Origin: Chryseobacterium contaminans
GTDB taxonomy: Bacteria; Bacteroidota; Bacteroidia; Flavobacteriales; Weeksellaceae
Direction: 5' to 3'
Assembly: GCF_001684955.1 (NCBI RefSeq)
Contig: NZ_MAYF01000112.1
Location: forward strand, 1-64,000
DNA: 64,000 bases
This document shows, piece by piece, positions 1 through 64,000 of the stretch. The stretch's first letter is position 1; each line of letters starts with the position of its first letter. The notes beneath the pieces were generated by a model that worked only from the letters and a program-made list of their open reading frames with translations, did not search any database and was not told where the DNA came from. The translations under genes and the position numbers were made by a program.

Positions 1-653
1 CCGCAAGATCCGATTCCGCCTACCTTGGCAGCTTCCTGTCTGAACCCGATTTGTTTCATATCGATCTTGGTTCTGAAGGCCCCGGCGTAATCTTTAATCA
101 ACTGCCTGAAATCTACACGGTTGTCAGCAGTATAATAAAATGTGATTTTTGAAGAATCTCCCTGATATTCAACATCAGTTACCTTCATTTCAAGACCTAA
201 TCTCTGGGCAATTTTTCTTGCCTCAAGCTTTACAGCGTCTTCTTTTTTCCTTGCTTCCTGCCATACCTCAAGATCCTTTTGGTTGGCCTGTCTGTATATT
301 TTAAGTGCTGATTCTTCAGAAAACTTTTTCTTTTTCATCTGAATCTTTACTAACTCTCCCGTAAGGCTTACTACGCCTACATCGTGTCCCGGACTAGATT
401 CTACTGTAATTACGCTACCTATATGTAAAGGAATATTATTTACATTCTTATAAAACGATTTTCTGTCATTTTTAAATCTAACTTCTACAAAATCACACCT
501 GTTTGGTGCCGGATTGTTGATGTTAGAAAGCCAGTCAAAAACACTTAATTTATAACTATTCCCGCAGGTATTTACATTTTCACAGCCATTTGCGGTTTTT
601 TTAGGACCACAAGAATGTGCAGAATCGCCGGATGTTTTACATCCACAACTCAT
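1..653 (-). CDS. ricT: RicT/PSP1-family protein, 3' part cut by window edge
   Basis: The reading frame runs leftward off the window, so only about 217 N-terminal residues are present. It starts at ATG 653 with a Cys-rich head (MSCGCKTSGDSAHSCG), followed by the PSP1 core with the SSPGHDVGVVSLTGELV stretch, a basic and acidic linker, and near the edge the KQIGFRQEAAKVGGIGSCG segment typical of YaaT/RicT. In Firmicutes RicT joins the RicA-RicF Fe-S complex that affects RNase Y; the role in Bacteroidetes is less clear. Here it would be cytoplasmic. The Cys-rich N-terminus, a possible metal or Fe-S ligand, is visible. A -7 box lies about 23 nt upstream. Family assignment is firm, function less so. 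Confidence 0.85.
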   Translation of the reverse strand, partial: MSCGCKTSGDSAHSCGPKKTANGCENVNTCGNSYKLSVFDWLSNINNPAPNRCDFVEVRFKNDRKSFYKNVNNIPLHIGSVITVESSPGHDVGVVSLTGELVKIQMKKKKFSEESALKIYRQANQKDLEVWQEARKKEDAVKLEARKIAQRLGLEMKVTDVEYQGDSSKITFYYTADNRVDFRQLIKDYAGAFRTKIDMKQIGFRQEAAKVGGIGSC

Positions 654-1131
654 ATTACTATTATTTATAATCTTGCAAATTTATGTATTTTTATCTTTAT
701 GCCATTCTAAAATACTCAAATAACCTGAATTCCGGATAAAACATTTCGATATTTTGAGAATGATTAGATTGGAAAGTTGTGAAGGAGTGGTGTTCAGCAG
801 GTTTAAAGAACTCTTTTTTTGTAATTTTAAAATATCGGATTTTCTGAAAAACGGTTTGCGGATAATTTTAACATTTTTTCAGATTTGACCTGATCTCATT
901 CTTTTGGAGAAGGATAATTTACTTGTGTTAAACATTTGTTTAATATTAAACAATGAGAGTGTGGTTTGTTTTATCTTTTTATAAACCTTTGTTAATTATT
1001 GTTTTGTGTGTTATTATGTTTAGAATGTTATTTTAAACATAGTTTTCTTTTTGTATATTGTTTAAAATGTTAGGAAATATTAACAGGCGTATTCAAAATA
1101 ATTTTATATTTGGGTTATATAATAATAGTCT
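654..1131. other. Intergenic region with an 18-bp perfect palindrome
   Basis: This 478-nt AT-rich gap separates the divergent ricT and porin genes. It holds a perfect palindrome, TTGTTTAATATTAAACAA, at 936-953, and several further GTTTAA/TTAAAC half-site-like words up to the porin start. A -7 box (TATATTTG, 1105-1112) lies 20 nt before the porin ATG. No convincing ORF or RNA gene was seen. Confidence 0.5.
676..683 (-). promoter_or_regulatory. -7 promoter box for ricT
   Basis: On the minus strand this reads TAAATTTG, a perfect Bacteroidetes TAnnTTTG box, 23 nt before the ricT ATG. No clear TTTG -33 box is seen at normal spacing. Confidence 0.45.
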
Positions 1132-2367
1132 ATGAAAAAAATATTAGTATCAACTGCTTTATTGGCGGGCGTTTTATCTTACGCTGGAGGCTTCAGGGTT
1201 TCTCTGCAGGGGGTAAAACAATTGGCCATGGCGCATACTAGTGCTCATGCCGAAGATGCAAGTGTGGCATTCTTCAACCCGGCAGGTATGTCATTTATTC
1301 CTTCCAAGCTGAGTGTAGTAGCAGGAGGATTTGGTGCAAGTAATAAAGTTACGTTTCAAAACTTAAATACTTTGCAGAGTACAGAAACGGATAATCCGCT
1401 TGGGACTCCGGTTTATGCAGCGATTACTTATAAACCAATAGAAAACCTATCTGTTGGTTTCAGTTTCTCTACACCTTTCGGAAGTACGGTTAAATGGCCG
1501 GATAACTGGGAAGGTAAGGAAATGGTACAGAAAATGGAGCTGAAAAGTTATTATTTCCAACCGATGGTTTCTGTAAAACTAGCACCTTGGTTAGCTTTTG
1601 GTGCAAGTTATATCTACGCAAGAGGAAAAGTGGATTGGGATAAAGCAGTAACACAATTTAACGGACAGGTAAATATCAACGATGAAAAAGCAAGCGGACA
1701 CGGATATGGATTCGGTTTCTATTTCAGACCTGATCCTAAATTGGATGTGAGTATTGCTTACCGTTCAGCCATTGATATGAAGGCTAAAAATGGAACCGCT
1801 ACATTTAAGTTCCCTACTCAGACGCCTTATTCATTATTAAAATTAAATGCTGCAGGTCAGGATGGATTCTCAGCAACACTTCCATTGGTTGAAGAATATA
1901 CAATTGGTTTAACTTATAAAGTGACACCAAAATGGCAGGTTTCTGCAGACTTTAATTATCATGGATGGGAAAGATACAGTAAACTTACCCTTGATTTTGA
2001 CAATGCTCCTATTGGAAATCAGGCAGATCCAACAGTTCTTGTTAACCCTAAGAACTTTAGAAACTCTAAGACATTCAGATTGGGTACTCAATATGCCTTC
2101 ACTAATGTAATTTATGGACGTTTAGGAGCCTATTATGATGAGTCTCCTTATACCAACGAAAACTTTATTCCGGAAACTCCTTCTTTCGATACCTATGTGA
2201 TTACAGGTGGGGTAGGATTTAAACTAAAGCAGTTTGGAGTTGACATTGCAGGTGGATATGCAATGCCTCAATACAGAAATGTAAATAATGCTAATCTTGG
2301 ATTCTACGGACAAGCGAAAGCAAGAGCGTTCTATTTTGGTCTAGGTTTATCTTATAATCCTTTTTAA
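1132..2367 (+). CDS. FadL/OmpP1/TodX-family outer membrane porin
   Basis: This 411-residue beta-barrel protein carries a Sec signal peptide (MKKILVSTALLAGVLSYAGG). Its mature N-terminus has the FadL-like pattern: the GVKQLAMAHTSAHAEDASVAFFNPAGMSF region matches the hatch motif with NPAG. The rest alternates aromatic and polar residues in barrel strands and ends in an aromatic-terminal strand (LGLSYNPF), as outer membrane insertion requires. FadL-family porins take up long-chain fatty acids and other hydrophobic compounds; the substrate cannot be read here. An SGNH-hydrolase lipoprotein follows 11 nt downstream and is probably co-transcribed, suggesting linked lipid or ester release and uptake. 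Confidence 0.87.
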   Translation: MKKILVSTALLAGVLSYAGGFRVSLQGVKQLAMAHTSAHAEDASVAFFNPAGMSFIPSKLSVVAGGFGASNKVTFQNLNTLQSTETDNPLGTPVYAAITYKPIENLSVGFSFSTPFGSTVKWPDNWEGKEMVQKMELKSYYFQPMVSVKLAPWLAFGASYIYARGKVDWDKAVTQFNGQVNINDEKASGHGYGFGFYFRPDPKLDVSIAYRSAIDMKAKNGTATFKFPTQTPYSLLKLNAAGQDGFSATLPLVEEYTIGLTYKVTPKWQVSADFNYHGWERYSKLTLDFDNAPIGNQADPTVLVNPKNFRNSKTFRLGTQYAFTNVIYGRLGAYYDESPYTNENFIPETPSFDTYVITGGVGFKLKQFGVDIAGGYAMPQYRNVNNANLGFYGQAKARAFYFGLGLSYNPF

Positions 2368-2378
2368 TTTAAAAGACT

Positions 2379-3935
2379 ATGAAAAAAATTATAATATCGA
2401 CAATAGCAGTTTCTGCACTTCTTTTTACCGTAACAAGCTGTAAAACTGATTTTGATACGGATGTAAAAGATATACAGGTGTCAAAGGGAAGTGCTGATTT
2501 CTCAAAATATGTTGCTTTAGGGAATTCACTAACTTCGGGATATAGAGATGGAGCTCTTTATATAGACGGACAGAATGAATCTTATCCATCTATGATTGCT
2601 CAGCAAATGAAACTTGTAGGCGGCGGAGAGTTTAAGCAGCCTTTAATGGGTGATAATAATGGAGGATTGCTTCTTCCTCTAGGGGGAAGTGCTACTCTTC
2701 AGATTCAGGATACAAAGCTTTATATAAAAAGTTTTGTTGATGGAGCTCCTGATATTGGTCCGGTTAATGATAATAAGGCCGCTAATTTAGTAACCAATTT
2801 TGTGAAAGGACCCTTCAATAATATGGGAGTTCCGGGAGCAAAGGTCGCTCATTTATTAGCACCGAAATATGGTGATGTTGCGGGAATCGCAACAAAAACG
2901 GCGAACCCTTATTTTGTAAGATTTGCTTCTTCACCTAATGCATCTGTAATTGATGATTTTGTTAGTCAAAATCCTACATTCTTCTCATTGTGGATTGGAA
3001 ATAATGATGCTTTATTATATGCTTTAGCAGGTGCAGACAGTTCTATTGAAACATTAACACCTCCCGCTCAGTTTAAAACCTATTATGATTTGTTGATCTC
3101 TAAAATTGAAGCAACAAAAGCTAAAGGGGTTATTGCTAATATTCCAAGTGTTACTTCTGTTCCTTCTTTAACAACAATTCCAACAAATCCTTTAACTTCT
3201 GCTGTTTTAGGAAAAGGAAATGTTGCTGCAGGAGAAGCAACAATTGATGATTTAAATAAGAATGTATATGGACCATTAAGTCAGATCTTAACAGCATTGG
3301 GTGCAGGAGACAGAATTAAGCCTCTTTCTAAAACAGAAGCTAATCCACTGTTGATCAAAGATGAAAGTATTCCAAATTTAGGAGCACAAATCACTGCAGC
3401 AGCAGCAGGTTCCGGAAATCCAACTTTAGTGATGCTTTCTGCTTATCTTGGTGCTACTTATGGGCAGGCAAGACAGGCGAAGTCCGGAGATCTTATTCCG
3501 TTGACAACAAAAGCAGCCATTGGTACACTTGAGACTCTTCCTCCAGGTATTCCCGCATCTCTTGGAGCTAGAGGGGTAGCTTATCCATTTGCAGATAAAT
3601 ATGTTCTGATTCCTACTGAAATTAAAGAAATCAATGATGCTATTGATGCTTATAATGTGACCATAAAAGCCGCTGCAACAGCAAAAGGATATGCTTTTGT
3701 AGATGCAAACGCTAAACTTAAGCAGCTAGCTGGAAATTCAGGTATTTCATGGGATGGTGTAAGGTATACTGCTAAATTTGTATCCGGAGGAGCATTCTCA
3801 CTGGATGGAGTACATTTAACAGGAAGAGGATATGGTGTAATTGCCAACGAATTTATTACTGCAATTAATGCGACTTATAATTCGTCATTACCTCTTGTAG
3901 ACCCTAATAAATACTCAGGAGTTACACTACCATAA
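2379..3935 (+). CDS. SGNH/GDSL hydrolase lipoprotein
   Basis: This is a 518-residue lipoprotein. The signal peptide ends in a lipobox (FTVTSC, Cys about 21). The SGNH blocks are present: block I GNSLTSG with Ser about 50, the IGNND block with its Asn, and block V DGVHLTGRG with Asp about 476 and His about 479. The block I Asp of GDS is replaced by Asn (GNS), as is common in this Bacteroidetes subfamily. It should be a surface or periplasmic esterase/lipase. It lies 11 nt after the FadL-like porin, so an operon releasing and importing lipidic products is likely. A strong terminator follows. Confidence 0.85.
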   Translation: MKKIIISTIAVSALLFTVTSCKTDFDTDVKDIQVSKGSADFSKYVALGNSLTSGYRDGALYIDGQNESYPSMIAQQMKLVGGGEFKQPLMGDNNGGLLLPLGGSATLQIQDTKLYIKSFVDGAPDIGPVNDNKAANLVTNFVKGPFNNMGVPGAKVAHLLAPKYGDVAGIATKTANPYFVRFASSPNASVIDDFVSQNPTFFSLWIGNNDALLYALAGADSSIETLTPPAQFKTYYDLLISKIEATKAKGVIANIPSVTSVPSLTTIPTNPLTSAVLGKGNVAAGEATIDDLNKNVYGPLSQILTALGAGDRIKPLSKTEANPLLIKDESIPNLGAQITAAAAGSGNPTLVMLSAYLGATYGQARQAKSGDLIPLTTKAAIGTLETLPPGIPASLGARGVAYPFADKYVLIPTEIKEINDAIDAYNVTIKAAATAKGYAFVDANAKLKQLAGNSGISWDGVRYTAKFVSGGAFSLDGVHLTGRGYGVIANEFITAINATYNSSLPLVDPNKYSGVTLP

Positions 3936-3956
3936 TTATTGATTAAATAAAAACTT

Positions 3957-3992
3957 AAAAACCACAGGAGTAAATCTTGTGGTTTTTTTTTA
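3957..3992 (+). terminator. Rho-independent terminator after SGNH lipoprotein
   Basis: Inverted repeat AAACCACA ... TGTGGTTT with an 11-nt loop, followed by a run of T. Confidence 0.8.
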
Positions 3993-3998
3993 AATTTG
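3991..3998 (+). promoter_or_regulatory. -7 box for prs
   Basis: TAAATTTG, perfect TAnnTTTG, 22 nt before the prs ATG. It overlaps the T-tract of the preceding terminator. Confidence 0.5.
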
Positions 3999-4020
3999 CA
4001 AAATCTTTTAAAAAGTAAAA

Positions 4021-4959
4021 ATGGCCGATCAGTTAAGTTATCTATTTTGTACAAGAACCAGCAGGGACTTGGCAGAGAAAATTGCCCAGAGTTATGGGAA
4101 AGAATTAGGAAAAATCAACTTTCAGGAGTTCAGCGACGGGGAATTTGAGCCTGTTTTGGATGAATCTGTAAGAGGTGGAAGGGTTTTCCTAATCGGATCT
4201 ACATTCCCACCTGCAGACAATCTTTTAGAGCTTCTTCTAATGATTGATGCAGCGAAAAGAGCTTCTGCAAAGAGCATTACCGTTGTAATTCCTTACTTCG
4301 GACTTGCCAGACAGGACAGAAAAGACAAACCAAGAGCGCCGATCGGTGCTAAGTTAGTTGCTAATCTTCTTACAGCAGCAGGAGCAACAAGAATAATGAC
4401 AATGGATCTTCACGCAGATCAGATCCAAGGGTTCTTTGAAATCCCGGTAGACCATCTGTATGCTTCTACTATCTTTGTAGATTACATTAAGTCTTTAAAC
4501 CTTGACAACCTTACGATTGCTTCTCCGGATATGGGAGGCGCGAAAAGAGCAAAAAACTATGCCGGCCACTTAGGTGCAGAAGTAGTAATTGCTTATAAGG
4601 AAAGAAAGAAAGCAAATGTTGTAGAAGAGATGTTCCTTATTGGTGATGTGACAGGTAAGAATGTAATTCTTATTGATGACATGATTGATACTGCAGGAAC
4701 ACTTTGCAAAGCAGCTGATATTCTAATTGAGAAAGGAGCAAAAACAGTAAGAGCTATGGCTACTCACGGAGTGCTTTCAGGAAAGGCTTACGAGAATATT
4801 GAGAACTCAAAAATATTGGAAGTTATTGTAACTGACTCAATTCCTGTTAAAAATAATTTGTCATCTAAAATAAAAGTGCTATCTTGCGCCCCATTATTTG
4901 CGGACGTTATGACAATGGTTCATGAGCACAAGTCAATCAGTAGCAAGTTTGTTATTTAA
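4021..4959 (+). CDS. prs: Ribose-phosphate pyrophosphokinase
   Basis: This 312-residue enzyme makes 5-phosphoribosyl-1-diphosphate from ribose 5-phosphate and ATP, feeding nucleotide, His, Trp and NAD synthesis. Diagnostic motifs: FSDGEFEP near the N-terminus, the RQDRK flexible-loop motif with the divalent-metal region (MTMDLHADQIQGFF), and the PRPP-binding loop (VILIDDMIDTAGTL) around residues 217-230. Length is normal for class I enzymes. rplY follows after 56 nt with no intervening terminator, so the two are likely co-transcribed; this prs-rplY (ctc) order is widespread. Confidence 0.97.
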   Translation: MADQLSYLFCTRTSRDLAEKIAQSYGKELGKINFQEFSDGEFEPVLDESVRGGRVFLIGSTFPPADNLLELLLMIDAAKRASAKSITVVIPYFGLARQDRKDKPRAPIGAKLVANLLTAAGATRIMTMDLHADQIQGFFEIPVDHLYASTIFVDYIKSLNLDNLTIASPDMGGAKRAKNYAGHLGAEVVIAYKERKKANVVEEMFLIGDVTGKNVILIDDMIDTAGTLCKAADILIEKGAKTVRAMATHGVLSGKAYENIENSKILEVIVTDSIPVKNNLSSKIKVLSCAPLFADVMTMVHEHKSISSKFVI

Positions 4960-5015
4960 TTGATTTTAAATGGCTTGCAAATTAAAATAAGAACAAATTT
5001 TTAAATTTTTTATAA

Positions 5016-5669
5016 ATGAAATCTATTACAATTCAAGGTACAAAAAGAGAAAGCGTGGGCAAAAAGTCTACAAAAGCTTTACGTGATGCTGAATTAGTTC
5101 CTTGTGTTGTTTATGGAGGTGAGACACCTTTAAACTTCTCTGCTGAAGAGAAAGCTTTCAAAGGGTTAGTATACACTCCTGAAGCACACACGGTATCTAT
5201 TGAAGTTGACGGACAAACAATTCCAGCTGTTCTTCAGGATATTCAGTTCCACCCAATTACTGACAAAATTCTTCACATTGACTTCTATCAATTATCTGAC
5301 GATAAGCCAGTTATCATGGAAGTTCCAGTAAGAATTACAGGACGTTCTAAAGGTGTTGTTGCTGGTGGTGTTTTACGTCAGTCTTTCAGAAAGCTAAAAG
5401 TAAAAGCGATCCCTGCTAATCTACCTGACGAGATCGTTGTAGATGTTACTCCATTAAGAATTGGTAACAAACTTTACATCGGTGGTATCAAAACTGAAGG
5501 ATATTCTTTCATGCACCCAGACAATGCAGTAGTAGTTGCTGTTAAGATGTCTAGAAATGCAATGAAAGGAGGTGCAGCTGCAATGGATGATGAAGATGAA
5601 GAAGAAGCAGCAGAAGTTGCTACTCAGTCTCCTGATGTTCCAACAACAGAAGAAAAATCTGCAGAATAA
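5016..5669 (+). CDS. rplY: 50S ribosomal protein L25/general stress protein Ctc
   Basis: A 217-residue long-form bL25 (CTC/TL5 type). The N-terminal L25 domain (about 1-95, start [23 protein letters not shown]) binds 5S rRNA, and the TL5 C-terminal beta domain runs from about 96 to 180. The tail is strongly acidic ([12 protein letters not shown]), as is usual for long Bacteroidetes forms. It lies behind prs in a probable operon closed by a strong terminator. Confidence 0.95.
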
Positions 5670-5690
5670 GTATTGCTTATTTAATGATAT

Positions 5691-5725
5691 AAGACCTGTC
5701 AAAAAATTGACAGGTCTTTTTTTAT
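5691..5725 (+). terminator. Terminator of prs-rplY
   Basis: Perfect stem AAGACCTGTCAA ... TTGACAGGTCTT followed by seven or more T. Confidence 0.88.
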
Positions 5726-5830
5726 ACTTTTTACTGGTTATCGGTTTTACTCACTTGATGTTATTGAATATTTCTATTAACTGACAAGTATCAGGCCGTC
5801 ACCGGATGCTTCCTTTCGGAAAAAAAGCCG

Positions 5831-5838
5831 TAAATTTG
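5831..5838 (+). promoter_or_regulatory. -7 box for sufS
   Basis: TAAATTTG, perfect TAnnTTTG, 42 nt upstream of the sufS ATG. The -33 box is not clear. Confidence 0.45.
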
Positions 5839-5880
5839 AAGAGTTCTAAATAAGAACGTTTTAATTTAAAAAATAAATAA

Positions 5881-7101
5881 ATGTTTGACATTCAGGAAAT
5901 AAGAAGCCAGTTTTCTATATTGGACAGAGAAGTGAATGGTAAACCGTTGGTTTATCTGGATAATGCAGCTACATCTCAAAAGCCAAATTCGGTTTTGGAC
6001 GTCTGTCACGCATATTATACAGAGCTTAATGCTAATGTTCACAGGGGAATCCATACATTAAGCCAACTCGCAACAGAAGAAATGGAACTTTCAAGAAGAA
6101 AGATCCAGAAGTTCATTAATGCAGAGCATGACTTCGAAGTTATTTTTACAAAAGGAACAACGGAAGGATTGAACCTCATCTCTTATATTTTAACCCAAAA
6201 ATTACAAAAAGATGATGAAATTATTATTTCCTATCTGGAGCATCATTCTAATATTGTTCCCTGGCAATTGCTTTGTGAAAGAACAGGAGCAAAACTTCGT
6301 GTGATCCCTATTGACGAAAACGGCATTCTTCAGCTGGATTATTTTGATAAATTTTTAAGTGAAAAAACAAAAGTCGTTTCTGTAAACCAGGTTTCTAATG
6401 CATTGGGAATTGTAAATCCTATCGAGGAAATCATTGCTAGGACAAGAAAAAATACGGATGCCTATGTTGTTATTGACGGGGCACAATCTGCACCTCACTT
6501 CAATATTGATGTTCAGAAGATGGATTGTGATTTCTTTGTATTCTCAGGACATAAAATGTATGCTCCGATGGGAACTGGGATTTTATATGGAAAGCGTGAA
6601 ATATTAGAAGCTTTACCACCATTTCATGGAGGTGGAGAAATGATTGCAACATGTTCTTTTGATGGAACAACGTATGCAGGGCTTCCATTTAAATATGAAG
6701 CAGGAACACCAAATGTAGGTGGAAATATTGCGCTGGGAGCAGCCGTTGATTTTATGAACAGAGTAGGACATGAAAATATTCAGAAGCATGAAAATGCCTT
6801 GTTGGAATATGCTCAAAGACATCTTTTGGAAATTGAAGGCCTGAAAGTATATGGTGAGAAAGCACATAGAACAGGAGTTGTTTCCTTCAATCTGGAAGGA
6901 ATAGGGATTTCTTCAGATGTGGGAATGATCCTGGATAAAATGGGTATTGCTGTAAGAACAGGACACCACTGTACGCAGCCTATTATGGAATTTTTTAATA
7001 TTGCAGGAACTGTAAGAGCCAGTTTTGCTGTCTATAATACCTTTGAAGAAATTGATCTTTTAGTAGAAGGTGTTAAAAAAGCGCAAAGAATGCTGAGCTA
7101 A
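5881..7101 (+). CDS. sufS: SufS-type cysteine desulfurase
   Basis: This 406-residue PLP enzyme (group II NifS/CsdA/SufS) converts cysteine to alanine and a persulfide for Fe-S cluster assembly. Visible features are the LDNAATSQKP N-terminus, the THHS-equivalent EHHSN motif, the PLP lysine in SGHKMYAPMGTG (about residue 223) and the catalytic cysteine in RTGHHCTQP (about 362). It stands alone with its own promoter and terminator; sufBCD are not adjacent in this window. The symbol follows family usage, and csd is the alternative name. Confidence 0.92.
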   Translation: MFDIQEIRSQFSILDREVNGKPLVYLDNAATSQKPNSVLDVCHAYYTELNANVHRGIHTLSQLATEEMELSRRKIQKFINAEHDFEVIFTKGTTEGLNLISYILTQKLQKDDEIIISYLEHHSNIVPWQLLCERTGAKLRVIPIDENGILQLDYFDKFLSEKTKVVSVNQVSNALGIVNPIEEIIARTRKNTDAYVVIDGAQSAPHFNIDVQKMDCDFFVFSGHKMYAPMGTGILYGKREILEALPPFHGGGEMIATCSFDGTTYAGLPFKYEAGTPNVGGNIALGAAVDFMNRVGHENIQKHENALLEYAQRHLLEIEGLKVYGEKAHRTGVVSFNLEGIGISSDVGMILDKMGIAVRTGHHCTQPIMEFFNIAGTVRASFAVYNTFEEIDLLVEGVKKAQRMLS

Positions 7102-7116
7102 GAATACAAAAACATA

Positions 7117-7153
7117 TAAAAAAGCCCTGTCGGTGTAATGGCAGGGCTTTTTT
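7117..7153. terminator. Bidirectional terminator between sufS and hemE
   Basis: Stem AAAAAAGCCCTG ... CAGGGCTTTTTT with a 12-nt loop. It has T-rich ends on both strands and serves the convergent sufS and hem operon. Confidence 0.85.
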
Positions 7154-7190
7154 ATGATCTGAACTTTCAGAGTGAAAGTTAATTTTTATT

Positions 7191-8222
7191 TTAAAGAGTC
7201 GGTTTCCAGTCAACAACTGCTCTGATGAATGCTTCAGCATTTTCAACCGGAACATTAGGAAGGATACCGTGTCCAAGATTGGCAATATATCTGTCTTTTC
7301 CGAAACGGTTAATCATTTCATTCACCATTTTCTTGATGGTTTCAGGAGTTGAGTGCAGTCTTGCAGGGTCAAAGTTTCCTTGCAATGTCATGGTGTGGTT
7401 GGTCAGAGTTCTTGCGAATTCCGGCTTAATCGTCCAGTCAACACCAAGGGCAGAAGCTTTAGACATGGTCATATCTTCTAATGCAAACCAGCATCCTTTT
7501 CCAAATACAACTACATGGGTAAGCGGGCTTAGTGCTTCAACAATCTGGTTGATGTACTGCCAGGAAAATTCCTGATAATCCGTTGGGGATAGCATTCCAC
7601 CCCAGGAATCAAAAACCTGTACAGCAGAAACGCCTTTTTCTACTTTTCTCTTAAGGTAAGCAATCGTAGTATCAGTGATCTTTTGAAGTAATAAATGAGC
7701 AGCTTCAGGCTGTTGGAAACAGAAAGATTTCGCAATATCAAAAGCTTTACTTCCTTTTCCTTCTACACAATAGCAAAGGATTGTCCATGGAGAACCGGCA
7801 AAACCGATCAATGGAATCTCATTGTCTAATTTCTGAAGCGTTAATTCAATAGCATCAAAAACGTATCCTAAAGTATCGTTCACATCCGGAGTTTCAATAT
7901 TCTGAACCTGTTCCATGGTTCTGATCGGAGTATCCAACCAAGGCCCAACAGATTCTTTCATTTTGAAATCGATTCCCATTGCCTGTGGAACTACCAAAAT
8001 ATCAGAAAACAGGATCGCAGCGTCTAAAGGAAATCTGCGGATAGGCTGTAATGTAATCTCAGCAGCAAGTTCAGGTGTCTGACATCTTGTAAAGAAATCA
8101 TATTGGTCTCTTAAAGCAATGAATTCCGGCAGATATCTTCCAGCCTGCCTCATCATCCAGACAGGAGGTCTTTCAACGGTTTCTCCGCGAAGTGCTTTTA
8201 AATATAGGTCGTTTTTTATCAT
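7191..8222 (-). CDS. hemE: Uroporphyrinogen decarboxylase
   Basis: A 343-residue cytoplasmic enzyme that removes four carboxylates from uroporphyrinogen III to give coproporphyrinogen III. The family signature [17 protein letters not shown] is at residues 18-34, and the second signature region ([16 protein letters not shown]) lies near 140. Length is normal. It is the last gene of the leftward hemA-hemC-hemD-hemE cluster, 43 nt behind hemD, and ends at a shared terminator. hemB is not in this window. Confidence 0.96.
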
Positions 8223-8265
8223 AATCTATTTAAACTAATATCACCGTCTAAATCCGGTAACTATT

Positions 8266-8949
8266 CTAAAGTTTGCTCACAATTTCTCGTCTTATCAGCT
8301 CAAAAACAGAGCTCAGCGTATTTTCATCAGACGTGAAAATATTCTCGTGAGTATAATTTCTTAATTCCCCGGAGGTAGTTTCTCCAATCGAAAACAGCTT
8401 CATGTCTTTCAGGGAATTTTGCTTTGCAAAACTACGAACTCCGCTTGGACTAAAAAATACTGCAGCATGATATTTTTCAGGAATTAATGGATTGGTTTCC
8501 TCGGTATTGTAGATTGTAACCTTTTTGTACTTAATATTTTGAAGAGGAAGCTCCTTATCAAGGACGTTGATGGCAAGGTTACCACAGAAGTGAAGAAACT
8601 GTTCATGCTGGCAATTTCCGATAATGAATTTGGAAAGAGTATCTGCATTCTTCAATACTTTAAATGTTCCAAAGCCATGTTTTCTTAATGCCTTCTTGGT
8701 CTTTTCTCCCACACAGTAGATCTTGTTGTAGTTTTTAGCCGTAAAATTTTCATTAGGTTTAAATCTGTTTTTGAAAAAAGCAGCTACGCCATTTACGCTG
8801 GTAAAAATCAGTGAGTAATTTTTCAGATCAAATGGGGTGATCAGAATGGGCTTGGTCTTAATTACCTCAACACAGTCAACCGAAATATCCTCTCCTAATT
8901 CTTTGGATAGTGTTGCCTGGTCTATATTTTTGGTAAATAAGATTTTCAT
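8266..8949 (-). CDS. hemD: Uroporphyrinogen-III synthase
   Basis: This 227-residue protein fits the poorly conserved HemD fold. It starts with MKILFTKN, has the SLIFTSVNGVAAFF segment (consensus of the first Rossmann-like half) and the VFFSPSGVRSF segment in the second half with the conserved Ser-Pro-Ser-Gly. The enzyme cyclises hydroxymethylbilane with inversion of ring D. Position between hemC and hemE in the same orientation strongly supports the call. It follows hemC by 57 nt. Confidence 0.88.
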   Translation of the reverse strand: MKILFTKNIDQATLSKELGEDISVDCVEVIKTKPILITPFDLKNYSLIFTSVNGVAAFFKNRFKPNENFTAKNYNKIYCVGEKTKKALRKHGFGTFKVLKNADTLSKFIIGNCQHEQFLHFCGNLAINVLDKELPLQNIKYKKVTIYNTEETNPLIPEKYHAAVFFSPSGVRSFAKQNSLKDMKLFSIGETTSGELRNYTHENIFTSDENTLSSVFELIRREIVSKL

Positions 8950-9006
8950 GTCTATAGGATTAGAAGATGAAAAGGTATTAAAGAAGAAATTAAAATCTAA
9001 ATGATC

Positions 9007-9915
9007 TTAGATCTGGCTTTTGATTTCTGCCATTAATTCTTTTCCGCCATTTTCCAGCACTACTTTTGCAAATTTTTCTCCAAAATTTTCTGTAGAGTTG
9101 TATATAAAGTTCTCATCAAGAGCAATGCAGTTTTTACCATCCAGAGAGCAAAGCGCTGCTGTAAAGCGGATCTGATTCTCGATAATTTCAGCAAAAGCTC
9201 CGATAGGTGCGGTACATCCTCCTTCTAAAGTGCTTAGAAAATTTCTTTCAATTTCTACACAGATCTGGGTTGGCTGATGATTGATCTGTTTCAGTATTTC
9301 ATTGATCTCCGGTTTATCGGAATGTCCTGCAACCGCAATAACGCCCTGAGATGGGGCCGAAATCATTACCGGAAGCATTTCATAATCAATTTCCATTTTC
9401 ATTCTTTTGATCCCGGCTAAAGATAAGATAGTGGCATCAAAATCTCCATCTTCAAGTTTTTGAAGACGGGTCTGGATATTTCCACGGATGTCTGAAAACT
9501 CAGTGTTCGGGAAATGTCTTAACCAGAAAGCTCTTCTTCTTAAGCTGCTTGTGGCAAGCTTCAGTTCGTGAAGTTCTTTGTTCTTTGCAGATTCTTTTCT
9601 GATCAGAATGTCTTGGGGATAATCTCTTTCCAGATAGGCTACCATCTCAATATTCTGAGGTAACAGGGTAGGGACATCCTTTAAAGAGTGAACAGCAATA
9701 TCAATTTCATCATTCAATAAGGCTACATCAAGGTCTCTTGTGAAAACCCCTGTGATTCCTAATGAATATAAAGGTTGGTTCAGGTTCTTATCGCCAGAAG
9801 AAACGATAGGAACAATTTCCGTTAAATAATTGTTGTTCTGAAGGTGCCTCGCAACCTCTCTAGCCTGCCAAAGTGCAAGTGCGGAATTTCTTGTTCCGAT
9901 TCTAATGCTTTTCAT
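9007..9915 (-). CDS. hemC: Hydroxymethylbilane synthase (porphobilinogen deaminase)
   Basis: This enzyme polymerises four porphobilinogens. The ATG at 9915 gives MKSIRIGTRNSALALWQA, the canonical N-terminus; a longer reading from a TTG at 9939 is possible but unneeded. Conserved blocks are SSGDK, the HSLKDVPT motif near residue 80, the TSSLRRRAFW block, and the dipyrromethane-cofactor cysteine in LEGGCTAPIGAF (about 231). The start overlaps the hemA stop by 14 nt, indicating translational coupling. Confidence 0.95.
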   Translation of the reverse strand: MKSIRIGTRNSALALWQAREVARHLQNNNYLTEIVPIVSSGDKNLNQPLYSLGITGVFTRDLDVALLNDEIDIAVHSLKDVPTLLPQNIEMVAYLERDYPQDILIRKESAKNKELHELKLATSSLRRRAFWLRHFPNTEFSDIRGNIQTRLQKLEDGDFDATILSLAGIKRMKMEIDYEMLPVMISAPSQGVIAVAGHSDKPEINEILKQINHQPTQICVEIERNFLSTLEGGCTAPIGAFAEIIENQIRFTAALCSLDGKNCIALDENFIYNSTENFGEKFAKVVLENGGKELMAEIKSQI

Positions 9916-11176
9916 TGAATTCGTTGTTTGGTTGTTCAACTAATATTTCGTGCATTAATTTACTAATTTCTTCGGCTTTTAAAGGGTTATCGATGATATA
10001 TTTTGCAAAACGGTTGGTGATCTTCTGGATCATTTTATCAGAAAGTTCCATATCCGTGATGTCTATATATTTATTTTTCTTGTAAAAGTTATGCATTTCA
10101 TTGCGTTCCATGTTCTTTAACACCGCTTTGAAATGATGAATGTTTGGTGCCAGCTTTCTTTTTTTCTCCCATTCAATAAAATCTTTCATCAGTTCCTTGA
10201 TGATCTTCTCTGCTTTAGGAATTTCTTTTTCCCTTTGCTGGATTGTTTCCTGGATCTGTTTTGAAAGCTCATCAACATCTATTAAGGTTACATTTTTATT
10301 TTCTGTAACATTCTTTTCAACGTTGTGAGGAATAGAAAGGTCAATCACCAATGTTTCTTTTCCGTTCGGGAAATGCGATTGATTAATGATGGGGTGCTTT
10401 GCCCCGGTAGCCACGATAAGAATATCCGTGTCTTTTAATTCCTTATCAACATCAGCATAATCAACATGAGGAATATTATATTTTTGGGAAATTTTTTCAG
10501 CTTTTTCCTGGGTTCTGTTCGCAATTTTAATTTTAGGCTGATAAACATGTTTTACCAGATTTTCCACCGTATTCTGTCCAATCTCACCCACACCAAGAAG
10601 AAGAATATTCTTTTCGGTAATTCTCTTCTGATTATTTAGGATATAATGAACGGCTGCATAAGAAACAGAAGCTGCACCATTGGAAATTCCGGTTTCATTC
10701 TTGATCCTTTTGGAAATCTGAATAGCAGCATTGATGGCTCTTTCCAGATATGGATTAGAATTTTGTCTTTCCTTTTTAAAACGGGCGTATGCTTTTTTGA
10801 TCTGGCCAATAATTTCAAAATCTCCAATAATCTGGCTCTCAAGACCAGCGGCTACTCTGAAAAGATGTATTAAAGCCTCTTCTTTGGTTAAGATATTGGC
10901 AAACTGAAGAAAATCCGTAAGATTTACTCCAATGGTTTTGCAATATTCTTCTGCTACTAAAAGATAATTGGAAGAGGTAGTATAGATCTCAGTCCTGTTA
11001 CATGTGGAAACCACAAATGCATCCCCAAGGTCTTCCTGATGGACGCGGGAAACAAAGTTTTTGATGTTTTCATCAAAGAATGCAAACTTTCCTCTCGTTT
11101 CTACATCGGCCTTTTCGTAGCTTATGGAAAGCACGGCAAAATTCGATGTTTGATGGATGTTGGAATACTGTAACAT
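9902..11176 (-). CDS. hemA: Glutamyl-tRNA reductase
   Basis: This is the first committed enzyme of C5-pathway tetrapyrrole synthesis, reducing Glu-tRNA(Glu) to glutamate-1-semialdehyde. It has 424 residues from ATG 11176. Seen: the catalytic-cysteine motif VVSTCNRTEIY near residue 52, the NADPH-binding fold with LLLGVGEIGQNTVENL, and the C-terminal dimerisation helix region. I reject the TTG 12 nt upstream because it lies within the -7 box TAAATTTG. The mRNA would then be almost leaderless. It heads the operon hemA-hemC-hemD-hemE. Confidence 0.94.
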   Translation of the reverse strand: MLQYSNIHQTSNFAVLSISYEKADVETRGKFAFFDENIKNFVSRVHQEDLGDAFVVSTCNRTEIYTTSSNYLLVAEEYCKTIGVNLTDFLQFANILTKEEALIHLFRVAAGLESQIIGDFEIIGQIKKAYARFKKERQNSNPYLERAINAAIQISKRIKNETGISNGAASVSYAAVHYILNNQKRITEKNILLLGVGEIGQNTVENLVKHVYQPKIKIANRTQEKAEKISQKYNIPHVDYADVDKELKDTDILIVATGAKHPIINQSHFPNGKETLVIDLSIPHNVEKNVTENKNVTLIDVDELSKQIQETIQQREKEIPKAEKIIKELMKDFIEWEKKRKLAPNIHHFKAVLKNMERNEMHNFYKKNKYIDITDMELSDKMIQKITNRFAKYIIDNPLKAEEISKLMHEILVEQPNNEFNEKH

Positions 11177-11185
11177 AAGCAGTGG

Positions 11186-11193
11186 CAAATTTA
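11186..11193 (-). promoter_or_regulatory. -7 box of the hem operon
   Basis: TAAATTTG on the minus strand, 9 nt before the hemA ATG. Its position argues for the 11176 start. Confidence 0.5.
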
Positions 11194-11528
11194 CGTTTTT
11201 TTTAATTAATGATCCTCTGATAGTATATATGATAATTATCGTAAAAAACTATGATTACAAACTCTATTAAATGAAGAAGGTAAAAGTTCAAACTCCGGAT
11301 TGTTAAAGCTAATTTTATAAATACGCTTATTGATTTACTTTTATAGGTGTTTTTAGAGTTCAGATTCTCCCATTAATTTTAGTTGAAATCAAACTCTGTA
11401 ATTATCTAAACAGAAAGTTAATAAAGAATTATAAATTTTAATAAAATTTTAACCAAATTAAGTTGTGTTGAAATTTCTTTCGTAGTGTTAAATTTATATC
11501 TTTGTAAACTTAAAATCAGAAGAAAAAT
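11194..11528. other. Divergent intergenic region hemA/mreB
   Basis: About 335 nt of very AT-rich DNA between two divergent operons. It ends in the mreB promoter. No ORF, hairpin or RNA gene worth calling was seen. Confidence 0.5.
11497..11504 (+). promoter_or_regulatory. -7 box of the mre operon
   Basis: TATCTTTG, perfect TAnnTTTG, 24 nt before the mreB ATG. Confidence 0.5.
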
Positions 11529-12554
11529 ATGAGTTTATTTGATATGTTTACGCAAGAAATTGCGATAGACCTGGGAACAGCCAATACCCTTATTATCCAT
11601 AATAATAAAATTGTTATAGATCAACCGTCAATTGTTGCAATTGAACGCTCTACGGGTAAGCCTATTGCTGTAGGTGAACAGGCTAAGCATATGCAAGGGA
11701 AAACTCACGAAGATATTAAGACCATCCGCCCATTGAAAGATGGGGTTATTGCAGATTTCCACGCTTCTGAACATATGATTAAGGAATTTATCAAGAAAAT
11801 TCCCGGAATTAAAGGTAAATTCATACAGCCTGCATTAAGAATTGTAATCTGTATTCCTTCTGGTATTACTGAAGTTGAAAAAAGAGCGGTAAGAGACTCT
11901 GCTCAGAAAGTAAACGCAAAAGAAGTAAGATTAATCTATGAACCAATGGCAGCTGCTATAGGAGTTGGGATTGATGTACAGAAGCCTGAAGGAAATATGA
12001 TCATCGATATAGGTGGAGGTACCACTGAAATTGCTGTTGTAGCTTTAGGAGGTATTGTATGTGACAAATCTGTAAAAATTGCAGGAGACGTATTCACCAA
12101 TGATATTGCTTATTACTTAAGAACTCACCATAACCTTTATATCGGGGAAAGAACGGCTGAAAGAATTAAAATTGAAGTAGGTTCTGCTGTAGAAGATCTT
12201 GATGTAGACATCGAGGATATCCCGGTACAGGGTAGAGACCTTATCACAGGTAAGCCTAAAGAAATTATGGTAGGGTATAAAGAAATTGCCCGTGCATTAG
12301 ACAAATCTATCATCAGAATTGAAGATGCTGTAATGGAAACTCTTTCCCTTACTCCACCGGAATTGGCTGCTGATATTTATAAGACAGGTATTTATCTTGC
12401 CGGAGGAGGTGCATTGTTAAGAGGTCTTGCGGACAGAATCCACAAAAAGACAGGTCTTCCTGTTTTTGTAGCAGAAGATCCGTTGAGAGCTGTAGTTCGT
12501 GGAACTGGTATTGCCCTTAAGAATATGGATAAATTCAATTTCTTAATTAAATAA
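11529..12554 (+). CDS. mreB: Rod-shape-determining actin homologue MreB
   Basis: A 341-residue bacterial actin that forms membrane-bound filaments steering the elongation peptidoglycan machinery. Actin-fold phosphate-binding motifs are visible: phosphate 1 IAIDLGTANTLI, phosphate 2 IIDIGGGTTEIAVVALGG, and the adenosine motif IYLAGGGALLRGL. Length is typical. It leads the operon mreB-mreC-mreD-mrdA-rodA, with mreC 28 nt downstream. Confidence 0.97.
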   Translation: MSLFDMFTQEIAIDLGTANTLIIHNNKIVIDQPSIVAIERSTGKPIAVGEQAKHMQGKTHEDIKTIRPLKDGVIADFHASEHMIKEFIKKIPGIKGKFIQPALRIVICIPSGITEVEKRAVRDSAQKVNAKEVRLIYEPMAAAIGVGIDVQKPEGNMIIDIGGGTTEIAVVALGGIVCDKSVKIAGDVFTNDIAYYLRTHHNLYIGERTAERIKIEVGSAVEDLDVDIEDIPVQGRDLITGKPKEIMVGYKEIARALDKSIIRIEDAVMETLSLTPPELAADIYKTGIYLAGGGALLRGLADRIHKKTGLPVFVAEDPLRAVVRGTGIALKNMDKFNFLIK

Positions 12555-12582
12555 TTTTAACTTTTTACGACTGTATATCTGA

Positions 12583-13437
12583 ATGGGATTTTTGCTGAGA
12601 TTATTTTCGAAGAACACACTTTTTGTCTTCTTTATATTCCTGCAAATTATTGCTCTGGTTCTGATATTCTCTAGAAATGCCATGCAGAGATCCTGGATTG
12701 CGGGCCAAACAGCTGCATTGAATTCATGGATTTCCGGGTATATTGATGAAGGGGTTTCTTATCTGAAGCTAAAACAGATCAATGAAGATCTGGTAGTTCA
12801 GAATAAAGCTCTTATGGCAGAACTTTATGGAAAAGACGGGACGAAAAACCCTGTTTTCAAAAGAGTACATGATACCATTGGAGGCGGTCAAATCTATACT
12901 TTTGTTGATGGAGAAATTGTTTTTAACAGTATCAACAGAAGAAATAATTACTTTACAATCAACCGTGGCCGCAGAGACGGAGTCTTCCCTCAAATGGGGG
13001 TAATGGCGCCTAGAGGTATTGCTGGGATTGTTATCAATTCTACAGACAGTTATGCACTGGTTCAATCTGTATTGAGTGTCAATAAGATCAGAATTAATGC
13101 ATCACTGAAAAATTCCGGATATTTTGGAACCTTAACATGGAACGGAGATAATTCCAGGGTAATGCACCTTGCAGATATTCCGAAATATGTTGCTTTAAAA
13201 GTGGGAGACACTGTTGTAACAGACGGAAAATCTGCCATCTTCCCGAAAGGGGTAATGATTGGAACCATTGCCGGATATTCAGTAGATAATAAAACCGGTT
13301 TCTGGGATATTTCTGTGGAACTGAGTGAAAAAATGGGTGCATTGAGTAAAGTGTATGTCGTTAAAAACCTGAAAAAAGCTGAAGTGCAGAAAATTCAGGA
13401 CACGATGCAGGCTGTAATAAAAAAGGAAAATGATTAG
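12583..13437 (+). CDS. mreC: Rod-shape-determining protein MreC
   Basis: A 284-residue inner-membrane protein with one N-terminal transmembrane helix (about 10-28, LFVFFIFLQIIALVLIF), a coiled-coil segment around 60-80 and a periplasmic double beta-barrel core (NRRNNYFTINRGRRDGVFPQMGVMAPRGIAGIV). It links MreB, MreD and the PBP2-RodA synthase. Its last 8 nt overlap the mreD start, so translation is coupled. Confidence 0.93.
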   Translation: MGFLLRLFSKNTLFVFFIFLQIIALVLIFSRNAMQRSWIAGQTAALNSWISGYIDEGVSYLKLKQINEDLVVQNKALMAELYGKDGTKNPVFKRVHDTIGGGQIYTFVDGEIVFNSINRRNNYFTINRGRRDGVFPQMGVMAPRGIAGIVINSTDSYALVQSVLSVNKIRINASLKNSGYFGTLTWNGDNSRVMHLADIPKYVALKVGDTVVTDGKSAIFPKGVMIGTIAGYSVDNKTGFWDISVELSEKMGALSKVYVVKNLKKAEVQKIQDTMQAVIKKEND

Positions 13438-13936
13438 CAGGACTTTATTTACCGATATATTAATCATGATCTTTCTTGTTGCATTACAGATTTTTGTATT
13501 GAACAGGATTACTATTTTCGGGAAATATACTCCGGTATTATATCCTGTATTTGTCATGTTCTATCCTTTTTTCAGAAATAAATTTCAATTTCTGGCATTA
13601 AGCTTTTTAATAGGATTATCTATTGATGGTTTCCTCTATTCGTGGGGAATTAATGCCTTTGCAACAACGCTGATAGCTTATTTCAGAACGTTGATATTCA
13701 GAACGTCTACGGATACATCCACAGACTTTTTCTCTTTTCAGTCCCTGCAATGGGCGCAGTTTTTGCTGTTTTTATTTTCAAGTATTTTCCTGCATCAGCT
13801 TTTAGTGCAATATATTGAGTTCTTTAAGTTCAGCAGGTTTTTTGAAATTTTGTTTAATGTTTTGGTGACTAGTGTAATTTCATTTATATTTATCGTTATC
13901 TACGCATTAATATTTAAAATCAAACAAAAAGTTTGA
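13430..13936 (+). CDS. mreD: Rod-shape-determining protein MreD
   Basis: A 168-residue hydrophobic protein with about five predicted transmembrane segments (FTDILIMIFLVALQIFVLN, VLYPVFVMFYPFF and others). Sequence alone is weakly conserved. Size, hydrophobicity and position between mreC and mrdA make the assignment secure. The start overlaps mreC by 8 nt and the stop overlaps the mrdA start by 4 nt. Confidence 0.9.
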   Translation: MISRTLFTDILIMIFLVALQIFVLNRITIFGKYTPVLYPVFVMFYPFFRNKFQFLALSFLIGLSIDGFLYSWGINAFATTLIAYFRTLIFRTSTDTSTDFFSFQSLQWAQFLLFLFSSIFLHQLLVQYIEFFKFSRFFEILFNVLVTSVISFIFIVIYALIFKIKQKV

Positions 13937-15981
13937 ACACACGTTATTTAAAAATTTTTTCCATTCTAGTTGTTATCGCCCTTATTTTTGTGGCGAGACT
14001 TGCGTATTTACAGTTGTTTACAGACCGTTATGCGCTGAATGCTGCCAATACTTCCATTAAAATAGAATATGTAATTCCTCAGCGCGGAGTTATCTTTGAC
14101 CGAAACGGAAAAATCATGGTAGGGAACCAGCCTGCATATGAAATTTCCTTTACTCAGGCTTTAATGAAACCTGATTTTGATACATTAGGCTTTTGCAGTC
14201 TGATGAAGATTTCTAAAGCAGATTTCATCAACAAGATCAATGTCATAAAAAAGGAAAAATACTATTCTAAACTGACTCCTATGACCTTTTTAAAGGATCT
14301 CAGCAGAGAAGATATTGCAAGGGTTCAGGAGATTATTTTTAAATATCCTGCCTTTAATATTGTACAGAGACCTCAGCGTCAATATGAAGTTTCTACCTCC
14401 GGAAACCTTTTAGGATATACCAGTGAAGTAAATGAAAGAGAGATTAAAAAGGACTCTCTCTATTACTTACCTGGAGATTTTATCGGAAAAACAGGGGTGG
14501 AGAAGTCTTATGAGAAGGAACTTCGTGGGATAAAAGGGATGAAGTATATCCAAAAAGATATCAGACTTAGAAATATAGGGTCCTATAAAAACGGAGCTTT
14601 AGATAAGGATGTAGTTACCGGTAAAGATATCACTCTTACTATTGACTATGATCTTCAGAGAACCGCAGAAGAAATGCTTGTCAACAAGCACGGAGCAGTG
14701 GTAGCTATAGATCCTAATAATGGTGAAGTGCTGGTTGCGGCAACCGGACCGGATATTGATCCCAACCTTTTCACCGGACCTAATAAATCTAAAAACTTAT
14801 ATGCCCTGTCAAAAGATACGCTTTATGAAAATAAACCTACTTTTGACCGTTCTTTACAGGCGGGATATCCTCCGGGGTCCACTTTTAAACTGCTAACGGC
14901 TTTGGCTGCAATGCAAATGGGAGTGATGGATGAAAAGACTATTTTTCCTTGTGGAGGAGGTTTCTTCTATAAAGGAAAAAGAATTAAAGGCCACGGTGGA
15001 GCTGATCCGCTTATCCCTTCTATTCAGGTTTCCAGTAACTGTTTCTTTACGTATGCATTTATTGCCATTATCAAAAAATATCCAGGAAATCCTTCAAAAG
15101 GCGTTGATGAATGGAAAAAGATTATGAGCAGCTTTGGAGTTGGAGAGTTTTTAAATAATGACTTTGCGGTGGGTGCAAAAGGAAGAATTCCTTCTGGAGA
15201 CTTTTATGAGAGAAGGTTTAAAGCTATTATGAAAGCCAGCGGATCTCAGAGAACAGACTTTAAAAACTGGGATGAAATGTCAACAGGTGCCATTTATAAT
15301 GGAATGGGGCAGGGAGATGTTCTGGTAACTCCTATTCAGCTGGCTAATTATGTGGCTGCTATTGCCAACAGAGGATGGTATTATACGCCCCATATTGTGA
15401 AGGCCATTGATGGGAAGCCTAATCCAGATCCAAGATTTAAGGTTAAGCATAAAACTCTGGTAGATCCAAAACACTTTGAACCTGTTTTAAAAGGGATGGA
15501 AGCTGTAGTTTTAAGAGGAACAGCAAGAGGATTGAAGTCCAATGATTTTACACAGCTGGCGAAAACAGGTACAGCACAGGTTCCACAAGGAAAGGATAAC
15601 TCTATCTTTGTATTGATTGCTCCTGCTGAGAAGCCAAAAATTGTTGTGGTTGCCGTAATGGAACATGCAGGATTTGGGGCTACATGGGCAGGGCCTGCTT
15701 GTACGGTGATTGCTGAGAAATATATTACCGGAGATCTGAAAAGAGAACATCTGTATAAAAAAATGATAACCTCTAGTTTCATGCCGGAATACAAAAGGCA
15801 ATGGATTGCAGATTTGAAACGTAAAGGGCTTTATAAAGATCCTAAGCCTGATTCAATTAAACAAAAAAGAATAAAAGATAGCCTGGATCTTATTAAACAA
15901 CAGAAAGCCAAACTTCAAAAGAAATTAGAAGAAGAGAAGGCCAAAAATAATAACACTGCTAAAAAAACTGTTAAGCAATGA
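13933..15981 (+). CDS. mrdA: Penicillin-binding protein 2, elongasome transpeptidase
   Basis: A 682-residue class B PBP that cross-links peptidoglycan during elongation. One N-terminal transmembrane helix (IFSILVVIALIFVARLAYL) is followed by the pedestal domain with the QRGVIFDRNGK motif, then the transpeptidase domain: SxxK in PGSTFKL (Ser about 316), SxN in VSSNCF, and KTG in LAKTGTAQ. The C-terminal tail is a long Lys/Glu/Gln-rich stretch. The start is TTG, inside a TTGA overlap with the mreD stop. No in-frame ATG precedes the membrane helix, so the rare start is required. Confidence 0.94.
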   Translation: MNTRYLKIFSILVVIALIFVARLAYLQLFTDRYALNAANTSIKIEYVIPQRGVIFDRNGKIMVGNQPAYEISFTQALMKPDFDTLGFCSLMKISKADFINKINVIKKEKYYSKLTPMTFLKDLSREDIARVQEIIFKYPAFNIVQRPQRQYEVSTSGNLLGYTSEVNEREIKKDSLYYLPGDFIGKTGVEKSYEKELRGIKGMKYIQKDIRLRNIGSYKNGALDKDVVTGKDITLTIDYDLQRTAEEMLVNKHGAVVAIDPNNGEVLVAATGPDIDPNLFTGPNKSKNLYALSKDTLYENKPTFDRSLQAGYPPGSTFKLLTALAAMQMGVMDEKTIFPCGGGFFYKGKRIKGHGGADPLIPSIQVSSNCFFTYAFIAIIKKYPGNPSKGVDEWKKIMSSFGVGEFLNNDFAVGAKGRIPSGDFYERRFKAIMKASGSQRTDFKNWDEMSTGAIYNGMGQGDVLVTPIQLANYVAAIANRGWYYTPHIVKAIDGKPNPDPRFKVKHKTLVDPKHFEPVLKGMEAVVLRGTARGLKSNDFTQLAKTGTAQVPQGKDNSIFVLIAPAEKPKIVVVAVMEHAGFGATWAGPACTVIAEKYITGDLKREHLYKKMITSSFMPEYKRQWIADLKRKGLYKDPKPDSIKQKRIKDSLDLIKQQKAKLQKKLEEEKAKNNNTAKKTVKQ

Positions 15982-17207
15982 AATGGACAGAAGGAATAGA
16001 TAAACTTGGCCTTGGGCTGTATTTCCTGCTTTGCATCTTTGCTATTGCGAATATTTACAGTGTTGACCAGAAACTTGGAGAAAAACAGTTGATGTTTTTC
16101 TGTATCTCTGTATTTGTAGGACTTATCATATTTGTAGGAAGAAGTAAGTTCTTTGAAAATATGGCAGGTATTATTTATATAGGCGGGGTACTCTTGCTGA
16201 TAGGACTTTTCCCTTTTGGAAAGGAAATTTTAGGACAAAAGAACTGGTATAAGTTCGGAAGCTTTACCATGCAGCCTGTTGAATTTGCTAAAATTGGTAC
16301 TGCTTTGATGCTTGCAAATTATGTTTCCGGACCTGATTTTAATCTTAAAAATAGAAAATCTTTATTTACGGCTTTAGGGATTATCGGTATACCGGCGGCA
16401 GTAGTACTGGCTATTCCGGATGTGGGATCTATGCTCGTATTCATTGCCTTCTTTATTGCTTTGTACAGAGAGGGGCTAAGTGGTTTGCTGTTTGGGATAG
16501 GTTTTATTTTTGCGGCTGTATTCTTAATAGCCTTAGCAATACCGCCAGTGTATGTAGCAGCAGCTATTTTAATTATCGCCGGTGTTCTGATCGCGATGAA
16601 CTACCATAGAATGTCCTGGGACGTGATTTCTATTTCGGGGATCGCAGGATCTATTCTTTTATTATGCGGGCTTGCATTCGGTTCACCTTATATTTTAGAA
16701 AAATTGCCTAAGCACCAGAGAGAAAGAATTGAAGTTCTTTATAAAGGTGAAAAAGCATTTAGAGATACTTCGGGATACAACTTATTATATTCCAAAACTG
16801 CAATCGGATCGGGAGGTCTTTTAGGAAAAGGATACCGTGAAGGGTCGGTTACCCAGGGGAAATTCGTTCCTGAGCAAGAGACCGATTATATTTTCTGTAC
16901 CGTAGGGGAAGAATGGGGGTTTGTGGGAAGTGCTATCCTGATCTTATGTTACATGGTCTATATTGGACGGATCTATTATCTTGCTGAACAACAGAAATCC
17001 ACTTTTAATCGTGTATTTGGGTATTGTTTTGCATCTATCCTTCTGATGCACTTTTCCATCAATTTAGGGATGGTTATGGGGCTTTTTCCAACGGTAGGGA
17101 TTCCGCTTCCTTATTTCAGTTATGGAGGAAGTTCTTTGCTGGCCTTCTCTATGATGACTTTTATTTTCTTTAAACTTAATTATTCGGATAAGAACAGCTT
17201 AGTATAG
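15978..17207 (+). CDS. rodA: RodA SEDS-family peptidoglycan polymerase
   Basis: A 409-residue SEDS glycosyltransferase with about ten membrane segments, partner of PBP2. Characteristic stretches are WYKFGSFTMQPVEFAKIGTAL, the GSGGLLGKGYREGSVTQGKFVPEQETDYIFCTVGEEWGF region (split here only by description) with the conserved Gln-Glu-Thr-Asp-Tyr, and the C-terminal GIPLPYFSYGGSSLL signature. ATGA overlap with mrdA shows tight coupling. It ends the mre operon. Confidence 0.95.
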   Translation: MKWTEGIDKLGLGLYFLLCIFAIANIYSVDQKLGEKQLMFFCISVFVGLIIFVGRSKFFENMAGIIYIGGVLLLIGLFPFGKEILGQKNWYKFGSFTMQPVEFAKIGTALMLANYVSGPDFNLKNRKSLFTALGIIGIPAAVVLAIPDVGSMLVFIAFFIALYREGLSGLLFGIGFIFAAVFLIALAIPPVYVAAAILIIAGVLIAMNYHRMSWDVISISGIAGSILLLCGLAFGSPYILEKLPKHQRERIEVLYKGEKAFRDTSGYNLLYSKTAIGSGGLLGKGYREGSVTQGKFVPEQETDYIFCTVGEEWGFVGSAILILCYMVYIGRIYYLAEQQKSTFNRVFGYCFASILLMHFSINLGMVMGLFPTVGIPLPYFSYGGSSLLAFSMMTFIFFKLNYSDKNSLV

Positions 17208-17292
17208 AGCTATTTCCCAAACGATTTGACTTATTTTTAGATCTGCAGAATGTGTGGATGCTATTCTGATACCTATAAATCACTATATTTTT

Positions 17293-17874
17293 ATGAAAGA
17301 TGCTTATATTTTAGATCAACATTTTGAAAATACAGATTTTGTGCAGTTTCCACTTGAAAAAGGAGAGTATGAAAACTGTACTTTTAAGAATTGCAGTTTT
17401 GAATATGGAAATTTGTCCGGTTTTAGTTTTACAGACTGTGAATTTACAGGTTGCAACCTCAGCATGACAAAGATTGGCTCAACAGCCTTTCGTAATGTTC
17501 TTTTTATAGAATGTAAAATGCTGGGTTTACAGTTTAATGATTGTAACGTTTTTGGTCTGTCTTTTAAGTTTGATGGCTGTGTGCTCAACAATTCTGTTTT
17601 TTACCAGACCTCTATAAAGAAAACTGTTTTTAAAAATTCAAAGCTGATTGAAGCAGATTTTACAGAATGTGATTTATCAAATGCTGTCTTAAATAACTGT
17701 GATCTGTCAGGAGCTGTTTTCGATAATACTAATCTTGAAAAGGCAGATTTGAGAACTTCTGTTAACTATTCCATAGATCCTGTTTTAAATAGGCTTAAAA
17801 AGGCCAAATTCTCACTTTCGGAAGTTCATGGACTGTTGTATAAGCTGGATATTAAAATAGACAAGAATAGCTAG
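17293..17874 (+). CDS. Qnr-like pentapeptide repeat protein
   Basis: From ATG 17293 the protein has 193 residues; a GTG 39 nt upstream is in frame but less likely. Residues about 25-165 are consecutive pentapeptide repeats of the A(D/N)LXX type rich in Cys and Phe (CTFKN CSFEY GNLSG FSFTD and so on), predicting a right-handed quadrilateral beta helix. The C-terminus (IDPVLNRLKKAKFSLSEVHG) resembles the helical cap of Qnr proteins, which mimic DNA and protect gyrase from quinolones. Whether this one does so is inference. It lies 85 nt after rodA, probably separately expressed. Confidence 0.82.
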   Translation: MKDAYILDQHFENTDFVQFPLEKGEYENCTFKNCSFEYGNLSGFSFTDCEFTGCNLSMTKIGSTAFRNVLFIECKMLGLQFNDCNVFGLSFKFDGCVLNNSVFYQTSIKKTVFKNSKLIEADFTECDLSNAVLNNCDLSGAVFDNTNLEKADLRTSVNYSIDPVLNRLKKAKFSLSEVHGLLYKLDIKIDKNS

Positions 17875-18003
17875 CTTATGAAGCTAGATGCTGAATGCGG
17901 GTATTTCTGAAAAGCCCTTTTAGGCAGAAGATATATTAAACGTTAATTAAATTCAATAGAAGCGGGTTTAGCCCAAGCTTAATAAAAAGTATAATGCATA
18001 AAA

Positions 18004-18030
18004 AAGCCATCAGGAATTCTGATGGCTTCA
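18004..18030 (-). terminator. Terminator of the NlpC/P60 gene
   Basis: Perfect 10-bp stem AAGCCATCAG / CTGATGGCTT with a 5-nt loop. On the minus strand it is followed by a run of T. Confidence 0.82.
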
Positions 18031-18055
18031 TTATTTAAATCAATTATTTATAAAA

Positions 18056-18766
18056 TTAAAAATTTGCTGGGGTAGCTTGAGTAGTAGAAGCCAGATTATT
18101 ATAAGCTTCCCCTTCTGCATTGATTACTCTTTTTGCGAATCTGAACTTAGGTCCCCAATAAGAATCATTCAGTGAAGAAATCATTACTCCTTTAGATGTT
18201 GCTGCGTGGATAAATTTGATCTCACCTTCCTCAGTAACACTTTCTACAATACCTACGTGAGAGATTCTTCTTCCATGAGAAAAGAAGATTAGGTCTCCTT
18301 TCTGTAATTCCCCTTTTTCAACTCTTTCCCCTTCCTGAGCCTGAGAAGCCGCTACTCTTGGTAAAGTAAGACCTGCTGCAGCCCCGAATACAGAAAGAAC
18401 GAAAGCTGAACAATCAATACCTCTTCTTGTAGTTCCTCCGTATCTGTAAGGAGTTCCAAGGTATGTTTCAGCTTCTTCAAGGATACCGTCGATGGTTTTA
18501 TTATATTTGATTGCTTTTGCAATCTCAGAATTCTTAACAGCTTTTTTAGCATTTGCGATAGATGCCGCTTTTTCAGCAAGGAAAGAGTCAATTAATTTCT
18601 GCTTATCTTGCTCCATTTTTTTGTTGTCAATAGAAGCTAGTTTGGCATCTGTTTTGTATTCTTTACTGTAAGTTGCTGGTTTTGAAACCACATAATTAGT
18701 AGCACACGATTGCATTGATACTGTAGTAACTAAAGCAACTAAATAAAACAAAACTCTTTTCTTCAT
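18056..18766 (-). CDS. NlpC/P60 (C40) peptidoglycan endopeptidase lipoprotein
   Basis: This 236-residue protein has a lipoprotein signal (MKKRVLFYLVALVTTVSMQSC), a short charged helical linker and a C-terminal NlpC/P60 domain (about 95-215). Catalytic residues are visible: Cys in RRGIDCSAFVLSVFG, His in RISHVGIVES and the third polar residue His in KFIHAATSKGV. It likely cuts D-Glu to diamino-acid bonds in the murein stem peptide, like Spr/MepS. It is a single gene with its own promoter and terminator. Confidence 0.92.
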   Translation of the reverse strand: MKKRVLFYLVALVTTVSMQSCATNYVVSKPATYSKEYKTDAKLASIDNKKMEQDKQKLIDSFLAEKAASIANAKKAVKNSEIAKAIKYNKTIDGILEEAETYLGTPYRYGGTTRRGIDCSAFVLSVFGAAAGLTLPRVAASQAQEGERVEKGELQKGDLIFFSHGRRISHVGIVESVTEEGEIKFIHAATSKGVMISSLNDSYWGPKFRFAKRVINAEGEAYNNLASTTQATPANF

Positions 18767-18817
18767 ATATATTTGATTAACCGTGTTAAAATGGAATATT
18801 TATTTTCAAAAGCATTA

Positions 18818-18825
18818 CAAAAGTA
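18818..18825 (-). promoter_or_regulatory. -7 box for the NlpC/P60 gene
   Basis: Minus strand TACTTTTG, matching TAnnTTTG, about 50 nt before the start. Confidence 0.4.
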
Positions 18826-18917
18826 GAGATTCCAAGCAAAAGACCCCTGATATGATAATTGTCAGGATCTCATTTTAACACTATTTAACATATTATTTAC
18901 ATATGTTAAAGAAAAAT

Positions 18918-18960
18918 AAACCGCAACTGCCTATTTTTGGCAAGCCTGCGGTTTTTTTTA
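18918..18960 (+). terminator. Orphan terminator-like hairpin
   Basis: AAACCGCA ... TGCGGTTT with an inner TGCC ... GGCA pairing and a run of eight T on the + strand. No annotated + strand gene ends before it, so it may close an unannotated small RNA. Confidence 0.55.
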
Positions 18961-19209
18961 TTAAGATTCTTTAACAAAATCTATCGATTTTCTTCTATAA
19001 ATCACGTTTTGTAATTTAAAACTCTAATTTTCAGGGCTGTTAAAAAAACAAAATAAACTTTACTAAAACCCTTTATTGATAAGGGTTTTAAGGGTGCTTT
19101 GCTTTTGGCTTTAAACCTTATGTCACTTTTTGATCTAAAATCAGAGTTGAATAAATATTTTGTTTAAGAAGTTTCTAAATCTTAACAAAGTGGAGTGGTA
19201 AAGGCAATA

Positions 19210-19238
19210 AAAAATTCCTCAGAAAAACTGAGGAATTT
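19210..19238 (-). terminator. glnA terminator
   Basis: Perfect 11-bp stem AAATTCCTCAG / CTGAGGAATTT with a 5-nt loop; T-run on the minus strand. Confidence 0.85.
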
Positions 19239-19262
19239 AAACTAATATGGAACTTTACAGAG

Positions 19263-21458
19263 TTATTTTGTAAACAACATCTCTCTGTATTTTGTCATCG
19301 GCCAAAGCTCATCGTCTACCATCATTTCAAGGTTGTCAGAAGCATTTCTGATTCCGTCAAATAAAGGTTTTACTTTGTTGCAGTATGCTTCTGCCTGCTT
19401 TTGGCTGTCTGATATGCTTTTTGCGGCCTCTCTGGCTTTAAGAAGATCTTCAACACCAAGTTTAATGATAGAAACATTTTCAGAAATGCTTGTGATTAAA
19501 CTCATTTGTTCTTTTGCCAAAGATTTGAATTCTTTGTCACCAAAGATTTCTTTAAGACCTTTTACGTTTTCAATTAATCTGTTCTGATAATTTAAAGCGG
19601 AAGGAATGATGTGGTTTCTTGCGATATCACTTAACACTCTTGCTTCAATATCAATAACAGTAGAGTATTTTTCTAATTTAATTTCGTTTCTGGCTTCAAC
19701 TTCTCTGTGGTTAAAGATTCCCATTTCTTCATAAAGATCAAGGAATTTCTTATCCATTTCCTGTTTTAAAGCTTCAGGGGTTGTTTTAAGGTTATTTAAT
19801 CCTCTTTTCTTAGCTTCTTTTGCCCAGTCATCAGAGTATCCATCTCCTTCAAACATAATGTTTTTACACTGTTTGATGTATTCTCTCAATACATTAAAGA
19901 TAGCTTCGTCTTTCTTAAGACCTGTTTCAATTAAAGCATCAACTTCCTTCTTGAAATCATTCAGCTGTTTTGCAGCAATTGTATTCATTACCGTCATAGA
20001 TTCTGCGCAGTTTGCAGATGATCCTACCGCTCTGATCTCAAATTTATTTCCTGTAAATGCAAATGGAGAAGTTCTGTTTCTATCGGTGTTATCCAATAGG
20101 ATTTCAGGAATTTTTCCAACCACATTTAACTTTAATTCTGTTTTTTCTTCCGGAGATAGCTTTCCGTTCGTTACTTTTTCAAGTTCTTCCAAAACGCTGA
20201 ACAACTGGCTTCCGATGAATACGGAGATAATTGCCGGTGGGGCTTCGTTGGCACCTAATCTGTGGTCGTTACTTGCAGAGGCGATACTTGCTCTTAAAAG
20301 GTCAGCATATTCATGAACAGCCTTAATCGTATTCACGAAGAATGTTAAGAACTGAAGGTTTTTCTTAGGGTTTTTTCCTGGGCTTAAAAGGTTTTCTCCA
20401 GTGTCAGTTGCTAAAGACCAGTTGTTATGCTTTCCGCTTCCGTTTACTCCTGCGAATGGCTTTTCATGGAATAAGATATGGAAGTGGTGCTTATGAGCTA
20501 CTCTTGCCATGATGTCCATCAATAAAGAGTTGTGGTCTACGGCAACATTTACTTCTTCAAACATTGGAGCAAGCTCGAATTGGTTTGGAGCTACCTCGTT
20601 ATGTCTTGTAGTTGCAGGAATTCCCAGCTTCATACACTCGATTTCCAATTCTTTCATAAAGTTCATTACCCTTGTAGGGATGGAACCGAAGTAATGGTCA
20701 TCTAACTGTTGTCCTTTTGCAGGAGAGTGTCCCAATAATGTTTTTCCTGTTAATACAAGATCCGGACGTGATTGGTATAACGCTGAATCAACAAGGAAAT
20801 ATTCTTGTTCCCAACCTAATGTAGGAGTTACCTTAGTTACATTTTTATCAAAATACTGCATTACGTTTGTTGCAGCTTCATCTACAGCATTCAAAGCTCT
20901 TAATAAAGGCGCCTTGTAATCCAACGTTTCTCCGGTATAAGAAATGAAGATAGATGGAATACATAGTGTAGTTCCCATGATAAATGCAGGAGATGTAGGA
21001 TCCCAAGCGGTATATCCTCTTGCTTCAAAAGTATTTCTGATTCCTCCGTTCGGGAAAGATGATGCATCCGGTTCCTGTTGGATCAGCATATTTCCGCTGA
21101 ATCTTTCGATTGCTCTACCTCCTTCGATAGGAGTAAAGAATGAATCATGCTTTTCAGCAGTAGTACCTGTCAAAGGCTGAAACCAGTGCGTATAGTGTGT
21201 TACTCCTTTGCTCATTGCCCAATCCTTCATTGCTACCGCTACCTGATCTGCGATATGTCTCTGGATTTTTGTTCCTTTTTTAATAGCATCCATAATAGAG
21301 CTGAATGCTTCTTTGGTTAAATATTCTCTCATTGTTTCTTCTGAGAAAACATTTTTACAGAATAATTCCGATAATTTCGCTGGGATTTCAACAGAGTTAT
21401 CTTTTCTGAAATCCTTAAATGGAAGGGTTTCTAATGCTTTGAATCTTAAGGTTGACAT
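19263..21458 (-). CDS. glnA: Type III glutamine synthetase
   Basis: At 731 residues this is the long GSIII (GlnN) form found in Bacteroidetes and cyanobacteria, not the ~470-residue GSI. It makes glutamine from glutamate, ammonia and ATP. Seen: the GSIII N-terminal domain with THYTHWFQPLTGTTAEKHDSF (first residues of the signature), the catalytic GWEQEYFLVD with metal-binding Glu, KGQQLDDHYFGS, the ATP-binding NGSGKHNNWS motif and the RTSPFAFTGNKFEIRAVGSS motif. It is monocistronic with a -7 box 23 nt upstream and a strong terminator. Confidence 0.95.
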   Translation of the reverse strand: MSTLRFKALETLPFKDFRKDNSVEIPAKLSELFCKNVFSEETMREYLTKEAFSSIMDAIKKGTKIQRHIADQVAVAMKDWAMSKGVTHYTHWFQPLTGTTAEKHDSFFTPIEGGRAIERFSGNMLIQQEPDASSFPNGGIRNTFEARGYTAWDPTSPAFIMGTTLCIPSIFISYTGETLDYKAPLLRALNAVDEAATNVMQYFDKNVTKVTPTLGWEQEYFLVDSALYQSRPDLVLTGKTLLGHSPAKGQQLDDHYFGSIPTRVMNFMKELEIECMKLGIPATTRHNEVAPNQFELAPMFEEVNVAVDHNSLLMDIMARVAHKHHFHILFHEKPFAGVNGSGKHNNWSLATDTGENLLSPGKNPKKNLQFLTFFVNTIKAVHEYADLLRASIASASNDHRLGANEAPPAIISVFIGSQLFSVLEELEKVTNGKLSPEEKTELKLNVVGKIPEILLDNTDRNRTSPFAFTGNKFEIRAVGSSANCAESMTVMNTIAAKQLNDFKKEVDALIETGLKKDEAIFNVLREYIKQCKNIMFEGDGYSDDWAKEAKKRGLNNLKTTPEALKQEMDKKFLDLYEEMGIFNHREVEARNEIKLEKYSTVIDIEARVLSDIARNHIIPSALNYQNRLIENVKGLKEIFGDKEFKSLAKEQMSLITSISENVSIIKLGVEDLLKAREAAKSISDSQKQAEAYCNKVKPLFDGIRNASDNLEMMVDDELWPMTKYREMLFTK

Positions 21459-21480
21459 ATTTGGGTGAATTTTGATGGGG

Positions 21481-21488
21481 CAAATTTA
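21481..21488 (-). promoter_or_regulatory. -7 box for glnA
   Basis: Minus strand TAAATTTG, 22 nt before the ATG. Confidence 0.5.
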
Positions 21489-21742
21489 CAAAAAAAATGA
21501 ATTGAAAATGATTTAACCCTAAAAATTTTAGGGGTGGTTTGAAAATTCATATAAATTAAACGGTTGTTTGGTGTGTTTTGGGTAGGGGTGTTGTTGATTG
21601 AAAGTGATAAAATATAATATTTAAGGACATTTTTTAAGGGGGAGTTGAGCGTAAATACATTTTACATGACACATCCTGCAATCCTATGCGAATTTAAGCT
21701 ACTTATTAAAAGATAGTTAAAATAAAATGGACAAAGATTTTG

Positions 21743-21750
21743 TATATTTG
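21743..21750 (+). promoter_or_regulatory. -7 box deciding the DUF6909 start
   Basis: TATATTTG, perfect TAnnTTTG. It lies downstream of the in-frame ATG at 21727, so translation must begin at the next ATG, 21766. Confidence 0.5.
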
Positions 21751-21765
21751 TGTGAAATTTATTTT

Positions 21766-23457
21766 ATGACAAATTCTAGAGCAAGAGAAACAACAGAGGC
21801 AATTGAAAGGTTATATATCTCTATGAGGCATTTATTTTATAGAGGGTTTTTCAAGCCGGGAGGTGTTTCAGGAGAAAGTATCAGAAGTTTGTTGAAAACC
21901 ATCAATCCGGAAATTTACGGAACCATGAATATTCCAAGTAAAGTGGAATTGGACGGGTTGATGTATGTTTTAGACAGACTTCCGGAAGGGATTGAGGAGT
22001 GCGCTTTTATTCATCTTACATCTGATGAAGGGTTTGATAAAGGAAGTTTCGAACCTATTGTTCCAAAGAAAAGAAGAAGAAACTGTTATAGAATAGACGA
22101 ACACCAGATGAATATTGAGGTTCTTTTGGGCCGTTCCGAAATTTATGACATTCTTACCCACCTTACATTCCTATTTATAGAAGCTGATAAAATCCGTAAC
22201 CTGGCATTCATCCAGGATGAAAACTGGAAGCCTACGCGCGCCTTCAAAATTATTGAAGAAGTGGTGAAAGGAGAGAAGAAGTTCAGCAGAAAAGAAAAAG
22301 AAGTGGCATTAATCCACCTTTCTTCTTTAATAGGAAGGTCTTTTGACGAAACATTAAGAGCTTATAATACTTTCGGGGATGATGATAACCCTGATCGTTT
22401 ATTTAAAATCATCTATAACTTAGGAAAAGTAAGTCTTGAGGATGCAAAAGGATCAAGAGAAAGAGAAATTCATTTCAGTGCTATCTTAAAAGAAAGAGTA
22501 GGACATCATTATTTTGGTGAGAAATGGGCTAATAAAGTGAAGGATGTTTTATTTGAAAATAATCTTCATACCCGTCCGCTGCATATCATTTCAGCCAATA
22601 TGCATTCTGTGAAGAATATGCTGTATGCCAATGATGCTCTTAAAAAGAAGCACAACAATGAGGTAGATTATAAACTGTATGAAGAGATTTCAAATAAAAA
22701 AGATCTTCGTGACAAAGTGTTAAAATTTGCCCTGGATGAAGGCATGATCCATATTGCTGATAAAAGCGGAAGTAATATTGATGTGCAGATCATCGATCTT
22801 AGCAAAACCAATCTGAAGAATACTCCATTTGCTGATGCTAAGTTTTCAGGAGATGATGTAGTAATGGTATTTGACTATGCTTTCGGAGAACAGGCCTTTG
22901 AGGTAATGGATGAGCTACTTAAACCTTACGAACATAAAGGAGAAGTATACATGATGCATGTAAAATCTGTTTCCATTATGGGAAAAGCAGGTATTCTTAC
23001 CGGAGAAAAAGGAGATATCATGATCCCAACTTCTCATATCTTTGAAGGAACTGCAGATAACTATCCTTTTGAAAATGCATTGAAGCTTGATGATTTTAAA
23101 GATGATGAGTTGAAAGCTTTTGAGGGTCCGATGATTACAGTTTTAGGAACTTCCCTTCAGAATAAAGACATTCTTTCCTACTTTATGAATACTTCATGGA
23201 AAGCGATTGGTCTTGAAATGGAAGGAGCTCACTATCAAAAAGCAATTCAGGTAGCATCCAAGATCAGACACCATATTTCACCGGATCTGTTCGTTTGCTA
23301 TGCATATTATGCTTCGGATAATCCATTGGAAACAGGAAGTACATTATCTTCAGGAGGTTTAGGTCTTACAGGAGTAAAACCAACATACCTTATTACTTTA
23401 AGAATCCTTGAAAAGATCTTAAGAAGCGGAAAGAAAGAAGTTTCTGCTAAGAAATAA
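21766..23457 (+). CDS. DUF6909-family protein with a nucleosidase-like C-terminal motif
   Basis: A 563-residue cytoplasmic protein from ATG 21766 (MTNSRARETTEAIERLY). I recognise it as the Bacteroidetes family called DUF6909, whose function I do not know. The N-terminal half is helical. The C-terminal third contains GPMITVLGTS, then GLEMEGAHYQKA and YYASDNPLETGSTL. The Met-Glu-Gly/Ser-Ala plus later Ser-Asp pair recalls the ribose-binding Met-Glu and catalytic Asp of the purine nucleoside phosphorylase / MTA-SAH nucleosidase fold. That link is inference. Single gene, own promoter, strong terminator. Confidence 0.72.
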   Translation: MTNSRARETTEAIERLYISMRHLFYRGFFKPGGVSGESIRSLLKTINPEIYGTMNIPSKVELDGLMYVLDRLPEGIEECAFIHLTSDEGFDKGSFEPIVPKKRRRNCYRIDEHQMNIEVLLGRSEIYDILTHLTFLFIEADKIRNLAFIQDENWKPTRAFKIIEEVVKGEKKFSRKEKEVALIHLSSLIGRSFDETLRAYNTFGDDDNPDRLFKIIYNLGKVSLEDAKGSREREIHFSAILKERVGHHYFGEKWANKVKDVLFENNLHTRPLHIISANMHSVKNMLYANDALKKKHNNEVDYKLYEEISNKKDLRDKVLKFALDEGMIHIADKSGSNIDVQIIDLSKTNLKNTPFADAKFSGDDVVMVFDYAFGEQAFEVMDELLKPYEHKGEVYMMHVKSVSIMGKAGILTGEKGDIMIPTSHIFEGTADNYPFENALKLDDFKDDELKAFEGPMITVLGTSLQNKDILSYFMNTSWKAIGLEMEGAHYQKAIQVASKIRHHISPDLFVCYAYYASDNPLETGSTLSSGGLGLTGVKPTYLITLRILEKILRSGKKEVSAKK

Positions 23458-23479
23458 TTTTAATTTCCTACAATAATAT

Positions 23480-23513
23480 AAACCTCAGCTGTAAAAACAG
23501 CTGAGGTTTTTTT
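23480..23513 (+). terminator. Terminator after the DUF6909 gene
   Basis: Perfect 13-bp stem AAACCTCAGCTGT / ACAGCTGAGGTTT, AAAA loop, T-run. Confidence 0.9.
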
Positions 23514-23762
23514 AGATGATGAACATGCCTATTACCATTTGGGCAGATTACATTGATTGAGAAATTACTGCAAAATCAATAATGTTCAATAATAATTGAA
23601 GCCTCATGGAATCTGTGGACAAAAAAATATTTTTAGAGCTTCTTTAACAATTGAGAATAAGATTCATCTAAAACCATATAAAAACCGAACAAAACCGTGT
23701 AATAACTCCACATTTGAGGGTTTTGTTTAAATTACCTACCTTTAGAAAAAATAAAATTTTAA
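23514..23762 (+). promoter_or_regulatory. Intergenic region with the M1 peptidase promoter
   Basis: About 250 nt after the terminator. At its end TTTG (23713-23716), a 20-nt spacer and TACCTTTA (23737-23744) form a near-consensus Bacteroidetes promoter, one of few here with both boxes at normal spacing. Nothing else was seen. Confidence 0.5.
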
Positions 23763-25601
23763 ATGAGAAAATCGGCTGCAATCATTTTTGCGTTTATCAT
23801 TTCACAATTCCAGGCTCAGCAAGGAGCTTATTATCAGCAGGCTGCGAAGTACAAGATGGATATCGATGTAAATGCTGAAAAATTTACCTATCAGGGAAAA
23901 CAGACCTTAGAATACACAAATAACTCACCGGATGAGCTTAATGTGGTGTACTTTCACTTGTATTGGAACGCTTTTAAGCCTAATTCCATGATGGATCAGA
24001 GAGTGTCTTCCCAAGGGAAAAATGGTGACGGAAGGTTGCAGAAAAACGGGATCTCAACACTGTCTACTATTCCGAAAGATCAGGAAGGAGCACAGAATAT
24101 TCACTGGATTAAGCAAAATGGGAAAGACCTGAAATTTGAAGTTCAGGAAACCATTATGAAAGTATATCTGGCAGAACCTATCAAACCCAATTCTACTACA
24201 ACTTTTACAATGGATTGGGATGCTGTGATTCCTCAGCAGATCAGAAGAAGTGGAAGAAACAACAGAGAAGGAGTGGATATGACCATGACACAATGGTATC
24301 CTAAAATTGCTGAGTATGATTATGATGGCTGGGCCACTTTTGATTATTTAGGAAGAGAGTTCCATGCACCGTTTTCAGATTTTGATGTTACCATTAAGAT
24401 TAATAAAGATTATGTAGTGGGAGCAGGAGGAATCCTGGAAAATCCTACAGAAGTAAAAGGATATGATGCAGCAGCTAAGATCAAGGCAGAAAAAGATAAA
24501 AAAGCAACCTGGAAATGGACTGCTAAGAATATCCTTGATTTTGCATGGAGTGCAGACAGGGATTATTCTGTAGAAAGCTTTAATGTTCCGGAAGGGCCAA
24601 AAGTATATTTAGTATATCAGAAGAATGATAAAACTAAAGTGTGGGGTGAGGCACAGCCTTATATTACCAAGTATTTCCAGATTATGAATTCTCATTTCGG
24701 GAAATATGTGTATCCAACGTATGCCTTTATTCAGGGAGGTGATGGAGGAATGGAGTACGGAATGTGTACCATGATTCTTGGTGAAGCTAAAGATATCAAA
24801 GGTTTAATGGGATTAATGGCTCATGAAGGTGCTCACTCATGGTATCAGCAGATGCTGGCTACCAACGAATCCGTACGTCCATGGATGGATGAAGGTTTTA
24901 CAAGTTATGCGGAAGGATATACTATGTATCAGTTATTCCCGGAAGAACTTCCGAATCCGTTTGCCAATACTTTAAATGCGTACAGAAACTTTGTTAAAAA
25001 GGGAATTGAAGAACCTGCTGTTTGGCTGGGAGATCACCACGATAACGGAACATCCTATACTTATGCATCTTATGTAAAAGGAGAATTGTACCTGGTGCAG
25101 TTAGGTTATATCATGGGAGAGCAAAACCTGGCAGAAACTTTAAAGCAGTATTATGACCAGTGGAGTATGAAGCACCCATCAGACAGGGATTTCCTTCATA
25201 TTGCCCAAAAGGTTTCAGGAATGGATTTAAAATGGTTTCACAATTACTGGATCAATACTACCAAAACAATCGATTATGGGGTTAAGGATGTAAAGTATGA
25301 TGCGAAATCTACAACAGTTACCCTTGTCAATAATGGTCAGGTTCCTATGCCGATTGATTTCAGTATAATGACTACTGATAAAAAGATTGTAACTTATCAG
25401 ATTCCAATGAATATGACGCACACATGGAAGGAAAAAGATGCTTACGGTGAGTTTAAAACAATGCCTTACTGGCCTTGGACTCAGAAAGAGTACACCATCA
25501 CCATTCCTTATACAAAATCTCAATTGTCTGTATTGGGAATAGATTTCAGCCAGAGACTTGCAGATGTAAATATGGCGGATAATATTGTAGAAGTAAAATA
25601 A
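23763..25601 (+). CDS. M1-family zinc metallopeptidase (aminopeptidase N-like)
   Basis: A 612-residue exported gluzincin. Signal peptide about 1-19 (ending FQAQQ). An N-terminal beta domain precedes the GGMEYGM exopeptidase-type motif, and the zinc site HEGAHSW with the second-glutamate motif WMDEGFTSYAE follows at the usual distance. The canonical HExxH appears as HEGAH. No C-terminal sorting domain is visible. Periplasmic or secreted peptide trimming is the likely role. Confidence 0.92.
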   Translation: MRKSAAIIFAFIISQFQAQQGAYYQQAAKYKMDIDVNAEKFTYQGKQTLEYTNNSPDELNVVYFHLYWNAFKPNSMMDQRVSSQGKNGDGRLQKNGISTLSTIPKDQEGAQNIHWIKQNGKDLKFEVQETIMKVYLAEPIKPNSTTTFTMDWDAVIPQQIRRSGRNNREGVDMTMTQWYPKIAEYDYDGWATFDYLGREFHAPFSDFDVTIKINKDYVVGAGGILENPTEVKGYDAAAKIKAEKDKKATWKWTAKNILDFAWSADRDYSVESFNVPEGPKVYLVYQKNDKTKVWGEAQPYITKYFQIMNSHFGKYVYPTYAFIQGGDGGMEYGMCTMILGEAKDIKGLMGLMAHEGAHSWYQQMLATNESVRPWMDEGFTSYAEGYTMYQLFPEELPNPFANTLNAYRNFVKKGIEEPAVWLGDHHDNGTSYTYASYVKGELYLVQLGYIMGEQNLAETLKQYYDQWSMKHPSDRDFLHIAQKVSGMDLKWFHNYWINTTKTIDYGVKDVKYDAKSTTVTLVNNGQVPMPIDFSIMTTDKKIVTYQIPMNMTHTWKEKDAYGEFKTMPYWPWTQKEYTITIPYTKSQLSVLGIDFSQRLADVNMADNIVEVK

Positions 25602-25619
25602 AAAGATCAACATAGAGAT

Positions 25620-25656
25620 AAAAGGAGTATTTATAAGTACTCCTTTTATTTTTTTA
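25620..25656 (+). terminator. Terminator after the M1 peptidase
   Basis: Stem AAAAGGAGTA / TACTCCTTTT followed by a T-rich tract. Confidence 0.8.
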
Positions 25657-25664
25657 TAAATTTG
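25657..25664 (+). promoter_or_regulatory. -7 box for coaX
   Basis: TAAATTTG, 40 nt before the coaX ATG, directly after the preceding terminator. Confidence 0.42.
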
Positions 25665-25704
25665 GAGCTCAAATTTTTTCAAATCATAGCCTGTTTAAAT
25701 ATAA

Positions 25705-26463
25705 ATGAATTCAATTGTAATTAACATAGGGAACAGCAATATCAGATTCGGCCTTTTTAATGGGGATAATTGTGATATTTCATGGGTAATCAATACAAAG
25801 CCTTACAGAACGGCAGACGAGCTTTATGTGCAAATGCTGATGCTTTACCAGACCTATAAAGTAGAGCCCAAAGAAATACAGAAAGTAATTATTGGCTCTG
25901 TAGTGCCTCAGCTTACCAAGGTAATGAGCTCTGGAATCAAAAAAATCCATGGGATTACTCCGGTTATTGTTGACCGTACAACGCCTTCAGGAGTACAGGC
26001 GAAATCAAAGCAGATGGGAACGGATATTTATGCCAACCTTGTTGCTGCCCATAACCTTTATCCAAACAAAAAAAAGATTGTTATTGATTTTGGTACGGCC
26101 CTTACAGCGAGCTGTGTAGCTGAAACGGGTGAAACTTTAGGCGTAATTATTGCTCCGGGGATTGTTACTTCTTTAAACTCTTTAATCAGCCAGACAGCCC
26201 AGCTTCCTGAAATTGAACTGAAAAGACCAAAATCAGTACTGGGGTTAGATACGGTAACCTGTATGCAAAGCGGAATGGTATATGGCTTCCTTGGAATGGT
26301 AGAGGGGTTCATTGACAGGATTAATGATGAGGTAAATGATGATTGTTTTGTTGTAGCCACAGGAGGTGTTTCTCATGTCTATAAGCCTTTAACAGAGAAA
26401 ATTCATGTAATGGATAGGCTGCATACTTTGAAAGGACTTTATTTCCTGGGAAAAGATTTGTAA
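25705..26463 (+). CDS. coaX: Type III pantothenate kinase
   Basis: A 252-residue ASKHA-fold kinase for the first step of CoA synthesis. Seen: phosphate 1 motif INIGNSNIRFGLF with NxGNTxxxxG-like spacing, the VIDFGTALTASCV phosphate 2 segment with the catalytic Asp, the APGIVTSLNSL segment, and C-terminal ATGGVS. It uses no P-loop and usually needs a monovalent cation. The GNAT gene follows after 59 nt. Confidence 0.93.
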   Translation: MNSIVINIGNSNIRFGLFNGDNCDISWVINTKPYRTADELYVQMLMLYQTYKVEPKEIQKVIIGSVVPQLTKVMSSGIKKIHGITPVIVDRTTPSGVQAKSKQMGTDIYANLVAAHNLYPNKKKIVIDFGTALTASCVAETGETLGVIIAPGIVTSLNSLISQTAQLPEIELKRPKSVLGLDTVTCMQSGMVYGFLGMVEGFIDRINDEVNDDCFVVATGGVSHVYKPLTEKIHVMDRLHTLKGLYFLGKDL

Positions 26464-26522
26464 AATATTCTTAAATCTATAACTGAACCTTTATTTCAGT
26501 TTTTAATATAACCTTGAACAAA

Positions 26523-27059
26523 ATGAAGGAATTAAAAGAATTTCCAAGAATAGAAACAGAAAGACTGATTCTCTCCCAGCTGGAAGAAAAGGATACTCCT
26601 TCAATTGTGGAGTTTCTTAAGCATAGAATTTATTCAGACCTTACGTCTAATATTCCTTATCCTTACACAGAAAATGATGCTAAACTTTGGGTGAAAATGT
26701 CTAAACAAGCTTTTGATGGTAACACAGGTTTTACCTTTGGAATCAGAAATAAAGAAGAAGAGATTATTGGAGCCATTGGTCTTCATGACAGGGATGATGA
26801 TAAGGCAGAACTGGGATATTGGATAGGAATTCCATACTGGAACAAAGGATACGTTACTGAAGCAGCTAAAGCTATTGTTGATTTTGGATTTAAAGAATTG
26901 GATCTCAACAAGATTTATGCAACTCATTTTCTTCACAATCCTGCTTCAGGGAAGATCATGCAAAAGATAGGAATGGAGCAGGAGGCACTTTTGAAACAGC
27001 ATACAAAAAAAGACGGCGAATATTTTGACCTTGCGATGTATTCTATCTTTAAAGATTAA
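26523..27059 (+). CDS. GNAT acetyltransferase, RimJ/RimL type
   Basis: A 178-residue GNAT of the acetyltransf_3 group from ATG 26523; an in-frame TTG 9 nt earlier is less likely. The N-terminus IETERLILSQLEEKDTPSI is typical of RimJ/RimL-like proteins. The acetyl-CoA region shows ELGYWIGIPYWNKGYVTEA (motif A), and HNPASGKIMQKIGM is motif B. The substrate, protein N-terminus or small amine, cannot be read. Confidence 0.86.
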   Translation: MKELKEFPRIETERLILSQLEEKDTPSIVEFLKHRIYSDLTSNIPYPYTENDAKLWVKMSKQAFDGNTGFTFGIRNKEEEIIGAIGLHDRDDDKAELGYWIGIPYWNKGYVTEAAKAIVDFGFKELDLNKIYATHFLHNPASGKIMQKIGMEQEALLKQHTKKDGEYFDLAMYSIFKD

Positions 27060-27079
27060 TGGGAATACAATCTTATAAA

Positions 27080-27117
27080 AACAAAATCAGAGAACATTAT
27101 GTTCCCTGATTTTGTTA
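27080..27117. terminator. Bidirectional terminator between GNAT and peptide genes
   Basis: Long stem AACAAAATCAG / CTGATTTTGTT with an inner GAACAT / ATGTTC pairing. It serves both convergent units. Confidence 0.78.
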
Positions 27118-27136
27118 TTACTGTTAAATAGGTTTC

Positions 27137-27319
27137 TTAAAGACCTCCACCGCACGCATCACATTCGATCAACGGGTAAATCCATGTACCATCTTCCTGC
27201 TGAAATGGCATATTTCTGCATCCGATTTTTCTTACTCCGTTGCTGTCAATATAAAAACATTGATCAGGGCGGATTCCGCCGTTAATTTTAGCCGTTTCTT
27301 TTCTCGTTAACTTTTTCAT
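27137..27319 (-). CDS. GG-leader bacteriocin-like peptide, copy 2
   Basis: A 60-residue peptide. The leader MKKLTRKETAKINGG is identical to that of its neighbour and ends in the double-glycine site recognised by peptidase-containing ABC transporters. The predicted 45-residue core starts IRPDQCFYIDSNG and has four cysteines (CFY, GCR, ECDACGG). The family is common in Chryseobacterium as bacteriocin-like protein. No transporter, immunity or modification gene is adjacent. It is likely co-transcribed with copy 1, 52 nt upstream. Confidence 0.75.
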   Translation of the reverse strand: MKKLTRKETAKINGGIRPDQCFYIDSNGVRKIGCRNMPFQQEDGTWIYPLIECDACGGGL

Positions 27320-27371
27320 ACTTGTTTTAATTTGGTTGTTAATGGAATTAGTTTAATGGTTTTTATTTATT

Positions 27372-27563
27372 TTAAAGATCTCCTGTGCATGATTGGCATT
27401 CATGTCCTGGAAGTGGATAAATCCATCCGCCGCAACAATCCGGAACGGGGCCTACCTGGCATCCAAGTTTTCTCTTGCCTGTGTTAGGATCAGTGTAAAA
27501 ACATTGTCCCGGTGCAATACCACCATTAATTTTCGCAGTTTCTTTTCTTGTTAACTTTTTCAT
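27372..27563 (-). CDS. GG-leader bacteriocin-like peptide, copy 1
   Basis: A 63-residue paralogue of the adjacent peptide. The 15-residue leader is identical. The core (IAPGQCFYTDPNTGKRKLGC...) has six cysteines, including a Cys-Cys pair in PDCCGGWIYPLPG and a CQSC pair near the end. The shared framework is QCFY(I/T)D, a Gly-Cys, GWIYPL/TWIYPL and a terminal CxxC. A -7 box TATATTTG lies about 24 nt upstream. Tandem duplication with core divergence is the simplest history. Confidence 0.75.
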   Translation of the reverse strand: MKKLTRKETAKINGGIAPGQCFYTDPNTGKRKLGCQVGPVPDCCGGWIYPLPGHECQSCTGDL

Positions 27564-27586
27564 ATGGTTTTAGTTTAAATGTGTAT

Positions 27587-27594
27587 CAAATATA
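27587..27594 (-). promoter_or_regulatory. -7 box for the peptide pair
   Basis: Minus strand TATATTTG, 24 nt before the first peptide ATG. Confidence 0.45.
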
Positions 27595-27650
27595 GATAAT
27601 TATTAAACTGCTTGTATCTTTTTTATTCAATATGTGTGGATAAAATAAAA

Positions 27651-28082
27651 TTATCTTTTATTTTTGAAAAAATCTTTAACAATAGTGGAACATTCATTTT
27701 CCATAATACCGGTAATCACCTCTGTTTTAGGGTGTAATGAAAGGTGTTTGTTAATGAAGCCTCTCTGTTCGTCGCGGGCACCAATCACTACTCTGGAAAT
27801 CTGTGACCATGAAAGGGCCCCTGAACACATAACACAGGGTTCCATAGTAACATATAGTGTACAGTCTTTTAAATATTTACCCCCTAAAAAATTGGCAGCA
27901 GCGGTTATAGCCTGCATTTCTGCGTGGGCAGTAACATCATTTAAGGTTTCAGTGAGGTTATGTGCCCTTGCAATAACACGGTTGTTAGAGACTACCACAC
28001 ATCCAATAGGTACTTCATCCTGTTCCAGAGCGGCTTCTGCTTCCTGCAGAGCCATTTTCATATAATATTCGTCAGTAAACAT
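27651..28082 (-). CDS. tadA: tRNA-specific adenosine deaminase
   Basis: A 143-residue zinc deaminase that converts A34 to inosine in tRNA(Arg). It has the HAE motif (VTAHAEMQAI) with the proton-shuttling Glu, and the PCxxC zinc motif in MEPCVMCSGAL. The N-terminus DEYYMKMALQEAEAALEQDEVPIGCVVV is typical of TadA and related guanine deaminases; TadA is preferred by length and neighbours' independence. The TonB-C gene ends 5 nt upstream, so the two may be co-transcribed. Confidence 0.92.
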   Translation of the reverse strand: MFTDEYYMKMALQEAEAALEQDEVPIGCVVVSNNRVIARAHNLTETLNDVTAHAEMQAITAAANFLGGKYLKDCTLYVTMEPCVMCSGALSWSQISRVVIGARDEQRGFINKHLSLHPKTEVITGIMENECSTIVKDFFKNKR

Positions 28083-28087
28083 CTAAT

Positions 28088-28714
28088 TTAATCAACCATC
28101 GTTAACGTTAAAGGAATCCTGAAACGGAATCTTGTGGGATCACCCTTTACCATTGCTGGAGAAAACTTTTCAGAAATAGAGTAGAGTGCAATTTCTGCCT
28201 GTCTGTTGAAGGTGAAATTATCTCCCTGAGCATGAACATTGCTGATGCTTCCATCTTTTTCCACAATAAAAACAACATCTGTTTTTACCGTTTTGGTATC
28301 GGAATTAACACCGTCTACATACAAAAGGTCTGCAACCTCTTGCCGCAGGGTGTTAATACCTCCGGGATAGTCTGCAATCTTTTCCACATCCACAGATTTA
28401 TCACTGAAATCCTGAACGGTTCCTGCCGCTGCTTTTAAAGTCTGAAGATCTTCAATATTCCTTACTCTCAATAAGGCTCCAATTAAGGCGGTGTTCTCAA
28501 TACTATCCATTTTTTTCATGAAAAAGAAGAAATCTCCTTTTATGGCATCCTTTTTAAGGGCATTGGATTCCGCATCAAATTTTTTCTTGAATTCATTATT
28601 CAGCATGCCCCTGTGCTGGTTGTAATAGTTTTTCACCAACCTGAATTCCTCTTTCTGCTGAGATAAGCAAAATGAAGAAACAATACAAAAGATACAAGTG
28701 AATAAAGTTCTCAA
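28088..28714 (-). CDS. Secreted protein with TonB-like C-terminal domain
   Basis: A 208-residue protein with a signal peptide (RTLFTCIFCIVSSFCLSQQ), a Lys-rich middle region and a C-terminal TonB_C-like domain (about 110-205): the YPGGINTLRQEVADLL segment and VFIVEKDGSISNVHAQG. Such domains in small Bacteroidetes proteins may bind TonB-dependent partners, but this one lacks the membrane anchor of true TonB. The start is TTG; the frame upstream closes without an ATG and the signal peptide needs this start. It lies just before tadA. Confidence 0.68.
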   Translation of the reverse strand: MRTLFTCIFCIVSSFCLSQQKEEFRLVKNYYNQHRGMLNNEFKKKFDAESNALKKDAIKGDFFFFMKKMDSIENTALIGALLRVRNIEDLQTLKAAAGTVQDFSDKSVDVEKIADYPGGINTLRQEVADLLYVDGVNSDTKTVKTDVVFIVEKDGSISNVHAQGDNFTFNRQAEIALYSISEKFSPAMVKGDPTRFRFRIPLTLTMVD

Positions 28715-28768
28715 TAGGGTATATTTATGTAAATATAACTAAAAAATATGAGAATGATTCACGATTAT

Positions 28769-29689
28769 TTAACTTTCAAGATAGCGGTTCAGAGATTCCT
28801 GGAGATGATTACGGATGTCATCAACTAAACATTTCGGTTCTAATACGGTTACCTCTTTTCCATAAGATAAAATCTCCTGCATAAAGTCATAAGTAGGATG
28901 AAGGAAAAATTCAAAATAGATTTCTTCCGGAGTTTCTTTTGTTTCTTTCTGAGATTGATGAAGCGGAAAACTTCTGATGTATTCTCCCTGATGACGGCTG
29001 CATTTTAATACAATATTCTGCGGTTTCTGTTCTGCCAGATTCATTACTCCAAAAGCATTTTTAAAATGCTCTCTGAAATTATATTTATACTTTTCTCTGA
29101 ACTGGTTTTTAGCTACATCCAGATAATTGATCCTGTCTAATCCAAATGATTTTAAAACCTTATCCTTGGTATCAATGGCGATGAGGTACCATCTGTCTTT
29201 TGATTCTTTTAAGGCTAAGGGATGAACCTTTCTGGAAGTCATCAGTTTGTTTTTGTAATTGTAATGTTCAAAGGTTACCACTCTTTTGTTACGGATGGCA
29301 AAAAAGAGATCATAAAAATGTTCTATACCGGTTGGTTTACGGCTTTCAAAGAAAATAAAGTCTGAAAAATCCGGATGAAGATTCAGGGCATTGCTTACCT
29401 GGAAAGATTCCAGAAGTTTTTGGTTGTATTCATCCACTTCCATGATGGGGCGACTTTCGATATAGTATCGGTTATCACCTTTTTTCTTGTTATGAATGGA
29501 AAGGTTGAAAAGGTCTGAAATCTCACGGATATCTCTCTGCAAGGTACGGATAGAATAACTTTTGATCCCGGCATCCTGGAATTCAAAAGAATTTAAAAGA
29601 TAATCTTCCAGCTGGGAATAGGTAGCCGGAGAACTTTCTAATCTTTTAATAATTAAGGCATATCTTGTGAGATAAAAATCTTTCTTCAT
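28769..29689 (-). CDS. WYL-domain transcription regulator, candidate controller of the island
   Basis: This 306-residue protein starts at ATG 29689; a GTG 18 nt upstream falls in the -7 box and is rejected. An N-terminal winged HTH (about 1-65, with SYSIRTLQRDIREISDLF as the recognition region) is followed by a WYL domain (about 118-185; HPLALKESKDRWYLIAID) and a WCX-like C-terminus. WYL regulators bind nucleic-acid or nucleotide ligands and control defence (CapW, BrxR) or DNA-damage genes (PafBC). Its own promoter carries the repeated island element, so autoregulation and control of the neighbours is the natural inference. Confidence 0.88.
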   Translation of the reverse strand: MKKDFYLTRYALIIKRLESSPATYSQLEDYLLNSFEFQDAGIKSYSIRTLQRDIREISDLFNLSIHNKKKGDNRYYIESRPIMEVDEYNQKLLESFQVSNALNLHPDFSDFIFFESRKPTGIEHFYDLFFAIRNKRVVTFEHYNYKNKLMTSRKVHPLALKESKDRWYLIAIDTKDKVLKSFGLDRINYLDVAKNQFREKYKYNFREHFKNAFGVMNLAEQKPQNIVLKCSRHQGEYIRSFPLHQSQKETKETPEEIYFEFFLHPTYDFMQEILSYGKEVTVLEPKCLVDDIRNHLQESLNRYLES

Positions 29690-29706
29690 GGTAAAATTTT
29701 GTACCA

Positions 29707-29746
29707 CAAATATATGGGCTTAATGCGACAAAACGTGTCGTATTTT
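29707..29746 (-). promoter_or_regulatory. Island promoter 1 (WYL regulator)
   Basis: Reading leftward: element 29725-29746 containing the perfect inverted repeat CGACA-N5-TGTCG (29726-29740), then exactly 14 nt from its TTTG to the -7 box TATATTTG (29707-29714), then the WYL ATG 17 nt on. Confidence 0.75.
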
Positions 29747-29775
29747 AATTTTTTGTGGGGAGATCGAGAAAAAGA

Positions 29776-29800
29776 TAAGCCACAGAAATACTGTGGCTTA
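29776..29800 (-). terminator. Terminator of the decayed duplicate unit
   Basis: Perfect 10-bp stem TAAGCCACAG / CTGTGGCTTA with a 5-nt loop; T-rich on the minus strand. Confidence 0.75.
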
Positions 29801-30055
29801 TTGAATTATTGGTCAAAATACTCTGAGAATAATTCTCATCTATTCTTTCAAAAATAGATTGTGATTTGGTTATATGCGAAGCTTTGTGAGATTGCTTCAG
29901 AATCTTTGGCCTTGTTTTTAGTGGTCGCAGACCGAATTTCCACTTCTGGGTTATATTTTTCAGACAGAGTTCTGGCTGTCCAACATTTTGTGAATGGCGA
30001 TTCAAAGGTGTTGATGTAATGAGACTGTTGTGTGTATTTAGAGACTTTAAAGATA
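29776..30055 (-). pseudogene. Decayed duplicate of the acidic-protein unit, or a small RNA
   Basis: Between island promoter 2 (-7 at 30048-30055) and the terminator at 29776-29800 lies a ~260-nt transcription unit. Its sequence around 29950-30015 matches the 5' end of the acidic-protein gene at 30290-30355: shared words on the minus strand are CCTTTGAAT, CATTCAC, ACAGCCA and AAATATAACC, in the same order. Single-base indels shift the frame, the ATG is TTG, and no ORF uses a start inside the transcript. The acidic C-terminal half is absent. Either a dead copy kept with its promoter or a non-coding transcript. Confidence 0.5.
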
Positions 30056-30087
30056 ATGGCAGACAGCATCAGAACTTGTCGTATTTT
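30048..30087 (-). promoter_or_regulatory. Island promoter 2 (decayed unit)
   Basis: Element 30066-30087 (most divergent copy, GCATCAGAACTTGTCGTATT), 14 nt, then TATCTTTA (30048-30055), one mismatch from TAnnTTTG. It begins 11 nt past the acidic-gene ORF. Confidence 0.6.
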
Positions 30088-30097
30088 TTATAATTAT

Positions 30098-30346
30098 TTA
30101 AAAGATATCTTCTTCAAGAATGTCTTCTTCAAAATCCTGTCTGAAGAAATTTTCAATGTCGTTGAGATAGTTTTCATAATCCATCTCAGCATTTTCGATG
30201 TCACTCCATTCCACGGTGTAGAGGTCTTCATCGAAGAGTATATCTGTGTTGTGATTGGATGTTTCCATGTTTTGTATTGTGATTTGGTGTTGGTTATATT
30301 TTGAACATACTTGTGGCTGTTCAGCATAGGTGAATGATGAATTCAA
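30098..30346 (-). CDS. Small highly acidic protein of the island
   Basis: An 82-residue protein with 21 Asp/Glu and only one Lys and one Arg. The first 35 residues are polar (MNSSFTYAEQPQVCSKYNQH...), and the remainder is nearly all acidic and aromatic (DILFDEDLYTVEWSDIENAE, ending EEDILEEDIF). No known domain is recognised. Very acidic small proteins can be DNA mimics or partners of DNA-binding proteins, but that is speculation. Coding status is supported by a good ATG, an island promoter 50 nt upstream, and preserved frame in contrast to the decayed copy. Confidence 0.6.
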   Translation of the reverse strand: MNSSFTYAEQPQVCSKYNQHQITIQNMETSNHNTDILFDEDLYTVEWSDIENAEMDYENYLNDIENFFRQDFEEDILEEDIF

Positions 30347-30396
30347 AGGCGTTTTTAAATTTTTATTGATAGTTGTTTTGTGTTATTGTGATACTC

Positions 30397-30436
30397 CAAA
30401 TATAGTGGGGTAATGCGACAAAACTTGACGTATTTA
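30397..30436 (-). promoter_or_regulatory. Island promoter 3 (acidic protein)
   Basis: Element 30415-30436 (GCGACAAAACTTGACGTATT), 14 nt, then TATATTTG (30397-30404). The acidic-protein ATG is 50 nt downstream. Confidence 0.75.
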
Positions 30437-30504
30437 AAATAATTTCTAATCTTTCTAAAATATAATTTCCAGAGCTTATATTGAAGCATTATAAGGTAAA
30501 AAGC

Positions 30505-31542
30505 TTATATTTTATTTTTGATGAGTTTCTGGACGATCTGATTCAGGATTTCTCTGTTGTCATCAATATAGCTTAATCCGGCCTGGATCAAATTTTCAAT
30601 ATTAGACCGTCTTACATTATCCATTGCGGGAGAAGCGTTTTTCAATGAAGGATTCAGACGGTAATAGTTTTTCTGGTTTCTCAGTCCCAGTGTCTGGAAC
30701 ATTTGGGAAAGCTGATAATCTACAGTTTCTGCATTGGCAGACATCAATATATCAATAATTGGGTTTACCCAGCCTATTTTTCCGGCTTTTTCCAGTTTTC
30801 TAAAAGAATAAGGTCTCGCCTCAATGCCGGTTCCGATGGATATAATAATCATATCATTTACTCCGGGATGATTGGCTTTCTGGTGGTTTTTTAAAACTTC
30901 TGCAAAAGGAATCTTTCTGGCTTCTGCATAGGCACAAAGGGCGGGATTATTCGCAAACATACCGCCGTCAATCAGGCTGAAGATTTGCCCATACATTGAT
31001 TTGATCTGTACCGGGCTGAAATAGGTAGGCGCTGCGGATGTTGCCCTGCAAACATCTTTTACATAGAAATTATCCGTGCTGAGATGAGCTTCTGCTGAAT
31101 TGAAAAGCTTAGCTCTTCTGTTTTCTATATCATAACTTGTTATTAAACAAGGTTTTATTAATTCCTTTAATTCTAAATTTCCAAAAAAGTCATTCAGGTT
31201 TTTCTCAAGGGCTTCCTGAGAAATTCTTTCATTCAATAATCCAAATGGATTAACCAGTTTTTCCCAAAAGGAAACCTGGAAGATGTCGCCGCCCTTTTCA
31301 GCATATAATTCCAACCCTTTCTGGATAGAATATTTTGCTTTACGGACTTCATCGGGACATAGAATAATAGACGCAATCAGTCCTCCTGTGCTGCTGCCTG
31401 CCACCAGATCAAAATAATCTCCGAGCTTGGCACTCGGTTTATCATAATACTGGAGCTGTTCTTCTATGTAACGCAGAATAATACAGGTGATAATTCCCCT
31501 TATTCCGCCTCCGTCCAAAGAAAGAATGGTTGTCTTTTTCAT
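30505..31542 (-). CDS. Patatin-like phospholipase
   Basis: A 345-residue patatin with no signal peptide, so cytoplasmic and acting on the inner membrane. The oxyanion motif DGGGIRG is at residues 10-16, the nucleophile elbow G49-S-S-T-G53 has Ser51, and the catalytic Asp192 is in the IDGG motif (SLIDGGMFANNPA). The stand-alone single-domain layout matches CBASS effectors of the CapV type, but no cyclase or other CBASS gene is nearby. It is controlled by an island promoter with a ~120-nt leader. Membrane damage by lysophospholipid release is the likely effect. Confidence 0.9.
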   Translation of the reverse strand: MKKTTILSLDGGGIRGIITCIILRYIEEQLQYYDKPSAKLGDYFDLVAGSSTGGLIASIILCPDEVRKAKYSIQKGLELYAEKGGDIFQVSFWEKLVNPFGLLNERISQEALEKNLNDFFGNLELKELIKPCLITSYDIENRRAKLFNSAEAHLSTDNFYVKDVCRATSAAPTYFSPVQIKSMYGQIFSLIDGGMFANNPALCAYAEARKIPFAEVLKNHQKANHPGVNDMIIISIGTGIEARPYSFRKLEKAGKIGWVNPIIDILMSANAETVDYQLSQMFQTLGLRNQKNYYRLNPSLKNASPAMDNVRRSNIENLIQAGLSYIDDNREILNQIVQKLIKNKI

Positions 31543-31586
31543 GTTGTTTTGTTAATTGTTTTTTAAGAATACATTGAAATGAGATC

Positions 31587-31631
31587 TTATGAAATCAATG
31601 ATTTGGGATAAGGAAAAATGTTTGAATCCAT
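31587..31631 (-). CDS. Possible 14-codon leader ORF before the patatin gene
   Basis: In the patatin leader an ATG at 31631 opens MDSNIFPYPKSLIS and stop. It is bracketed by two direct copies of AGATCTTAT (31582-31590 and 31636-31644). It may be an upstream ORF regulating patatin translation, or chance. Confidence 0.25.
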   Translation of the reverse strand: MDSNIFPYPKSLIS

Positions 31632-31669
31632 GTTCAGATCTTATTACTTTTGGTGGCTTTCTTGTAAAA

Positions 31670-31709
31670 CAAAGGTAGGACGGAGAAGCGACAGAACTTG
31701 ACGTATTTT
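31670..31709 (-). promoter_or_regulatory. Island promoter 4 (patatin)
   Basis: Element 31688-31709 (GCGACAGAACTTGACGTATT), 14 nt, then TACCTTTG (31670-31677). The patatin ATG is 127 nt downstream. Confidence 0.75.
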
Positions 31710-31731
31710 ATTTAATTTTACATAAAAAGGA

Positions 31732-32232
31732 TTAAAAAACAACATAATTCTGTTGATCTCTCTGCATCTTCAAAAGCGTTCTCCAATGGGTTTTAACGGT
31801 CTTTTTCTTTAACGGAATTGTCTTTTTTTCAAAGTGAGGAAGATCTTTAAAAGTTTTCCAATTTCCGCCCCAGTCCCAGCCATGTTTTGCGAAGATTTTC
31901 ACACATTCATACCAATCTGCTACCTTGTCGTTATCCCAGTCTTTTACAGTGTCCCAGCTGGCTGTTTTTCCATCAGTTATCAGGCAGATATCCACAGCGA
32001 AGCCATAATTATGAATACTTTGTCCCGCTTTGGCATTGGTTACTTTTTTACCTGATGTAATTCTTCCAATTGCGTAAAGTCTTTCCTGCTCTTCAAAAGA
32101 CCTTAAGCCCTGAGTGATCCTTACCTTGGCTCTACCGGTGAGTGCTTCGTCACATTCCTTAATAATTTGTTTCATTTCATCTCTTACCGATGGGTGAAGG
32201 CTGTTAATTCGTTCCAATGTTACTTTATCCAT
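31732..32232 (-). CDS. Phage-type M15 L-alanyl-D-glutamate endopeptidase (endolysin-like)
   Basis: A 166-residue metallopeptidase from ATG 32232; the TTG at 32253 is inside the -7 box. M15C residues are clear: QSIHNYGFAVDI gives His74 and Asp81, followed by WDWGGNW (about 119-125) and LPHFE with His133. This is the layout of phage endolysins such as that of T5 and of CwlK. No signal peptide or membrane anchor is present, so it needs help to reach the wall. It is under an island promoter next to the patatin. Confidence 0.9.
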   Translation of the reverse strand: MDKVTLERINSLHPSVRDEMKQIIKECDEALTGRAKVRITQGLRSFEEQERLYAIGRITSGKKVTNAKAGQSIHNYGFAVDICLITDGKTASWDTVKDWDNDKVADWYECVKIFAKHGWDWGGNWKTFKDLPHFEKKTIPLKKKTVKTHWRTLLKMQRDQQNYVVF

Positions 32233-32250
32233 AATCTTTATTGTTTGAAA

Positions 32251-32290
32251 CAAAAGTAGAAGCAGGAAGCGACAAAACTTGACGTATTTT
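32251..32290 (-). promoter_or_regulatory. Island promoter 5 (M15 endolysin)
   Basis: Element 32269-32290 (GCGACAAAACTTGACGTATT), 14 nt, then TACTTTTG (32251-32258). The endolysin ATG is 18 nt downstream. Confidence 0.75.
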
Positions 32291-32340
32291 AATTAAAAAC
32301 CATCATGACTGAAGACTGATTTGAAAATTGTTTTTGAAAA

Positions 32341-32380
32341 CAAAGCTATACTCCTAATGCGACAAAACATGTCGTATTTA
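32341..32380 (-). promoter_or_regulatory. Island promoter 6 (orphan, beside umuC)
   Basis: Element 32359-32380 with the perfect repeat CGACA-N5-TGTCG (32360-32374), 14 nt, then TAGCTTTG (32341-32348). It fires leftward into promoter 5; only a MMVFN mini-ORF lies between. It may be the relic of a lost gene, or may act divergently on umuC. Confidence 0.65.
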
Positions 32381-32462
32381 AAAATAATATTTGTTTGTCT
32401 TTCAATGTGTTAAATGTGATGTTAATTCTGGATTAAAAAGTGATTTTATTTCTGAAAAATAA

Positions 32463-32470
32463 TAATTTTG
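32463..32470 (+). promoter_or_regulatory. -7 box for umuC
   Basis: TAATTTTG, perfect TAnnTTTG, 22 nt before the umuC ATG. An inverted repeat ATACAT-N14-ATGTAT overlaps the start codon. No copy of the island element precedes this box on the + strand. Confidence 0.42.
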
Positions 32471-32491
32471 TATACATAATTCACGATCATC

Positions 32492-33763
32492 ATGTATGCG
32501 CTGGTAGATTGCAATAACTTTTTTGTTTCCTGTGAAAGGACGCTGGACCCTGAGCTTGAAGGCAAACCCGTTGTGGTACTTTCCAACAACGATGGATGTG
32601 TTGTATCCCGAAGCAAGGAAGCAAAAGACCTGGGGATTCCAATGGCGGCTCCTGCATTTAAATACAGAGACCTTTTCAAAGAACATGATGTAAAAAGCTT
32701 TTCTGCAAAATTTGAGCTCTATAACTATAAAAGCCAACAGGTCATTAATATTGCCCGCTCTTATGTTGTGGATTATGAAATTTATAGCATTGATGAGCTT
32801 TTTCTTGATCTAACAGGGTTTAAATATATTGACATCCATGAATATTGCTCTAAAATCAAAACAGAAATCTGGGAGAGGGAAAATATTCCCGTAAGTATAG
32901 GTATTGCTCCCAGCAAGACCTTATGTAAAGTAGCGAATAGGATTGTAAAGGATTTTCCGGAGAAATTTAATGGGGTTTATATTATGGATAGTCCTGAAAA
33001 GATAGAAAAAGCACTGAAATGGCTAAATATAGGTGATGTTTGGGGAATAGGAAGAAAACTGGCAGCCAAAATGAACGACAATGGTGTTTATAAGGCCTGG
33101 GACCTTCTTCAGAAGCCTGAAATGTGGGTTCGAAAAATAATGGGAATTCATGGGGTGAGGATGATTAATGAATTAAAAGGAATCCGCCAGCTTGAGCTGG
33201 ATGCTCCATCTCCGAAAAAATCAATTGCAGTTACCCGAAGTTTTATGGAGATGCTTACTGATAAAGAAGCTGTTCGGGAAAGGGTAGAAACCTTTGGGAT
33301 GTACTGCTCGGAAAGGTTACGGCGGCAGAATACCTGTTGTAAAATGATAACTGTATTTGTACAGACTAACCGTTTCCGAAAAGACCTGCCTGAATATAGG
33401 AATGCGATGACTCAAATTCTTCCCAATCCCACGAATTCATCCATATTGATAGGAAGAGTGGTGAATGAGCTTTTTGAAGCCGTATACAGGGAAGGATTTT
33501 ATTATAAAAGAGCAGGAGTAATGGTGAATGACTTTGTTCCGGAAGATCAGAGACAGATCAGCCTTTTTGAAGAAGATATACAAAACCAGCATCTTCCTGT
33601 GATGAAGGCTATGGATGCCATGAACAGGAAATTCGGGAAAGATAAAGTGCGTTTGGGAAGCATGAGCGGTGAAAATACTTTCGGCCGTGCCCAATTATCT
33701 CCGGAATATGAAGCTTTTCTGAAAAAAAATACGCTGCCTGAAGCTAATTTCAGGTTTCATTAG
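32492..33763 (+). CDS. umuC: Y-family DNA polymerase, UmuC type
   Basis: A 423-residue translesion polymerase catalytic subunit. The N-terminus MYALVDCNNFFVSCERTLDP holds the first metal Asp. The SIDELFLDL motif supplies the catalytic Asp-Glu, the helix-hairpin-helix region is near 170-190 (WGIGRKLAAKMN), and the little finger plus UmuC-type DUF4113 tail follow. Normally paired with the autoproteolytic UmuD; no umuD is adjacent here. The gene faces away from the WYL island but borders one of its promoters, suggesting damage-linked expression. Confidence 0.93.
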   Translation: MYALVDCNNFFVSCERTLDPELEGKPVVVLSNNDGCVVSRSKEAKDLGIPMAAPAFKYRDLFKEHDVKSFSAKFELYNYKSQQVINIARSYVVDYEIYSIDELFLDLTGFKYIDIHEYCSKIKTEIWERENIPVSIGIAPSKTLCKVANRIVKDFPEKFNGVYIMDSPEKIEKALKWLNIGDVWGIGRKLAAKMNDNGVYKAWDLLQKPEMWVRKIMGIHGVRMINELKGIRQLELDAPSPKKSIAVTRSFMEMLTDKEAVRERVETFGMYCSERLRRQNTCCKMITVFVQTNRFRKDLPEYRNAMTQILPNPTNSSILIGRVVNELFEAVYREGFYYKRAGVMVNDFVPEDQRQISLFEEDIQNQHLPVMKAMDAMNRKFGKDKVRLGSMSGENTFGRAQLSPEYEAFLKKNTLPEANFRFH

Positions 33764-33772
33764 TGTACCTTT

Positions 33773-34384
33773 TTACTTTCTCTCATACTTCCAGTTCCTT
33801 CCTTTACCTTCTGCAATCCATTCTAGAGCCTGTTCCATTCTTTTATTTCTGGTAACTTCGGTTTTGGCTTCGGCAATCCATGTGATGTATTCCTTTCTAA
33901 ACGATGGGGATGCTTTTTCAAAAACTTCTAATGCTTTTTGCTGTTCCTGTAATGCGGATAAAAAATAATCAGGAATTTCCACTTCTGTTTTTGAAGGAGC
34001 TGCTTTTTTCATGGTAACGCCCATATCTGTAAGCTCCATGGCTTCTTTGATGGCTTTTTTCAACTGGCTTTTTGAGGGAAGATCTTCCATTTTTGTAATC
34101 TTACCCAAACTGAACATTGAACTTTTTCCGGCTGTAGTTTCTATTTCCTTTAACGTTTTCATCTCCTGATGCAGCCAAAACCCAAGGCTGCAATAATATT
34201 TGAAAGAGGTAATGGAACAGAGAATCTTCCCTTTATACATAAAAGTAGGGAACTTCCATTTAATGGCTTCTTCCGCATCAGTACATGTTTCGTGAATAAC
34301 TTCCCGAAGATACATTAAAATGGGCTGGGCAAAATCCGGAGATTTCTCTATGTATTCATCAACTTTTATATTGTATTTCTCCAT
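33773..34384 (-). CDS. YdeI/OmdA-associated family protein with DUF1801 domain
   Basis: A 203-residue cytoplasmic protein. The N-terminal DUF1801/YdhG-like fold (about 10-110) has the typical AEEAIKWKFPTFMYKGKILC segment. The C-terminal YdeI/OmpD-associated helical domain has FEKASPSFRKEYITWIAEAK and RNKRMEQALEWIAEGKGRNWKY. Members have been linked to resistance to cationic peptides, but the mechanism is unclear. It is co-oriented with the serine hydrolase, 6 nt apart, and convergent with umuC. Confidence 0.8.
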   Translation of the reverse strand: MEKYNIKVDEYIEKSPDFAQPILMYLREVIHETCTDAEEAIKWKFPTFMYKGKILCSITSFKYYCSLGFWLHQEMKTLKEIETTAGKSSMFSLGKITKMEDLPSKSQLKKAIKEAMELTDMGVTMKKAAPSKTEVEIPDYFLSALQEQQKALEVFEKASPSFRKEYITWIAEAKTEVTRNKRMEQALEWIAEGKGRNWKYERK

Positions 34385-34390
34385 AGCTTT

Positions 34391-35524
34391 TTATTGGAAT
34401 AACTTTACGACTTCATTAACAAGGAACTTCACCTGATCCGGTCTTCCTCTGTCATTTTTAGGATTGTTAGAGTAGCTTCCGGTTTTTACGATTATCATTT
34501 TGTGCTCCGGAATCATGATGATATATTGTCCCTGAAGTCCCAGAAAATAGTAATGTTTGATCGGGTTGTCATGATTAATCCAAAGGCCCATTCCGTAAAT
34601 GTTTTCAGACTTTTCTGTCGGAGTTCTCATCTGTTCAATAAAATCTCTATTAAGGATCTGTTGATCTCCAAATTTACCATCATTCAGGAATAAAAGCCCC
34701 AGTTTGGCAAAATCTCTGGTGTTGGAATGGATGCAACAATATGTTTTTTCCATTCCATAATCATCTGTACTCCATTTCGCATTTTGCTCCATTCCTAAAG
34801 GTGTCCAGATTTTTTCGGAAAGATAGCTTGCCAGGGATTTTTTCAATGCTTTTTTTAACGCGAAACCAAGAAGTTGTGTAGTACCGCTTTGATATTCAAA
34901 TTTTGTTCCCGGCTTTTCTTTAAACCTCCTTGAAAATACAGCCTTTACAAGATTCTTTCCATAATAGGCTTTGGCATTGGGGAGAAACGGATTATTATAA
35001 TTTTCATCCCAATCAAGACCGGATTCCATCTGGGCCAGATTTTTAAGAGTCACTTCATCTCCGAAGGTTTTCTCTTTAAACTCAGGATAGAAACTGGAAA
35101 GCTTTTCATCAATATTGTTGATAATGCCTTCCTCCAGCACTTTTCCCAAAAGCATCACCGTAACAGCTTTTGCCATAGAAAAAGAATTGGTCTGTGAAAG
35201 CTGATTATAGCCGTCCCAATATTGCTCATGAATGATTTTATCATTCTTTATCACTACAAAAGATGCTGTTTTAGACTGTTTTAAGTCGTCAACTAAAACT
35301 TTAGGTAATTGTTTTTTATTATATTCAGAATGTTCTTCCCATCGTTTGGGGGCTCCTGCAGCAATAGGATTACTGGGAAACAAATTTCCATCGTCAATAT
35401 GGGCACTTGATCTTCCTTTAAGATAAGTTTTGGAAATACCACTGAATAAATAATCATATCCGAAAAAGTAAGCTGTAGCAGCTCCGGCTAAAGCTCCACC
35501 TATCATGTATTTTAGTATTCTCAT
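34391..35524 (-). CDS. Serine hydrolase, beta-lactamase class C family
   Basis: A 377-residue S12-type protein anchored by an N-terminal hydrophobic segment (ILKYMIGGALAGAATAYFFG). The SxxK motif is SMAK in NSFSMAKAV (about residue 118), the second motif is Tyr-based in FEYQSGTTQLL, and the third is likely GLQGQ near the C-terminus (YYFLGLQGQYIIM). It resembles 6-aminohexanoate hydrolase/EstB-like esterases more than true beta-lactamases. Substrate unknown. It is first in a two-gene unit with the YdeI-family gene. Confidence 0.83.
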   Translation of the reverse strand: MRILKYMIGGALAGAATAYFFGYDYLFSGISKTYLKGRSSAHIDDGNLFPSNPIAAGAPKRWEEHSEYNKKQLPKVLVDDLKQSKTASFVVIKNDKIIHEQYWDGYNQLSQTNSFSMAKAVTVMLLGKVLEEGIINNIDEKLSSFYPEFKEKTFGDEVTLKNLAQMESGLDWDENYNNPFLPNAKAYYGKNLVKAVFSRRFKEKPGTKFEYQSGTTQLLGFALKKALKKSLASYLSEKIWTPLGMEQNAKWSTDDYGMEKTYCCIHSNTRDFAKLGLLFLNDGKFGDQQILNRDFIEQMRTPTEKSENIYGMGLWINHDNPIKHYYFLGLQGQYIIMIPEHKMIIVKTGSYSNNPKNDRGRPDQVKFLVNEVVKLFQ

Positions 35525-35596
35525 TTTTTGTCAATCGGTCTTTAACAAATTTAAAATAATTTGGATGAAAAAATAAAAATGAATCATCAAATACAT

Positions 35597-35604
35597 TATT
35601 TTTG
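35597..35604 (+). promoter_or_regulatory. -7 box for the M48 peptidase
   Basis: TATTTTTG, only 8 nt before the ATG at 35613. The mRNA would be nearly leaderless, or the next ATG at 35625 is used. Confidence 0.38.
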
Positions 35605-35612
35605 TTTAATTG

Positions 35613-36950
35613 ATGAAAAACATGACCAGAAAACTTATTGTATTGATGTGCTTCCTGCTTTCAGTGGCAGGAATTTCTCAGGCTTATAAAGCGATAGATA
35701 CCGCAGATTATCTTCAGCGGAAAGAATTTTTAAAAAATTTTACGGCTCATAATGAAAGTCTAATCAAAGGGCTAAAGTTGCAGTATTCGGGAAGAACGGG
35801 TTCTGAAATGTCTAAAATTTATAAAGAATTTGGAACTGATTTTGAAAATCAGGTGAAGAATAAGGATTTTGTTTTCAAATCTGATTTTGATGCAGTCATC
35901 AAGTCTTTGGTAGAGCGTCTCAGAAAAAATAATCCAAAAGTTCCTCAGGACCTTAAAATACTGATTGCAAGAGATAATACTCCTAACGCTTACTGCCTTG
36001 CTGATGGAACTTTTGTCATCAATATGGGGCTGTATAACTGGATGGATAATGAAGCTCAGGTAGCTGGTGTAATTTCCCATGAATTAGGGCATAAAATAGA
36101 GGATCATACGCTGAAATCTGTTCTGAATACTGTAGAACAGAATGAATTAGATAAATCTACAGTACAAAATATTAAGGAAACAACAGATCAACGTAGTTTG
36201 GGACGCAATGCAAAGGCATTTGATGTTTTTAGAAACAGAATTTATAAAAAAGGAGTGGAGAAGAGGAAACTTGAAATGCAGGCAGATTATCTGGGATATG
36301 TTATTTTTAAAAACAGTGATTTTAAGAAAAGTGAATTTATCAACGGATTACAAAAGCTTCAGACATTTGACACAATTTCTCCAAGAGAGCTTAAAACTGA
36401 GACTTATAAAAAGTTGTTTGATCTCCCAAAACAGGCTTTCAAGGAGAAATGGATGAAGAAAGAAGACTTTTCACTCTACAATTATAATTTTTATAAAGAA
36501 AAGCTGAATAAAGACTCTTTAGCATCCCATCCTGAAATGGCTAAAAGAATAGAGATGCTTAAAAAGACTTTTCCTGAGCTGAATACTTCCGTAGAACCGG
36601 AAAAACCTTCAGAGGCCTATCTTGCACTCAAAAAAACAGCAAGAATGGAGATTCTACCCAACTATTTCCACTCAGAGGACTATGGATTGGGTATTTATGT
36701 CGCTATGCAGTTTTTACAGGATGGGGAAGAGGAAAAATATTACAAAGGATGGCTGGGAAAATGTTTTTCAAAAATTTATGAAGCCAGGAAGAATTATAAT
36801 CTGAACCGCTATCTGGATAGGGTAGAACCTAAAAACCAAAGTGAAAGTTATCAGCAGTTTCTGAATTTTATGTGGAACCTAAGCCTGGATGAAATTAAAA
36901 ATATTGCAGATTATTATCAGGCTAATGAAACAGTTGCAACATTAAAATAA
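35613..36950 (+). CDS. M48-family zinc metalloprotease
   Basis: A 445-residue exported gluzincin. A signal peptide (TRKLIVLMCFLLSVAGISQA) directs it out of the cytoplasm. The zinc motif is HELGH in VISHELGHKIEDH (about residue 155), and the third ligand is Glu in EMQADYLGY. The C-terminal half is helical with no recognised domain. BepA-like M48 proteins act in envelope quality control; this specific role is not established. ATG 35613 or 35625 are both possible starts; the further upstream TTG is rejected. Confidence 0.86.
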   Translation: MKNMTRKLIVLMCFLLSVAGISQAYKAIDTADYLQRKEFLKNFTAHNESLIKGLKLQYSGRTGSEMSKIYKEFGTDFENQVKNKDFVFKSDFDAVIKSLVERLRKNNPKVPQDLKILIARDNTPNAYCLADGTFVINMGLYNWMDNEAQVAGVISHELGHKIEDHTLKSVLNTVEQNELDKSTVQNIKETTDQRSLGRNAKAFDVFRNRIYKKGVEKRKLEMQADYLGYVIFKNSDFKKSEFINGLQKLQTFDTISPRELKTETYKKLFDLPKQAFKEKWMKKEDFSLYNYNFYKEKLNKDSLASHPEMAKRIEMLKKTFPELNTSVEPEKPSEAYLALKKTARMEILPNYFHSEDYGLGIYVAMQFLQDGEEEKYYKGWLGKCFSKIYEARKNYNLNRYLDRVEPKNQSESYQQFLNFMWNLSLDEIKNIADYYQANETVATLK

Positions 36951-37002
36951 TTTTGGAATTTTCATTTCTGATTTAGCAGATATGGTAAAACCAAGAAAAA
37001 TT

Positions 37003-37036
37003 AAAAACCTATCTCGTTTTTGAGATAGGTTTTTAG
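37003..37036. terminator. Bidirectional terminator
   Basis: Stem AAAAACCTATCTC / GAGATAGGTTTTT with T-rich ends on both strands, between convergent genes. Confidence 0.82.
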
Positions 37037-37074
37037 TTTTAAGATCAATCTTTTCGTAGAGGAATTCTATTTTA

Positions 37075-38610
37075 TTAATAGTTCAGTTTTTCTAAACGGA
37101 TTTTATTGTATTTATCTTTCTTGTTGTATTCACGGAGAAGAATATACCCTTCTTTGGCAACATAAGGGGTTACTTCATAGTTGTCCTTTTCGGAAATAGG
37201 AATAATTTCCTGCTTGAACTTCCCATCAATCACCGTATTGATAAACAGGTTCCACTTTTTCTGTTTGGTGACTTCATCTTTTTGATAATCACGATAGAAG
37301 AAAACCACGTCTTTTCCGTTGTTGAGGTATTGTGAGAACAGATAGTCACTGTTTACTGCCCATTTAGTTTTTTCTTTCTCCAGTACCTTAAGATCTTTGA
37401 TCTTGAAATCCTTGTCTGTGTAGAGGTAGACAAGATCTGTTGTTTTTGGGGCATTATATTGGCCGGCGGGTTTATATTTCTCAGAAAGGATTCCTACACT
37501 CCCGTCACTCATGAAATATAAATCTTTAGTAAGCAGGTAATATCCACTTTCTACATAGCCATTTTCATCAATTTTAGGCAAATAGGGTATGAAATCCGGC
37601 TTATAGCTAAGGTTTTTTGTATCAATACTAAAATCAGACTTATTAATCATTAATCTGGAAAATCCTATGTCATAATTGTTGGAAGCATAGTTTCTTCCGG
37701 TTAGTACAATTTTGTCATCAAAAGTTTTATCATTGTCAAGAGGGCTGTAATTGGAAATAAAACTGTCAATATTTTCTATGGTCTTATCTGTCATTCCTGT
37801 GATAGGGTTATTGGAAATCTGCTTTCCTGTTTTCATATCAAGCACAAGAAGAGTAAATATTTTTTTATCATTGTCTACTTTCTTCAGGATAGAATAGAGA
37901 TAATTTTCATCTTTTTCCAAAGGTGTTAAAGTAGAAAAAACTTTCTTGGTTCCTTCTGTGTTATATGTATATCGCCATACTTCCTTTTTATTTTCATCAA
38001 ACTTCATCAGGCTGTTGCTGTTAACATACTTTCCATAGTCTTTGTATTCTACGGCAAAATAACCTCCTTCCTTAGTTTCTGCTACTGCGGAAACATAATT
38101 ATAGCCTTTTTCTCTTTTCTCACTGCGGTTTTCTTTATTTTGTTCTTTCCAGCTTTTAGGTTCATTGATCTCTTTGAAGCTGCCGTCTTCGAGATAGTCA
38201 TAATACACTTTTCGGGTAATGGTGTTGGTTTTTGGGTTGATGACCATGGAAACCGGAGTGAAGACTTCTCTGCTTTTTATCAGGGAATAATCCATCATGG
38301 AAGGCTTTAGAATAATTTGTCCCTTAAAATCTACATACCCTCTATATGAAGCTGCGGTAATGTCACCTTCAAATTCCTTATTGGCAACTGGGTTGAGGTT
38401 CTTATCCAGTATAACATATTCAAATTTCTTGGTTTTATCGCCAGATTTTCCATAAGAATAAATGGAAACATAGCCGTAAAGATTATCTTTATCATCAAAC
38501 AGGGCGTTCATTCCTACATGGTCTCCTGCTGCTAATGTTGTTAAATCCTGGGTTTGGGAAAATGCAAATGCCTGGGTAAGCCCAAACACTAATAAAGTGA
38601 TTTTTTTCAT
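37075..38610 (-). CDS. Secreted protein of unknown function
   Basis: A 511-residue protein with a signal peptide (MKKITLLVFGLTQAFAFSQ). The mature part is rich in short beta-strand segments with repeated Lys-Asp-Lys and Tyr/Phe patterns, for example VLDKNLNPVANKEFEGD and EKDENYLYSILKKVDNDKKI, suggesting a propeller-like secreted fold. No catalytic motif or C-terminal sorting signal is recognised. It is a single gene. Confidence 0.6.
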   Translation of the reverse strand: MKKITLLVFGLTQAFAFSQTQDLTTLAAGDHVGMNALFDDKDNLYGYVSIYSYGKSGDKTKKFEYVILDKNLNPVANKEFEGDITAASYRGYVDFKGQIILKPSMMDYSLIKSREVFTPVSMVINPKTNTITRKVYYDYLEDGSFKEINEPKSWKEQNKENRSEKREKGYNYVSAVAETKEGGYFAVEYKDYGKYVNSNSLMKFDENKKEVWRYTYNTEGTKKVFSTLTPLEKDENYLYSILKKVDNDKKIFTLLVLDMKTGKQISNNPITGMTDKTIENIDSFISNYSPLDNDKTFDDKIVLTGRNYASNNYDIGFSRLMINKSDFSIDTKNLSYKPDFIPYLPKIDENGYVESGYYLLTKDLYFMSDGSVGILSEKYKPAGQYNAPKTTDLVYLYTDKDFKIKDLKVLEKEKTKWAVNSDYLFSQYLNNGKDVVFFYRDYQKDEVTKQKKWNLFINTVIDGKFKQEIIPISEKDNYEVTPYVAKEGYILLREYNKKDKYNKIRLEKLNY

Positions 38611-38661
38611 GGTCGAATTTTGGACTAAAATAGTAAATTATGGAATACTGATGAAGATAAA

Positions 38662-38681
38662 AGCCCTGAAAATTCAGGGCT
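38662..38681 (-). terminator. Terminator after the lipoprotein gene
   Basis: Stem AGCCCTGAA / TTCAGGGCT with a 2-nt loop; T-rich on the minus strand. Confidence 0.68.
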
Positions 38682-38703
38682 GATAGTTTAATAAAGTCAA
38701 CAA

Positions 38704-39525
38704 TTACTTATTATATTCGTAAAGGTAAGTATGCTTATTAGTTCCAAAAGCAGTGCTTGTATACGTCATCACTGACTTGGTAGGATAATTAGCTGAATTA
38801 AGCGTGTGAACTGCGCTGGTCTTGGTTGTTCCATTTACAGAACCTGCGTAATTTCCCTCTGCTTTTACCAGATTACTGTAGGCTACTTCGCCATCTGCAA
38901 GAGAGAGCATATCCATTTTTATATAGCCTTTTACGTTTTTCATAGGATGGTTATTGCCGTCATAGGAAAATGTAGTACTGTATGTTGTTCCGTTATTTGA
39001 GAAAGTAATTGAAAGCAAGTTTCCGTTAGCATCAAGATAAATATCTTTATCTTGGTATTTTATATCTGAATATACTCCTGTAGTTGGATTATATGTAACC
39101 GATTGAAAAGCGTTGTGCTTTATGTGGTTGTCACTCAGGTATTGAAATGTTTCGGTGTAAACCAAGGTTCCTGGTTGGTGTTTATCTGTTACTTTTTCAG
39201 AAACCAGTTTTCCGTTGGAATAAGAGAACTCTCTCATAAATTTTAATGTGCCACTCTTCGTAAATACTTCAGTCTTTACGATATTATCACCATCATAAGT
39301 GTATAACGTTTTTTCATTATCAGCAACATCAAATGCTTCTGTAATTCTGGTTCCATTATACTTATATTCTATAGTATAACTTTGGCCATCCTGCGTAATT
39401 TCAGTTGATTTCTTTAGAAGATAGGGTGTAGGAGTGTTATTGCTGTCATTTGTAGTGTCATCATTTGAAGAGCTACAGCTTGCAATTACTGCCATAGCTA
39501 TTGATGAAATGATTAATTTCTTCAT
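38704..39525 (-). CDS. Lipoprotein with repeated Tyr-rich beta strands
   Basis: A 273-residue lipoprotein (lipobox VIASC, then a Ser/Asn/Asp-rich tether). The mature part has repeats of the kind TYDGDNIVKTEVFTKSGT, EFSYSNGKLVSEKVTD and FSYDGNNHPMKNV, typical of Bacteroidetes lipoproteins with RHS/YD-like strands. Function unknown. Likely surface or periplasmic. Single gene with its own terminator. Confidence 0.7.
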   Translation of the reverse strand: MKKLIISSIAMAVIASCSSSNDDTTNDSNNTPTPYLLKKSTEITQDGQSYTIEYKYNGTRITEAFDVADNEKTLYTYDGDNIVKTEVFTKSGTLKFMREFSYSNGKLVSEKVTDKHQPGTLVYTETFQYLSDNHIKHNAFQSVTYNPTTGVYSDIKYQDKDIYLDANGNLLSITFSNNGTTYSTTFSYDGNNHPMKNVKGYIKMDMLSLADGEVAYSNLVKAEGNYAGSVNGTTKTSAVHTLNSANYPTKSVMTYTSTAFGTNKHTYLYEYNK

Positions 39526-39601
39526 AGTTTATAATTAGTTTTTTAATAGCCTCAAAAGTAATCATTTTCACAATATGGCCATCTTTTTTTTTGAAAAATG
39601 A

Positions 39602-39628
39602 AAAAGCCCTGAGAAATCAGGGCTTTTA
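39602..39628 (-). terminator. glyS terminator
   Basis: Stem AAAAGCCCTGA / TCAGGGCTTTT with a GAAA loop; T-run on the minus strand. Confidence 0.85.
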
Positions 39629-39630
39629 GA

Positions 39631-41172
39631 TTATATTTTAGAAAGTAGATTTCTGAAGTTGGTCTTCTCATCAATGATTCTTCTCAGGTCTGCAACCGGA
39701 ACTCTTTCCTGAGTCATGGTATCCCTGTCTCTAAGCGTTACCGTATGGTCATTAAGAGAATCGTGATCAATTGTAATACAGTAAGGAGTACCAATAGCAT
39801 CCTGTCTTCTGTAACGTTTACCGATACTGTCTTTTTCTTCGTAGATTAAGTTGAAATCATATTTCAGGTCATTGAAGATTTTTTCAGCATATTCTCCTAA
39901 ACCGTCTTTCTTCATTAATGGAAGAATAGCAGCTTTTACAGGTGCTAAAGCAGGAGGTAAAGATAAAACTGTTCTTTCAGAACCGTCTTCCAATACTTCG
40001 TCTTTTAAACAGTGAGAGAAAATAGATAAGAATAATCTGTCTAATCCTACAGATGTTTCCACTACGTAAGGAACATAGTTTTCATTTCTTTCAGGATCGA
40101 AGAACTGAAGTTTTCTTCCGGAGAACTCTTCATGAGCTTTAAGATCGAAATCTGTTCTGGAGTGGATACCTTCCAATTCTTTGAAACCAAATGGGAAGTT
40201 GAACTCAATATCAGCTGCAGCATTTGCATAGTGAGCTAATTTTTCATGATCGTGGAATCTGTAGTTTTCATCTCCCAAACCAAGAGCAAGGTGCCAGTTG
40301 AGACGTGTTTGTTTCCATTTTTCATAGAATTCAAGTTCAGTACCCGGTGCTACAAAGAACTGCATTTCCATTTGTTCAAATTCACGCATTCTGAAGATAA
40401 ACTGTCTTGCAACAATCTCATTTCTGAATGCTTTACCAATCTGTGCAATACCGAAAGGAAGTTTATGACGTGAAGTTTTTTGAACGTTTAGGAAGTTAAC
40501 AAAAATACCCTGTGCTGTTTCCGGTCTAAGATAAAGGTCCATAGCGCTGTCTGCAGAAGCACCAAGCTTAGTTCCAAACATCAAGTTGAACTGTCTTACT
40601 TCCGTCCAGTTTTTAGAACCTGTATCCGGATCAGCAATTTCAAGCTCTTCAATTAATGCTTTTACATCAGCAAGGTCTTCATTTTCTAAAGATTTTGCCA
40701 GCCTTGAAAGAATAGCCTCTCTTTTTGCTCTGTAATCAATAATTTTTTGATTGGTCGCAACAAACTGATCTTTATCGAAAGCCTCTCCGAATCTCTTCGC
40801 AGCTTTTTCGATTTCTTTATTCTCTTTATCTTCAATTTTAGCGCAGTAGTCTTCAATTAAAACGTCTGCTCTGAAACGTTTTTTAGAATCTTTATTATCA
40901 ATCAATGGATCGTTGAAAGCGTCTACGTGGCCTGATGCCTTCCATGTTGTTGGGTGCATAAGGATCGCCGAATCAATACCCACAATATTTTCGTTAAGCT
41001 GTACCATAGCTTTCCACCAGTATTGTTTGATATTATTTTTAAGTTCAGCTCCGTTCTGTCCATAATCATAAACAGCGGATAAACCATCATAGATCTCACT
41101 GGAAGGGAAAATAAATCCGTATTCTTTAGCGTGAGAAATTACTTTCTTGAAAACATCTTCTTGCTTTGCCAT
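39631..41172 (-). CDS. glyS: Glycyl-tRNA synthetase, homodimeric type
   Basis: A 513-residue class II synthetase of the single-chain alpha2 type. Motif 2 lies in FRNEIVARQFIFRMREFEQMEMQFF (described, first part conserved Arg-Glu), the glycine-site residues follow in GIHSRTDFDLKAHEEFSG, and motif 3 is in VVETSVGLDRLFLSIF. The upstream ATG at 41235 is rejected because the promoter TATTTTTG (41194-41201, minus) lies between. Start MAKQEDVFKKVISHAKEYGF is canonical. Monocistronic. Confidence 0.95.
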   Translation of the reverse strand: MAKQEDVFKKVISHAKEYGFIFPSSEIYDGLSAVYDYGQNGAELKNNIKQYWWKAMVQLNENIVGIDSAILMHPTTWKASGHVDAFNDPLIDNKDSKKRFRADVLIEDYCAKIEDKENKEIEKAAKRFGEAFDKDQFVATNQKIIDYRAKREAILSRLAKSLENEDLADVKALIEELEIADPDTGSKNWTEVRQFNLMFGTKLGASADSAMDLYLRPETAQGIFVNFLNVQKTSRHKLPFGIAQIGKAFRNEIVARQFIFRMREFEQMEMQFFVAPGTELEFYEKWKQTRLNWHLALGLGDENYRFHDHEKLAHYANAAADIEFNFPFGFKELEGIHSRTDFDLKAHEEFSGRKLQFFDPERNENYVPYVVETSVGLDRLFLSIFSHCLKDEVLEDGSERTVLSLPPALAPVKAAILPLMKKDGLGEYAEKIFNDLKYDFNLIYEEKDSIGKRYRRQDAIGTPYCITIDHDSLNDHTVTLRDRDTMTQERVPVADLRRIIDEKTNFRNLLSKI

Positions 41173-41193
41173 AATTTTTTTACGTCTGATGTG

Positions 41194-41201
41194 CAAAAAT
41201 A
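41194..41201 (-). promoter_or_regulatory. -7 box for glyS
   Basis: Minus strand TATTTTTG, 22 nt before the glyS ATG. Confidence 0.45.
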
Positions 41202-41273
41202 TGAATTTGGATTCCAAAATCATGAAATTCAACAAAAAAAGCTATTAATAATCCTTCAAATCCTTTCATTTTC

Positions 41274-41394
41274 ATTTATTAGGAGCCGGAAACCTGCTTT
41301 CGCTACTCGCTTTTTCTGAGTTTCGGCGACGGCAAAGCCGCCGCCGAAACTCAGAAAAGAGCTCAAACACGCCGCTCAATCAGGGCTAATAAAT
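41274..41394. repeat. 121-bp palindromic element with terminal inverted repeats
   Basis: The ends are 9-bp inverted repeats ATTTATTAG (41274-41282) and CTAATAAAT (41386-41394). The centre is a long hairpin: TTTTCTGAGTTTCGGCG (41312-41328) pairs with its complement (41342-41358), and CGGC / GCCG extends it to an AAA tip. It is far more GC-rich than its surroundings. It resembles the short non-coding palindromic repeats scattered in flavobacterial genomes; other copies cannot be checked here. Confidence 0.65.
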
Positions 41395-41487
41395 CTAAGG
41401 GATTTTTGAAACCCCGTTAGATTTAGAACATTCAGCCATTAAACTCTGAAGGTTTCCATCCGAAATAAGAATCCGTAGAAAAATCTC

Positions 41488-41495
41488 TACTTTTG
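41488..41495 (+). promoter_or_regulatory. -7 box for truC
   Basis: TACTTTTG ends only 4 nt before the ATG, so the mRNA should be essentially leaderless. Confidence 0.42.
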
Positions 41496-41499
41496 CACC

Positions 41500-42195
41500 A
41501 TGTTAGAAATTCTTTATCGTGACGAGCATATTATTGCGATCAACAAACCCAGCGGATTATTGGTTCATAAATCCTTTTATGCTGGAGAAGCCGACACTTA
41601 TGCTATTCAGGAGCTGAGGAAACAGATTGGGCAGAAAGTGTATCCTGTGCATCGTTTAGACCGTAAAACTTCGGGGGTTTTATTGTTTACCTTAGATAAA
41701 GATACGCTTAGAATAATGAGTGAGTATTTTGCTACCAGAGAAGTTGAAAAAAAATATATTGCTATTCTGAGAGGTTGGGCAAAAGAAGAAGAAACCATCG
41801 ATTACGACTTGGTTAATGAAAATGAAGTCAAGCAAAATGCCATTACTTATTATCATCTATTGCAAAAATCCGAAATCGATTTACCCTTTTTAAAACATCA
41901 GACTTCAAGATACTGTTTAGTGGAAGCGATTCCTGAAACAGGTCGGTTTCATCAGCTGAGAAAACACTTTAAACATATTTTACATCCGATTTTAGGTTGC
42001 CGAAAACATGGTTGTAATAAACAGAATAAGTTGTGGCTTCAAACATTTGGGATCAACAAAATGACGCTTCATGCCCATCAATTAATTTTCAATCATCCTA
42101 TTTCTAATGAAAGAATTACCGTGAATGCCACTATAGATGAAGATTTCAAAAGAGTAGGAGATATTCTGAAATTTGATTTAAGTCAGTATTCTTAA
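41500..42195 (+). CDS. truC: tRNA pseudouridine synthase C-like (RluA family)
   Basis: A 231-residue pseudouridine synthase. The catalytic-Asp motif HRLDRKTSGVLLF lies at about residues 51-63. N-terminal LEILYRDEHIIAINKPSGLLVH and the C-terminal TGRFHQLRKHF motif are family hallmarks. Size, absence of an S4 domain and the LHAHQLIF segment favour TruC (U65 of tRNA) over RluA/RluD, but RNA target is an inference. Confidence 0.87.
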   Translation: MLEILYRDEHIIAINKPSGLLVHKSFYAGEADTYAIQELRKQIGQKVYPVHRLDRKTSGVLLFTLDKDTLRIMSEYFATREVEKKYIAILRGWAKEEETIDYDLVNENEVKQNAITYYHLLQKSEIDLPFLKHQTSRYCLVEAIPETGRFHQLRKHFKHILHPILGCRKHGCNKQNKLWLQTFGINKMTLHAHQLIFNHPISNERITVNATIDEDFKRVGDILKFDLSQYS

Positions 42196-42288
42196 TTGAT
42201 AATCAGATGTTTTCTACCTTATAGATGCTATAAATCAAACAATTTTATAAAATATCATAGGTTAATCTACCATTAATTTTAAAATGAG

Positions 42289-42296
42289 TAATTTTG
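42289..42296 (+). promoter_or_regulatory. -7 box for pyrD
   Basis: TAATTTTG, perfect TAnnTTTG, 15 nt before the pyrD ATG. Confidence 0.42.
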
Positions 42297-42311
42297 TAAA
42301 ACTTTTTTTCA

Positions 42312-43349
42312 ATGTACAAATCGCTCATTCGTCCAATTCTTTTCAAATTTGATCCCGAAGAAGTGCATCATTTTACTTTTTCGATGTTAAAGAATTTTGG
42401 ATTTCTTACTAAATTATTTTCCCCAAAACCTATTGAAGACAAACGTCTGGAAAGAGAAGTTTTCGGATTAAAATTTAAAAATCCTGTAGGGCTGGCGGCT
42501 GGTTTTGATAAAAATGCAGTATTGTTCAACGAATTGGGAGATTTAGGGTTCGGATTTGTAGAAATCGGGACGGTGACTCCAAGAGCTCAGGCAGGAAATC
42601 CTAAGAAAAGGCTATTCCGTCTTATTGAAGATGGTGGAATCATCAACAGAATGGGGTTCAATAATGATGGTCTTCAGGCTGCTATTGAAAAACTGAAATC
42701 CAACAAAGGAAAAATTATCATTGGTGGAAACATCGGGAAAAATACGGATACCCAACCTGAAAACTATACACAGGATTATCTGGATTGTTTTGAAGGGCTA
42801 CATCCCCATGTAGATTATTTTGTGCTGAATGTAAGCTGTCCGAATGTAGGAAGCCATGCTAAACTGGAAGATGTAGAATACCTTCGTGAGCTGATTACGG
42901 AAGTAAAGAAAATAAACCAGTCGAAATCTGTACAGAAACCGATACTCCTTAAAATTGCTCCGGATCTTAATCATACTCAGCTAGATGAAATTGTAGAACT
43001 GATTGCAGAAACAAAAATAGATGGAGTGATTGTTTCCAATACTTCTGTAAACAGAGAAGGACTGAAAACACCTCCAGAAATTTTAGAGCAAATAGGAAAC
43101 GGAGGATTAAGCGGAAAACCTATTCGTGAGAGAAGTACAAAAATGATCAAATACCTTTCTGATAAAAGTAACAGGGCATTCCCGATCATTGGAGTAGGAG
43201 GAATCCATTCAGCAAAAGATGCTATTGAAAAATTAGATGCAGGAGCAAGTCTGGTTCAGTTATATACCGGATTTATTTATGAAGGTCCGGAATTGATTAA
43301 CGAAATCAATAAAGAGATTTTAAAAAGAGCAAGCAGATTGCCAAGATAA
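42312..43349 (+). CDS. pyrD: Quinone-dependent dihydroorotate dehydrogenase (class 2)
   Basis: A 345-residue membrane-associated enzyme that oxidises dihydroorotate to orotate with quinone. It has the N-terminal helical extension of class 2 ([21 protein letters not shown]), the FMN-binding [10 protein letters not shown] segment, RMGFNNDG, the catalytic-Ser loop VNVSCPN(V)G (about 175), and [11 protein letters not shown] near the C-terminus. Single gene with promoter and terminator. Confidence 0.95.
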
Positions 43350-43354
43350 ATATA

Positions 43355-43380
43355 AAGAGACCATGAGGTCTCTTTTTTGT
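43355..43380 (+). terminator. pyrD terminator
   Basis: Perfect stem AAGAGACC / GGTCTCTT with an ATGA loop and T-run. Confidence 0.82.
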
Positions 43381-43523
43381 TTTAGTCACACGAATCCACG
43401 AATATTTTTATTTATAGAATAATGGAAGAGAAAAAAGCTTCATTACTGACTGCCATTCTATGTAGGCTCATAATTATCAGCTAAAACATTCTGGCAATAA
43501 AAAGATGGTTTCGAGGGACCTGC

Positions 43524-44417
43524 TTATTTTGACTTTGTAGCAGATGCATTTTTGATATCAACAGTTAGTGTATAAGCCGGAGAAGAATCCGATTTTCTTA
43601 TTTTATACTGTATCGTTTTACCATCCTTTGATTTTGTCTGGGTAGTGTCATATATATTTTCCATACAGCTTTCAGTAAGAAATTCCTCGTAGCGCTTATA
43701 ATTCCAGTCTTTGGTAAAATACAGAACCCTGTAGCCTTTTTCACCTTCGCTGGCTCCACATCTTCCGCATGCATTAAGGTTGGAAGAGTGGTCAAAGTAT
43801 AATAAAACCCGGTTTCCTTTTTCCCCGGAAATATAAGAGACCAGTTCATTTCCGCCATAGAGATTAATCACATCAAAAGTGTTGATTCTTTTGTTATTGG
43901 GTAAAGCCAGGTAATTATTATAGCGATAAATCATATCATTACCAGTAAATAACTTTGCTGGCTGAGCTTTATCTTTATTCTTAAGATAAAAACTTCCGGA
44001 AATAGGGTTCTTCTCAGTTTGATCCTGTCCAAATAAGATAGTTTCCTTTGGAACAAGAGCTTTTACAATTTCAGCTACTTTTTCAACATCCTGAGGAGAG
44101 TTGATCCTTTCTTTAAATTGCTTAGAAATCTGTTGATGTTTAGATCCGAAATTATATAATGACAGCTTTCCATAATCATAAAGTCCGGTTAGAGGAATTT
44201 TTTTCTGATATTTATCGTAATAATACCAGCCTTCTACAAAATGCTGATATAAATTGCAGTCCGGAATACCATCATAATGAAGCTGTAAGGTAACAGGAAC
44301 TCCTGCAATTTCTCCTTTAAAGATCTGGGAAGAATCCGTAATTTGCTTTAATTCAACTTTCTGGCAGAAGAAAAAGGTCAGGCTGAAGGATAGCAATAGT
44401 ATGAAAATCTTTTTCAT
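43524..44417 (-). CDS. Secreted protein of unknown function
   Basis: A 297-residue protein with an N-terminal signal (KKIFILLLSFSLTFFFCQK) that could be a lipobox variant ending in Cys. The mature part is beta-rich (GEIAGVPVTLQLHYDG, YYYDKYQKKIPLTGLYDYG). It carries a Cys pair, NACGRCG, near residue 220. No domain is recognised. It begins 17 nt after the DUF445 gene ends, so the two may form an operon. Confidence 0.6.
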   Translation of the reverse strand: MKKIFILLLSFSLTFFFCQKVELKQITDSSQIFKGEIAGVPVTLQLHYDGIPDCNLYQHFVEGWYYYDKYQKKIPLTGLYDYGKLSLYNFGSKHQQISKQFKERINSPQDVEKVAEIVKALVPKETILFGQDQTEKNPISGSFYLKNKDKAQPAKLFTGNDMIYRYNNYLALPNNKRINTFDVINLYGGNELVSYISGEKGNRVLLYFDHSSNLNACGRCGASEGEKGYRVLYFTKDWNYKRYEEFLTESCMENIYDTTQTKSKDGKTIQYKIRKSDSSPAYTLTVDIKNASATKSK

Positions 44418-44434
44418 GGCTGGATATTGCTGTT

Positions 44435-45679
44435 TTATATAAAAAAGTGAGCAATGGTATAGATCATTAATCCAACCAGTCCGCCAACCAAAGTTCCGTT
44501 AACACGGATAAACTGAAGATCTTTTCCTACTTCCAGTTCCAGTTTTTCACTCAGTTCTTTACCCTGCCAATTTCCTACAGTCGTACTGATGAGGTTTCCG
44601 AATTGATGAGTATTTTTCAGAATATATTTATAAGCCGTTACCCGAACCCAATGATCAATTTTATTCTGAAGGTTTTCATCTGTTTTTAGATTTTGTGAAA
44701 ACTCATTCAGGTTTTTGGAAAGGTAATTTTTTAATGCAGAATGGTCTTCCTGAAGTTCTTTCATCAGTGTTTTCTTGATAGAAACCCAAATATCATTGGA
44801 ATATTCACCCAGCTTATCATTTTTAAGAAGCCCGTTTTTAATGGTTTTAAATTCCTCATCCCATTTAGGGTCTTCCTTAAGATCAACAGAAAACTCATGA
44901 ATTTTTTGAGTGATTAAAGCCCTTACCTCATGTTCCGGATTTTCTTCTATTTCTTTAAAAAAATCAGATAGCCCATCCGCAATCTTATCTGCAATTTTAT
45001 TGTCAACAAAGGATGGAATGAAAGAATAGCTTCCTTTTTTCACCCTATCCTTAATCATCTCATCATTTTGAATAATGTATTCTTTAATCTGTTTTGAAAG
45101 GTTGGTAATAATCCTTTGATGATCATTTTTTTCCAGAATATAGTTAATTCCGTTGCCCACCACTTTGTTCAGCTTGATGTCATCAGTCATTTCCGATACT
45201 TTTTTACTGATAAACTGACTTACCGTAGAATCATCAAGTTTATTGAGAATATCAAGCACAATATCCGAGAGATTTCGGATCAGAATATCCTGGTTTTTTT
45301 CCTTGGCAAGCCATTCTCCTGCAAAACCGGAAATCTTTATTTTTTGAATGTACGGCCGTATATTTTGAGGCGAAAGAAAATTGCTCACTACAAAATTTCC
45401 CAGGTTATCGCCGAGCTTTTGCTTACTGTTTTCAATAAGGTTCGTATGAGGAATGGGAAGTCCGAGAGGATGACGAAATAAGGCAGTAACCGCAAACCAA
45501 TCGGCCAAAGCACCTACCATGGCTGCTTCTGCAAAAGCACGCACATAGCCAATCCAATGAGAGGAATCAGACTTTTGCATAATGGTTGTCACAATGAAAA
45601 TAAGAGCCATAAGAACAAAGAGTCCGGTGGCAAATGCTTTATATTTTCTAAGCTGTTTTCTTTTTGCTTCGTCATTCAT
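44435..45679 (-). CDS. DUF445 membrane protein (YjiN-like)
   Basis: A 414-residue DUF445 protein from ATG 45679; the -7 box TAAATTTG lies just upstream (45685-45692), so an earlier ATG at 45739 is rejected. A transmembrane helix near 20-40 (FATGLFVLMALIFIVTTI) is followed by RAFAEAAMVGALADWFAVTALFRHPLGLPIPHTNLI, the DUF445 hallmark (shown only in part), a long helical coiled region, and a C-terminal membrane helix (LVGGLVGLMIYTIAHFFI). Function unknown; it spans both ends in the membrane with a large soluble middle. Confidence 0.87.
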   Translation of the reverse strand: MNDEAKRKQLRKYKAFATGLFVLMALIFIVTTIMQKSDSSHWIGYVRAFAEAAMVGALADWFAVTALFRHPLGLPIPHTNLIENSKQKLGDNLGNFVVSNFLSPQNIRPYIQKIKISGFAGEWLAKEKNQDILIRNLSDIVLDILNKLDDSTVSQFISKKVSEMTDDIKLNKVVGNGINYILEKNDHQRIITNLSKQIKEYIIQNDEMIKDRVKKGSYSFIPSFVDNKIADKIADGLSDFFKEIEENPEHEVRALITQKIHEFSVDLKEDPKWDEEFKTIKNGLLKNDKLGEYSNDIWVSIKKTLMKELQEDHSALKNYLSKNLNEFSQNLKTDENLQNKIDHWVRVTAYKYILKNTHQFGNLISTTVGNWQGKELSEKLELEVGKDLQFIRVNGTLVGGLVGLMIYTIAHFFI

Positions 45680-45684
45680 ATTCT

Positions 45685-45692
45685 CAAATTTA
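45685..45692 (-). promoter_or_regulatory. -7 box for the DUF445 gene
   Basis: Minus strand TAAATTTG, 6 nt before the ATG at 45679. Confidence 0.4.
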
Positions 45693-45865
45693 CTAAATTT
45701 GGTTATCAAATCATCCAATATTTGAACCACAAAAGGCACAGGAGTTTTATTTGAAGAACTTTAGAGTAGTTAAGGAGGTTCAACATGATGTCTCATAAGT
45801 ACTTTTTAAACTTAAGTGTTTTTAAATATACCATCACTTGTAGTAAGAAATACATATTAAAATTT

Positions 45866-46396
45866 ATGATGAGATTTTTAGTTTCACTCATTATATTAAT
45901 TATTCTGCAAGGATGTACACAGAAACAGCAACCTATTAAAATAACTTCTATGGAAAATACAGAAGCAAAAAACAATCCATATTACTCAAGAACTGATACT
46001 ACAAAACTGAATATCTCTAATGAAGAATGGAAGAGAATTCTGGCTCCGGATCTTTATGCAATTTCAAGAGAAGCGGCTACCGAAAGAGCTTTTACCGGGA
46101 AATATAACGATTTCGATGAGCTAGGAGATTATTATTGCGCCGTTTGTGGCAATCACTTATTTCGTTCCACTTCCAAATTTGCAAGCAGCTGTGGCTGGCC
46201 AAGTTTTTTTGAGGCGGATAAAGAAGGCGTATATTATAAAAGAGATACTACTTATGGAATGGAAAGAGTAGAAGTGCTTTGCAAAAGATGTGACTCTCAT
46301 TTAGGACATGTGTTTGATGATGGTCCAAAACCTACAGGATTGAGGTATTGCATGAATTCTATCAGCCTGGAATTTGTTGGAGATTCTCAAAAATAA
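45866..46396 (+). CDS. msrB: Peptide-methionine (R)-S-oxide reductase, lipoprotein form
   Basis: From ATG 45866 the protein has 176 residues with a lipobox (LIILIILQGCTQ). The MsrB domain follows: zinc cysteines CAVCG and CKRCD, the substrate region SSCGWPSFF, and the catalytic Cys in GLRYCMNSISL. It repairs methionine-R-sulfoxide in envelope proteins. A longer ORF from 45785 would hide the lipoprotein signal and is rejected; 45869 is an equally good ATG. Confidence 0.92.
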   Translation: MMRFLVSLIILIILQGCTQKQQPIKITSMENTEAKNNPYYSRTDTTKLNISNEEWKRILAPDLYAISREAATERAFTGKYNDFDELGDYYCAVCGNHLFRSTSKFASSCGWPSFFEADKEGVYYKRDTTYGMERVEVLCKRCDSHLGHVFDDGPKPTGLRYCMNSISLEFVGDSQK

Positions 46397-46486
46397 TGAG
46401 CTTTATTTCACAGAATCAGGACGTTAAAGTTTCTTAAATTCAGTTAAACTTTTTAGACTTATAAGTGGCTGGTAACTATGTTTTTA

Positions 46487-46494
46487 TAATTTTG
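46487..46494 (+). promoter_or_regulatory. -7 box for the L,D-transpeptidase gene
   Basis: TAATTTTG, 31 nt before the ATG. Confidence 0.42.
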
Positions 46495-46525
46495 CCCCAC
46501 TAATTTGGTACTAATATATTATTGA

Positions 46526-47284
46526 ATGAAAGGATTTTATGGCGTAATAGGCCTTGTTTACATGGTGACGACTTCATTCTACATTTCTCCAAGAGCAGTG
46601 GTGAAGAATGAAAACATCAGCATAACAAAGACGGAAAGAGTAACTGACACGAAATCTGAGAAGAATGCTACTACAGCAGTATCTTCATCAGAAGCACTAT
46701 ACAAATCAATTGAATTTGATCCTGAACATGAACTGAACTATGAAGTCTTCTCTAAAGCATTAACAGGATTCGAAAATCTAAAGAAAGCAGGATTGCTTAC
46801 TGATGAATCGCATTTATTAACCGTTTGCGATTTTTCTATGTCTTCCAATACCAAAAGACTTTGGGTGATTGATCTTAATGATAAAAAAGTATTGTTCAAC
46901 TCACTGGTAGCCCACGGTAAAAATACAGGCGAAGAATTTGCCACGAATTTTTCTAACACGGAAAGTTCGCGACAGAGCAGCATGGGATTTTATATCACGG
47001 ATGCAACGTACCAGGGAGACAATGGGTATTCATTAAGATTATTGGGAATGGATAAAGGGTTCAATGATGCAGCGTATAGAAGAGCCATCGTAATGCATGG
47101 AGCAGATTATGTAAGTGAAACATTTGCAGCAGTGCATAAAAGAATCGGAAGAAGCTGGGGATGTCCGGCAGTTCCCAGAGAGCTCTCGCAAGCTATGATT
47201 AATACAATTAAAGGGAGAAATTTATTATTTATCTATTACCCTGATCAGAATTATCTTTCCTCCTCGGAATGGTTAAAAGCATAA
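46526..47284 (+). CDS. L,D-transpeptidase (YkuD-like catalytic family)
   Basis: A 252-residue exported protein with an N-terminal hydrophobic signal. The catalytic region shows VMHGADYVSE and, 20 residues later, GRSWGCPAVP with the nucleophilic Cys; this matches the murein L,D-transpeptidase catalytic-domain family. It would form 3-3 cross-links or attach proteins to peptidoglycan. Single gene. Confidence 0.88.
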   Translation: MKGFYGVIGLVYMVTTSFYISPRAVVKNENISITKTERVTDTKSEKNATTAVSSSEALYKSIEFDPEHELNYEVFSKALTGFENLKKAGLLTDESHLLTVCDFSMSSNTKRLWVIDLNDKKVLFNSLVAHGKNTGEEFATNFSNTESSRQSSMGFYITDATYQGDNGYSLRLLGMDKGFNDAAYRRAIVMHGADYVSETFAAVHKRIGRSWGCPAVPRELSQAMINTIKGRNLLFIYYPDQNYLSSSEWLKA

Positions 47285-47286
47285 GA

Positions 47287-47315
47287 AAAAGCAGTCGAGC
47301 AGGCTGCTTTTTTTG
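47287..47315 (+). terminator. Terminator after the L,D-transpeptidase gene
   Basis: Stem AAAAGCAG / CTGCTTTT with a 9-nt loop and T-run. Confidence 0.72.
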
Positions 47316-47471
47316 TTCAGAACACTGATATTTGGTTTGATAATGAATAAACTTTCTATAATTGTTGTAAATCTAAAGAAATCTGTGGTTAATAAAAAAG
47401 TGTCTTATCAAATAGATTGTGCCAGTAAGTATAAAATCTGTATGATCAGTTCAATCAGCAAGAGAAAATAA

Positions 47472-47499
47472 AAATCCCTATGCAGAAGCACAGGGATTA
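47472..47499 (-). terminator. fabF terminator
   Basis: Stem AATCCCT / AGGGATT with an inner TGC / GCA pairing; T-rich on the minus strand. Confidence 0.72.
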
Positions 47500-47519
47500 A
47501 AATATCTTTATTTCAGAAA

Positions 47520-48761
47520 CTAGCTGAACTTTTTGAATACCAGAGTCGCATTATGCCCTCCAAAACCAAAGGCATTACTCAAAGCAAAATTGATTTCTTT
47601 TTCCTTAGCTTCCCCGAATACAATATTAATATCTTTAGGTATACTCTCATCAATATTGTGAAGATTGATGGTTGGCGGAATAATACCATTCTGAATAGCT
47701 TTAATAGATAGAATAGCTTCAACGGCTCCTGCAGCTCCTAATAAATGCCCGGTCATTGATTTTGTGGCACTGATATCAAGGTTTTTGCTTCCTTTAAAAG
47801 CATTGTTAATAGCTTTTAATTCAATTAAATCCCCTAGCGGAGTAGAAGTAGCGTGTGGGTTAATATAATCTATATCTTCCATATTGGCACCTGCTTCTTT
47901 TACAGCGATCTGCATAGCTTTAATAGCCCCAACACCTTCCGGATGAGGCGCCGTCATGTGATAGGCATCCGCAGTCATGGCAGCTCCAGCTAATTCAGCA
48001 TAGATTTTTGCTCCTCTGGCTACAGCATGCTCATATTCTTCAAGGACCAAGGCTCCTGCTCCTTCTCCCATTACAAAACCATCTCTGTCTGCATCATAAG
48101 GACGGCTGGCTGTTGTAAAATCATCATTTCTGGTAGACATGGCTTTCATAATAGAAAATCCGCCTATTGAAGCCGGAGTAATAGCCGCTTCAGAACCACC
48201 ACTGATGATTACTTTTGCCTTTCCAAGACGGATGTAGTTGAAAGCATCCATCAATGCTGTATTTCCCGTTGCACAGGCAGAAACTGTTGTATAATTAATT
48301 CCCTGAAGTCCATATTTCATAGAGATCATTCCCGAAGCCATATTGGCAATAAACTTAGGAACAAAGAAGGGATTAAAACGTGGTGTACCATCGCCATTAG
48401 CAAAATCCATTACTTCCTTTTCAAAAGTCCACATTCCGCCTTGTCCTGTTCCCCAGATGACTCCGGAATCGAAAGGATCCATATTTTCAAGATCTAATCC
48501 TGAATCCTGTATGGCTTCTGCTGAAGCGTACATTGCATATTGCGTAAAAAGATCACTTCTTTTGATTTCGTTGTGGGTAAGATGTAGCTTTGGATCAAAG
48601 CCTTTCACTTCACAGGCAAAATGTACCTTAAACTTTTCTGAATCGAAATGAGTGATTAGCCCTGCTCCGCTAGCTCCGTTAATGCTGTTGTGCCAAAATT
48701 CTTCGACATTATTTCCCAAGGGTGTCACTGCTCCCAATCCTGTAATGACAACTCTTTTCAT
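47520..48761 (-). CDS. fabF: 3-oxoacyl-[acyl-carrier-protein] synthase II
   Basis: A 413-residue condensing enzyme of fatty-acid elongation. N-terminus MKRVVITGLGAVTPLGNNVEEFW is canonical. The nucleophile is Cys in VSACATGN (about 163), and the two His are in NPHATSTPLGD and SMTGHLLGAAG. No acyl carrier gene precedes it here, so this is a stand-alone copy that could serve a specialised lipid; a second fabF elsewhere is likely. Confidence 0.92.
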   Translation of the reverse strand: MKRVVITGLGAVTPLGNNVEEFWHNSINGASGAGLITHFDSEKFKVHFACEVKGFDPKLHLTHNEIKRSDLFTQYAMYASAEAIQDSGLDLENMDPFDSGVIWGTGQGGMWTFEKEVMDFANGDGTPRFNPFFVPKFIANMASGMISMKYGLQGINYTTVSACATGNTALMDAFNYIRLGKAKVIISGGSEAAITPASIGGFSIMKAMSTRNDDFTTASRPYDADRDGFVMGEGAGALVLEEYEHAVARGAKIYAELAGAAMTADAYHMTAPHPEGVGAIKAMQIAVKEAGANMEDIDYINPHATSTPLGDLIELKAINNAFKGSKNLDISATKSMTGHLLGAAGAVEAILSIKAIQNGIIPPTINLHNIDESIPKDINIVFGEAKEKEINFALSNAFGFGGHNATLVFKKFS

Positions 48762-48952
48762 ATAGTTGATTATTTAAAACTGATTAGATTTCCATGAGGT
48801 AAAGTGTATTTACCCATGTTTCATTTTACTGCTTTTCTTTATCATTCTGTTTTCCGTTTGCAATATTATCATTTTTCTTTCGCTGCAGACGAATAAACAG
48901 GTATATTATTTATAGCATAATGAATATTTTTTATATAAAATATAGCTGATAG

Positions 48953-50221
48953 CTACTTTTCTAAGATCATTGTTACTCCTTGTCCACGGGCTGCACAAAT
49001 GGAAATAAAACCTTTTCCGCTACCTTTTTCATTCAGAAGTTTGGCTAATGTAGCTATGATTCTTCCTCCTGTAGCTGCAAAAGGATGGGCTGCTGCAAGG
49101 CTGCTTCCTTTTACGTTCAATTTATTTCTGTCAACTTTTCCAAGGGCTTTTTCCAATCCGAACTGTTTAGCCAGATCATCATTCTCCCAGATTTTGAGAG
49201 TTGCCAGTACCTGAGCCGCAAAGGCTTCATGTATTTCGTAATAATCGAAGTCCTCAAGATTCATTCCTGCTTTTCTCAGCATTCTGTCTGCTGCAAATAC
49301 AGGTGCTAAAAGCAGATTCTGTCTGTTTTCCACATATTCTATTCCTGCAATTTCAGAGAATGTAATATAAGCCAGAATAGGAAGATCATTGGCTTTTGCC
49401 CATTCTTCACTGGCTAATAAAATAGCAGAGGCACCATCTGTAAAAGGAGTGGAGTTTCCTGCTGTTAAAGTTCCGTTTTGTTTATCAAAGGCCGGCTTTA
49501 ATTGAGATAATTTTTCAAGGCTGGTATCTCTACGCAAATTATTGTCTTTTTCGAGGCCAAACGCCGGAGTTATCATGTCATCAAAAAATCCTTCATCATA
49601 GGCTTTGGCCATATTCTGATGACTTCTAAAAGCCAGTTCATCCTGATCTTCTCTTGAAATTTTATAATATTTTGCAGTTATTTCGGTATGTTCTCCCATC
49701 ACCAAACCTGTTTTAGGCTCTTGCCCTTTGTAAGGGATAGGCATCCAGTCTTTGAGTTTTGGACTTAATAATTGCTTGAGTTTTCCAAATACAGATTTCT
49801 CTTTATTTGCTTTCAAAAGAGCTTTTCTCAATCGGGGAGAAGACTCAAAAGGAATGTTGCTCATGGCTTCTACACCACAGGCTATACCACTTTCTATTTG
49901 CCCAAGAGCAATTTTGCTCCCAATATAAATAGCCGCTTCAATTCCGGTATCACAAGCCTGCTGAAGATCACAGGCCGGAGTTGCAGGATCAAGGGAAGTA
50001 TTCATTACGGTTTCTCTGATGAGGTTACTTTCGGAAATGTGTTTGATGACGGCACCGCCGGCAACCTCTCCAAGTAATTTACCTTTTAATTGATAACGGT
50101 CTATCAATCCATTCAGGGAAGCCAGTAAAAGATCCTGGTTTCCTTTTTCGGAATAGGCGGTATTCATTCTGGCAAATGGGATTCTGTTGTATCCTACAAT
50201 AGCCACTTTTTTTGTTTCCAT
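48953..50221 (-). CDS. Acetyl-CoA C-acyltransferase (thiolase)
   Basis: A 422-residue thiolase. The acylated Cys is in DLQQACDTG (Cys90), and the His and second Cys are in HPFAATGGR and CAARGQGV. Sequence suggests the FadI/trifunctional-partner group rather than biosynthetic PhaA, so degradative 3-ketoacyl-CoA cleavage is likely. The TetR gene lies 10 nt upstream in the same orientation. Confidence 0.9.
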   Translation of the reverse strand: METKKVAIVGYNRIPFARMNTAYSEKGNQDLLLASLNGLIDRYQLKGKLLGEVAGGAVIKHISESNLIRETVMNTSLDPATPACDLQQACDTGIEAAIYIGSKIALGQIESGIACGVEAMSNIPFESSPRLRKALLKANKEKSVFGKLKQLLSPKLKDWMPIPYKGQEPKTGLVMGEHTEITAKYYKISREDQDELAFRSHQNMAKAYDEGFFDDMITPAFGLEKDNNLRRDTSLEKLSQLKPAFDKQNGTLTAGNSTPFTDGASAILLASEEWAKANDLPILAYITFSEIAGIEYVENRQNLLLAPVFAADRMLRKAGMNLEDFDYYEIHEAFAAQVLATLKIWENDDLAKQFGLEKALGKVDRNKLNVKGSSLAAAHPFAATGGRIIATLAKLLNEKGSGKGFISICAARGQGVTMILEK

Positions 50222-50231
50222 AGTATATCAT

Positions 50232-50837
50232 TTATGATGGAAGAAGAGTGAGTTCATGATCGATCATGTCTTTGACCTTATCCAAAGCCTGGTTCAGAAA
50301 TTTTTCATTATCCATGGTTTTTGAGAGCAGAATTCCACCCTCAATAAGCATAATGAAAAGTGCAGCATATTCATCAGCATTTGCAGAACCTTTCAATTCA
50401 TTATTTTTCTGTCCCTGAACAATTACTGCAGTTATTTTTTCCGTCCATAGTGTAAAGGATTTCTGAACATATTGTTTAAGTACAGGAAAAGAATCATCAG
50501 CTTCTGTAGCTGCATTCATCAATGGGCATCCACCGTTTGAAAATACTGAACGCCAGTTTTTTCTGTAAAATGCTACAAAGGCATGAAGCTTTTCAGTTGA
50601 AGTCGGGTACTGATCTCCAAGAGAATGACTCATTATTTTACTCAGTAGTGCGGCATTGTATTTATACACTTCAATTGCTACCTGATCTTTATTCTCAAAA
50701 TTTCCATAGATGCTTCCTTTCGTAAGCCCGGTTGCCTGGGTTATGTCTGACAGGGATGTAGCATTATAACCTTTAGTATTGAATAAAGTAGCTGTTTTCT
50801 CGATGATAAATTGTTTTGTCTTTTCTGCCTTTGACAT
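50232..50837 (-). CDS. TetR-family repressor of the thiolase unit
   Basis: A 201-residue TetR protein: HTH at about 20-50 (TSLSDITQATGLTKGSIYGNFENK) and a ligand-binding helical C-terminus. It forms an operon with the thiolase and starts just downstream of an 11-bp-arm palindrome, so autorepression with an acyl-CoA-type ligand is likely inference. Confidence 0.9.
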   Translation of the reverse strand: MSKAEKTKQFIIEKTATLFNTKGYNATSLSDITQATGLTKGSIYGNFENKDQVAIEVYKYNAALLSKIMSHSLGDQYPTSTEKLHAFVAFYRKNWRSVFSNGGCPLMNAATEADDSFPVLKQYVQKSFTLWTEKITAVIVQGQKNNELKGSANADEYAALFIMLIEGGILLSKTMDNEKFLNQALDKVKDMIDHELTLLPS

Positions 50838-50859
50838 TTTTAATTAGTTAATTATGATG

Positions 50860-50867
50860 CAAATATA
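50860..50867 (-). promoter_or_regulatory. -7 box for the TetR-thiolase operon
   Basis: Minus strand TATATTTG, 22 nt before the TetR ATG and 2 nt from the palindrome. Confidence 0.5.
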
Positions 50868-50869
50868 CA

Positions 50870-50893
50870 AAAATATACCAAATGGTATATTTT
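50870..50893. promoter_or_regulatory. Palindromic operator of the TetR regulator
   Basis: Perfect 11-bp arms AAAATATACCA / TGGTATATTTT around an AA centre, placed over the expected -33 region of the TetR promoter. This is the layout of a TetR-family autorepression site. Confidence 0.75.
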
Positions 50894-50954
50894 ATTTAAA
50901 AATTAAGTCTGAGGACTTATCAGAACTCAGACTTATAATATTTTAAAAGACTTT

Positions 50955-51371
50955 TTAAGCTAAAGTAGCATTGAGTGTAATTTCAAAATTGAAGGCTGCA
51001 CTTACAGGACATCCTTCTTCTGCGATCTTGGCATATTTTTGAAACTCTTCTTCAGAAATTCCCGGAACTTTGGCTGTAAGGGTTAATTCAGACTTTGTAA
51101 TTTTTCCAATGCTTGGATCAAGAGTGATAACTGAAGTGGTAGTTAGTTCTTCAGGAGTGTAGCCTGCCTGAGAAAGCTCAGCACTTAATTTCATCGTAAA
51201 ACATCCGGCATGGGCAGCAGCCAGTAATTCTTCTGGATTGGTTCCCACGCCCTCTGCAAAACGGCTGTTAAAAGAATATTGAGTCTGGTTTAAAGTTGTA
51301 CTTTGAGTCGTGATATGTCCTTTTCCTTCTTTAATGTTACCGTTCCAAACGGCTGTTGCATTACGTTTCAT
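50955..51371 (-). CDS. OsmC-family peroxide reductase
   Basis: A 138-residue OsmC/Ohr-like protein. Reactive cysteines are in [17 protein letters not shown] (peroxidatic) and in [10 protein letters not shown] (resolving). Such enzymes reduce organic hydroperoxides with dihydrolipoamide. It is closer to OsmC than Ohr by N-terminus ([18 protein letters not shown]). Single gene. Confidence 0.9.
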
Positions 51372-51605
51372 ACTGTTGGGTTTTGATTAATATTAATTGA
51401 TATTGATGAAAAATGTTTCGTATAAAGATACAAAAAAGCATTGTTTAAAGCATATTAAATTAAAGAAGCCGGCTTTTGTTCTGATATGCATACCAAAATG
51501 AAGTAAAAAAAACAATCAATAAGTTTTTACATTGATATTATTTTATCAAATTTACAAAGATTTGTGCCGCGAACGATATTTTAACCCTTTTTCAATAATG
51601 CCTTC

Positions 51606-52484
51606 ATGAACGGACTAGAAAATATTCTTAGAGAAATAACTCCACTATCTCCTGAAGATAGTTTTCTGGTATTTGACAGGATTAAAGAGTCATTTGACTT
51701 TCCCTATCATTACCATCCGGAGATTGAAATTAATTTTGTGTACAAAGGAAAGGGATATCGCAGGATGATTGGGGACCATACAGGTGAAATTGGAGATATA
51801 GAGCTAGTGTTGGTAGGTCCCAATTTACCTCATTGCTGGGCAAATTATAGATGTAAATACAAAAAGACTCACGAAATTACCATACAGTTTAATCAGGATT
51901 TTTTTAACCAGACATTGATGCAGAAAAATATCCTGAAACCTATCAATAATCTTATTAAAGACTCAATCAGAGGGATCTTATTTTCCAAAGAAACTGCTGA
52001 AAAACTAAAAGACTCGTTTCTCAATCTTTCCAAGATGAATAGTTTTGAGTCTTTCATAGAAATTATGAAGATTCTTAACGAGTTGGCTATTGCGGAAGAT
52101 AAGATACTTTTATCATCTTATAGTATTGATTCTGAAACTTTTGATGATAATGACAAGATGAAGATAATCCATGATTTTGTTCATAATAATTTTGAAAATA
52201 AAATTACTCTGGACAATGTAGCTTCATTAGTAAATATGAGTAACGTAACCTTCAATAGATTCATAAAAAAAAGAACAGGAAAAACATTTATCAATTACCT
52301 TAATGAGATTCGGATAAGTTATGCTGCCCGATGGCTGATGGAAAAAAACCTTACCGTTTTTGAAATTGCTTTTGAAGCCGGATTTAATAATATCGCTAAT
52401 TTTAATAAAGTCTTTAAATCTATTAAAAAGACCACTCCAACCGAGTTTAAGGAACAATTTAAGGGAGTGAAAAAAATTGAATAA
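51606..52484 (+). CDS. AraC-family transcription regulator
   Basis: A 292-residue regulator with an N-terminal cupin-like domain (FPYHYHPEIEINFVYKGKGY) and a C-terminal double HTH (about 195-285; NVASLVNMSNVTFNRFIKKR and FEIAFEAGFNNIANFNKVFK). It lies just upstream of, and parallel to, the SusC/SusD locus, so it is a candidate regulator of that locus; the cupin may sense a sugar. Confidence 0.9.
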   Translation: MNGLENILREITPLSPEDSFLVFDRIKESFDFPYHYHPEIEINFVYKGKGYRRMIGDHTGEIGDIELVLVGPNLPHCWANYRCKYKKTHEITIQFNQDFFNQTLMQKNILKPINNLIKDSIRGILFSKETAEKLKDSFLNLSKMNSFESFIEIMKILNELAIAEDKILLSSYSIDSETFDDNDKMKIIHDFVHNNFENKITLDNVASLVNMSNVTFNRFIKKRTGKTFINYLNEIRISYAARWLMEKNLTVFEIAFEAGFNNIANFNKVFKSIKKTTPTEFKEQFKGVKKIE

Positions 52485-52964
52485 TATTTTTCTGTTTGAC
52501 AATTTCTTAGACTTCATAAACCTTTTTATCATCCTGACCATAGGCTAAAGTTTTCTCGTATTATAGTTCAGAAGTGAAAATCATGATGTAAAAAAGTTTT
52601 TAAGTTTGTTTTTCTGTTTCAAAATACAGCAAATTCCAGATTGTATTTTCTGATTCAGTTTAAAAAAAGTAAAATAATTCCTCTTTTTTGATTGTTTTGG
52701 ATTTGGTTTAATTTGTTGATATATAGGTTTTTATGTGTGCTTTAATTAATGATCTGAAAAAATAATATCGTTTTATGATAAAATAGTATTATATCGGACT
52801 GTTTACAAAATTTAGATTTGTTAATGTGAATTAAATCTTAACCAAACTTTAAATAATTTAATACATAAACCACAAAATATTGCTAAAAAAACAATAAACT
52901 TTTGGGTATTAAAATATAAAGTAATGTCATTGATTCTCAATTAAATCTAACTAATCTAAACCTT
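52485..52964 (+). promoter_or_regulatory. 480-nt leader region before the PUL
   Basis: Very AT-rich. A possible -7 box TAGATTTG (52813-52820) would give a ~140-nt leader to SusC. No terminator, ORF or strong palindrome was seen. Likely site for PUL regulation. Confidence 0.35.
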
Positions 52965-55925
52965 ATGAGAAAAGCAGTTATACCGGTTCTATTTGTTTTT
53001 TCCCTTTCTGCCACTGCACAGGAAAAAAAAGCGGCCGACACTACGAAGACAACCGATATTCAGGAGGTCGTGGTCACCTCTTTGGGGGTTAAAAGGCAAG
53101 CTCGTGCTCTTACCTATTCTAGCCAGCAGATTGGCGGAGATGAGCTGACAGAAGTGAAGACTCCCAATTTTTTAAACTCAATCAGCGGAAAAGTTTCCAA
53201 TGTACAGATCAATAGAACTAACGGTGTAGGAAGCTCGGTAAGGGTTTTAATGAGGGGAAATAAATCAGCCAGTAGTAGTCAGCCATTATATGTAATAGAT
53301 GGTATTCCTATTATTAACAGTGTTGGAAAGGCTCCTGAGTCCAGCCAATATTCTTCAATGCCAGATGCAGGAGATGTCTTAAGCTCGATTAATCCGGATG
53401 ATATTGAAAGCATCAATTTCTTAAAAGGAGCCTCTGCCTCTGCTCTTTATGGCTCTATTGGGGGGAATGGAGTGATCTTAATTACCACTAAAAAAGGAAA
53501 AGTAGGTAAAAGTTCTATAAGTTATAATACAAGTTTTACAGTAGATCAGGCATATAGTCTTCCCAAGCTGCAGCATAGTTATCTTTCTTATGATCCCGCA
53601 GTTTCTGGCCAGGCTCCAGGTATTTCCAATGAAAGCTGGGGAGCAAAAGGGGCTTCTAAGGATTATCTAAAAGATTTTCTACAAACTGGTACTACATGGG
53701 TTAATAGCCTTTCTTTCCAGTCAGGAACCGAAAAATCAACGAATTATTTCTCCATAGGAAATACTACTAATAAAGGGATTGTTCCTTCTTCTTATTTCGA
53801 TCAGTACAATGTCTCTTTTAGAAATTCCAGTAAATATCTGAATGATAAATTAACTTTAGATGCTAACTTTATTGGCTCTTTACAAAACAGTATCAATAGA
53901 CAGACTCCTGGTATTTCTTTCTCTCCTTTAGTGAGTTTGTATTGGTTGCCTAGAGGCGTAGACTTTGATCAATATAATAATAGTAACTACTCTTATATAG
54001 ATAAAACGAGATTATTGCCTGGACAAAACTGGTGGGCTATAGGCCCAGACGGAAAGTTCAATGGAAACCCAGCAACACAAAACCCTTACTGGATATTAAA
54101 CAGAGACAAAGTTACCGTTAACAATAAAAATACATATAGTGCTATATCATTAGCATATCAAATCAATCCGTGGTTATCGGCAAGAGTAAGAGGTAACTAC
54201 AGCTGGAATATTACAGATAGCCAAAGAGAAGTTTCAGCATATTCAGATCCAAATCTTATTACGAGTAATGGAACTAATGGAAGATTTCTTCAAAATAAAT
54301 ACGAAAATACATCTACTTACGGAGACGTTTTATTAGTAGGGAATCCAAAATTAAATGAAGATATTTCATTAGATTTTACAGTGGGTGGAAGTATCAATAC
54401 CTCAAGAAATAGAGTAACTGAAATTGATAATGCATATTTGGCGATTCCGAATTTATTTACCATCAGTAATTTGCAATGGAATGTAAACAGGAGCGTAGGA
54501 GATGGTTTCCACAATATAACTTACAGTACCAAAAAACAAATACAATCGGTTTTTGCAAGTGCATCTTTGGGGTATAAGAATATGTTTTATGTAGATATGA
54601 CCTTTAGAAATGATTGGGATTCTACTTTGGCTTTAACAGGAACTAATGGGTACGATTATGAATCTGTGGGTGCTAATGCTGTATTATCCTCTATATTCAA
54701 ACTCCCTGAAACCATTAATTTTTGGAAAATAAGAGGGTCTTATGCTACCGTAGGATTAGGATTGCCTCCCAATTTAGCAACTGCAACAGATCCTTATACT
54801 ACTGTTTATGGATATATTGTAGATGCAGGTCAGATTGTAAAGCCTAAATACTCACTTGTAACAGATCCTGCTTTCAAAGAATTATTTGCAAAGCCGGAAC
54901 TCAATAAAACTTTTGAAGCGGGTACTGAACTAAGATTATTTAAAAACCGCTTAAGTTTTGATTTCACCTATTACAACTCAAATGCTTCCAATCAGCTTTT
55001 GACACTTGATATTTCTTCTAACTTAGGAGGATTACCATCCGGTTCCTATTATGTAAACGCTGGAAAAATACAAAATACAGGTTTTGAAGCCTCTCTATCC
55101 TATAAAATATTCGATTCAGAAAAATTCGGTTGGACCGCTAATTTAAATGGGTCAATGAATAAAAATAAAATTGTAGAATTATTTCCATCGAGAATAAATG
55201 TTCCGGAAAGTCAACTCCTAGCACTTACTGGTGGAGGTGCTTATACAAAACTTAAATTAGGCGGATCTTTCGGAGATATCTACGGGATAAAATTCCTGAG
55301 AGATGACCAAGGGAGAATTTTAGTGGATGCTGATGGTAAACCTATGGCAGATAAGCAAATTGGCTATTTGGGTAATCCGAACCCTAAATTTATGTTAGGG
55401 TTTAATAACTCTTTTAATGTTGGAAAAGTGGGGATCTCTTTTCTTATTGATGGGAAATTCGGAGGTCAGGTTCTGTCTCTTACAGAAAAAGCAAATGATC
55501 TGCTTGGGGTAAGCCAGAACAGTGCTTCTGCAAGAGATGCAGGGGGAGTAGCGATCCCGAACGCGGTATATGCACCAGGAACACCAAATGCAGGAGCTGC
55601 TTATACTGGTTTAACGGATGCTAAAGCTTATTATAAAACAATAGGAGCAAACCAGGAAGGAGCAGGAATTGATGAGGCCTATATCTATAGTGCGACTACT
55701 GTAAGGCTGCGCCAGGCATCTATAGGATATACTTTTGATATCAAATCTAGCTACCTAAGGAATGCAACAGTAAGTATCGTGGGAACAAATCTATTTTTCT
55801 TTTATAAAAAAGCACCGTTTGATCCTGAACAGGTTTCAGGGAACACACCCGGTGGTGTAGGAGTAGATTCTTTTGGTATACCTATTACCAGATCTATCGG
55901 ATTATCATTAAAAGCTAACTTCTAA
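52965..55925 (+). CDS. SusC/RagA-family TonB-linked outer membrane transporter
   Basis: A 986-residue SusC-like porin. Signal peptide about 1-18, then directly a TonB-box-like stretch (DIQEVVVTSLG) and the plug domain (QPLYVIDGIPI, LKGASASALYGSIGGNGVILITT) and barrel ending in SLKANF. The usual N-terminal carboxypeptidase-like extension is absent. It imports glycans captured by the adjacent SusD lipoprotein. First gene of the PUL. Confidence 0.95.
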   Translation: MRKAVIPVLFVFSLSATAQEKKAADTTKTTDIQEVVVTSLGVKRQARALTYSSQQIGGDELTEVKTPNFLNSISGKVSNVQINRTNGVGSSVRVLMRGNKSASSSQPLYVIDGIPIINSVGKAPESSQYSSMPDAGDVLSSINPDDIESINFLKGASASALYGSIGGNGVILITTKKGKVGKSSISYNTSFTVDQAYSLPKLQHSYLSYDPAVSGQAPGISNESWGAKGASKDYLKDFLQTGTTWVNSLSFQSGTEKSTNYFSIGNTTNKGIVPSSYFDQYNVSFRNSSKYLNDKLTLDANFIGSLQNSINRQTPGISFSPLVSLYWLPRGVDFDQYNNSNYSYIDKTRLLPGQNWWAIGPDGKFNGNPATQNPYWILNRDKVTVNNKNTYSAISLAYQINPWLSARVRGNYSWNITDSQREVSAYSDPNLITSNGTNGRFLQNKYENTSTYGDVLLVGNPKLNEDISLDFTVGGSINTSRNRVTEIDNAYLAIPNLFTISNLQWNVNRSVGDGFHNITYSTKKQIQSVFASASLGYKNMFYVDMTFRNDWDSTLALTGTNGYDYESVGANAVLSSIFKLPETINFWKIRGSYATVGLGLPPNLATATDPYTTVYGYIVDAGQIVKPKYSLVTDPAFKELFAKPELNKTFEAGTELRLFKNRLSFDFTYYNSNASNQLLTLDISSNLGGLPSGSYYVNAGKIQNTGFEASLSYKIFDSEKFGWTANLNGSMNKNKIVELFPSRINVPESQLLALTGGGAYTKLKLGGSFGDIYGIKFLRDDQGRILVDADGKPMADKQIGYLGNPNPKFMLGFNNSFNVGKVGISFLIDGKFGGQVLSLTEKANDLLGVSQNSASARDAGGVAIPNAVYAPGTPNAGAAYTGLTDAKAYYKTIGANQEGAGIDEAYIYSATTVRLRQASIGYTFDIKSSYLRNATVSIVGTNLFFFYKKAPFDPEQVSGNTPGGVGVDSFGIPITRSIGLSLKANF

Positions 55926-55940
55926 ATATTGAATACTAAA

Positions 55941-57578
55941 ATGAAAATAATTAATATTAAAACTTATATACTTGGAGTAGCTGTGCTTTTTTCTGCCTCC
56001 AGTTGTATTGGAGACTTTGAAGAGTTTAATCAGCAGAAAGTTGGAGGTCCGGAAAATTTTTATGCAGACTTTAAGGCAATTGTAGATCCTATGAAAGACA
56101 TGCAAAGAGGTTTTCAGGCAGATTATCAGTTAGCGACTAATCTCAATGCAGATATGTTTAGTGGAATGTTTAGTACAGCATCACAGTTTAATGGAGGGAC
56201 GAATAATCTTACTTATTTAATGATGGATGGATGGAATAATAGAATCATTGCAAGACAGCGTGATATTTTTAATAATTCTATTGTTATTGATGATGTGGCA
56301 AAAAACAATTATCCTGGAATAGATTTCACCGCAACTTTTGCAGTAAAAAAAATATTGAAAATTCTTACAGCGGCAAGAGTTTCAGATCGCCATGGGCCTG
56401 TAGTGTACAGTAAATATGACACTCCTAATGCGAATGGGGTTACAGATTTCGATTCTCAGCAGGATGCTTACAACAATTTTATTAATGATCTTACTGCTGC
56501 TATTTCTGATTTGCAAAAAGTACAAAATACTCCCGCAACTCAGAATGTAGAAGATAAAGCTGTGGTGAAAAGATCAGATTTAATCTATGGTGGAGACATC
56601 GCCAAATGGGCAAAATTAGCCAACTCTCTTAAGCTAAGGTTTGCTTTGCGTATGAGCTATGCTGATCCGGCAAAATCAAAAAAATATGCTGAGGAAGTCT
56701 TTGCTTCTTCCGCAGGATTAATCTCTGATAATTCAGACAACGCATTGATAAGTGTTGGGCAGCATGAACTAAGTTTTATTATCTATTCATGGGGTGACTG
56801 TTATATAGGTGCGCCAATAATAGCTTATATGAATGGTTTTAAAGATCCCAGACTTGCTGCGTACGCTAATCCGGCAACAGATCCGGCAACTTTTGTAGGT
56901 GGTAAACCACAATATATAGGAATACGTCAAGGAATTGATTTAATCAATGGGAAATCAACTTATGGAGGCTATTCCCAACCAGCAGCAAGAGCTGCTGGTG
57001 GAGATTATTTCTCCGGTACTGATGGGAAATTCAAATTATTTACTGCAGCTGAAACTTGGTTTTTAAAAGCTGAAGCAGCTTTGAGAGGTTATTCTGGAGC
57101 AGGTGATGTACAAACTAATTATCAAACAGGTATCAGTCAATCTTTTGGAGAATGGGGGAAAAGTTCTGATGTAGCGGCTTATCTTGCGGATAACGTTTCC
57201 ACAGAGGCTCCTTATATTGATCCTAAAAATGCAGCGAATAATATACTTGCTGGAGATCCTCAATTAAGTACGATTACAATCGCTTGGAATAACAGTGATT
57301 CTAACGAAAAGAAACTTGAAAGAATCATCACTCAAAAATGGCTGGCCCTTTACCCAGATGGTCCTGAAGCATGGGCGGAACAAAGAAGAACAGGATATCC
57401 GGTTTTATTCAAAGTCAGAAAAAATGATAGCGGGGGACTAATTGGTACAGATCAGATGATCAGAAGAATTCCGTTCACAAATGATACAAAAAATTCGACT
57501 TTTAATTATGCACAGGCGGTTCAGCAATTAGGCGGTCCTGATACCGGAGGAACCAAACTTTGGTGGGATAAAAAATAA
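55941..57578 (+). CDS. SusD/RagB-family glycan-binding lipoprotein
   Basis: A 545-residue SusD-like protein from ATG 55941, with a lipobox (VLFSASSC). It is rich in helices (TPR-like) with an aromatic binding surface; the C-terminal RIPFTNDTKNSTFNYAQAV region is typical of SusD/RagB. It caps the SusC barrel and binds oligosaccharide. Gap to SusC is 15 nt. The TTG start at 55929 is not needed. Confidence 0.93.
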   Translation: MKIINIKTYILGVAVLFSASSCIGDFEEFNQQKVGGPENFYADFKAIVDPMKDMQRGFQADYQLATNLNADMFSGMFSTASQFNGGTNNLTYLMMDGWNNRIIARQRDIFNNSIVIDDVAKNNYPGIDFTATFAVKKILKILTAARVSDRHGPVVYSKYDTPNANGVTDFDSQQDAYNNFINDLTAAISDLQKVQNTPATQNVEDKAVVKRSDLIYGGDIAKWAKLANSLKLRFALRMSYADPAKSKKYAEEVFASSAGLISDNSDNALISVGQHELSFIIYSWGDCYIGAPIIAYMNGFKDPRLAAYANPATDPATFVGGKPQYIGIRQGIDLINGKSTYGGYSQPAARAAGGDYFSGTDGKFKLFTAAETWFLKAEAALRGYSGAGDVQTNYQTGISQSFGEWGKSSDVAAYLADNVSTEAPYIDPKNAANNILAGDPQLSTITIAWNNSDSNEKKLERIITQKWLALYPDGPEAWAEQRRTGYPVLFKVRKNDSGGLIGTDQMIRRIPFTNDTKNSTFNYAQAVQQLGGPDTGGTKLWWDKK

Positions 57579-57737
57579 TTAGCAGTTACAACACAAAATA
57601 ATACAGAGACATCTCATAAAGGAATAATCATTCAGGCAGGAGAGTAACGTAGGCTCTTCAAAAAATTTATAGTTTCGTTTTTTAGCCGGAATGAACCTTG
57701 AGATGTTCTCTTTTTCTTTTGAATTTTATTTTTAAAT

Positions 57738-59036
57738 ATGGGAAAAAACAACTCCGGAACCCGTCGGATTCAGCCGATTCTTTGGATATCCACATTATAC
57801 TTTGCAATGGGTGTACCCTTTGTAACCATTAATGCGGTTTCAGGAATCATGTATAAAGACATGGGTGTTTCGGATTCACAGATTACTTTCTGGACGGCTC
57901 TTATCATGTTCTCATGGACCTTAAAGCCACTCTGGAGTCCTTTTCTGGAAATCTATAAAACCAAAAAATTCTTTGTTGTTGCTACCCAGTTTGCTATAGG
58001 AATTCTGTTTGCTCTGATTGCATTAAGTCTGCCTCTGCACGACTTTTTCAAATACAGTATAGCTCTTTTTGCCGTAGTGGCATTTTGCGGAGCGACGCAT
58101 GATGTAGTAGCAGACGGAACTTATATTGGTTTTCTTACGAATAAGGAACAAGCCAGATACATTGGCTGGCAGGGCGCTTTTTACAACCTTGCCAAGATTA
58201 TCAGCAGTGGAGCTTTAGTGTATGTTGCCGGAGTTTTAGAAAAAACAAAAGGTGTAACTCATGCCTGGATGATTATCATGGCGATTTATGCAGTATTGTT
58301 CTTTGCATTAGCCGTTTATCATTATCTGATCTTACCTAAAGAAAATAAAGAAGAGCAGAAGGATGGGAAAACAGCAGGAAATGTCCGTAAAGAATTATTG
58401 GAGGTCATTACCTCTTTCTTTACCAAAAAAAATATTCTGTGGTCTATCCTGTTCATTATCCTGTATCGCTTTGCAGAAGGTTTTGCGATCAAAATTGCGC
58501 CATTATTCTTTAAAGCACCAAGAACTTCAGGTGGGTTGGGATTATCAACTTCAGATATCGGGCTTATTTATGGAACTTATGGTTCTGCGGCATTTATTCT
58601 GGGTTCTGTTCTGGCCGGATATTTTATTTCTGCCAGAGGATTAAAGAAATCCTTAATATGGCTGTGCTGTGCATTTAATATTCCATTTGTGGTCTATGCA
58701 TTACTGGCTTATTACCAGCCGGTTGATCTTTTACCCGTAGGAGTTGCCGTCGTAGTGGAATATTTCGGTTATGGATTCGGATTTGTGGGATTGATGCTTT
58801 ATATGATGCAGCAGATTGCTCCCGGAAAACATAAAACGGCCCACTATGCCTTTGCCACAGGAATCATGAATCTTGGAGTAATGATCCCGGGAATGTTCAG
58901 TGGGATGATTAGCGACTGGATCGGATATAAAATGTTCTTTATTTGGGTACTGATTGCTACTATTCCTGCATTTCTTGTAACCCTATTTGTTCCTTTCCCT
59001 TATTCAGAAAATCAGAAAGAAGAAACAATCAATTAA
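57738..59036 (+). CDS. MFS transporter of the N-glycan locus
   Basis: A 432-residue MFS permease with about 12 transmembrane helices. Distant resemblance to AmpG/sugar transporters; the loop WTLKPLWSPFLEIYKTKK and the second-half GLSTSDIGLIYGTYGS are visible. Placement between SusD and the GH130 gene argues it brings the periplasmic disaccharide, e.g. Man-GlcNAc, into the cytoplasm. Confidence 0.88.
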   Translation: MGKNNSGTRRIQPILWISTLYFAMGVPFVTINAVSGIMYKDMGVSDSQITFWTALIMFSWTLKPLWSPFLEIYKTKKFFVVATQFAIGILFALIALSLPLHDFFKYSIALFAVVAFCGATHDVVADGTYIGFLTNKEQARYIGWQGAFYNLAKIISSGALVYVAGVLEKTKGVTHAWMIIMAIYAVLFFALAVYHYLILPKENKEEQKDGKTAGNVRKELLEVITSFFTKKNILWSILFIILYRFAEGFAIKIAPLFFKAPRTSGGLGLSTSDIGLIYGTYGSAAFILGSVLAGYFISARGLKKSLIWLCCAFNIPFVVYALLAYYQPVDLLPVGVAVVVEYFGYGFGFVGLMLYMMQQIAPGKHKTAHYAFATGIMNLGVMIPGMFSGMISDWIGYKMFFIWVLIATIPAFLVTLFVPFPYSENQKEETIN

Positions 59037-59071
59037 TAAACAAATTTTAAATAAAAAAGTAAAAATACTTT

Positions 59072-60043
59072 ATGACAGCTCAATCAGTAATGATCCCTTG
59101 GCAGGATCGCCCGGAAGATTGTAATGATATTATGTGGAGGTTTTCCGAAAACCCGATCATTAACAGATATGCAATACCTACCTCCAATAGCGTATTCAAC
59201 AGCGCGGTGACTCCTTTTGAAGATGGATTTGCCGGGGTATTCCGCTGCGACAATAAAGCCGTACAGATGAACATTTTTGCAGGGTTCAGTAAAGATGGAA
59301 TCAATTGGGATATCAACCATGACCCTATTGAAATGCAGGCTGGAAATACCGATATGATTGAATCCGATTACAAATATGATCCCCGTGTTACCTTTATAGA
59401 AGACCGATACTGGATCACATGGTGTAACGGATACAACGGACCAACCATCGGAATTGGATATACTTTTGATTTTAAAGAATTTTTCCAGTGTGAAAATGCA
59501 TTTCTTCCTTTCAACAGAAACGGAGTTCTTTTCCCGGAAAAAATCAATGGAAAATATGCGATGTTGAGCCGTCCGAGTGATAATGGGCATACTCCTTTCG
59601 GAGATATCTATATCAGTTATAGTCCTGATATGAAATATTGGGGCGAGCACCGTTGTGTGATGAAAGTTACTCCTTTTGCAGACAGTGCATGGCAGTGTAC
59701 AAAGATTGGTGGCGGACCGGTTCCTATTAAAACAGAAGAAGGATGGCTGCTTTTCTATCATGGGGTAATTAATACCTGCAACGGGTTCAGATATTCTATG
59801 GGAGCTGCTTTGCTTGATCTTGAAGATCCTTCCAAAGTATTGTACAGAACAAAACCCTATTTATTGGCTCCGGCAGAGCTGTATGAACTGACAGGAGATG
59901 TGCCTAACGTGGTTTTCCCTTGTGCAGCATTAACGGAAGGTGATAAAGTGACGGTATATTATGGTGCAGCTGATACTGTAGTGGCCATTGCTTTTGGATA
60001 TATTTCAGAAATTATTGATTTTATGAAAAAGAATTCAATATAA
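59072..60043 (+). CDS. GH130 mannoside phosphorylase, likely Man-beta-1,4-GlcNAc
   Basis: A 323-residue GH130 five-bladed propeller with no signal peptide, hence cytoplasmic. The catalytic Asp is in [10 protein letters not shown] (about 103); the phosphate-binding Arg/His region follows in [14 protein letters not shown]. Homologues phosphorolyse Man-beta-1,4-GlcNAc or related disaccharides to Man-1-phosphate. Position in the locus with GH92 and GH125 favours the N-glycan core disaccharide as substrate; hydrolase members exist. Confidence 0.92.
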
Positions 60044-60169
60044 GTGAACAATGTAAGTTTTAAAGGTATGTAAATTCGTTTATTTTCCCCATTTTTGGGA
60101 AGTTTATAATGGTTTTCATAATTTTAAACCAACTTTTAAATTTTAAAAAATACCTGATACCTCTTTATC

Positions 60170-62401
60170 ATGAAAAAAGAACTGTTGATCTGCTTTTTTA
60201 CCTCTCTGATTTCTATAGCAAACGCCCAGCAAAATAAGAATGATGTTTTATCCTGGGTAGATCCATTTATTGGAACAGGAGGACACGGACATACATTTCC
60301 GGGAGCCACCACGCCATTCGGAATGATTCAGCTAAGTCCGGATCAGAATACCAAAAGTGGAGACTGGGACTGGTGTTCCGGATATCACTACAGCAGTAAA
60401 ACGATCATGGGATTCAGTCATAACCACCTTAGCGGAACAGGCTGGGCAGACCTTGGAGATATTCTGGTAATGCCAACAGTAGGACAGGTAAAAATGGTTC
60501 CGGGGTCAGAAGATAAACCTGAAACAGGATACCGTTCAACATTTACTCATGATAAAGAAACCGCAGCACCGGGATATTATTCCGTAATGCTGGACAGCTA
60601 TGGCATTAAAGCAGAACTTACTGCTTCTCCAAGAGTAGGTTTCCATAAATATACCTTTCCAAAAACGGACGAAGCTAATATCATTATTGACCCTACGAAT
60701 AAAATTTTCGGAAATATTTACCACACATTGGTAAGCGTAGAGGGCAATAATAAGATTAAAGGATACTGCTACAGCAATGGCTGGGGCGGAAAGAGATTTG
60801 CCTATTTCGTGATGGAGTTTTCCAAACCGTTTAAATCGTATGGGGTTTATGCTGAAGGGAAAATAAAAGATAACGAAAAGATTGCGCTGGCTAAAGATGC
60901 TAAAGCCTTTGTAAGATTTGCTACCGAAGATCAGGAAAGTATTGAAGTGAAAGTCTCTTTGTCTCCTGTAAGTACAGAAAACGCTCAGGAAAACTTTGAT
61001 ACGGAAGCGAAAAACGTAGATTTTGCAAAAGCTAAAGAAACTGCACAAAAGACCTGGAGAGATCTTATCGGAAGATTCCAGGTAACCGGAGGTACAGATA
61101 GTCAGAGAAAAATTTTCTACACAGGGGTTTATCATACATTTATTGCTCCGAACCTTTATATGGACGTGAACGGAGACTATGTAGCCGCTCAGGAAAATAT
61201 GAATACAAAATGGTTTACTAACTACAGTACCTATTCTTACTGGGACGGCTTCAGAGCAACCCATCCATTGCTGACCATTATGGACCAGAAACATACAAAA
61301 GAATTTGCCAATTCTCTGATTAGCAGATACACAGACCGTAAAGATCATATGCCTATCTGGGAACTGTGCGGATACGATAATTTCTGTATGTTGGGCTACC
61401 ACAGCGCTTCTGTAATCTGGGATGCGATCTCAAAAGGTGTACCCGGTATTGATGCTGAAAAAGCTTTTGCTGCGATGAAAGATGCCTCTCTTACGGATAA
61501 AATGAGCAGCAGCGATGGAGGCGGAGGTCTTAACGATTATATCAAATTAGGTTACACCCCTTCAGAAAACGGAGCTTCTGTTTCCGCAACCTTGGAATAT
61601 TCTTATGACGACTGGTGTATCCAGCAGTTGGCAGAAAAATTAGGAAAGAAAAATGAGGCGGAAGTGTACAAAAAACGTTCAATGAACTTTCTGAATACTT
61701 TCAATAAAGAAAATAATCACTTCTGGCCGAGACAGAAAGACGGTAAATTCTTAGCAGATTTTACCCTTAATGACTGGAAAAAGCTCCAGCCACATTGGGT
61801 TTCAGGAAATATCTGGGCTTATGATTTCTTTGTGCCGCATCAGATTGATGAAATGATGAATCTATATGGCGGAAAGAAAGGATTTGAAGAAAAACTGGAT
61901 AAAACATTTACTGAAAACCTTAAGATGGAAGGAGAACAGCATGTGGATATCTCTGGATTCATCGGTTCTTTAGGATTTGGAGACGAGCCGGGACATCATG
62001 TTCCTTACCTGTACAACTATGCAGGAAGTCCTTATAAAACTCAGAAAATGGTAAAATACATCCGCGATAATATGTATGCAGCCAAACCGGATGGAATTGT
62101 GAATAACGAAGACTGCGGACAAATGTCAGCATGGTATATTTTCTCTTCATTAGGATTCTATCCTGTAACTCCAGGAAAACCGGTTTATGCCATCGGGGCT
62201 CCTCAATTCCCGAAAGCTTCATTACAGCTGGAAAATGGAAAAACATTCACGGTAATTTCAGATAAAATTTCAGATAAAAATATCTATGTACAGAAAATGT
62301 TCCTGAACGGGAAAGAGTACAAAAGCTGGGAACTGAACCACAGTGATATCATGAACGGTGGTGAGCTGAGATTTGTAATGGGAAGCAAGCCTGTAAAATA
62401 A
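60170..62401 (+). CDS. GH92 alpha-mannosidase
   Basis: A 743-residue exported GH92 exo-alpha-mannosidase (signal peptide ends NAQQ). Family signatures: DPFIGTGGHGHTFPGATTPF near the N-terminus, GFSHNHLSGTGWAD, and the C-terminal NNEDCGQMSAWYIFSSLGFY with catalytic acid/base Glu. GH92 enzymes are Ca-dependent and inverting, and usually cut alpha-1,2 (also 1,3) mannose from high-mannose N-glycans. Confidence 0.95.
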   Translation: MKKELLICFFTSLISIANAQQNKNDVLSWVDPFIGTGGHGHTFPGATTPFGMIQLSPDQNTKSGDWDWCSGYHYSSKTIMGFSHNHLSGTGWADLGDILVMPTVGQVKMVPGSEDKPETGYRSTFTHDKETAAPGYYSVMLDSYGIKAELTASPRVGFHKYTFPKTDEANIIIDPTNKIFGNIYHTLVSVEGNNKIKGYCYSNGWGGKRFAYFVMEFSKPFKSYGVYAEGKIKDNEKIALAKDAKAFVRFATEDQESIEVKVSLSPVSTENAQENFDTEAKNVDFAKAKETAQKTWRDLIGRFQVTGGTDSQRKIFYTGVYHTFIAPNLYMDVNGDYVAAQENMNTKWFTNYSTYSYWDGFRATHPLLTIMDQKHTKEFANSLISRYTDRKDHMPIWELCGYDNFCMLGYHSASVIWDAISKGVPGIDAEKAFAAMKDASLTDKMSSSDGGGGLNDYIKLGYTPSENGASVSATLEYSYDDWCIQQLAEKLGKKNEAEVYKKRSMNFLNTFNKENNHFWPRQKDGKFLADFTLNDWKKLQPHWVSGNIWAYDFFVPHQIDEMMNLYGGKKGFEEKLDKTFTENLKMEGEQHVDISGFIGSLGFGDEPGHHVPYLYNYAGSPYKTQKMVKYIRDNMYAAKPDGIVNNEDCGQMSAWYIFSSLGFYPVTPGKPVYAIGAPQFPKASLQLENGKTFTVISDKISDKNIYVQKMFLNGKEYKSWELNHSDIMNGGELRFVMGSKPVK

Positions 62402-62435
62402 AGACTAATAAAAATTAAACGAAATAAAAGTATCA

Positions 62436-63863
62436 ATGGAAAGGAGAGATTTTATTAAAACAAGTGCACTGGCAGGAGCCGGATTGCTGTTTACTCAGAA
62501 TGTTTTTGCTAAAACGCTGGCTACGGAAGGTTTTCCTGTTGTCCGGGTTCCTAAAGATAAAAGACATTTTACCAGTGAATCCGTAGAAAGTGCTATTGCA
62601 GCCTTTAAAAAGAAAGTAAACAATAAGGAGTTAAGCTGGCTTTTTGAAAACTGCTTTCCAAATACATTAGATACTACTGTTTTCTACAGTGAAACCAACG
62701 ACACACCGGATACGTATGTGATTACAGGAGACATTGATGCGATGTGGCTTCGTGACAGTTCTGCGCAGGTTTTCCCATATCTGCAGTTCTCTAAAAAAGA
62801 CGAGAGGCTTCACAAACTGATCTCCGGAGTGATTCACAAACAAACAACATTCATCCTTAAAGATCCTTATGCAAACGCATTCTACAACGATGATAAAAAG
62901 ATCAGCAAGTGGAAAGAGTATGACCATACCGATATGAAGCCGGGAACCCATGAAAGAAAATGGGAAATTGATTCTCTGTGTTATCCTATCCGTCTGGCCT
63001 ATCACTTCTGGAAAACTACCGGAGATACCAAACCTTTTGATGCAAACTGGTTACAGGGAATTAAACTTACTTTGCAGACTTTCATCGAGCAGCAAAGGAA
63101 AAAAGATCTAGGGCCTTACAAATTTGAACGTACAACTTCATGGGCGACAGATGGAGTTCCTATGGGCGGATATGGGTATCCGACAAAACCGGTAGGCCTT
63201 ATCAGCTCTATGTTCCGTCCAAGTGATGATGCTACCATCTATGGATTCCTGATTCCATCCAACTTATTCGCCGTAGTAAGTTTACGCCAGGCAGCAGAGA
63301 TGGTGTCTCAGATTAAAAATGAAAAAGCATTGGCTCAACAACTGAACAGCCTTGCTGATGAGGTAGATGCAGCCATCAAGAAATACGGAATTTACAATCA
63401 TCCTGAATTTGGAAAAATATATGCATTTGAAGTGAATGGCTTCGGAAGCTATAACCTGATGGATGATGCGAACTGCCCAAGTCTATTAGGCTTACCTTAT
63501 CTGGATGCGGTGAAAGCGGACGACCCTGTGTATCAGAATACGAGAAAATTCGTGTGGTCGGAAAACAACCCGTTCTTTTTCAAAGGAAAGCTGGCAGAAG
63601 GGATAGGAGGTCCGCATATTGGACTCGATATGATCTGGCCAATGAGTATCATTATGAAAGCGCTCACTACAAAAGATAAGGGTGAGATCAGATGGTGCAT
63701 AGATACTTTGCAGAAAACGCACGGCGGGACAGGCTTTATGCATGAGTCCTTCCATAAAGACAATGACAAAAAATTCACCAGAGAATGGTTCGCATGGGCC
63801 AATACTTTATTTGGAGAATTACTTTGGAAAACCTTTAACGAAAATCCTGATTTACTGACCTAA
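62436..63863 (+). CDS. GH125 exo-alpha-1,6-mannosidase
   Basis: A 475-residue GH125 (former DUF1237) enzyme. The N-terminus MERRDFIKTSALAGAGLLFT resembles a Tat signal (RR-x-F-I). The catalytic region DIDAMWLRDSSAQVFPYLQF near residue 100 and GGTGFMHESFHKDN near the C-terminus are characteristic. It removes alpha-1,6 mannose from the N-glycan core, complementing GH92. Confidence 0.94.
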   Translation: MERRDFIKTSALAGAGLLFTQNVFAKTLATEGFPVVRVPKDKRHFTSESVESAIAAFKKKVNNKELSWLFENCFPNTLDTTVFYSETNDTPDTYVITGDIDAMWLRDSSAQVFPYLQFSKKDERLHKLISGVIHKQTTFILKDPYANAFYNDDKKISKWKEYDHTDMKPGTHERKWEIDSLCYPIRLAYHFWKTTGDTKPFDANWLQGIKLTLQTFIEQQRKKDLGPYKFERTTSWATDGVPMGGYGYPTKPVGLISSMFRPSDDATIYGFLIPSNLFAVVSLRQAAEMVSQIKNEKALAQQLNSLADEVDAAIKKYGIYNHPEFGKIYAFEVNGFGSYNLMDDANCPSLLGLPYLDAVKADDPVYQNTRKFVWSENNPFFFKGKLAEGIGGPHIGLDMIWPMSIIMKALTTKDKGEIRWCIDTLQKTHGGTGFMHESFHKDNDKKFTREWFAWANTLFGELLWKTFNENPDLLT

Positions 63864-63970
63864 CCCATTTTTGTATATGGCTTACTGACTTAGATGCTTT
63901 CCTCAAAAAAGAAAGGATCAGGGGAATGCTATATTAAATTCACACACCAAAACACCTTAAAAATTATACA

Positions 63971-64000
63971 ATGAAAAAAAAATCAATCCTTACCACTGCA
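63971..64000 (+). CDS. Next PUL gene, only 10 codons visible
   Basis: An ATG at 63971 opens MKKKSILTTA, a typical signal-peptide start. It runs off the window, so the product is unknown; another glycoside hydrolase of the locus is plausible. Confidence 0.5.
   Translation, partial: MKKKSILTTA

What the first reader, a model, noticed from the sequence alone, without database searches (positions are those of the whole stretch)
30098..30346. Extremely acidic 82-residue protein in the regulon
21 acidic versus 2 Lys/Arg residues, with the acidic residues concentrated in the C-terminal two thirds together with aromatics. Under an island promoter. Such composition is seen in DNA-mimic and anti-regulator proteins; it might antagonise the WYL regulator or the endolysin.
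Basis: partly seen in the sequence, partly recalled or inferred. Interest (0 to 1): 0.58.

Follow-up and report, generated by a model that had tools for sequence, protein, structure and literature searches.

The report
Small acidic protein of toxin island
A short, strongly acidic protein is a real, conserved gene of Chryseobacterium that shares its promoter type with a wall-cutting enzyme, a phospholipase and, in most relatives, large variable proteins of which some carry toxin domains; what it does at the molecular level is still a guess.

Summary
The acidic ORF is real, but it is 56 residues (ATG at 30268), not 82: the first 26 TTG-started codons are leader. The 56-codon frame is under strong purifying selection (pN/pS 0.09/0.52), the extension is not (0.48/0.52). 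It occurs in 55 of 58 other sampled species of the genus and 3 of 19 species of other genera of the family, without a convincing database match. It lies in a Chryseobacterium island: M15 endolysin, patatin phospholipase, acidic protein, variable cargo cassettes with toxin domains in relatives (lost here), WYL regulator. Five intact promoters share CGnCA-N5-TGTCG-N11-TAnnTTTG; the spacing is invariant (197 of 211 sites), as at promoters of the DNA-damage WYL activators DriD/PafBC. Half of the acidic leaders examined match cargo leaders; no M15, patatin or WYL leader does. In 80 genomes the acidic gene never occurs without M15, patatin and WYL (58 of 58). I read it as an accessory of a DNA-damage-induced, lysis-released toxin system, most likely a chaperone/adaptor of the cargo; an inhibitor of the lysis enzymes is nearly as likely. 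The anti-WYL idea is weakened, not excluded.

The parts
30098..30268 (-). gene of the 56-aa acidic protein (ATG 30268, stop included)
   Evidence: ATG, stop and frame conserved in 30 loci, own included; pN/pS 0.092/0.523; homologs in 55 of 58 other same-genus genomes, two of them broken
30269..30346 (-).
   Evidence: pN/pS 0.477/0.520, in-frame stops in 4 of 30 loci and 15 of 80
30295..30353 (-). leader element also found in cargo-cassette leaders of relatives
   Evidence: partial repeat of 29954-30012 in the window; present in 10 of 20 acidic and 6 of 9 cargo leaders and in no M15, patatin or WYL leader
30397..30432 (-). WYL-type promoter of the acidic gene (CGnCA-N5-TGTCG-N11-TAnnTTTG)
   Evidence: 0 mismatches to the bipartite pattern; fixed spacing
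29848..30083 (-). decayed second cassette: degenerate promoter 30048-30083 and leader 29954-30012, no conserved gene recognised
   Evidence: promoter with 3 mismatches; in many relatives a second promoter about 340 nt further on precedes cargo genes
28769..29692 (-). WYL+WCX transcription regulator
   Evidence: Pfam WYL 2.8e-13, WCX 4.3e-08; best PDB-chain hits 7p5x_AY 5.7e-06 and 9fnd_X 5.8e-06
29707..29742 (-). promoter of the WYL gene (same pattern)
30505..31542 (-). patatin-like phospholipase, similar to CBASS effectors
   Evidence: Pfam 8.4e-26; PADLOC effector 1.7e-61; PDB patatin-17 2e-34, CapV 8zr9 1.1e-22
31670..31705 (-). promoter of the patatin gene (same pattern)
31732..32232 (-). 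M15 peptidase of endolysin type; first Met at 32232 (one search lists it from an upstream TTG)
   Evidence: Pfam Peptidase_M15_4 6.2e-19, PHROG endolysin 8.3e-30
32251..32286 (-). promoter of the M15 gene (same pattern)
32341..32376 (-). second promoter of this pattern upstream of M15; it points away from the Y-family polymerase gene at 32492 (+)

Best explanation
The feature is a 56-aa, probably helical, acidic protein (net -19) made from one of five promoters of one type in a conserved Chryseobacterium island. Shown by sequence: real gene; bipartite promoter with invariant spacing; island content (M15 endolysin, patatin phospholipase, WYL regulator, variable cargo cassettes in relatives, some with toxin domains). 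Inferred: the WYL protein is a DriD/PafBC-like activator that turns on these promoters after DNA damage (ssDNA signal); the phospholipase opens the inner membrane in place of a holin, the M15 enzyme cuts the wall, and the cell bursts and releases large toxin/carrier proteins. Inferred, with the least support: the acidic protein is a trans-acting accessory of this release system, most likely a small chaperone/adaptor that keeps the ~1200-aa carrier or its toxin partner soluble or assembled before lysis. The window's genome has lost the local cargo cassette but keeps the acidic gene.
For: Real gene. Promoter: 197 of 211 sites have TAnnTTTG exactly 10 nt after TGTCGC, the other 14 have none within 40 nt; 14-23 sites per genome against 0-1 for the reversed pattern in 6 genomes. 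Toxin domains: of 10 large or downstream cargo proteins scanned, Tle1-like 7.8e-14, Tox-MPTase4 1.7e-10 and 6.3e-14, DUF3990, DUF2931, DUF6402 one each, 4 without a match. Link to cargo: 10 of 20 acidic and 6 of 9 cargo leaders carry the shared element above the shuffle maximum, against 0 of 19 patatin, 0 of 16 WYL, 0 of 18 M15, 0 of 3 DUF2589; cargo lies in the downstream 8-kb flank of 59 of 80 named loci; acidic gene intact in 39 of 42 islands with local ~1200-aa cargo but 13 of 21 without, Fisher p 0.004 on 61, 0.028 when two second islands are added; one locus (L227) has acidic gene plus cargo with no M15, patatin or WYL in its 14 kb. The protein stays conserved while the toxin ends differ.
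Against: The acidic gene persists in 5 of 80 genomes without a ~1200-aa cargo hit at E <= 1e-10, this one included. Two main islands with cargo lack it (G222, G287), one has only a doubtful divergent stand-in (G315), and second islands in G180 (L101) and G099 (L237) have cargo, M15 and patatin (pieces or whole) but no acidic gene. 19 of 20 distal cargo loci lack it, so a cargo chaperone would have to act in trans. By genome-level presence it matches M15 (5 of 80 discordant) better than cargo (10 of 80). The 3 carriers measured are themselves acidic (-28 to -46), although 2 of 3 toxin-end proteins are basic (+5, +7). The predicted helix is not significantly amphipathic (shuffle p 0.19) and the model is of low confidence (pLDDT 71, pTM 0.33). 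Counts are not corrected for phylogeny. No expression, lysis or binding data exist here.
Confidence: 0.32

Rival explanations
1. Inhibitor or timing factor of the lysis enzymes: the acidic protein binds the basic M15 enzyme (or the patatin) in the cytoplasm and delays lysis until enough cargo has been made.
For: M15 is basic (+8, pI 9.4), patatin +4, acidic protein -19. In 80 genomes the acidic gene is never found without M15 (58 of 58) and M15 gives the fewest discordant genomes, 5. G011 and G226 lack both M15 and acidic gene, and G029 lacks M15 and has only an acidic remnant, while all three keep patatin and WYL.
Against: M15 is present without a recognised acidic gene in 5 genomes (G045, G144, G222, G287, G315) and with a broken one in 2 more (G009, G037), so it is not needed as an antidote. 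No M15 or patatin leader carries the element shared with cargo.
Confidence: 0.29
2. Anti-activator or DNA mimic: the acidic protein binds the DNA-binding face of the WYL regulator and shuts the regulon down as negative feedback.
For: It is under the same promoter type as the regulator, very acidic, and in 80 genomes never found without a WYL ortholog (58 of 58).
Against: WYL orthologs persist in 7 of 65 genomes without an intact acidic gene of this family; the HTH half of WYL has net charge -1; only one long helix is predicted, at low confidence, with no compact fold; composition alone is weak evidence.
Confidence: 0.13
3. Structural or effector component: the acidic peptide is itself part of the released material or a small effector or signal peptide.
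For: Cassette position next to cargo; two or more copies in some genomes (G014, G019, G035, G039, G049).
Against: Strong conservation across species is unlike a polymorphic toxin or its immunity protein; no secretion signal seen by eye.
Confidence: 0.12
4. Not a protein: the conserved stretch is a regulatory RNA or a chance frame.
For: Long leader; translation has not been observed. No Rfam family matches the window, which speaks neither way.
Against: pN/pS 0.09/0.52 in this frame; the other two frames of the same strand give 0.146/0.158 and 0.156/0.122.
Confidence: 0.02

Closest known systems
Type 10 secretion / T10SS lysis release (Yersinia entomophaga; PMC10847048, passages read)
   Same: Endolysin serving the release of very large toxins by lysis.
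   Different: No holin or spanin recognised here; a patatin phospholipase sits beside the endolysin; WYL regulator; extra acidic protein; variable cargo cassettes.
DriD and PafBC, WYL activators of the DNA-damage response (PMC12340889, PMC11804915, PMC6789036; passages read)
   Same: WYL+WCX domains; inverted-repeat site (as for DriD) at fixed distance from the -10/-7 element; several scattered target promoters.
   Different: Bacteroidota -7 element TAnnTTTG; targets are lysis and cargo genes; ssDNA sensing and activation untested.
CBASS phospholipase effector CapV and regulator CapW (PMC9122588, passages read)
   Same: A patatin similar to CapV next to a WYL regulator.
   Different: No PF18144 (SMODS) match in this draft genome; CapW is a repressor whose site overlaps the -10, here the site is upstream at fixed spacing.
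Polymorphic toxin systems with swappable C-terminal toxin domains (recalled)
   Same: Conserved carriers followed by variable toxin ends and small downstream ORFs.
   Different: Lysis enzymes, shared WYL-type promoter and the acidic protein in one island.

Membership tests
DNA-mimic / anti-regulator protein | strong net negative charge in a small protein | tested here: met
   net -19 in 56 aa
DNA-mimic / anti-regulator protein | compact fold with a DNA-like charge surface | tested here: inconclusive
   AF2 pLDDT 71, pTM 0.33: helices 21-25 and 31-54 only
DNA-mimic / anti-regulator protein | binds and blocks a DNA-binding protein | not testable with these tools
   no complex prediction or binding assay available
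DriD/PafBC-type WYL-activated promoter | regulator site at a fixed distance from the -10/-7 element | tested here: met
   197 of 211 sites at exactly 10 nt, none at other spacing within 40 nt
DriD/PafBC-type WYL-activated promoter | WYL and WCX domains in the regulator | tested here: met
DriD/PafBC-type WYL-activated promoter | this WYL protein binds these sites | not testable with these tools
   inferred from position and co-occurrence only
DriD/PafBC-type WYL-activated promoter | ssDNA binding and activation on DNA damage | not testable with these tools
   needs biochemistry or expression data
T10SS lysis cassette | endolysin together with toxin cargo | tested here: met
   M15 endolysin, toxin domains in relatives
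T10SS lysis cassette | holin and spanin genes | tested here: inconclusive
   none recognised among the island proteins scanned, apart from one weak holin-profile hit (E 0.032) in a cargo protein; no transmembrane search was run
CBASS | CD-NTase partner of the phospholipase | tested here: not met
   0 matches of PF18144 in the window's genome; other nucleotidyltransferase families were not searched and the genome is a draft of 365 contigs
CBASS | CapV-type patatin effector | tested here: inconclusive
   PADLOC effector 1.7e-61, CapV 1.1e-22 but patatin-17 2e-34; below the NCBIfam cut-off, 161.5 of 200 bits

The most novel reading that the evidence does not exclude
A genus-wide, DNA-damage-triggered, holin-less lysis secretion system of Chryseobacterium: a DriD-like WYL activator fires scattered promoters of invariant geometry, a phospholipase plus M15 endolysin burst the cell, polymorphic toxins are released, and a dedicated 56-aa acidic protein, a family of its own, acts in trans on the toxin carriers or on the timing of lysis.
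Probability: 0.4. Interest if true: 0.75.

Novelty: new variant of a known kind. Interest (0 to 1): 0.5.

Why it matters
If true, a widespread genus carries an apparently undescribed, testable lysis-release toxin system, with a WYL activator whose target promoters can be read off a genome by one pattern. The acidic protein would be a handle on how such cells prepare toxins or hold back lysis. It would also place a CapV-like phospholipase outside CBASS, beside a toxin-release module.

Tried and rejected
ORF 29848-30069 (73 aa) as a partner gene: it starts at the decayed promoter, runs over the decayed leader and has no Pfam match; treated as remnant. SSB-tail mimicry of the C-terminus, an idea from recall: the last residues vary, dropped. 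CBASS: no PF18144 match. Y-family polymerase at 32492 as regulon member: the nearest promoter points the other way, so it is not used as evidence for DNA damage. Immunity protein of a toxin: the protein is conserved while toxin ends vary. Structure of the ~1200-aa carrier: mean pLDDT 56.6; one hit below 0.001 with TM-score 0.06 and many weak hits to viral capsid and other chains: uninformative. Amphipathic-helix test: not significant. Plasmid, PDB, Pfam (as the 82-aa frame), NCBIfam and PHROG searches with the acidic protein gave nothing convincing (best PHROG E 0.038, best PDB E 0.42); phage records were searched with the WYL protein only. Paper searches listed no paper whose title or abstract start describes the island; only the PMC open-licence library was searched, with these terms.

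The presence tables were entered by hand. From, 3 patatin-bearing genomes with contig breaks (G033, G039, G050) were dropped, and G026 (partial) and G315 (divergent) were left out of the Fisher test; it has one row per genome, so second islands (G180, G099) enter only. On re-checking, that weaker p (0.028) made me lower the cargo reading from 0.35 to 0.32 and raise the lysis-inhibitor reading from 0.27 to 0.29. The leader consensus was drawn by eye from acidic and cargo leaders, so it favours those classes. The 20 distal cargo loci are a choice from the places; one of them (L237) also holds M15 and patatin pieces. The carrier was folded as its first 1195 of 1213 residues because of the length limit.

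Full report
WHAT IS THERE. The window is DNA of Chryseobacterium or a very near relative: of 101 loci in named genomes that encode a relative of the acidic protein, the best 80 were kept and all 80 are titled Chryseobacterium. In relatives with complete sequences the island lies on the main chromosome contig. Thirty loci, the window's own included, keep an ATG at the position of 30268 and the stop. Over all pairs, pN/pS is 0.092/0.523 in this frame, 0.146/0.158 and 0.156/0.122 in the other two frames of the strand, and 0.477/0.520 in the 26 codons between the TTG and the ATG. The protein is therefore 56 aa: 20 D/E, 1 R, 9 aromatic residues, net -19. In the 80 named loci the start is ATG in 77 (the other three match starts were not looked into), the length 51-62 aa and the net charge -14 to -20.

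DISTRIBUTION. In 98 genomes (own, 58 same-genus, 39 same-order), 55 of the 58 match at E <= 1.5e-12; two (G011, G045) have no match and one (G029) only a 27-residue remnant; 0 of 39 outside the genus match below 0.01. With a profile, in 296 genomes of the order (own included): 24 of 28 other same-genus genomes, 3 of 19 genomes of the family outside the genus, and 2 of 248 beyond, the last two at chance level (E 0.002 and 0.008) inside long frames. Among the 55, G009 is split between two frames and G037 has an internal stop. No convincing match was found in Pfam, NCBIfam, PDB or plasmids; the best PHROG E-value is 0.038.

THE ISLAND. In relatives the usual order, in the sense of the acidic gene, is: promoter, M15 endolysin; promoter, patatin; in some a DUF2589 cassette; promoter, acidic gene; promoter, cargo cassettes; promoter, WYL regulator. 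Cargo consists of proteins with an 'FENGD..QEDFW.WQDSYWH' start, one of those scanned with LRR_5 repeats, ~1200-aa proteins with a 'TLFRFVSLR' start (13 aligned), and further large proteins. Of 10 of the latter or their neighbours scanned, 3 have toxin-type domains (Tle1-like phospholipase, Tox-MPTase4 twice), one each DUF3990, DUF2931 and DUF6402, and 4 no match. One of the 4 (L058) ends in a cysteine/histidine pattern that I read by eye as deaminase-like. In the window this cassette is gone: only a degenerate promoter (3 mismatches) and a leader copy remain at 29954-30083, and the genome has no match to the first 600 residues of a ~1200-aa protein at E <= 1e-10. The same genome has a second M15 gene under two such promoters next to large unidentified proteins.

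THE PROMOTER. The motif noted in the island is half of a promoter. Of 211 distinct sites in relatives' loci, 197 have TAnnTTTG exactly 10 nt downstream and the other 14 have none in the next 40 nt; a random 40-nt stretch has one in 2.8%. The sites come from related genomes and are not independent. With the full pattern, six genomes have 14-23 sites each against 0-1 for the reversed pattern. The site is an inverted repeat, CGnCA-N5-TGTCG, 11 nt before TAnnTTTG. [quoted passage not shown] PafBC reads a -26 motif through sigma adaptation on ssDNA binding (PMC11804915, passages). The repressor CapW binds over the -10 (PMC9122588, passages). The fixed geometry therefore favours an activator. That this WYL protein binds the sites, and that DNA damage is the signal, are inferences from these families. 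The Y-family polymerase gene beside the island is not evidence, because the promoter at 32341-32376 points away from it.

WHICH PARTNER? Genome-level presence in 80 family genomes (14 more same-genus genomes with the acidic gene were left out for the cap): acidic gene (broken copies counted) in 58; patatin in all 58 plus 8 others; WYL ortholog in all 58 plus 7; M15 in all 58 plus 5; ~1200-aa cargo in 52 of the 58 plus 4. At the island itself, 63 genomes judged: with local ~1200-aa cargo, acidic gene intact 39, lost 2, divergent stand-in 1; without, intact 13, lost or broken 7, partial 1 (Fisher p 0.004 on 61). Second islands in G180 and G099 have cargo and no acidic gene; with them p is 0.028. 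Acidic leaders carry the element found in cargo leaders in 10 of 20 cases (cargo 6 of 9), M15 0 of 18, patatin 0 of 19, WYL 0 of 16. Of 20 distal cargo loci, 19 have no acidic gene; one (L227, G136) has one (E 2.4e-14) upstream of cargo with no M15, patatin or WYL in its 14 kb. Some genomes carry two or more acidic copies. These facts tie the gene to the release system as a whole; leader, position and losses point to cargo, genome-level presence and charge point to M15. I commit to a trans-acting chaperone/adaptor of the cargo at 0.32, inhibitor of the lysis enzymes at 0.29, anti-WYL factor at 0.13.

STRUCTURE. AlphaFold2 on 25 homologs gives helices 21-25 and 31-54 and an unstructured start (pLDDT 71, pTM 0.33). 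The helix is not significantly amphipathic (shuffle p 0.19). Invariant residues in 25 rows are Y17 T18 W21 D23 I24 E25 D30 Y31 L35 F42: a conserved aromatic/acidic core fits a binding peptide, but this is inference.

COMPARISON. It works most like a T10SS, in which an endolysin releases huge toxins by lysis (PMC10847048, passages), but no holin or spanin was recognised and a patatin similar to CapV, and more so to patatin-17, stands next to the endolysin. It is not shown to be CBASS: no PF18144 match in the draft genome. Paper searches in the held library listed no description of this island (titles and abstract starts). SOS regulation in Bacteroidetes is described through other LexA-like repressors with other boxes (PMC8565304, passages).

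VERDICT. A real, correctly noticed but wrongly bounded gene; a new small protein family within an apparently undescribed variant of lysis-released toxin systems; mechanism of the acidic protein unproven.

Noticed in passing
window 27137-27319 and 27372-27563 (-): Two small ORFs (60 and 63 aa) starting MKKLTRKETAKINGGI, like double-glycine leader peptides of bacteriocins (recalled); no Pfam match.
   Followed up: partly
L223 (G000:C2:28000-47000), 4769-19001: Second M15 gene of the window's genome under two promoters of the same type, followed by unidentified proteins of 725, 1188 and at least 2265 aa; the first two have no Pfam match, the third was not searched.
   Followed up: partly
L049 2742, L053 5713, L051 5110, L052 4910, L050 7414: The same promoter type precedes a Por-tail protein followed by proteins that look like YD/RHS-repeat proteins by eye (two loci), two tailspike-like proteins (one with a pectate-lyase-like domain) and a DUF285 protein elsewhere in the genome: the regulon is dispersed.
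   Followed up: partly
L061 3840-5809, L055 8766-10666, L065, L092, L102: A three-gene DUF2589 cassette under the same promoter type next to patatin in some species; function unknown.
   Followed up: no
L141, L142: Two IMG/VR contigs carry this island beside phage genes: L142 129-1307 (-) is a tail sheath (PHROG 5.8e-40, DUF2586 9.3e-39). The island may lie next to a prophage there or have phage roots.
   Followed up: partly
window 30295-30353 and homologous leaders: A ~53-nt leader element (GAATTCA..ATGCTGAACAGCC) seen in acidic and cargo transcripts only, among the classes tested; possible translational control; no Rfam match.
   Followed up: partly
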